DNA of 32,073 nucleotides from Ignavibacteriales bacterium. GTDB taxonomy: Bacteria; Bacteroidota; Ignavibacteria; Ignavibacteriales; Melioribacteraceae. Where the stretch lies: NCBI GenBank assembly GCA_020059785.1, contig JAGVBL010000248.1, positions 1 to 32,073 of the forward strand, in the 5' to 3' direction. Numbering within the stretch: position 1 is the stretch's first letter; each line of letters opens with the position of its first letter. Below the pieces are notes generated by a model that saw nothing but the letters and a program-made list of their open reading frames with translations, was not told the DNA's origin and ran no database searches. The position numbers were made by a program, and so were the translations under genes. Shown one piece after another: positions 1 to 32,073 of the stretch.

Positions 1-941
1 AAATATGGTGGGGTAATAGAAACGGATTTATTGATGAGAGCTTTACTGAAATAGATCTCGGTCGGAAAGATCATTTAATGTATATCAAAGGGGCTGATTT
101 AAATAATGACGGCTGGTTAGATCTCCTACTGCCGAATAGAGGTGAAATAGATGGTGGACTAACTTCTTCGTTCATTTATTATGGTTCTGAAAAAGGATTT
201 AGCAATAATAACAGGACCGAAATTCCTTCTTATGTACCTTATCAGAACTCGATTGTGGATATTAATAAAGATGGCTGGCTAGATTTATTTATGACCGGAT
301 ATGGTGGGGATGGAAATGGAAGTCCTCCGTCACTTCTTTTTTGGGGAAGTAAAGATGGATTGAAAATTCCACCTGATGAGATTGAGACCTATGGTTCGTC
401 GGGTTCTACCATTCTTGATTATGATGGTGATGGCTGGCTCGATATTCTTGTTGTTAATCATAGGAAATCTGGTTCATATTTTGAATCCCTACCACATCAA
501 CATACATGTCCATCGTTTATTTATTGGGGAGGTCCAAAAGGTTTTACAAAAGAGGATCGTTTAGAGTTAATGGCTTTTGGACCAAGCGGATTGAATTTAC
601 GGGAACCGGGTAATAGCTACGACCGCGGTTTGTATGAAGATTATTTCTCATCAGTCTACAAAATTCCAGACGATCAATCTCCATTTAAAATAAAATGGGA
701 AGCCGAAACTCCTCATGGAACAGAAGTCCACTTTCAAATAAGAATTGCCGATAGCGAACAATCATTGGGAAATTCTGATTGGATTGGACAGGATGGAAAA
801 AATTCCTGGTTTACTGCTAATGGAAGTAACATAAAAAATATAAATGGAAAATATATACAGTACAGAGCAAGATTAATTTCACCGAATGGTGCAGCAACAC
901 CATATCTGAATGCAGTCGAAATCTATTTCTCGAAAAAATAG
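1..941 (+). CDS. FG-GAP/VCBS repeat secreted protein, 5'-truncated by window edge (C-terminal part)
   Basis: The frame of ORF 78..941 stays open upstream to position 3 (IWWGNRNGFIDESFTEIDLGRKDHLM), matching the paralog 966..3767 (FWWGDEKGFSNDRITDLDLQRKDELM). Repeated DxNxDGWLD calcium-loop motifs. The true start is outside the window. Confidence 0.9.
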   Translation, partial: IWWGNRNGFIDESFTEIDLGRKDHLMYIKGADLNNDGWLDLLLPNRGEIDGGLTSSFIYYGSEKGFSNNNRTEIPSYVPYQNSIVDINKDGWLDLFMTGYGGDGNGSPPSLLFWGSKDGLKIPPDEIETYGSSGSTILDYDGDGWLDILVVNHRKSGSYFESLPHQHTCPSFIYWGGPKGFTKEDRLELMAFGPSGLNLREPGNSYDRGLYEDYFSSVYKIPDDQSPFKIKWEAETPHGTEVHFQIRIADSEQSLGNSDWIGQDGKNSWFTANGSNIKNINGKYIQYRARLISPNGAATPYLNAVEIYFSKK

Positions 942-965
942 GTATAAGCGAATTACAATTATTAG

Positions 966-3767
966 ATGAAGAAACTTATCGCAATATTGATCACTTTTAT
1001 AACTGGAACGATTCTAAGTCAATCGGTTTGGAAGGAGAACAGTTTTAAAGATTTTGCAGACGGAAAATTTTTAGATGCCGGAAGTAATGCTTACGTCTCG
1101 GCCAAAGGGCGCATACAGATTATTTCACGTTGGGATTTTAATAATGATGGCTTCCTCGATATCTTTCTTCCAACCGGTCACGCACATACGGAAAAAGAAA
1201 ACACCTATATCTATCTAAATAACGGAATCGGAATCGACTCCAGGACAAGGATACAATTACCGGCTGCCGGCTCCCGCGATGGACTAATTGCGGATTTTAA
1301 TAAAGATGGATTCAATGATCTCGCAGTAGTCAATTTTAATGATAGTCATGCCCGCAGAATTCCGGCATGGATTTATTTGGGTTCGCAAAATGGTTTCTCT
1401 CCCTACAACCGGATTGAATTACCGGCTGCCGATGGGACTTCAATAGCAGCAGGAGATTTTAATGGTGATTCCTGGTTGGATCTGGCAATCGGTTGCCAGT
1501 ATTGGGAATTAAACGATAGCGAATCTGAGCCTCGCAAAAGTTTTATCTACTACAATTCTCCTGATGGATTTAAAAAGGAAAATCATCTTGAGCTTTCATT
1601 TGATGGTGTCGGTGCTGTTGCACTTGCGTCTGCTGACATTGATAAAGACAGAATTGATGACCTTGTAATTACCACGAAAGATAATCTCTTCATTTTACTT
1701 TCATTAAAAGATGCCTTTTCGGATATTACAAATGCACTCAAATTGAATATAACCGGAACAGCTCTCTCGCTCGGCGATTTTAATAATGATGATCAAATTG
1801 ATATTGCTATTTGTAATCAGGAGGGTATAAGGGTATTAATGAATTCCGGTAATGCAGTTTTTAATTTATCAGTTTCAATTTTACTTAAGGTTAATAACCC
1901 GAGTGATGTTGCATTTACGGATTTTGATAAGGATGGTCTCGACGATCTGTTTGTTACCAATTTAAATTCAATTGGCGGCGGCAGCTGGACGGATTCGTAT
2001 CTGTTTTACTCAGATGGTAAAGACTTTTCATCACGCAAACCAACACTTCTTCCAACACTCGGAGCCAGCGGTGTCAGCTGCGGTGATCTGAACGGCGATG
2101 GATTCCCGGAAATTGTTGTAAGCAACAGATTTGTTACCAACCAGAAAAATCTTCTCTCGTATGTATTCTGGAATGATAAGGGGAAATTCTTTTTTGAAAA
2201 TCATACACAACTTCCAACTCAGGGAACCTACGCCAACACAATCGGTGATGCAAATAATGATGGATTGCCTGATGTGATTTTCTTCAATGATTACGGATGG
2301 TTTTCAGACGGACCTTCGATATCAAGATTATACTGGGGTAATGGATCCAGAAATTTCTCCGAAATGAGATCAACAAAATTTAACACTCATGAAATCTTCG
2401 GATATGGAAATGCGGATCTTGACGATGACGGAAATGTTGAAATAATTATGGCTTCACAAGCATTCAAATATGCTTTTATAGAAAATGTTGCGCACGATCA
2501 GGCATCCTTCATTATTCAATGGAACAAGAATGGAAGGTTCGAAGAGCAGACTTTTCTTACTACAACTTTTGGCTACGGCGGAGTAAGGATAGCAGACATC
2601 AATCGCGATGGTTATCTCGATATTCTCGGGAGCGGAAGCGCGCAGGATCTTAATAATCCCGGAAAGTATGGTCTGCCGGTTTTCTGGGGTTCACCAAAAG
2701 GATTTAGCTTCAACAACAGATCGGTTATTCATTTATCAACACCCAAAATTCGCGGTCCATTGCTGAAAGACTTGAATAAAGACGGATGGCTCGATATCGC
2801 AGGTCAGGTTGAATTTGGTAAAGTTAGATTTTGGTGGGGAGATGAAAAAGGATTTTCAAACGATCGAATAACGGACCTCGACCTTCAAAGAAAAGATGAA
2901 TTGATGTATTTAAAAGCTGCCGATTTTAATAATGACGGCTGGCTCGATCTCTTCCTTCCAAAACGTGGAGCTCCCGAAGGAGATCTAGGAAGCTCGTTCC
3001 TTTATTACGGCTCTGCCAGCGGTTTTTCTAACAATAACCGGATTGAAATTCCTACTTACGTTCCATATCAAAATTGTTTTGCGGATCTCAATAAAGACGG
3101 CTGGCTAGATATTTTTATTACAAGCTATGGAGGAGAAGTAAGCGGCAACCGTCCAGCGTTGGTTTATTACGGAAGTAAGGATGGTTTTAAACAGGATCCG
3201 GCTAAGATTGAATCTCTTGGTCCTTCGGGAGTTGAACTTCTCGATTATGATGGCGATGGCTGGCTCGATGCGCTTGTTGCTAATCACCGTAAATCCGGTT
3301 CTTACTTTGAACCCGAACCCCATAATCATTCTTGCAATTCGTTTTTATATTGGGGAAGTCCTCAGGGCTTCTCGGTGGATAATAGGATTGAACTCCCTGC
3401 ACAGGGTCCATTCGGATTGAATTTGCGGGATCCGGGCAACAGCTATGATCGAGGTTTGTATGAAGATTATTTCTCCTCGGTCTATAAAATTCCTGAAAAT
3501 GAATCGCCATCCCAAATAGTCTGGGAAGCCGAAACACCTAATGGTACCAAAGTCCATTTTCAAATTCGTGTTGCAGATGATGAAAAGTCATTGGAAAAAT
3601 CAGATTGGATAGGATCTGAAGGAAAGCATTCCTGGTTTACGGAAAGCGGAAGTCAAATCCATAATGTTAAAGGAAAGTTTATTCAATACAGAGCAAGATT
3701 GATAACACCTAATGGTGCCGCAACTCCATACTTAACAGCAGTGGAAATAACTTTTTCAAAGAAATAG
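966..3767 (+). CDS. Secreted FG-GAP/VCBS repeat protein (predicted beta-propeller) with conserved C-terminal domain
   Basis: 933 aa; signal peptide MKKLIAILITFITGTILSQ; many D-x-N-x-D-G-x-x-D motifs (DFNNDGFLDIF, DFNKDGFNDL, DLNKDGWLDI, DYDGDGWLDA) spaced with YWGS/FWG-type strands. Confidence 0.92.
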   Translation: MKKLIAILITFITGTILSQSVWKENSFKDFADGKFLDAGSNAYVSAKGRIQIISRWDFNNDGFLDIFLPTGHAHTEKENTYIYLNNGIGIDSRTRIQLPAAGSRDGLIADFNKDGFNDLAVVNFNDSHARRIPAWIYLGSQNGFSPYNRIELPAADGTSIAAGDFNGDSWLDLAIGCQYWELNDSESEPRKSFIYYNSPDGFKKENHLELSFDGVGAVALASADIDKDRIDDLVITTKDNLFILLSLKDAFSDITNALKLNITGTALSLGDFNNDDQIDIAICNQEGIRVLMNSGNAVFNLSVSILLKVNNPSDVAFTDFDKDGLDDLFVTNLNSIGGGSWTDSYLFYSDGKDFSSRKPTLLPTLGASGVSCGDLNGDGFPEIVVSNRFVTNQKNLLSYVFWNDKGKFFFENHTQLPTQGTYANTIGDANNDGLPDVIFFNDYGWFSDGPSISRLYWGNGSRNFSEMRSTKFNTHEIFGYGNADLDDDGNVEIIMASQAFKYAFIENVAHDQASFIIQWNKNGRFEEQTFLTTTFGYGGVRIADINRDGYLDILGSGSAQDLNNPGKYGLPVFWGSPKGFSFNNRSVIHLSTPKIRGPLLKDLNKDGWLDIAGQVEFGKVRFWWGDEKGFSNDRITDLDLQRKDELMYLKAADFNNDGWLDLFLPKRGAPEGDLGSSFLYYGSASGFSNNNRIEIPTYVPYQNCFADLNKDGWLDIFITSYGGEVSGNRPALVYYGSKDGFKQDPAKIESLGPSGVELLDYDGDGWLDALVANHRKSGSYFEPEPHNHSCNSFLYWGSPQGFSVDNRIELPAQGPFGLNLRDPGNSYDRGLYEDYFSSVYKIPENESPSQIVWEAETPNGTKVHFQIRVADDEKSLEKSDWIGSEGKHSWFTESGSQIHNVKGKFIQYRARLITPNGAATPYLTAVEITFSKK

Positions 3768-3797
3768 ATTTATTGAAAAGTATAGGGAGTATGTGAT

Positions 3798-6614
3798 ATG
3801 ATAAAAAATATAATTGTAACGATGTTATTTATAACAGGATTTATTTCGGCACAGAAAGTTTGGAAGCAGAACAGCTATAATGATTTTGTAAACGGTAAAT
3901 TCAGTGATGCCGGTGCAAATATGTACGTCTCTCACAATGGAAGGATTCAAGCTATTAATAGGTGGGATGTAAATAATGATGGCAATGTGGAGATCCTTAG
4001 TGTTAATTCTCACCCGCTAGTTGAAATGCTTGATATGTCGATCTATTGGGGAAACGGAAAGGACTTTAGCATTAAAAACCATTCTTATATTCCGGCTAAT
4101 GGTCCAATGTGGGTTACACCCGATGATCTGAATAACGATGGTCACGTTGATCTTGTTGTTACCAATTATTCAAATGGAACTTGGACCGGAATGGAATCAT
4201 TTGTCTATTACGGGGGTCTTAAAAAAGATCATATTAAGAAAGAAGGTGAATGGGCTCACTATCCTTTTCACAAAAGAATATTGCTGGAAAGTTCCAATGC
4301 ACAAAAAGCTGCCGTAGGTGATTTTAACAATGACGGTTATAAAGATATTGTTATTGCTTTCTCTGCAGGATTCTGGGAATACAGAGATAAAAGCAAAGTT
4401 GGTACTTCACCTTCAAGAATCTATTGGGGTAGTGCAGACGATTTTAACAGCAAGAATTTCTCTGAGATTGCAACTGCAGGTGCAACCGATGTTGTGACAG
4501 CGGATTTCGATAATGATGGCTGGATGGACCTCGCATTTGCAAATGGTGAAGGAAATTCATCTTATATTTATTTCGGAAGCAGCACTGGTTTTATTGATGA
4601 GAAACTATTTGAATTACCTACTTTAAATGCTCAAGCGGTTGAAGCGGCAGATATCAATAATGATGGATTAATTGATTTGATTTTTGCTAACAGCGACGGG
4701 GATGAATCTTTTGCTTATTTGAACATTAACGGCACATTCAATGCTAATAATAGAATTGAATTCGAAACCTATACTGCTAAAGATATTGTTGTCTCTGACT
4801 TCAATAAAGATGGTTACCCAGATATTTTCTTTACAAATCATCAGCATTCATTTACTGGGGATCCAAATCTTGCAAATAGATTAATTCATTCCTATCTCTA
4901 TTTCGGTTCTGCAAATGGATTCAGTAAAGATAACAGGCAATCAATTCCTACTATTGGTGCATGGGGTGCCAATGCTGCCGATCTGAATAACGACGGATGG
5001 ATTGACCTCCTCGTCTGTAATTTCCAGGAGCACTATTCATTTGAAGTCCCTTCGTTTGTCTATTGGAATAGCCCCGAAGGATTTAACGAAACATTGCGGA
5101 CTCCTTTATATGAGCACGGTGCACAGGGTAATGCAATCGCAGATTTTAATAACGACGGTTACCTTGATATTCTGATAACATCTATGATGGGCAATTCACG
5201 CGGTGATTACGATCCTTCATATTTGTTTCTTGGCAAGGATGACGGAAGTATGGATGTTGAAAATAAAATTATTCTATCATCGCGTGAAGGTTATGAACAG
5301 GCATTCGCAGATTTAAATGATGATGGATATGTTGATATTATAATTCAGAATCGAGGTGAAACTACACGTGCGGCAAATGAAGCATGGATTTACTGGAATA
5401 ATGAGAATCAATTTAACTCGTGGAATATTTCCGGATTACCGAGTTATAACGGACTTGGTGTTCAGGTGGCTGATCTCGATAAGAATGGTTTTTTAGATAT
5501 AATTATTTCAAATGGTTCTCCTCTACTTAAAAAAGAAAAATCGTGGCCGGGTTCATTTATTTACTGGGGAAGCGAGAGCGGATGGAATGTAAAAGATAGA
5601 ACCGAACTTCCTACAAAGCTTACTCGTGCCTGCGCTATTGCAGATATTAATTATGATGGAAATCTTGATTTAATATTCGGCGATCAATCCGGCGGTTCTG
5701 CGATAATTTTTTATGGCGACGGAAAAAGGAATTATGATATTAAAAATTCATGGCAGTTCCCTAAAAGCCAGGGTTCCGGCAATCCCGAAGCAGCAGATCT
5801 GAATAAAGACGGATTACTTGATATTGTATTTGCTCACGATAAAAATGTATTAGTCTATTATCAGAAGAAAGATTTTAAGTATGGTGATCCAATATCAATT
5901 CCGATTCAGGCTAAGACAATGACTGTTGCAGATGTTAATAACGACGGATGGCTCGACCTCATTTGCCCATTTTATAAAGGAAAAAGTAACCGAACATGGT
6001 ATTCTTCCGTTTTGCTAGGCAGTAAAGAGGGATTCCACATTAACAACTCAATAAAATTTCCTACAGATGGCGGAACCGGCTCTTTAGTATGCGATTTTAA
6101 CCGCGACGGCTATATGGATGTTTTCTTTTACTGTCATCGCGCGGATGGAAGTTATGATGAAGTCGGCAAGTACGGCGATCATCATACAAATTCCCTTTTA
6201 TACTGGGGCGGACCCGATGGTTTTTCGGTAGATAATGTGCAGAAAATTCCAAGCGTCGGTGCACATTACGATATGGGTGTGGACATTGGAAACATCACGG
6301 ATAGAAAAAATATTTATTCATATATCTCTTCACCGTATAACGACAAAAGTTCTAAACCTTCAGTAATTAATTGGATTGCTGAAGTGCCGAACCATACATC
6401 TATAAAATTTCAGTTAAGATCAGCTAATTCGGAAAAAGATTTAATCAAAGCAAAATGGTTGGGACCTGAAGGCGAAGCTTCTTATTACACTGAACCAGGT
6501 CAATCAATAAAAAATATAAATGGTAAGTGGATTCAATATCAGGCTGTTTTTGATATGGGTAATGGTGCCGGGTCTCCTGTATTAACAGAAGTAGAAATAA
6601 AATTTGATAAATAA
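3798..6614 (+). CDS. Secreted FG-GAP/VCBS repeat protein, diverged paralog of 966..3767
   Basis: 938 aa; signal peptide; same N-terminal block (VWKQNSYNDFVNGKFSDAGANMYVSHNGRIQAINRWDVNNDG) and same C-terminal domain (WIAEVPNHTSIKFQLRSANSEKDL...WLGPEGEASYYT...GKWIQYQAV). Confidence 0.92.
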   Translation: MIKNIIVTMLFITGFISAQKVWKQNSYNDFVNGKFSDAGANMYVSHNGRIQAINRWDVNNDGNVEILSVNSHPLVEMLDMSIYWGNGKDFSIKNHSYIPANGPMWVTPDDLNNDGHVDLVVTNYSNGTWTGMESFVYYGGLKKDHIKKEGEWAHYPFHKRILLESSNAQKAAVGDFNNDGYKDIVIAFSAGFWEYRDKSKVGTSPSRIYWGSADDFNSKNFSEIATAGATDVVTADFDNDGWMDLAFANGEGNSSYIYFGSSTGFIDEKLFELPTLNAQAVEAADINNDGLIDLIFANSDGDESFAYLNINGTFNANNRIEFETYTAKDIVVSDFNKDGYPDIFFTNHQHSFTGDPNLANRLIHSYLYFGSANGFSKDNRQSIPTIGAWGANAADLNNDGWIDLLVCNFQEHYSFEVPSFVYWNSPEGFNETLRTPLYEHGAQGNAIADFNNDGYLDILITSMMGNSRGDYDPSYLFLGKDDGSMDVENKIILSSREGYEQAFADLNDDGYVDIIIQNRGETTRAANEAWIYWNNENQFNSWNISGLPSYNGLGVQVADLDKNGFLDIIISNGSPLLKKEKSWPGSFIYWGSESGWNVKDRTELPTKLTRACAIADINYDGNLDLIFGDQSGGSAIIFYGDGKRNYDIKNSWQFPKSQGSGNPEAADLNKDGLLDIVFAHDKNVLVYYQKKDFKYGDPISIPIQAKTMTVADVNNDGWLDLICPFYKGKSNRTWYSSVLLGSKEGFHINNSIKFPTDGGTGSLVCDFNRDGYMDVFFYCHRADGSYDEVGKYGDHHTNSLLYWGGPDGFSVDNVQKIPSVGAHYDMGVDIGNITDRKNIYSYISSPYNDKSSKPSVINWIAEVPNHTSIKFQLRSANSEKDLIKAKWLGPEGEASYYTEPGQSIKNINGKWIQYQAVFDMGNGAGSPVLTEVEIKFDK

Positions 6615-6640
6615 TTATTCTTGAATAAAAATGTGATCTT

Positions 6641-8314
6641 ATGAAAAAATATTTTTTGTTTTTCATTGCAGCTCTTTATCTGTTCAATTCTCCTTTTTAT
6701 GCTCAGGGAATAAGAGACATTTCTAAGGCTGGACCGGTAACGGAACAGGTTGAATTAAAAAATTACGATCAGATCTTTTATATCTCCCAAATAAAAGGGT
6801 CTGATAATAACGGAGATGGCTCAATTAGCAAACCGTGGGCAACTTTATACCATGCATTAAATAAAATTGAAAATGCAGCAAAAGAAAATTTGGTAGCGAT
6901 TCTGGTATCTAAAGGAACATATTCCGGTTTTACATTACAAATGAAATCTCACATCGATCTATTCGGTGGTTTTGACGATAATTCCTGGCATAGAGATATT
7001 CATATGTACCCGTCTATAATAGATGGCGAAAAAATGAGACGTGTTATTGTTGCTGCAGACCATTCCCGGATTGATGGATTTACAATTAAGAACGGATTAT
7101 CAAGAACACACGGCGGCGGTATATTATGTGACGATACCTCTCCGACAATTAGTAATTGTATTATAACTGATAATTATGTTCTTGAACCGGAAAATTTCAA
7201 TTACAACAGGATTCATCAGAACGGAAATCATGGCGGAGGAATTGCCTGCCTGTTTAATGCTGTCCCGGTAATTCGTAATAATATTTTCTACCGTAATGCA
7301 ACTTCAATTGGTAACGGCGGCGGAATAGCGTTTTACGGATGGTTAAGAAATAGTGAAGCACCTCCTACTAAGATCGTTAACAATAGAATGGAAGGAGGAT
7401 GGCAGCCGTCAGTAGTGAACAATATTTTCATTCATAATACATCCGGTGTTAACGATTGGGGAAAAACACGAAGCAGTAATGGCGGGGCAATTTCATGTTC
7501 TTCCGAATCCCGACCGGTGATTGAAAACAATCTAATAATATGTAATCAAGCAAAAGGCAGAAGTGACGCCGGCGGAATTTACACTGAAAATTTTTCATAT
7601 CCGCTAATTAAAGGAAATTGGATTGTAGGAAATATCTCCGATGACGACGGTGGCGGAATTTATACTAACCATACTGGTCATGCATTAATAACACAAAACT
7701 TCATAGCCGGCAACTGGACAATCGGCAATGGAGCGGGTGGAATAAGACTTAGCAAAGAGAGTCGTGCAACAGTTTCTGAAAATATTATAGTGCATAATCA
7801 AACTGGCGGCGGTATTCAATCTGTCGATTCATATATGGAGCTTATAAACAATATCATTATGCACAATAAAGGAAATGTTAGTCTCCGCTACAGCAATGTA
7901 TTCAGTTATTTCGTTCCTTCGATAATTGAAAACAACGTAATCCTCGAAAACGAAAAGAAAATTACAATAGAACTCAAAGAAGGTGAAAAAATAAATGTTG
8001 TTGGTAATAACACTAATGAAAAAATTATCGGCACAAAAAATTATTACAAACTGGTTCAGTTGGAAAATAATTCTATCCTTTTTGAGATAGAAGATTTCAG
8101 TTTCATAGAAGATCAATTTCAAACGATAATACAAATTAAACCAGCGGAGAATACTCAATCATTAATTGGCAGGGTCATTAATGTTGGAAGTTTCTGGAGT
8201 GTAATTAAGAAAGTTGAACAGAACAAGTTGTATGTATGGGGAAATCTACGTTTGAGGGAGTCAGATAAGTCAGGTTTTATTTTATCGGATTATAAAATCA
8301 AAAAAAATAATTAA
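6641..8314 (+). CDS. Secreted right-handed parallel beta-helix repeat protein (DUF1565/pectate-lyase-like fold)
   Basis: 557 aa; signal peptide MKKYFLFFIAALYLFNSPFYAQ; start of helix VSKGTYSGFTLQMKSHIDLFGGF; recurrent GGGI/GGI turns followed by ..VIRNNIF, VIENNLI, LITQNFIAGN, VSENIIVHN rungs. Confidence 0.88.
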   Translation: MKKYFLFFIAALYLFNSPFYAQGIRDISKAGPVTEQVELKNYDQIFYISQIKGSDNNGDGSISKPWATLYHALNKIENAAKENLVAILVSKGTYSGFTLQMKSHIDLFGGFDDNSWHRDIHMYPSIIDGEKMRRVIVAADHSRIDGFTIKNGLSRTHGGGILCDDTSPTISNCIITDNYVLEPENFNYNRIHQNGNHGGGIACLFNAVPVIRNNIFYRNATSIGNGGGIAFYGWLRNSEAPPTKIVNNRMEGGWQPSVVNNIFIHNTSGVNDWGKTRSSNGGAISCSSESRPVIENNLIICNQAKGRSDAGGIYTENFSYPLIKGNWIVGNISDDDGGGIYTNHTGHALITQNFIAGNWTIGNGAGGIRLSKESRATVSENIIVHNQTGGGIQSVDSYMELINNIIMHNKGNVSLRYSNVFSYFVPSIIENNVILENEKKITIELKEGEKINVVGNNTNEKIIGTKNYYKLVQLENNSILFEIEDFSFIEDQFQTIIQIKPAENTQSLIGRVINVGSFWSVIKKVEQNKLYVWGNLRLRESDKSGFILSDYKIKKNN

Positions 8315-8339
8315 TTCAATAAATCTCAGGAGGAATTAA

Positions 8340-9929
8340 ATGCAAAATGTGGGGTTCACAACTACTGATATGATTATTGCTCTTGTCTATGTCTTCGGCA
8401 TAATCGGAGTCGGGGTTTATTTCTCCCGGCAGCAGAAATCAGCAAAAGATTTTCTTATGGCTAACCGTAGCATGAGCTGGCTTCCTGTCGGTCTCTCTTT
8501 AATGGCAACACTCACAAGCGCTGTTGGATATATGTCCTATCCGGCCGGTGCATTTAAAGGTGGACTTATCCTTGCATGGATGGCAATGTCTATTCCATTA
8601 TCATTTCCAATGGTAGTTTTTGTCTTTATGCCATTCTATCATAAATTAAAAGTTTACACTGCATATGAATACCTGGAAAAAAGATTCAATGATAAAGTGA
8701 GAGCTCTTGCCAGTATAATATTTATAATCTGGAGAATTACATGGATGGCTGCTGTTATTTATGTCCCGTCACTGGTATTAAATGTTGTTTCCGATGGCAG
8801 AATTCCAATGGCTCCTTCCATAATTGTGATGGGATTTATAGCCACTGTTAAGACGGCACTCGGCGGAGTTAAAGCTGTTATGTGGGGCGATGTGATTCAC
8901 TCCTTTGTAATGTTTATTGGATTGTTCCTGGCAATTTTTCTTGTATTTCAAGCTGTGCCTGGCGGATTTACCGAAGTTTGGAATACTCTTGTTGAGGGTG
9001 GAAAAACTAAAATGACCGGAACAATGCCAGGTCTTGAAGATGCCGGTTTCTTTGGTAAAATTCATTTGTATCTCATCACCGACTTCACTGTAATATCCCT
9101 GATTGTTACATATACTGTTCAGAAGATGGGTAACTATTGTGTTGATCAAGCGATGGTTCAAAGATACATTACTGCTAAGTCGCTCAAAGAAAGTCAAAAA
9201 GGATTTTATGCTAATGCCGGTGCTTATCTATTATATATCGCTTTAGTTACATCTATTGGTGCTGGTTTATATGCTGTTGCGAAACATCTTCAGTTCCCTG
9301 AAGGAATGCCTATTGATAATTACTTCCCGTATTTCATAGCCAATGTAATGCCGGTAGGGGTAACCGGAATAATGGTTGCCGCAATTTATGCTGCTTCTCT
9401 ATCAAGTCTTGATGGTGGAATAAATTCTATTACGACAGCAATACTCAATGATTTCTATGCACGTTATAAACTGAATCAGTACAACCTTGAGATTGGAGAA
9501 GATTCAGATGCAGAGAAAGCACGTCGTTTAAGGATTTCCAGAATATCAACAATCTTTATTGGAATTGCGATTACATTCTTCGCCTTCTTTGTCGGTTTGC
9601 TAGGAGATATTTTTACTTATTCTCAAAAACTAATTAACATGTTTACTGGTCCCTTGTTCGGAGTGTTTATGCTAGGTATGTTTACAAAACGCGCGACTGC
9701 TCCCGGTGTTTTAATTGGAGGATTAGTTGGATTTATTATGGGTTCATTAATGGTGTTTGCAAAAAATCTTCATATAGATGCATTAGCTGTTGGAGTTCTC
9801 TGGCCGGCAGCTCTATCATTCTTTATCACCGTTGTGCTTGGTTACGGTTTAAGCATATTCATGGGTAAGAATACCCCTGAGACACTTAATTACACTCGTA
9901 AAAATGTTATGCTGAATAAAGATCTATAA
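8340..9929 (+). CDS. Sodium:solute symporter family (SSS/SLC5) transporter
   Basis: 529 aa polytopic protein; SSS-type motifs DFLMANRSMSWLPVGLSLMATLTSAVGYMSYPAG and AAIYAASLSSLDGGINSI; strong Shine-Dalgarno aggaggaattaaATG. Confidence 0.93.
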   Translation: MQNVGFTTTDMIIALVYVFGIIGVGVYFSRQQKSAKDFLMANRSMSWLPVGLSLMATLTSAVGYMSYPAGAFKGGLILAWMAMSIPLSFPMVVFVFMPFYHKLKVYTAYEYLEKRFNDKVRALASIIFIIWRITWMAAVIYVPSLVLNVVSDGRIPMAPSIIVMGFIATVKTALGGVKAVMWGDVIHSFVMFIGLFLAIFLVFQAVPGGFTEVWNTLVEGGKTKMTGTMPGLEDAGFFGKIHLYLITDFTVISLIVTYTVQKMGNYCVDQAMVQRYITAKSLKESQKGFYANAGAYLLYIALVTSIGAGLYAVAKHLQFPEGMPIDNYFPYFIANVMPVGVTGIMVAAIYAASLSSLDGGINSITTAILNDFYARYKLNQYNLEIGEDSDAEKARRLRISRISTIFIGIAITFFAFFVGLLGDIFTYSQKLINMFTGPLFGVFMLGMFTKRATAPGVLIGGLVGFIMGSLMVFAKNLHIDALAVGVLWPAALSFFITVVLGYGLSIFMGKNTPETLNYTRKNVMLNKDL

Positions 9930-9981
9930 TTAAATAATGCTAGGTTATTATTACTGAATAAATTCTTGAGCGAGAAAAATC

Positions 9982-12006
9982 ATGGATGATATTGAAAAAA
10001 GTATTTTGCAGAAAATTGCGCATACAGTAAGAGCACTCTCTGCCGATGCAATTGAAAAGCAGCAATCCGGTCATCCCGGATTGCCGCTTGGAATTGCTGA
10101 TTTAGGAACATATCTATTTACAAAAGTGATGAGACATAATCCTAAGAACCCTAACTGGATTGGAAGAGATCGATTTATTCTCTCAGCCGGTCACGGTTCG
10201 ATGCTTCAGTATTCTCTGCTCCATTTATGCGGTTATGATTTGAGTTTAGACGACATCAAAAATTTCCGTTTGCTTGAATCAAAAACTCCGGGTCATCCTG
10301 AATATGGTGTTACACCGGGAGTTGAAACTACAACCGGTCCTTTGGGTCAGGGGATTGGTGCGGCAACCGGAATGGCGATTGCTCAAAAATTATTGGCAGC
10401 AAGATTCGGCACAGAATTATTTGATTCGAGAATATTTGTTATGGCCGGTGACGGATGTATGATGGAAGGTATCAGTTCTGAAGCCGGCAGTCTTGCCGGT
10501 AACTTAGGGTTGAATAACCTTGTAATCATTTACGATTCGAACGATGTCTGTTTAGATGGGCCGACTTCTGAATGTTTAAACGAGGATGTCGCCAAGCGAT
10601 ACGAAGCATACGGATTTAACGTGTTTCAAATCGACGGATACGACTTTGATAAGATGGAAAAAGTTTTTGAGTCCGCACGGTCGGAAAAAACAAGACCAAC
10701 TTTGATAATGACAAAGACGATTATCGGAAAATATTCTCCTACAAGACAGGGTACAAGTGCAAGTCACGGTAGATTCTTGGGTCCGGATGAAATGAGGGGG
10801 TTTAAGAAAGCTATCGGTTGGCCGGAAACACCATTCTTTATACCGGATGATGTAAAAAAATATTTTGATAATGCTCGACCCCTTTTCGAAAAGTACGAAA
10901 AGAAATGGAATGATCTTTTTTCAAAATTAATTTTAAGTGATCCGGTTAAATCAAATAATTGGAAAATCTTTTTAGAGAAGAAGTTACCTGATGATTTCGA
11001 AGAGCAAATCTGGAATCTGGAAGTCGGATCGCATCAACCAACAAGAAGATACAATGAAGTAATAATCGCAAAAGTTGCTCAGTTACTTCCATTCTTTATT
11101 TCCGGCTCGGCAGACGTTGCAAGCGTTGATCTTACCTGGCTTCCGGGTAATAAAATTGTCGGAAAGAATAGTTGGAATCGTCAGCAGATAAAATTCGGTG
11201 TACGCGAATTTTGTATGGCGACTTGCGCTTATGGTATGCAATTGCACGGAATGATTCAACCGGGTATTGGCACATTCCTGGTATTCTCGGATTACATGCG
11301 AAACGCAATCCGAATGAATGCTTTAATGAAGCAGAGAGTAATTTATGTTTATTCTCATGACTCAATTTTAATAGGTCAGGATGGGTCTACACATCAGCCC
11401 GTAGAACATTTAATGTCGTTGCGTTTAATTCCAAACCTTGTAATGATAAGACCGGGTGATGAGAATGAATCCAAAGCTGCCTGGTCAACTGCATTTGAGA
11501 TTGATAATGGTCCCGTTGCCTTATGTTTTACAAGACAGTCAGTTGCCTCTTCTGTAAATCAACTTACAAGAATTAAAGCTAAACAGGGTTTGAAACGTGG
11601 TGCCTATTATTTATACGGTGAGGAACATCGACTTGTTAACATCGAGATATTTGCATCTGGATCCGAAATTAATCCATCCTTTGCTGCAGCTAAAATGCTG
11701 GAGATCGACGGTTACTCAGTTAGAGTGATATCTGTTCCAAGCTGGGAATTGTTTGATAGACAGGATGAAGATTACAAAAATATTATACTTAACGGTAAAG
11801 CGAATTTAAAGGTAAGTGTTGAAGCGGGGGTTGGGTTAGGATGGCAGAAGTTTGTCGGACAAAAAGGACTGATAATTTCTCAGGAAACTTATGGAACTTC
11901 AGCACCAGAACCGGTTATGGCAGATCATTTCGGATTTACTGCTGAAAAAATTTATAAAAAAATTAATGATTCTATTTATATAACAATGAAGCAGATTGCT
12001 GTCTGA
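9982..12006 (+). CDS. Transketolase, full length
   Basis: 674 aa; SGHPGLPLGIADLG, GHGSMLQYSLLHL, GVETTTGPLGQG, TPP motif GDGCMMEGI...YDSNDV, catalytic Glu region FGVREF, HDSI...STHQPVEH, and CFTRQ. Confidence 0.95.
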   Translation: MDDIEKSILQKIAHTVRALSADAIEKQQSGHPGLPLGIADLGTYLFTKVMRHNPKNPNWIGRDRFILSAGHGSMLQYSLLHLCGYDLSLDDIKNFRLLESKTPGHPEYGVTPGVETTTGPLGQGIGAATGMAIAQKLLAARFGTELFDSRIFVMAGDGCMMEGISSEAGSLAGNLGLNNLVIIYDSNDVCLDGPTSECLNEDVAKRYEAYGFNVFQIDGYDFDKMEKVFESARSEKTRPTLIMTKTIIGKYSPTRQGTSASHGRFLGPDEMRGFKKAIGWPETPFFIPDDVKKYFDNARPLFEKYEKKWNDLFSKLILSDPVKSNNWKIFLEKKLPDDFEEQIWNLEVGSHQPTRRYNEVIIAKVAQLLPFFISGSADVASVDLTWLPGNKIVGKNSWNRQQIKFGVREFCMATCAYGMQLHGMIQPGIGTFLVFSDYMRNAIRMNALMKQRVIYVYSHDSILIGQDGSTHQPVEHLMSLRLIPNLVMIRPGDENESKAAWSTAFEIDNGPVALCFTRQSVASSVNQLTRIKAKQGLKRGAYYLYGEEHRLVNIEIFASGSEINPSFAAAKMLEIDGYSVRVISVPSWELFDRQDEDYKNIILNGKANLKVSVEAGVGLGWQKFVGQKGLIISQETYGTSAPEPVMADHFGFTAEKIYKKINDSIYITMKQIAV

Positions 12007-12035
12007 TCATTGGAAAATTTGATATGGAGAAAATT

Positions 12036-12800
12036 ATGAACGATCTTTTTGATGTTTCGGGTAAGATTGCTCTTGTAACCGGATCTGCAAGAGGAATTGG
12101 TTTAACACTTGCTAGAGGTTTAGCTCAAGCCGGATGCAAGGTTGTGATTAATGACAGGGCTAAGACAAGACAAAATCAAACTGTCAGTCATTTTCATAAA
12201 GAAGGATTTATCGCATTCGGTTCGGAATTCGATGTTACAAACGAAGAACAAGTCAATGAGCATATTAATTCAATCGAAAAGGAAATTGGACCGATCTCAA
12301 TTTTAGTAAATAATGCAGGCATCCAAATTCGTTCTCCACTGGAAGACTTCAAGCTTCATGATTGGCAAAAGATAATGAATGTCAATTTAACCGGTGCTTT
12401 TATTGTATCAAAAGCCGTTGCAAAATATATGATTAAACGGAAAACAGGGAAGATCATAAATATTTGTTCAATACAGAGCGAACTTGCTCGACCAACGATT
12501 GCACCTTACACTGCTTCAAAGGGCGGATTGAAAAATTTAACAAAAGGTATGGCCACCGATTGGGGTAAGTATAACATTCAATCGAACGGTATCGCACCCG
12601 GATACTTTAAAACTGATATGACAAAAGCATTATACGAAGACGAAAAATTTGATAAATGGCTAAGATCAAGGACTCCTTCTAATCGCTGGGGCGAACCGGA
12701 AGAATTGATCGGAACATTAATTTTCTTATCCTCACATGCCTCCGATTATGTGAACGGGCAAACTATCTACGTGGATGGGGGAATGCTTGCATGCGTATAA
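12036..12800 (+). CDS. SDR family oxidoreductase, gluconate 5-dehydrogenase / 2-deoxy-gluconate 3-dehydrogenase-like
   Basis: TGSARGIG Rossmann motif, NNAG, catalytic YTASKGG, and DYVNGQTIYVDGGM C-terminus. Track start is 12024, but ATG at 12036 has GGAG six bases upstream and fits better. Confidence 0.9.
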   Translation: MNDLFDVSGKIALVTGSARGIGLTLARGLAQAGCKVVINDRAKTRQNQTVSHFHKEGFIAFGSEFDVTNEEQVNEHINSIEKEIGPISILVNNAGIQIRSPLEDFKLHDWQKIMNVNLTGAFIVSKAVAKYMIKRKTGKIINICSIQSELARPTIAPYTASKGGLKNLTKGMATDWGKYNIQSNGIAPGYFKTDMTKALYEDEKFDKWLRSRTPSNRWGEPEELIGTLIFLSSHASDYVNGQTIYVDGGMLACV

Positions 12801-12860
12801 TTCAATTAATGTTAGAAAGATTTATTTATAATCGAATTAATAAATTTTAAGAGTATCAAT

Positions 12861-14321
12861 ATGGAACGAAGAGAATTCATTTCAAAGTTAGGACAACTCG
12901 GAATAGGTGCAGCAGGTTTATCTATGATGCCTGATTTCGTTCGCGGTGCCATAGGCAAAAACGGCACTCCTCCTAATATTGTTTTTATACTTGCCGATGA
13001 CATGGGCTGGAATCAAACCGGTTATATCGGTTCAAAGTTTTATGAAACTCCAAATATAGATTCAATTGCACGCGATGGAATCCATTTCACTCAAGCGTAT
13101 GCACCGGCACCAACGTGCTCACCTTCCCGCGCCGGAATTATGACAGGTAAATATCCGGCACGTTTGCATCTTACAGAATACATTCCCGGTGATCAATATC
13201 CATGGGCGAAGTTAAAATGTCCGAAGATGGTCGACCGGCTTCCGCTTGAAGAAGTTACAATAGCAGAACTGCTTAAACCAATCGGTTACAGTACTGCTAT
13301 GATTGGCAAATGGCATCTGAATGTTGATAAAGAATATAAACCGGGCAGATTAGGTGATGCCGGCTCGCAAGGATTTGATGTTGACCATCCGAACGATAAA
13401 CCCGAACCGGATGCAGACCCAACAAACGATGCCCATCATGCAATTGAAAATACGAACGAGGCACTAAAATTTATAGACATGAATAAAGAGAATCCTTTCT
13501 TCTTATATCTTGCTCATACTATTCCGCATAGACCAATAATGGAACATCCGGACTTGATCTATAAATATCAGACAAAAGAAGGATCTGATAAGCTCATTAA
13601 TAACCCGATTATTGCAGCAATGATTGAAAGAATGGATACTCAAATTGGAAGGGTATTAAATAAATTAGATGATCTCAGTCTAAGTGAAAATACCATTGTT
13701 ATATTCGCCTCGGACAATGGCGGTTACGATAAACTTCAAGCACAGGATCCATTACGTGGTGGAAAATCCATGTTGTATGAGGGTGGAGTAAGAGTTCCGC
13801 TGGCAATTAGATGGCCCGGTATTATCAAATCAGGATCTAAATCAGAAGTGCCTGTCACAGGAATCGATTTATTCCCAACCTTTGCAGAAATTCTTGGAAT
13901 AAAAAATCTTCCGGAAAATGTTGATGGGACAAGTATTCTACCATTGTTAAAACAAAATGGTGAATTGAAAAGAGATGCAATCTATTGGCACTATCCGCAT
14001 TATCATCGTTTCGGATATATGCCGGGTGGAGCAATTAGAGAAGGCAAGTATAAACTGATTGAGTGGTATGAAAAATCATTTTACAATCAGCCCAATTCTG
14101 TTTCCTTGTTTGATATTGAAAACGACATTGGTGAAACGAATGATCTGTCGGAACAGATGCCGGAGAAGACCAAAGAACTATGGGATAAACTGAAAACCTG
14201 GCGCAAGAAAGTAAATGCTCAGGAGATGACTGTAAATCCGAACTATGATCCAAAACGTGCGTTGTTCTGGAAAGAAGGTTTAGATCCTAAGAAAGCTGAA
14301 TCGATTGGACAGTATTACTAA
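12861..14321 (+). CDS. Type I sulfatase (cysteine-type, S1 family) with twin-arginine-like signal
   Basis: 486 aa; NIVFILADDMGW, FGly motif CSPSRAGIMTGKYPARL, GKWHL, FASDNGG, GGKSMLYEGGVRVP; N-terminus MERREFISKLGQLGIGAAGL. Confidence 0.96.
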   Translation: MERREFISKLGQLGIGAAGLSMMPDFVRGAIGKNGTPPNIVFILADDMGWNQTGYIGSKFYETPNIDSIARDGIHFTQAYAPAPTCSPSRAGIMTGKYPARLHLTEYIPGDQYPWAKLKCPKMVDRLPLEEVTIAELLKPIGYSTAMIGKWHLNVDKEYKPGRLGDAGSQGFDVDHPNDKPEPDADPTNDAHHAIENTNEALKFIDMNKENPFFLYLAHTIPHRPIMEHPDLIYKYQTKEGSDKLINNPIIAAMIERMDTQIGRVLNKLDDLSLSENTIVIFASDNGGYDKLQAQDPLRGGKSMLYEGGVRVPLAIRWPGIIKSGSKSEVPVTGIDLFPTFAEILGIKNLPENVDGTSILPLLKQNGELKRDAIYWHYPHYHRFGYMPGGAIREGKYKLIEWYEKSFYNQPNSVSLFDIENDIGETNDLSEQMPEKTKELWDKLKTWRKKVNAQEMTVNPNYDPKRALFWKEGLDPKKAESIGQYY

Positions 14322-14377
14322 AGCAATAGTTGGTTCTCAAAATAATATTAAATGAAATTTTTTTAGAAGGATAAATA

Positions 14378-15244
14378 ATGTCAATATCTAATAATCAAAT
14401 TCTTGAGCTTGAAAAAATTGCACAACGGATAAAGATCAAAATTATTAAAATGCTGACCGTTTCCGGCGGAGGGCATGCCGGAGGTTCAATGTCGGCTGTT
14501 GAAATTCTTACTTCTCTTTATTTTCATGAAATGAAGTTCAATCCGAAGAATCATTTAGATGAAAATAGAGATCGCTTTATATTATCTAAGGGTCATGCAT
14601 CACCTGCTCTTTATGCAGTCTTTTCTGAAATTGGTTTTTTGACCGAAGACTCATTATGGACACTCCATGAAATTGACGGACCATTGCAAATGCATCCCGA
14701 ACGCGGATTGTGCCCCGGTGTCGAAATGAGTACAGGTGCTCTGGGTCAGGGTTTATCCGCTGGAATCGGAATGGCTTTGGGTGCAAGAATAAGAGGCAAA
14801 GATTTTAGAGTCTACGTATTAATTGGCGATGGAGAAATGGATGAAGGACAAATATGGGAAGCAGCTATGAGTGCTTCCAAATTTAAGTTAGATAACCTTA
14901 CTACCATAATTGATTACAATAAATTTTCTTTAACTAGCAGTACAACAGAAACTATGCCGCTTGAACCTTTAGCCGATAAATGGAAGTCTTTTGGATGGAA
15001 TGTTCTGGAAATAAATGGGCATAAAATTCCGGAAATCCTGGAAGCATTGCAGCAGGCAAAGGAAGTTAAAGGTAAACCGACAATAATTATTGCCAATACC
15101 TTTAAGGGTCATAATATTCCTTCCTTCGAAAATACGGCTGCAAGTCATTCGGTTTCATTCACTTTAGATCAGGTTAGAGAAACACTTAAAGGTCTGGGTT
15201 GCGATGAAACGGAAATAAATACAACAATTACCAAAATGAAATAA
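14378..15244 (+). CDS. Transketolase, N-terminal (TPP-binding) subunit
   Basis: 288 aa; GGHAGGSMSAVEILTSLYF, SKGHASPALYAVF, MSTGALGQGLSAGIGMALG, GDGEMDEGQIWEAAM. Confidence 0.94.
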   Translation: MSISNNQILELEKIAQRIKIKIIKMLTVSGGGHAGGSMSAVEILTSLYFHEMKFNPKNHLDENRDRFILSKGHASPALYAVFSEIGFLTEDSLWTLHEIDGPLQMHPERGLCPGVEMSTGALGQGLSAGIGMALGARIRGKDFRVYVLIGDGEMDEGQIWEAAMSASKFKLDNLTTIIDYNKFSLTSSTTETMPLEPLADKWKSFGWNVLEINGHKIPEILEALQQAKEVKGKPTIIIANTFKGHNIPSFENTAASHSVSFTLDQVRETLKGLGCDETEINTTITKMK

Positions 15245-15260
15245 GGAGATAATTGATACA

Positions 15261-16199
15261 ATGTTAAATGGAATGGCGCCAAGAGATGTTATTGGTAATA
15301 TCTTTATTGATATGGCAAAAAAAAATCCGGATATAGTTCTGGTTGATGCTGATTTTGGAACTGCATCAAAAATATTTGATTTTAAAAAACACTTTCCGGA
15401 TCGATTTATTCAAGTCGGTATAGCAGAACAAAATATGATGGGGATTGCAGCCGGATTAAGTACTGTAGGATTAATTCCATTTGTTTCAACAGTTGCAGTA
15501 TTCTGTTCGCGTAGAGCGTGCGATCAGGTTACTATTTCAATCGCACTATCTCATACAAATGTAAAAATACTAGGTGTATATGCAGGACTTTTTGTTGGTA
15601 AAAACGGTGCATCTCATCAATCCTTAGAAGACATTTCAATTATGAGAGCATTACCAAACATGGTTGTTCTTCAACCAGCCGACGCAATTGAAACAGAACA
15701 GATGCTTCATTTTGCCGCAGAATATATAGGCCCAATGTATATACGAATAGGAAGAGATCCTATTAAATCATATTTACCCCCAGATTACAAATTCCAATTA
15801 GGAAAGTCAGTAACAATTAAAGAGGGAAAGGATTTAACAATTTTTACTTACGGTGACTTGGTAGAAGAAACAATGAAAGCTGCCGGGTTATTATCTGAAG
15901 ATGGAATTGAAGCAAGAGTAATAAATATGAGCTCGATTAAACCAATTGATGAGGAAGCAATTGTTAAAGCGGCAAAAGAAACGGGTACTATTGTTACAAT
16001 TGATAATCATAATATTTATGGTGGTTTAGGCTCTGCAGTTGCAGAAGTAGTGACAGAAAAATATCCGGTAAAAGTTAAACGTATTGGTGTTAAGGACGTT
16101 TTTGGAAAGACCGGATCCAACGATGAAATGAAGAAATATTTTGGATTAAGAGCGATAGATATGCGGAATGACATTTTAACTTTTTTAAAAAAGAGTTGA
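15261..16199 (+). CDS. Transketolase, C-terminal subunit
   Basis: 312 aa; RFIQVGIAEQNMMGIAAGLS, GASHQSLEDISIMRALPNMVVLQPADA, YIRIGRD; directly follows the N-subunit. Confidence 0.94.
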   Translation: MLNGMAPRDVIGNIFIDMAKKNPDIVLVDADFGTASKIFDFKKHFPDRFIQVGIAEQNMMGIAAGLSTVGLIPFVSTVAVFCSRRACDQVTISIALSHTNVKILGVYAGLFVGKNGASHQSLEDISIMRALPNMVVLQPADAIETEQMLHFAAEYIGPMYIRIGRDPIKSYLPPDYKFQLGKSVTIKEGKDLTIFTYGDLVEETMKAAGLLSEDGIEARVINMSSIKPIDEEAIVKAAKETGTIVTIDNHNIYGGLGSAVAEVVTEKYPVKVKRIGVKDVFGKTGSNDEMKKYFGLRAIDMRNDILTFLKKS

Positions 16200-16262
16200 A
16201 TTAGATCTTATATATCTCTCTCAGAATAAAAATAACTACTATATGTGCGGGTGAAATAATTT

Positions 16263-17180
16263 ATGAAAAAACAAAAAAAGTATTCCGGTATTGTAATCCC
16301 AATGTTGACTCCTTTTACAAAAGATGGCAGGATTGATTTAGAAGCTGTTGAAAAGATAATTGATAACTTTATTTCCTACCAGGTCTATCCTTTCATATTA
16401 GGAACAACCGGTGAAGCAGCATCAATTTCATCAAGGGAGAAAAGAAGAATTGCAGAGTTTATAGGTAAAAAATATTCGGGCAAAACAACCATCTATGTGG
16501 GTGTATCAAGCAACTGTGTTGAAGATACAATTGAAAGTGCAAAAGAATTCGTTGAGCTCGGAGCGGATGTTCTTGTTGCAAATCTCCCAAGCTATTATTC
16601 TCTTAGACCTGATCAGATGCAGAGATATTTTGAACACCTTGCTAACTCTGTTTCAAAACCATTAATTCTCTATAACATTACAGCAACAACTCATATGTCA
16701 ATTCCTTTAGATGTTATTGAAAAATTAAGTCATCATCCTAATATCGTTGCTCTTAAAGATTCTGAAAGAGATTTGGCAAGGCTTGATACAGTCATCGAAA
16801 TGTTTAAAGACAGAGAAGATTTTTCTCATCTTATCGGTTGGGCAGCAAAAAGTTTTTACGGTCTTTCCAAAGGTTCGGATGGACTTGTCCCTAGCACAGG
16901 TAATATGACGCCCGGAATGTTTAAGAAAATGTATAATTCAGTATTGGAAGGGAATTTAGAAATTGGCGAGAGGCTTCAAAATGAAACTGACCAACTCGCT
17001 TCAATTTATCAATCTGACAAAACACTTGGCGAATCATTAGCGGCAGCAAAAATAATTATGGAAGAATTTGGACTTTGTAAAAATTTTGTATTATCACCTT
17101 TGACACCTCTTAACAAAATAACTGTTCAGGAGATCATCAGTAAACTAAATGATCTGAAAGAGAAAGTTGAATTGTATTAA
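16263..17180 (+). CDS. DHDPS/NanA-family class I aldolase or lyase
   Basis: 305 aa; GTTGEAASIS, ILYNITAT (Tyr), NIVALKDSERD (Schiff-base Lys), consistent with an intact active site. Confidence 0.9.
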   Translation: MKKQKKYSGIVIPMLTPFTKDGRIDLEAVEKIIDNFISYQVYPFILGTTGEAASISSREKRRIAEFIGKKYSGKTTIYVGVSSNCVEDTIESAKEFVELGADVLVANLPSYYSLRPDQMQRYFEHLANSVSKPLILYNITATTHMSIPLDVIEKLSHHPNIVALKDSERDLARLDTVIEMFKDREDFSHLIGWAAKSFYGLSKGSDGLVPSTGNMTPGMFKKMYNSVLEGNLEIGERLQNETDQLASIYQSDKTLGESLAAAKIIMEEFGLCKNFVLSPLTPLNKITVQEIISKLNDLKEKVELY

Positions 17181-17194
17181 TCAAGGAGAACTTT

Positions 17195-18757
17195 ATGTAT
17201 TCAGAAACACTACACTGGATTGATTATGTTGTAATTGTTATTTCACTTCTTGTTTCGCTCTATGTCGGGTTTTATTTCGTAAAAAAACAGACAAGTACTA
17301 ATGCATACTATGCCGGAAGCAGATCTATCCCTTCATGGGCAATAGGTATGTCAATCCTTGCAACTCTTATAAGCAGTATAACTTTTCTTGCTTATCCCGG
17401 TGAGGGTTTCAAATCGAACTGGATATTACTTGTACAGGGAATTATGGTAGTTATAGTTCTTTCCGGGCTGGTCTGGTTTGTTGTTCCGCTATTTAGAAAA
17501 GTGATTGGCATCAGTACCTACGAATATTTTGAAAAGAGATTCGGATTCTTTGCAAGAATTTATACTTCGCTTGCTTTTACATTTACGCATTTTACAAAAA
17601 TGGGAACGGTCCTCTTCTTAATGGGTTTAGCTATTTCAAGTATGGTAGGTATTGATACACTAACGGTAATCTGGGTGATAGGTTTAATAATAATTATTCT
17701 AACAATGATGGGTGGAATCGAAGCTGTTATCTGGCTCGATGTTATTCAGGGTTTTATGCTCGTCGGCGGAGGATTAATTGCGCTTGCATTAATAATGTTT
17801 ATTCCGGAAGGTGGACCTGGGGCAATTATAAATACTGCCATTGAAAACAATAAAATTGGTTTTGCCCCTTATGATGTTGATTTCACAAAACTGACATTCT
17901 TTGTTATGGTTCTTAACGGAGTTTTTTATGGGATCCAGAAATATGGGACTGATCAAACTATTGTTCAACGATATTTAACAGCAAAATCTGATAAAGGAGC
18001 AATTAAGGCAGCATTGATGGGTGTTGTTTTAAGTCTGCCCGTCTGGGCTTTATTTATGTTTATCGGAACAGCCCTGTTCTCATTTTATCAGATTACAGAT
18101 TTTGCTTTGCCCGAAGGAATTAAACCCGATCAGGTTTTCCCTTACTTTATTACTACACAGGTGCCTCCCGGTTTAACCGGATTAATTTTAGCAGCTCTTA
18201 TCGCTGCAGCAATTTCAAGTCTGGATTCGGATTTAAATTGCCTTTCTGCAGTTGGTGTTACTGATTATTATGCCCGTCTTAAACCAAAAGCAACGGATAA
18301 GCAGAAACTAAATGTTGGACGCTGGATTGTATTCTTTTCGGGTATAGCTGCATTATTAATTGCTACAATCTATATTTATGCAGGTGGCGAAGGTGTTCTC
18401 GGAATTGTATTTGAACTCTACGCAATTTTCTCAGGTGGTATCGCCGGTATTTTTTTACTGGCACTATTCAGTAAGAAAGCAAACAAACATGGATTGTATA
18501 TCGCAATTGCTGTTTGTATTGTTTTCACAACGTACGCTGTTTTAAGCTCTACAAAGATTGATGGACAACCAATACTTAACCTGGGTTCACTCAATTTCCC
18601 TCATCATAAATATATGCTGGGTGTGTATACTCACTTTATAATAATAATCGTTGGATACTTTGCCAGTTTATTCTTCAAATCGGATGTACCTCATGAAGAA
18701 CTTACAATTTATTGGTGGATTAAAAATAGAAAAGCAATTGGTAAAAATGATTTATAG
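17195..18757 (+). CDS. Sodium:solute symporter family (SSS) transporter
   Basis: 520 aa; AYYAGSRSIPSWAIGMSILATLISSITFLAYPGEGFKSNW; DQTIVQRYLTAKS; AALIAAAISSLDSDLN; Shine-Dalgarno aaggag. Confidence 0.93.
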   Translation: MYSETLHWIDYVVIVISLLVSLYVGFYFVKKQTSTNAYYAGSRSIPSWAIGMSILATLISSITFLAYPGEGFKSNWILLVQGIMVVIVLSGLVWFVVPLFRKVIGISTYEYFEKRFGFFARIYTSLAFTFTHFTKMGTVLFLMGLAISSMVGIDTLTVIWVIGLIIIILTMMGGIEAVIWLDVIQGFMLVGGGLIALALIMFIPEGGPGAIINTAIENNKIGFAPYDVDFTKLTFFVMVLNGVFYGIQKYGTDQTIVQRYLTAKSDKGAIKAALMGVVLSLPVWALFMFIGTALFSFYQITDFALPEGIKPDQVFPYFITTQVPPGLTGLILAALIAAAISSLDSDLNCLSAVGVTDYYARLKPKATDKQKLNVGRWIVFFSGIAALLIATIYIYAGGEGVLGIVFELYAIFSGGIAGIFLLALFSKKANKHGLYIAIAVCIVFTTYAVLSSTKIDGQPILNLGSLNFPHHKYMLGVYTHFIIIIVGYFASLFFKSDVPHEELTIYWWIKNRKAIGKNDL

Positions 18758-18857
18758 AAATGTCCTTAAAGTATTTTCAACTCATCCCTTAACTTTCTTG
18801 GTTAGTGTGGTTAGTGATGCTCAAAAGACACTCCCCTCAATTGAGCAATGTAGAAAT

Positions 18858-18885
18858 GAGCCGGCGGAATTTGCCGGCTCGTTTT
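18858..18885 (+). terminator. Intrinsic (Rho-independent-like) terminator
   Basis: Perfect 8-bp inverted repeat GAGCCGGC (18858-18865) / GCCGGCTC (18873-18880), 7-nt loop GGAATTT, then GTTTT. Lies in the largest intergenic gap of the window. Confidence 0.85.
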
Positions 18886-19001
18886 AATGGGTGTAAAGTT
18901 TTGATAGCTGTTGTAAGAACTACTTCATTTTATATGTTATTGGAGAAATTAGTTAATCTATTGTTACTGTTGTTTTAGCAGGTGAATCATAGGTAAAAAT
19001 A

Positions 19002-20549
19002 ATGATAGAAAGCTCGCTTACAATATTAGATGTGATTATAATAATTGCTTATTTCATTTTTATTGTTTGGCTTGGTGCTAAGTTTAAAAAGAATCAGAAA
19101 GACACTAGAAGATATTTTCTTGGTAAACAGAATATCCCTGGTTGGGCTGTCGGTATGTCTTTGTTTGCCACAATAATATCAAGCTGGACTTTTATTGCTT
19201 TACCCGGTAAAGCTTTTAAGACAGATTTACAGTACATGGTTAATATACTTATCCTTCCTATTTGTGCCTTTATGGCATCAAAATTCTTAATTGCACTTTT
19301 CAGAAATAAAATAAAATTAAGTGCTTACGAGTATTTAGAAAAACGTTTTGGAATTTTTGCCCGCATTTATGGAAACCTTGCATTTCTTATTGTTCACTTC
19401 GGAAAGATGGCAGCGATTTTGTATTTGCTGAGTCTTACAGTTTCGGGAATTACCGGCTGGAATATTTTCGTTTTAATACTTCTGATTGGCATTGCAACCA
19501 TTCTTTATACATTCTATGGCGGGATTGAGGGTGTTGTCTGGTCCGAAGTAATTCAGGGATTTCTATTGATCGGCGGCGGCATTGTGACAGTTTTGTTCAT
19601 CCTCTTTACGTTTCCTGGTGGCGCTTCTGATCTGATATCGGAAACGATCAATGCAGATAAATTGAAACTATGGTCGTTTGATTTCACATGGACTAATCAA
19701 AATTCTATTGTTCTGATATTTTTCGGACTTAATTACTGGATGCAGAAATATGTCTCGGATCAAACAGTTGTTCAGAGATACCTTTTAGCTTCTTCTGAAA
19801 AGGGTGCATCGAAAGCAATCTGGATCTCTTCAGTATTGATTATGATGATCTGGGTTCTTTTCATGAGCATCGGAGCATTCTTGTGGACATACTACAAGTT
19901 TCAACCCGGACTATTACCGGAAACACTGATGAATACTCCCGATAAAGTATATCCTTATTTTATTGGTCATCAATTACCAAGCGGATTGACCGGAATAATT
20001 TTATCAGCACTCCTTGCCGCAACGATGTCAACATTATCTTCAGATCTTAACGCACTCGGCTCGATAATATATGACGATTATTATAATAAGTTGCGTAAAA
20101 ACAGAAATGACAGGCAGCGTTTAAAATTCTCGAGAATTACGGTTCTGGTTGCCGGTATTCTTTGTGTATTTCTTGCGATGGCATTCACAAGTATTCAATC
20201 AATGGCTGATGCAGCTTTTGATTTTGTTGCTCTTGTTGCCGGTGGAATTTTAGGAATGTATTTCCTGGGAATTTTCACACGTCGCACAAGCCCAAAAGGA
20301 TTGTATGTTGGACTCGCATTTACAGTAGTAGCAATTCTTTACCTTTTTATTAGTAATAGTGGAATGATCAAATCATATCGTTTTATTTCGATTAATACAC
20401 TTTGGATCGGATTGATTGGCAATGTTATTACTCTTGTAATTGGATATCTGACAAGTTTAATACTTACTCCTAATTATTCCGCAGAACCGGGTTTAATTAT
20501 TGGTAAATCTCACAATAATTTTCCAAATGTCTTTAATCAGGAGAAATAA
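19002..20549 (+). CDS. Sodium:solute symporter family (SSS) transporter
   Basis: 515 aa; RYFLGKQNIPGWAVGMSLFATIISSWTFIALPGKAFKTD; DQTVVQRYLLASS; ALLAATMSTLSSDLNALGS; paralog of 17195..18757. Confidence 0.93.
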   Translation: MIESSLTILDVIIIIAYFIFIVWLGAKFKKNQKDTRRYFLGKQNIPGWAVGMSLFATIISSWTFIALPGKAFKTDLQYMVNILILPICAFMASKFLIALFRNKIKLSAYEYLEKRFGIFARIYGNLAFLIVHFGKMAAILYLLSLTVSGITGWNIFVLILLIGIATILYTFYGGIEGVVWSEVIQGFLLIGGGIVTVLFILFTFPGGASDLISETINADKLKLWSFDFTWTNQNSIVLIFFGLNYWMQKYVSDQTVVQRYLLASSEKGASKAIWISSVLIMMIWVLFMSIGAFLWTYYKFQPGLLPETLMNTPDKVYPYFIGHQLPSGLTGIILSALLAATMSTLSSDLNALGSIIYDDYYNKLRKNRNDRQRLKFSRITVLVAGILCVFLAMAFTSIQSMADAAFDFVALVAGGILGMYFLGIFTRRTSPKGLYVGLAFTVVAILYLFISNSGMIKSYRFISINTLWIGLIGNVITLVIGYLTSLILTPNYSAEPGLIIGKSHNNFPNVFNQEK

Positions 20550-20551
20550 AG

Positions 20552-21514
20552 ATGAATTATAAGGAACACCCATGGATGGGAGTTTTTGCCGCAACTCTCT
20601 GCACATTTAAAGCTAACGAAGAAATTGATGAGGTTGGATTACGCGAATACTTTGCCAGAATGAGCAGAGTGGATGAATTAAAAGGACTTGTTTGCAACGG
20701 TCACACAGGGGAAATAATGTCTTTGCGGGAGAAGGAACGGACATTTGTAACAAAAGTTTTAGCTGAAGAAATCAGAAAGAGCGGAACGAAAAAGAAAGTT
20801 ATTACCGGAATTTGCGGAGAGGGAAGTATTACTGCAACAGAACAATCACTAGCTGCTAAAGAAGTTGGGGCAGATGCAATACTTTTAATGCCTCCGCACT
20901 ATCAGCTAAGGTTTGGTCGTTCAAGTCAAACGGCAATCGATTTTATTCATGATGTTGCCGACGGAGCGGACATCGATATTATTCTCCATCAATACCCTTC
21001 CTGGACGAAAGTTGGATACACGTTAAATGAAATGCTGGAAATTGTTAAACATCCCCGAGTTGTTTGTATTAAGATGGGTACGCGCGATATGGCACGGTGG
21101 CTCTATGATTATGAAAAGTTAAAAGAAGCAAAACCGGATTTGTCAATTATTACCTGTCACGATGAGTACTTACTTCCAACTCTCCTCGAAGCGGGTGATG
21201 GCGCACTTATTGGCTTTGCAGGCTTTACTCCTGAATTGATGATCAAACTTGTCCATGCTTGTGTTGAAGGTAATTTGAAAGAGGCAAAAAATGCACAGAA
21301 GACTGTGGCACCGTTAGCTAGGTTGGTATACAATTTCGGCGAACCGGGAAGTTATGCCCATCAAAGAATGAAAGTTGCTCTCTGGTTAATGGGAAAAATA
21401 TCTTCTCCGGTATTCCGCAGACCGATTAGACCGATTTCGAAGGAGAGCACTAAAAAAATTGCTGATGAATTGAATAGAATCGGTTATGAAACACCAAATG
21501 CAAAACACATTTAA
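20552..21514 (+). CDS. DHDPS/NanA-superfamily protein, active-site divergent
   Basis: 320 aa; GHTGEIMSLREKER, KEVGADAILLMPPHY, IILHQYPSW, VVCIKMGTRD; overall DHDPS-family pattern. Confidence 0.85.
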   Translation: MNYKEHPWMGVFAATLCTFKANEEIDEVGLREYFARMSRVDELKGLVCNGHTGEIMSLREKERTFVTKVLAEEIRKSGTKKKVITGICGEGSITATEQSLAAKEVGADAILLMPPHYQLRFGRSSQTAIDFIHDVADGADIDIILHQYPSWTKVGYTLNEMLEIVKHPRVVCIKMGTRDMARWLYDYEKLKEAKPDLSIITCHDEYLLPTLLEAGDGALIGFAGFTPELMIKLVHACVEGNLKEAKNAQKTVAPLARLVYNFGEPGSYAHQRMKVALWLMGKISSPVFRRPIRPISKESTKKIADELNRIGYETPNAKHI

Positions 21515-21519
21515 TTAAA

Positions 21520-22590
21520 ATGAACAGAAGAGATTTTGCTAAAATATCATCGCTTGCTGCTTTGGGTCTTGCTTTGCCCAGTGGATTTGATGCTAGGGAT
21601 ATGTCCAAAAAGAAAATGAAAATTGGAATGATCGGTACTACACATTCACATGCATCCGAAAAAATAAAAACGATTCTTGGTCTTTGTGAAATATATGATT
21701 TGGTAGGTGTTGCAGAAGTTGATAGCATAAAACAAAAAGCCGCTGCTGCATCAGCGGATTACAATGGCGTTAAGTGGGTAACAAAGAAAGAATTGTTAAG
21801 TTTTAAATCACTTGATGCTGTGATTATTGAATCATCTATGGAAGATGTTCTTAATGATGCAATCGATTCTGTAAAAGCCGGGAAACATATTCACATCGAT
21901 AATCCTCCGGGAAGATCGTTCCCTCTGTTTGAAGATCTGCTTATTGAAGCAGAAAGTAGGGGATTGGCATTTCAACTCGGCTACTTTACACGATACAATA
22001 GAGCCGTTCAAACAGCAAAAAAAATTATATGCGAAGGTGTGATCGGAGAGATTTTTGAAATTGATGGAACTTTCAGCAAAAAGATTCCTGATAAGAGAAG
22101 GAATGATATTGCTAAATATTATGGCGGCTCAATGCTTTTTCTAGGTTGCTATTTAATTGAATTAGTCGTTTCAATTCTTGGCGAACCTGATAGAATCACA
22201 ACATACAGAAAGAAAACATTTCCTGATCTTGACAATCTTTATGATAACGAACTTACTGTTTTGGAATACAAACATGCAACTGCTTCACTTCGGAGTTCGG
22301 TCTTGGAAATTGACGGTGAAGTAAGAAGAAATTTAACTTTTGTCGGAACTGAAGGTACGGTTGAAATAAATCCTTTTGAGCCCGGAAAAGTATTTTTAAC
22401 ACTTAATGAACCGAAGAAAAACTATTTGAAAGGGAAGAATCAAATTCAATTGCCGGAACAACGGGATAGATATTCAGAACAGCTTATTGATTTTGCCGGT
22501 ATGATAAGGAAAGAAAAACAACTTTACTTTCCGGTAGTAAAAGAATTGGAAATTCATAAAGCGCTGCTTACGGCAGCAAACTATTATTAA
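21520..22590 (+). CDS. Gfo/Idh/MocA-like protein with twin-arginine-type N-terminus; divergent catalytic motifs
   Basis: 356 aa; MNRRDFAKISSLAALGLALP; GMIGTTHSHAS nucleotide-binding region; KHIHIDNPPG at the EKP position; YYGGSMLFLGCYLIELVVSILGEP at the catalytic helix. Confidence 0.82.
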   Translation: MNRRDFAKISSLAALGLALPSGFDARDMSKKKMKIGMIGTTHSHASEKIKTILGLCEIYDLVGVAEVDSIKQKAAAASADYNGVKWVTKKELLSFKSLDAVIIESSMEDVLNDAIDSVKAGKHIHIDNPPGRSFPLFEDLLIEAESRGLAFQLGYFTRYNRAVQTAKKIICEGVIGEIFEIDGTFSKKIPDKRRNDIAKYYGGSMLFLGCYLIELVVSILGEPDRITTYRKKTFPDLDNLYDNELTVLEYKHATASLRSSVLEIDGEVRRNLTFVGTEGTVEINPFEPGKVFLTLNEPKKNYLKGKNQIQLPEQRDRYSEQLIDFAGMIRKEKQLYFPVVKELEIHKALLTAANYY

Positions 22591-22604
22591 AGAGCTAAAT
22601 CCAT

Positions 22605-23099
22605 ATGGACACAACAAAAAATAATTATTCAAAAACTCAGCTTATCGCATTGGTAACATTGCGGGCATTGATCGGCTGGCATCTTCTTTATGAAGGAATT
22701 GTAAAACTGTTGAATCCCGAATGGTCTGCAGCTGCATATCTTCGCGATTCGAAGTGGATCTTCTCCGGATTCTTTAATTGGATTGCCGATACATCAAGTG
22801 TGCTGCAAATTGTTAACTTTCTAAACGTTTGGGGTCTACTGCTTATCGGTTTAGGTCTGATGATCGGATTGCTCACACGAACTTCAACAATCGCCGGAAT
22901 TGTTTTGATTCTATTCTACTATTTAGCAACCCCGCCGCTAACCGGATTGACTTACATGTTTCCACCGGAAGGGAGTTATTTAATTGTTAATAAAAACCTG
23001 ATTGAATTAGCTGCTCTTGTTGTGCTTTTGTTTTTCCCATCCGGAAAAATTATTGGTATCGACCGAATAATATCAAAGCTTAGAAGGAAAGAATCATGA
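22605..23099 (+). CDS. DoxX family membrane protein
   Basis: 164 aa, multi-TM; LRALIGWHLLYEGIVKLLNPEWSAAAYLRDSKW...GLLLIGLGLMIGLLTRTSTIAGIVLILFYYLATPP. Confidence 0.8.
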   Translation: MDTTKNNYSKTQLIALVTLRALIGWHLLYEGIVKLLNPEWSAAAYLRDSKWIFSGFFNWIADTSSVLQIVNFLNVWGLLLIGLGLMIGLLTRTSTIAGIVLILFYYLATPPLTGLTYMFPPEGSYLIVNKNLIELAALVVLLFFPSGKIIGIDRIISKLRRKES

Positions 23100-24631
23100 A
23101 TGATGAGAAGAAAGAAAATAATAAGCTTCAGCGGAGAGATTTCCTAACCGGGTTAGCAACTATTCCGGTTCTCGGTTTGTTTGGAGCCGGTTTGTTAAAT
23201 CAAATTCTCTACAATAAAAACCGGGATGAATTGCTTAAATCTGATTTTAACCTGGGCGATTTAATTTCTGAGAGTGATGAATACCAGAATGACACAGAAG
23301 GTGATTTGCTTAGAATAGGAATTATCGGAACCGGCAGCAGAGGTATGAATTTATTGGAATCATTAGGTTTTACTAACACCAGGACAAAAAATAAATTGTA
23401 CGGCAATTTGAAAATTCAACTCGCCGGTGTTTGTGATGTTTACGACGATGCCGCTGAAGAAGCAATAATGTTATCTAAATATAATTCATTTGTGAAAAAT
23501 TCTGATGAATTCCCTCGGGCTAAGAGATACAAAAATTATCTTGATATGCTTAGCGATAAAGAAATTGATGCGGTAATTATTGCAACGCCCGATCACTGGC
23601 ATGCAAAAATGATAATTGAATCTGCAAATGCCGGAAAACATATTTTTGCTGAGAAGTGTCTGACAAGAACCATTGAAGAAGTTTATCAAATAAAAGATGC
23701 TCTGAAGAACAAAAAAATTGTTTTTCAGTATGGACATCAGAACCGTCAGCAGCTTTCATACAAAGTTGCTCGGCAAATGATAATGCAGAATATTTTAGGA
23801 AAAATTACATTATTAAAAACTCACACATACCGCAATACTCCGCAAGGTGCCTTCATTAGGCATTTAGACCAGAAAATTGATCCCGATAAAGTTGATTGGC
23901 AGCAATGGCTTGGTGATACTCCGTATTACCCGTTTACACCAAGCCGTTATTTTGGCTGGCAGAAATTTTTTGAGTATAGCGGGGGTTTGCCTGCGCACAT
24001 GTTCTCTCATGAATATGATGCAATTAATCAGGTTTTCAAGTTAGGTATTCCAAAATCTGTGGTAGCAATGGGAGGAATCTATTACTGGAAAGATGACCGC
24101 AACACACCGGATGTTTTTCAGGCTTCATTTGAATATCCCGATCGGGAGTTGATCCTTACATATGATGCCAACCTTGCAAACACAAGCACAGGTGAGTATG
24201 AAAGAGGTGCAAAGGTAAAAGAAATTGTTGGTAATGATGCATGGATGAAACTCGGACTAAATATTACAATCTACCCCGATAAAAATTCTGAGAAGTACAA
24301 AGAGAAAATAAAACAAGGATTGGTTGAACCCGATTCTCCATTATTATCATTTATTCCCGGTGAAAATAAAAGTTCGGTACAGACTATTACATCTGCATCA
24401 AAAAAATTATATGCAAGCAGCGGTCTGGTCTCAACTTATAGGAATGGGAAAGAGGTAGATGTTACATATTTACATTTAAGAGAATGGCTGGAAGGTATTA
24501 GAAAAGGAATTGTGGTAAGCGGTACTTTCCAAACAGCTTTCGAAGATGCTATTACATGCCACATGGCGACTAAATCGTATCTCGAAAAACGGAGAGTTGA
24601 GTGGGATCCGGTCAATCAAAAAGTTATTTAA
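23096..24631 (+). CDS. Gfo/Idh/MocA family oxidoreductase with twin-arginine-type signal
   Basis: 511 aa; LQRRDFLTGLATIPVLGLFGAGLL; RIGIIGTGSRG; ATPDHWHAKMI; KHIFAEKCLTRT; GGLPAHMFSHEYDAI. Start overlaps the DoxX stop by 4 bp (ATGA). Confidence 0.9.
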   Translation: MNDEKKENNKLQRRDFLTGLATIPVLGLFGAGLLNQILYNKNRDELLKSDFNLGDLISESDEYQNDTEGDLLRIGIIGTGSRGMNLLESLGFTNTRTKNKLYGNLKIQLAGVCDVYDDAAEEAIMLSKYNSFVKNSDEFPRAKRYKNYLDMLSDKEIDAVIIATPDHWHAKMIIESANAGKHIFAEKCLTRTIEEVYQIKDALKNKKIVFQYGHQNRQQLSYKVARQMIMQNILGKITLLKTHTYRNTPQGAFIRHLDQKIDPDKVDWQQWLGDTPYYPFTPSRYFGWQKFFEYSGGLPAHMFSHEYDAINQVFKLGIPKSVVAMGGIYYWKDDRNTPDVFQASFEYPDRELILTYDANLANTSTGEYERGAKVKEIVGNDAWMKLGLNITIYPDKNSEKYKEKIKQGLVEPDSPLLSFIPGENKSSVQTITSASKKLYASSGLVSTYRNGKEVDVTYLHLREWLEGIRKGIVVSGTFQTAFEDAITCHMATKSYLEKRRVEWDPVNQKVI

Positions 24632-24676
24632 TAAGTATGATTAATTTGAAAAGTTTTCATAATGCCGGAGGGTTTA

Positions 24677-25816
24677 ATGTTTAGAAGTATTATTAAAATA
24701 TTGATCTCGATTTTACTTTTAACAGTTACTAATTGTGCACAGCAGTCGAATGATATTAAACACACAATTGTTGCAATCGAAAAAGGAAAATTTCACGGCT
24801 GGCCGGCAAATAACGGAATCTGGAGCTGGGGAAATGAAATCCTCGTAGGCTTTACTCAAACAGATTATGAGGAAACAGAAAGTCACAATATTAAGAACGA
24901 CTCTCCTTTATTAAGCAAACTTGCCAGAAGCCTTGATGGAGGTAAAACATGGAGAGTCTTTGATCCGGAAAACTATGTGGGGGATAATGGAAAAAAAACT
25001 AGACTGACAGAACCAATCAATTTTTTAAAGGAAGGATTTGCCCTTCGTATATCAAGCGATACCTATCATGGCAATAAAGATCCTGAAGGTCAGTTCTTTT
25101 ATTCGTATGATAAAGGGAATTCCTGGAATGGTCCGTTTTATCTGGGAGAAGTTTCAAAATTCTCACGTTTCAATGGATACGTCTTAACGCCGCGCACAGA
25201 TTATTTAGTACTTGGCGAGAAAGAATGTTTAATTTTTATTTCATCCCGAATTCCAGAAACAGGAATGTCTGATAAAATTTCTGTGATTCAAACTGCCGAC
25301 GGCGGGCTGACTTTTCAGTTGGTTGCAGACTACGTTGTACCGGCATCCGATCCACATCGTGCTGCTATGCCTAATACCGTTCGCATCTCGGATAACGAAC
25401 TTGTAATGTCTGTAAGAAGGAGAGTTATTGCCGACAACACAAAAAACTGGATCGATCTTTATTACTCAAATGATCTTGGTAAGACATGGGAATTCAGAAG
25501 TAAAATTGGTGATACAGGGGCATATAATGGTAATCCTCCCTCACTTGTAAAATTGAATGATGGTCGTTTATGCGCAGTTTATGGAGATAGAAACTCGAGT
25601 AGAATTGTCGGTAGATACAGCAGCGATGATGGTAAAACGTGGACAGAAGAATTTGTCATACGTGACAACTTCTATACACGTGAAAGACAGGACATGAAAG
25701 ATCTTGGTTATTGCCGCGTTGTTCAAAACAGAGACGGTGAGGTAGTTGCAATTTATTATTGGGCAACTGAAGAAAATCCGGAACAACACATTGCAGCTTC
25801 GATTTGGAAACCCTGA
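24677..25816 (+). CDS. Secreted/lipoprotein sialidase-fold (Asp-box/BNR) protein
   Basis: Asp-box-like motifs SLDGGKTW, SYDKGNSW, TADGGLTF, SNDLGKTW, SSDDGKTW; N-terminus MFRSIIKILISILLLTVTNCAQ suggests a lipobox Cys. ATG 24677 has GGAGG five bases upstream and is preferred over track start 24662. Confidence 0.82.
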   Translation: MFRSIIKILISILLLTVTNCAQQSNDIKHTIVAIEKGKFHGWPANNGIWSWGNEILVGFTQTDYEETESHNIKNDSPLLSKLARSLDGGKTWRVFDPENYVGDNGKKTRLTEPINFLKEGFALRISSDTYHGNKDPEGQFFYSYDKGNSWNGPFYLGEVSKFSRFNGYVLTPRTDYLVLGEKECLIFISSRIPETGMSDKISVIQTADGGLTFQLVADYVVPASDPHRAAMPNTVRISDNELVMSVRRRVIADNTKNWIDLYYSNDLGKTWEFRSKIGDTGAYNGNPPSLVKLNDGRLCAVYGDRNSSRIVGRYSSDDGKTWTEEFVIRDNFYTRERQDMKDLGYCRVVQNRDGEVVAIYYWATEENPEQHIAASIWKP

Positions 25817-25864
25817 ATTCTGAAATTTTCTAAAAAAATCTTGAATTAAATAAAAGGTGGAACA

Positions 25865-27838
25865 ATGAAATTATTTTTTAGAATTATTTTATCTATGTCG
25901 GCAATTTTTTTTACTGCAAATCTGCTTTTAGCACAGCAAGTAATGCCGCCATCGGTGGAACAATCATTAAACGAACCGATTAAATATACCGGTCAACTCA
26001 ATCCGGATAAGAGGTTTTACGATGGCAGACTTCCACATGTTGTTGGTGTTCATCATTACCAGGTTTTACGTGCCAACCGGAGTAATCCTTCCGAGCCAGG
26101 CATTGTGGGATGGACATATAATCATCAACCTTACCTTTCATATTGGAACGATACATTTTATTTACAGTATCTATCTGGATTGATCGGAGAGCATACACCC
26201 CCGACTCGAATTCTTATTACAAAATCGAAGGACGGAATCAACTGGAGTGACCCGGTTGTAGTTTTCCCGGAATATATTCTGCCTGAGATAAACGACGACG
26301 GGGAAATGATTCCGGCCGGCACTTTCGCAGTTCATCATCAGAGAATGGGATGGTATGTTGCACCGAATGGAAAACTTTTAACACTTGGATTTGTTGGTTA
26401 TTGTGCAACACCGCGCAGATCTCCGAATGCCGGTAATGGTATTGGAAGAATTGTAAGAGAAGTAAAATCAGATGGAACATTCGGTCCCATCTATTTTATC
26501 CGTTATAACCGCCATGTCGGTTGGAACGAAAAAAACACAAACTACCCGTTCTATAAAGAAAGCAAAGACAAAGATTTTCTTGTTGCATGTGAGAGCTTGC
26601 TTGCGGATAAACTTATTACTCTTCAGTGGTGGGAAGAAGATAGAGGCAAGGACGGATTTTATGCAATGGATCCTTCGCAGGTCCCTGACGGCGATACGTT
26701 CTCAAAAAAATCTACAACTGCTGCCGGAGCCGGCAAAGCATTCAATTATTATACTCGTCCCGATGGAGTAATTGTTGGTTTATGGAAAAATCAGTATGCT
26801 TCCATGAGTTCCGATAAAGGCAAAACCTGGACTCCGATAGTAAAGAATGAATCGCTACTTACTTCAGGGGCAAAAACCTGGGGACAGAAGACCGATGATG
26901 GCAAATATGTTATAGTTCACAATCAATCGGCAACGAAGCGAAATCGATTCCCGATGACTGCATTGGTTGGAGACGACGGGCATACGTTCGATAGAATATT
27001 CGGATTACGCGGAGAAGTTCCTACTCGAAGATATCAGGGGATTCATAAAAATCCCGGTGTTCAATACTTCAGGGGAATTATTGAAGGAAATGGAAATCCT
27101 CCCGGGAACGATCTATGGATGACTTATAGTGTAAATAAAGAAGATATATGGATTACAAAAACACCAACACCAATTGTTGGAAGCGTTAATGATGAAGTAA
27201 ATGAAAATTTTGAGAATGTGAATTCGATTAGCGACTTGAAATTATGGAGCGTTTATATGCCATCATGGGGACCGGTATCAATTATCAAAGATCCTAATTC
27301 AAAAAACAGTTATCTGGAACTCCGTGATGAAGAGCCATATGACTATTCATTCTTTGAAAGGATTTTCCCATCTGAATCAAAGAAAGAGATCGAGTTCAAA
27401 TTTCAAGGTGAAAAGCTTCCGCAGGGTTTTGCACCTGAGATCGAAGTTCAGGATCAGAAAGGAAACAGGGCTATTAAACTAAGAATTGATAAAGACTGGC
27501 TCTCATTTGATATCGAAAAAGTTTCAGTGGACCCGGTTAAGATTGATCCGAAAAAATGGAACCATGTTAAACTTGATATTGACTGTATAAAAGGATCATA
27601 CAAAGTAACTGTTAATGGAATTCGCTATCCAGACGAAATTCTGTTTGGAGAAAAAGCCGATGTTGTTGAACGCATCGTTTTCAGAACCGGTCCGTACAGA
27701 AATTTTATTCCGGCTCAGGTTGTTGAGAGAGGGATCGGTTCACAATCCGGTTTTGATCTTGATGACCAACCGGGTGCAGATTATAAATCTCCTCTTATAA
27801 TTCTTAATCTCGATGATATTATAACAAGGAGCTATTAA
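25865..27838 (+). CDS. Secreted predicted beta-propeller glycan-active protein with C-terminal jelly-roll/LamG-like region
   Basis: 657 aa; signal peptide MKLFFRIILSMSAIFFTANLLLAQ; ITKSKDGINWSDP and SSDKGKTWTP Asp-box-like motifs; from about aa 440 a beta-rich segment (ENFENVNSISDLKLWS...WNHVKLDIDCIKGSYKVTVNG) typical of concanavalin-like domains. Confidence 0.7.
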   Translation: MKLFFRIILSMSAIFFTANLLLAQQVMPPSVEQSLNEPIKYTGQLNPDKRFYDGRLPHVVGVHHYQVLRANRSNPSEPGIVGWTYNHQPYLSYWNDTFYLQYLSGLIGEHTPPTRILITKSKDGINWSDPVVVFPEYILPEINDDGEMIPAGTFAVHHQRMGWYVAPNGKLLTLGFVGYCATPRRSPNAGNGIGRIVREVKSDGTFGPIYFIRYNRHVGWNEKNTNYPFYKESKDKDFLVACESLLADKLITLQWWEEDRGKDGFYAMDPSQVPDGDTFSKKSTTAAGAGKAFNYYTRPDGVIVGLWKNQYASMSSDKGKTWTPIVKNESLLTSGAKTWGQKTDDGKYVIVHNQSATKRNRFPMTALVGDDGHTFDRIFGLRGEVPTRRYQGIHKNPGVQYFRGIIEGNGNPPGNDLWMTYSVNKEDIWITKTPTPIVGSVNDEVNENFENVNSISDLKLWSVYMPSWGPVSIIKDPNSKNSYLELRDEEPYDYSFFERIFPSESKKEIEFKFQGEKLPQGFAPEIEVQDQKGNRAIKLRIDKDWLSFDIEKVSVDPVKIDPKKWNHVKLDIDCIKGSYKVTVNGIRYPDEILFGEKADVVERIVFRTGPYRNFIPAQVVERGIGSQSGFDLDDQPGADYKSPLIILNLDDIITRSY

Positions 27839-27839
27839 A

Positions 27840-28622
27840 ATGATTATACGATATTTCACCGAAGGGGAAAAACTTGATGTTGCCGGTCTAAACGAAATTA
27901 CTGTTCTGATCGATCGAAGCGAAACTGAATTAACTGAAATCGGCTGGAATTGCTGGACCCCAAATCAGGATGGTCCGCCTCATAAGCATAATGATAAAAC
28001 TCAATTATTCTATGTAACCAATGGAGTCGGGAAAATTCATTTGGGGAATGATGTATATGATGCTTCACCTGGAGACCTGGCCTATGTACCGGCCGGTCTA
28101 GTGCATCAGACTATTACGACTACCAGCGAAAAACTGTGTTATATGCTCTTTAATGTATTTATAAGTCAGGATAAGGAAGGTCATACAAGTTTTGCAGATC
28201 ATATTCAAAAAGTAAAACAGATCAGAAAACTCCAGGCGCAATCCGGTAAGTCGGATGTTGAGGAAACAATTACATTGAAGGAAGTAATACCCGGAAAATT
28301 TTTCAGTCAGGTTTTGAGTAATAATAGATTGGAATTGAATAATAAACATTCCGTCGGACTTATTCCCCGAAGTATTAATACCAATCTCGAATTGAATCTG
28401 GTACGTAGAGCTAGCGGTTTAAGTAATCAAATGGAAGTTCACAACGATAAAGAACAGACATTTTTTATTCTTGAAGGAGATGGTACTGTAACAGTCGGTA
28501 GTGAATCGGTTCATGTAAAAGCCGGAAACGTAATTGCAATTCCAAGAAATGTATATCATAAAGCCGAAGCCGGTAAAGAGGATCTATATTATCTCTGCTT
28601 AAATAGTTTTTCAATTACTTAA
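27840..28622 (+). CDS. Bicupin protein (two cupin_2-type domains), KdgF-like metal site
   Basis: 260 aa; PPHKHNDKTQLFYVTNGVGKIHLG...DLAYVPAGLVHQ and EVHNDKEQTFFILEGDGTVTVG...NVIAIPRNVYHK. RBS AGGAG lies in the end of the upstream ORF. Confidence 0.85.
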   Translation: MIIRYFTEGEKLDVAGLNEITVLIDRSETELTEIGWNCWTPNQDGPPHKHNDKTQLFYVTNGVGKIHLGNDVYDASPGDLAYVPAGLVHQTITTTSEKLCYMLFNVFISQDKEGHTSFADHIQKVKQIRKLQAQSGKSDVEETITLKEVIPGKFFSQVLSNNRLELNNKHSVGLIPRSINTNLELNLVRRASGLSNQMEVHNDKEQTFFILEGDGTVTVGSESVHVKAGNVIAIPRNVYHKAEAGKEDLYYLCLNSFSIT

Positions 28623-28637
28623 CAGGGCTGATTTATT

Positions 28638-31466
28638 ATGAAAAAAATTTTTTCGTTATTGATTATTCTTTCTTTATCAATCGGGATGAATACTGATTCC
28701 GAAATATCTTTTGTCAATTCAATCGGACTGAAAATGATCAAGATTGACAAGGGAAGTTTTGTAATGGGCGATTTAACCGGCCGGGGGCAGTTTGATGAGT
28801 CTCCTGTAAGAAACGTTAAGATCAGTAATGACTTCTTTATTTCGGAAACGGAAGTTACAATTGAACAATTCCGTCAATTTAAAAAAGATTATCATGGATT
28901 CGATTCTTATTTTCCATACGCAACCGGTATTAGTTGGTTTGATGCAGAAGAGTATTGTAAATGGCTCAGTGCCAAAGAAGGTAAAATGTATAGACTTCCT
29001 ACCGAAGCAGAATGGGAGTATGTATGCAGAGCCGGTACTACTTCAGATTTTTCATCGGGTGAAAAACGACCAAATCATGAAACACCGAATCAATTCGATA
29101 TTAAAAATATGCATACCGGTCCAATCGAATGGTGTTACGATTGGTATGGTGATTATCTGTTTGCAGGCCAAACCGACCCGGTCGGTTTATCGTGGGGATT
29201 TTCGAAAGTTGTACGCGGCGGTTTGCCTGATAATAAATTGAAGGTCTACGATTATCCGGTTGACTATTATTCACGTTCTTCTAACCGTTCTTCAATGGCT
29301 CCTTCCTTCAATTCATTTATTAATAAGAGTGATTCTCGAGAAGTCGAAAAAACTATTCAGGGGTATGATCAATACATGCCGGGTTTAGTTGGAATTATTT
29401 TCGATGATAAGGAGATGCAGAAACCTGTTGGTATCTGGCGAATTACGGAATTAAATTCAGATAAAACTAAGTGGCAAAACCTGGATGATTTTACTGTTTT
29501 ATGGATCGGTCAGATTTCTTCTCCATACACTGGTTTGGTAAAAGTTGAAGCAGAAGCAGATGCCGGTATTAGATTAAAAATAGACGGACAAACTATTATA
29601 GATGGCTGGGGATTGGGCGAAAACAGAAAAGGTCAGTTCGAGTTTCAAGCCGGGAAAAGATATAAGATAGAAGTTGATTATATAAAACAAAAGGGGCGCC
29701 CATCTTTTATGCGTTTCTTCTGGAGTTATGAAGGAAAAATGAAAGAATTAATTCCACCTGAAGCGTTTACCTGTAATACAAATGATATTATCGAAACTGA
29801 ATCAATTTTCTCAAAATTATTGGCGGCAAGATTAAATGCTGCAAGCATAGGTTTCCGAATAGTACAAGCTCCACCACCTCAATCCAAGTCTCTTGCTTTT
29901 GAAGCGCCGTTTAATATGCAGGGAGTAAAACAGAGTTTCGATAAATCCAATTTCAAAAAAATAAATAAACCGTATTTCAGAAAAAGATTTTTACTTCCTA
30001 TTCCACCGGAGAATGTTGAAAAAGAAGATAGAAGTGCTGCAGGTATTGACCCTAATTTTTCAAGACATAATCACGATCCAGGATTGATGGCGCTTCCAAA
30101 CGGCGACCTACTATATGTTTTTTATACATCAACTTATGAAGATGAACCCGAAGTTGCACTTGCTGCAATGAGATTACGGTACGGCGCAGATGAGTGGGAC
30201 TGGCCTTCACGATTTCTTGATTTTGCAGATGTGAATGATGTTGCGCCTTTATGCTGGAATGACAACGGCAAACTCTGGCTCTTCTTCGGAGATATTCACC
30301 TTGACGGACGATATCCTTTTCAATGGATCAACTCAACCGATAACGGTGCAACCTGGAGTGGTGTTAAATTTCCCGAATTCATTGATGAAGTAGGACCTCA
30401 CACCCCCCAGCCGATTAACTCTGCATTTAGAGATGAAAACGGTTCATTATTTTTTGGAATGGATGGACTTGGTCCTTCTTCTCTTCTCATGTCAAGCAGT
30501 GATAACGGAAAAACATGGAGTGATACAAAGGGAAGAACTGGGGGAAGACACACAACATTCATTCAATTGAAGAATGGTGAGATCGCTGGTTATGGTGGAA
30601 AGCAATCTGATATTGATGGTTATATGCCGATCTCAATTTCAACCGATAAAGGAAAAACTTGGATCGTTTCCCGATCGGAATTTTCACCTCTCGGGACTAA
30701 TCAACGCCCTACAATTTTACGGCTTGCAAGCGGCAGACTTTTTTTTGCAAGCGACTTCCAGAGGATCGATGGTTATCAGCCAGAATCAATTAAACAGAGA
30801 GGTTCATTTGCAGCACTCTCCGATGACGAAGGAAAAACATGGCATATTAAAAAAATTCCCGGTGGTCAGGAACATGAATCTGAAATGCGAAGACAGGAGA
30901 TGCGTGGCGAAACTCTCGGTTACTCTGTTGCAGCTCAATCACCGGATGGAATGATTCATCTGATGGCTTCTATGACTCATCCATGCCTCCATTATGAATT
31001 TAATGAAGAGTGGATTTTAGATTCTTCGGATAAAATTTTAAATGAAGCGGATTTTATGAGACCAACTACTAAAAAAATTACCAATGTAAAAACATATAAA
31101 GAATTTTATAAAAATGGGAAATTAAGAATTGAATACTCTGGTGGGTTTGGTGACGATGAAAGATTTTTGTTACACGGCGTAGAAACCTGGTATTATGAAA
31201 ATGGTAAAACGCAATACACAGTAAATTACAATTTTGGGAAGAAAGTAGGAGTAGAGTCCTATTGGGATCCAAAACGATTAAAGATTTGGGAGTGGAGCCG
31301 CAGAGAAGATGGAGTTTCAGAGTGGCATCAATGGTGGGGTAACGGTTTGAAGAAAGCTGAATCGACATGGAAAGATTTGAAATGTGATGGATATGCAAAA
31401 ACCTGGGATTACAAAGGAAATTTGGTGAGTGATGTAGTATTTCAAAATGGTGAAATTAAAAAGTAG
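28638..31466 (+). CDS. Mosaic secreted protein: FGE-sulfatase-like (SUMF1) domain carrying a PA14-like insertion, Asp-box sialidase-like domain, YwqK/MORN-type C-terminal repeats
   Basis: 942 aa; signal peptide; KMIKIDKGSFVMGD...ESPVRNVKISNDFFISETEVTIEQF...YRLPTEAEWEYVCRAG (FGE fold); WIGQISSPYTGLVKVEAEADAGIRLKIDGQTIIDGW (PA14); IGFRIV (end of FGE fold); STDNGATW, SSDNGKTW, STDKGKTW, SDDEGKTW; FYKNGKLRIEYSGG...TWYYENGKTQYTVNYNFGKKVG. Confidence 0.85.
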   Translation: MKKIFSLLIILSLSIGMNTDSEISFVNSIGLKMIKIDKGSFVMGDLTGRGQFDESPVRNVKISNDFFISETEVTIEQFRQFKKDYHGFDSYFPYATGISWFDAEEYCKWLSAKEGKMYRLPTEAEWEYVCRAGTTSDFSSGEKRPNHETPNQFDIKNMHTGPIEWCYDWYGDYLFAGQTDPVGLSWGFSKVVRGGLPDNKLKVYDYPVDYYSRSSNRSSMAPSFNSFINKSDSREVEKTIQGYDQYMPGLVGIIFDDKEMQKPVGIWRITELNSDKTKWQNLDDFTVLWIGQISSPYTGLVKVEAEADAGIRLKIDGQTIIDGWGLGENRKGQFEFQAGKRYKIEVDYIKQKGRPSFMRFFWSYEGKMKELIPPEAFTCNTNDIIETESIFSKLLAARLNAASIGFRIVQAPPPQSKSLAFEAPFNMQGVKQSFDKSNFKKINKPYFRKRFLLPIPPENVEKEDRSAAGIDPNFSRHNHDPGLMALPNGDLLYVFYTSTYEDEPEVALAAMRLRYGADEWDWPSRFLDFADVNDVAPLCWNDNGKLWLFFGDIHLDGRYPFQWINSTDNGATWSGVKFPEFIDEVGPHTPQPINSAFRDENGSLFFGMDGLGPSSLLMSSSDNGKTWSDTKGRTGGRHTTFIQLKNGEIAGYGGKQSDIDGYMPISISTDKGKTWIVSRSEFSPLGTNQRPTILRLASGRLFFASDFQRIDGYQPESIKQRGSFAALSDDEGKTWHIKKIPGGQEHESEMRRQEMRGETLGYSVAAQSPDGMIHLMASMTHPCLHYEFNEEWILDSSDKILNEADFMRPTTKKITNVKTYKEFYKNGKLRIEYSGGFGDDERFLLHGVETWYYENGKTQYTVNYNFGKKVGVESYWDPKRLKIWEWSRREDGVSEWHQWWGNGLKKAESTWKDLKCDGYAKTWDYKGNLVSDVVFQNGEIKK

Positions 31467-31473
31467 AATTATT

Positions 31474-32073
31474 ATGAATATCAAAAGACATTTATTGGTT
31501 TGGTTAATTTTGTTTTGTTCTATTGCCTTTAATGCTAGAGGATCCAGTTTATATAATATAATGAACTATGGAGCAGTGGGAGACAGAAAAACTTATAATA
31601 CAGAGGCAATTCAGAAAGCAATTGACCATGCGTCTTCAAATGGCGGTGGTACAATTTACTTTCCGGCTGGAATCTATCTCACCCGCACAATAATTCTAAA
31701 AGATAACATTACACTTCATCTTTCAAACGGCTCTACTATTCTCGGCAGCAAAGATCTCAACACTTTCAATCCTGTTTGCGGATCATTTGAAGATAGTGAT
31801 GGAAGGAAATTCGGGACTGCTCTTGTTTTTGCCAAAGACTGCAGGAACATATCAATTGAAGGTAATGGCACAATTGATGGTCAGGGTTATAAGGAATTCT
31901 ATCCCAAAGGGGAAGGCGTTTACAGACCGTACATTATTCGTTTTATCCGGTGCAGCTTTGTAAAGGTAAAGGATGTTAATCTTATTAATTCTGCTGCATG
32001 GGTTCAGCATTATGTTGAATGCGATGACCTGATAATTGATGGTATTACAGTCCGATCGTATTCAAATGTAAAC
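31474..32073 (+). CDS. Glycoside hydrolase family 28-like polygalacturonase, 3'-truncated by window edge
   Basis: Open frame to the window end (200 aa read): MNIKRHLLVWLILFCSIAFNARGSSLYNIMNYGAVGDRKTYNTEAIQKAIDHASSNGGGTIYFPAGIYLTRTIILKDNITLHLSNGSTILGS...IEGNGTIDGQGYKEF. Not in the ORF track because it lacks a stop. The catalytic region is outside the window. Confidence 0.85.
   Translation, partial: MNIKRHLLVWLILFCSIAFNARGSSLYNIMNYGAVGDRKTYNTEAIQKAIDHASSNGGGTIYFPAGIYLTRTIILKDNITLHLSNGSTILGSKDLNTFNPVCGSFEDSDGRKFGTALVFAKDCRNISIEGNGTIDGQGYKEFYPKGEGVYRPYIIRFIRCSFVKVKDVNLINSAAWVQHYVECDDLIIDGITVRSYSNVN

Follow-up and report, generated by a model that had tools for sequence, protein, structure and literature searches.

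DoxX proteins are widespread, and most of them have no known function. In the DoxX superfamily, the thiosulfate:quinone oxidoreductase DoxDA of Acidianus provides a precedent for quinone binding. How exported NAD-dependent dehydrogenases recycle their cofactor outside the cytoplasm is an open question. Zymomonas GFOR is redox-neutral and has no membrane partner, and the lactose 3-dehydrogenase LacABC of Caulobacter is a dehydrogenase of the flavin/cytochrome c type. In Bacteroides, BT2158 is a periplasmic glycoside 3-dehydrogenase required for growth on several disaccharides (PMC11300592), and the DUF1080 protein BT2157 hydrolyses 3-ketotrehalose (cited in PMC9007349).

The window analysed here is a whole stretch of 32,073 nt, contig JAGVBL010000248.1 of an Ignavibacteriales bacterium (GCA_020059785.1; assembly of 2.98 Mb, 84% complete). 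We call GFO1 the dehydrogenase gene located 5′ of DoxX and GFO2 the one located 3′ of it. The gene order given by the first-pass annotation (RRDF-Gfo/Idh, DoxX, QRRDF-Gfo/Idh) matches the open reading frames, all on the plus strand, as well as the Pfam calls (Gfo/Idh/MocA, DoxX, Gfo/Idh/MocA), and the 4-bp ATGA overlap that it reported between DoxX and the last gene is indeed present:

19002..20549, + strand: SSF sodium/solute symporter, in the operon shared with DoxX-GFO2
20552..21514, + strand: aldolase of the DHDPS/NanA family, in the operon shared with DoxX-GFO2
21520..22590, + strand: GFO1, RR-type Gfo/Idh/MocA protein of 356 aa (Pfam), outside the conserved pair
22605..23099, + strand: DoxX, 164 aa, four predicted membrane helices, predicted N-in/C-in (Pfam PF07681)
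23096..23099, + strand: ATGA stop/start overlap of DoxX and GFO2 (sequence)
23096..24631, + strand: GFO2, Gfo/Idh/MocA oxidoreductase of 511 aa, member of the DoxX-linked clade (Pfam, tree)
23129..23245, + strand: RR motif and hydrophobic segment of GFO2 (QRRDFLTGLATIPVLGLF...), modelled helix 13–50, probable Tat signal-anchor
25865..27838, + strand: downstream BT_1020-like beta-propeller protein with a sialidase-like CBM (Pfam)

Our survey of Bacteroidota and plasmids shows that the conserved unit is DoxX with GFO2 and not the three-gene sandwich originally proposed. A search with the DoxX protein in 79 genomes of the window's family recovered nine loci in seven genomes, window included, and in all nine the GFO2 ortholog is the next gene, at a spacing that ranges from a 17-base overlap to a 15-base gap. 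DoxX-profile searches covered 164 genomes of the order, 396 of the phylum and 391 of the class, with some overlap between the sets; they contributed one further locus from the order and seven from another class, with GFO2 adjoining DoxX in 8/8. A search of a plasmid collection with DoxX added a locus of Parabacteroides distasonis in which GFO2 is again next to DoxX (WP_005861083.1/WP_005861085.1). Starting from the other protein, a GFO2-based contig scan, in which the best 80 of 529 relatives were taken in, yielded three further loci, one in Carboxylicivirga sediminis and two in one Bacteroidales MAG, all three with DoxX beside GFO2. The DoxX subfamily thus directly adjoins a GFO2 ortholog in 21 of 21 loci from two classes of Bacteroidota, far beyond chance, the order of the two genes being swapped in a single locus (L030, one of the three from the contig scan), whereas adjacency of GFO1 and DoxX is rare (2/21). 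None of 19 DoxX proteins outside the subfamily lies beside GFO2. As searches started with either protein led to this adjacency independently of each other, we count it in favour of an obligate functional pair, an interpretation that we hold with considerable confidence. A DoxX subfamily with one partner narrows the question of function to a single biochemical test, and the P. distasonis copy places the pair in a cultured organism.

Among DoxX proteins with weak similarity to the profile, none was found beside GFO2; next to one of them, the other strand carries a different Gfo gene. A DoxX protein of a Haloferax plasmid (35% identity) has no Gfo neighbour, and 53 pattern matches in viral contigs included no relatives. 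The other DoxX-like gene of the window's genome (G000:C97) is located in an ABC-transporter cluster that contains no Gfo gene. Three other genomes of the window's genus gave no DoxX match, so that the module looks accessory. The 388-kb 'P. distasonis plasmid' record (NZ_OY725768.1, L156) includes the genes lpxB, surE and cydAB; it probably represents a fragment of the chromosome. In the swapped locus L030, a gene for an RR-signal aldo/keto reductase (10076–11032) shares 4 bases with the DoxX gene; this protein is perhaps a further exported oxidoreductase of the DoxX-GFO2 system. A literature search, which did not extend to most subscription journals, returned no paper describing the pair, which is weak evidence of its novelty.

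The GFO2 proteins form a well-delimited clade. They score 530–960 bits against their own profile, the next Gfo proteins reaching at most 310 bits, and none of the loci of these next-best proteins (among the best 80 of 529 relatives in the GFO2 scan) carries a DoxX of the paired kind. In a tree of 66 proteins, all 21 DoxX-linked GFO2 proteins fall into one group (support 100/99), and shuffling the labels on this tree gives a mean of 18.2 label changes. This single grouping suggests that the pair formed once, as far as the sample shows, and was then kept despite strong divergence (paired DoxX proteins are 35–61% identical to that of the window) and changing neighbourhoods. The pairwise distances of DoxX and GFO2 are correlated (r = 0.69; 0/2000 permutations), as common descent alone could also produce. 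Swapping partners between paralogous pairs was informative for one of three genomes: exchange between its two copies lowered r to 0.56, and the other two genomes showed no change.

GFO2 has the features of the Gfo/Idh/MocA family, with a glycine-rich motif (GTGSRG at residue 78), an EK motif (E186-K187), a catalytic His (H305), the C-terminal domain and a PDB fold match of probability 1.00; the Rossmann glycines, the E-K pair and the catalytic Lys and His are all kept. Among the many Gfo enzymes that share its fold are levoglucosan, glucoside 3- and glucuronide 3-dehydrogenases, and its best solved sequence relatives are 8tdf/8tdh (78 bits over the central part). It is not a BT_2158 glycoside 3-dehydrogenase, scoring 98 bits against a cut-off of 750 for NF058561, and the other clade members likewise fall below this value. 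The N-terminus of GFO2 (LQRRDFLT; MNRRDFAK in GFO1) carries an RR motif that is invariant among its relatives; the conserved stretch behind this motif terminates in P-h-h-G, and the 20-residue RR/hydrophobic segment is 47% identical within the clade versus 28% in other RR-type Gfo proteins. In the structural model of GFO2 (mean pLDDT 79, pTM 0.81), residues 13–50 form a single helix of low to middling confidence. TatC is encoded in the window's genome. The twin-arginine type proposed for both dehydrogenases was borne out as to the RRDF motif, present in both, and as to a conserved Tat-type N-terminus in GFO2; the generic Tat-signal model of NCBIfam (TIGR01409) matched neither GFO1 nor GFO2 at E ≤ 1e-3, and the Tat reading therefore rests on the RR motif, its invariance in relatives and TatC. 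Together with the conserved hydrophobic segment and the helix model, these features suggest that GFO2 is probably exported by Tat and retained by an anchor helix. Absence of an AxA cleavage site was dropped as evidence for anchoring, since AxA is non-discriminating (9/20 GFO2 versus 26/88 others).

The DoxX protein of the window scores 26.6 bits with PF07681 (cut-off 23.6) and retains the general DoxX positions R20, G24, G31, K34, G82 and G88. A second set of residues, H26, E30, W40, N74, Y105, Y106, P110, K130 and E134, is specific to the paired proteins and mostly missing in other DoxX. Hydropathy and topology prediction put them on the outward-facing side, either within that half of the membrane or in the loops beyond it, which is where GFO2 would end up after export. 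We saw no conserved Cys, no haem or flavin site and no recognisable cofactor site in paired DoxX, and no flavoprotein accompanies DoxX-GFO2. An AF2 model built from four sequences (pLDDT 73, pTM 0.67) gave nothing significant with Foldseek, and a sequence search for solved DoxX relatives found none. Two assignments were rejected: DoxD/DoxA of the thiosulfate:quinone oxidoreductase, as the Pfam scan at E ≤ 1e-3 gave PF07681 alone, and an HvfX-type protein (NF050144, 20.2 bits against 80; MNIO/RiPP genes absent from the operon).

The glycoside or sugar-oxidation context suggested earlier for this locus agrees with the neighbourhood of the pair, which is linked to 3-keto-glycoside enzymes. A 3-keto-disaccharide hydrolase domain (PF06439, DUF1080) lies within about 3 kb of the pair in 7/21 loci. 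Restricted to the 17 pairs in genomes with counted PF06439 genes, five have such a neighbour versus 0.18 expected (P ~1.5e-6, a rough Poisson estimate that ignores kinship). In genome G139, the single PF06439 match genome-wide is located two genes upstream of the pair. The P. distasonis and Carboxylicivirga loci carry a BT_2158-family glycoside 3-dehydrogenase beside the pair (893 and 888 bits, full score). In the other class of Bacteroidota, the pair stands alone among unrelated genes. In the window, the pair is surrounded by genes for symporters, DHDPS/NanA-like aldolases, a sulfatase and a BT_1020-like propeller, and from these the substrate may be a ulosonic or other sugar acid.

The operon at 12861–31466, like its syntenic counterpart L021 (G053:C38), resembles one for catabolism of a sulfated glycan containing a ulosonic or sugar acid. 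It contains a sulfatase, two SSF symporters, two DHDPS/NanA aldolases and the propeller protein; L021 additionally contains genes for a GntP permease, PdxA and a DUF1537-type (SBD_N/NBD_C) kinase. The protein encoded at 28638–31466 has an unusual architecture, in which FGE-sulfatase, PA14 and BNR domains occur together with a MORN_2 repeat close to the C-terminal end. A full-length transketolase (9982–12006) is followed downstream in the same gene run by a transketolase split in two genes (14378–16199), and three consecutive FG-GAP repeat proteins occupy the contig start (78–6614). Elsewhere in the window's genome, an RR-type Gfo gene lies beside a double-DUF1080 protein without DoxX (L160, G000:C259, 3800–6531), an arrangement that resembles the pair's neighbours in L024.

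Pairing, clade, motifs and neighbourhood strongly support a functional pair, probably assembled as a membrane complex of DoxX and GFO2. The best overall explanation, to which we give a probability of roughly 0.4, is that DoxX and GFO2 together make up a two-protein sugar oxidoreductase of the inner membrane, in which DoxX serves as the dedicated membrane subunit. GFO2 would fold in the cytoplasm with NAD(P) bound, be exported by Tat, remain anchored by its uncleaved N-terminal helix and act as an oxidoreductase at the periplasmic face on a glycoside, keto-sugar or sugar acid. DoxX, for its part, would bind this helix and offer a polar pocket in its outer half (H26, E30, N74, Y105/Y106, K130 and E134). 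Its likeliest role would be re-oxidation of the trapped cofactor by menaquinone, which would make periplasmic oxidation independent of soluble NAD. We put forward this quinone-linked step tentatively, because menA and cytochrome bd (cydA) are present in the window's genome and the subfamily-specific ionisable residues of DoxX need explaining; against it, no electron-transfer cofactor is visible in DoxX and related pathways can be redox-neutral. The strictest version, in which DoxX is a flavin-free conduit that passes the hydride of a Tat-exported, NAD(P)-loaded sugar dehydrogenase to menaquinone, is rather unlikely, and we know of no precedent for direct hydride transfer from NADH to a quinone without flavin. 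If it is true, membrane sugar:quinone oxidoreductases would gain a new class, and a DoxX protein would have a defined role. DoxX-GFO2 is a concrete candidate for cofactor recycling outside the cytoplasm.

Alternatively, DoxX could be only a membrane anchor, assembly factor or export chaperone, with GFO2 working in a redox-neutral manner, its NAD permanently bound and the hydride of one sugar passed on to another sugar or to a later intermediate. This is a serious competitor, although we would not bet on it: related Gfo enzymes perform oxidation, elimination, hydration and reduction without net redox change, the hydride being returned in the last reduction (PMC7676230, PMC10628242), and the DUF1080 hydrolases in seven loci are compatible with a 3-keto pathway. 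In Mycobacterium tuberculosis, a DoxX protein provides the membrane component of a complex that also contains SodA and a thiol oxidoreductase (PMC6930017), and at fold level the assembly factor NACHO/TMEM35A comes out as the best candidate for DoxX (probability 0.92 but E 0.9, a lead only). However, GFO2 owns an anchor helix, which makes a second anchor seem superfluous, BT_2158-type enzymes function without DoxX, and ionisable residues within the membrane that are specific to the pair (H26, E30, E134) exceed the needs of an anchor. We consider electron transfer to menaquinone and an anchoring or assembly role about equally likely, electron transfer being slightly ahead.

It is improbable that DoxX acts as a transporter or flippase of the pathway, moving a keto-sugar product or a proton or metal and coupled to GFO2 by metabolism only. 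Polar residues within a four-helix membrane protein and the variable operon contexts of the pair would suit such a role, but the strict adjacency is to one enzyme clade and not to transporters or hydrolases, the window operon already has dedicated symporters and, to our knowledge, no DoxX protein is recorded as a transporter.

Least likely by far is the full module of the first-pass annotation, with GFO1 and GFO2 both exported dehydrogenases sharing one DoxX: both have RRDF motifs and flank DoxX, and G053:C38 keeps this gene order with Lys, His and Asp intact in its GFO1, but GFO1 is present in only 2/21 loci (the window and G053:C38), and we rejected it as a member of the module. Its search in the 79 genomes found a single ortholog, at the syntenic locus (44% identity). 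The window GFO1 matches the fold family in Pfam and reads IDNPPG and GCYLIE where this ortholog has IDKPPG and GCHLID; in both, GTxHSHA (GTTHSHA in the window) replaces GxGxxG. With its catalytic motifs altered in this way, the window protein is unlikely to be a working dehydrogenase of canonical type. Its reading frame is intact despite the loss of the catalytic Lys, His and Asp.

Several known systems share individual traits with the DoxX-GFO2 pair. In M. tuberculosis, DoxX-SodA-SseA likewise has DoxX as the membrane hub of a redox complex (PMC6930017), but there DoxX is joined by a superoxide dismutase and a thiol oxidoreductase, whereas the partner in the window is a sugar dehydrogenase. 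DoxDA includes a DoxX-like four-helix membrane subunit; the window DoxX has no Pfam DoxD/DoxA match, and partner and substrate context differ. Zymomonas GFOR is, like GFO2, a Gfo/Idh/MocA protein with Tat-type export and a structural match (1h6d), although sequence similarity is weak (~37 bits). The BT_2158/BT2157 (DUF1080) system of Bacteroides also relies on an exported Gfo/Idh/MocA protein; among PDB entries, its solved relatives 8tdf/8tdh match GFO2 best by sequence, and BT_2158 and DUF1080 genes are present in some DoxX-GFO2 loci. GFO2 differs in having an anchor-like N-terminus and a DoxX partner, neither of which is described for the BT_2158 family. Finally, LacABC resembles the pair in being membrane-bound and periplasmic and in its proximity to DUF1080 hydrolase genes (PMC9007349), but its proteins are unrelated to those of the pair, which joins an NAD-type Gfo/Idh/MocA enzyme to DoxX.
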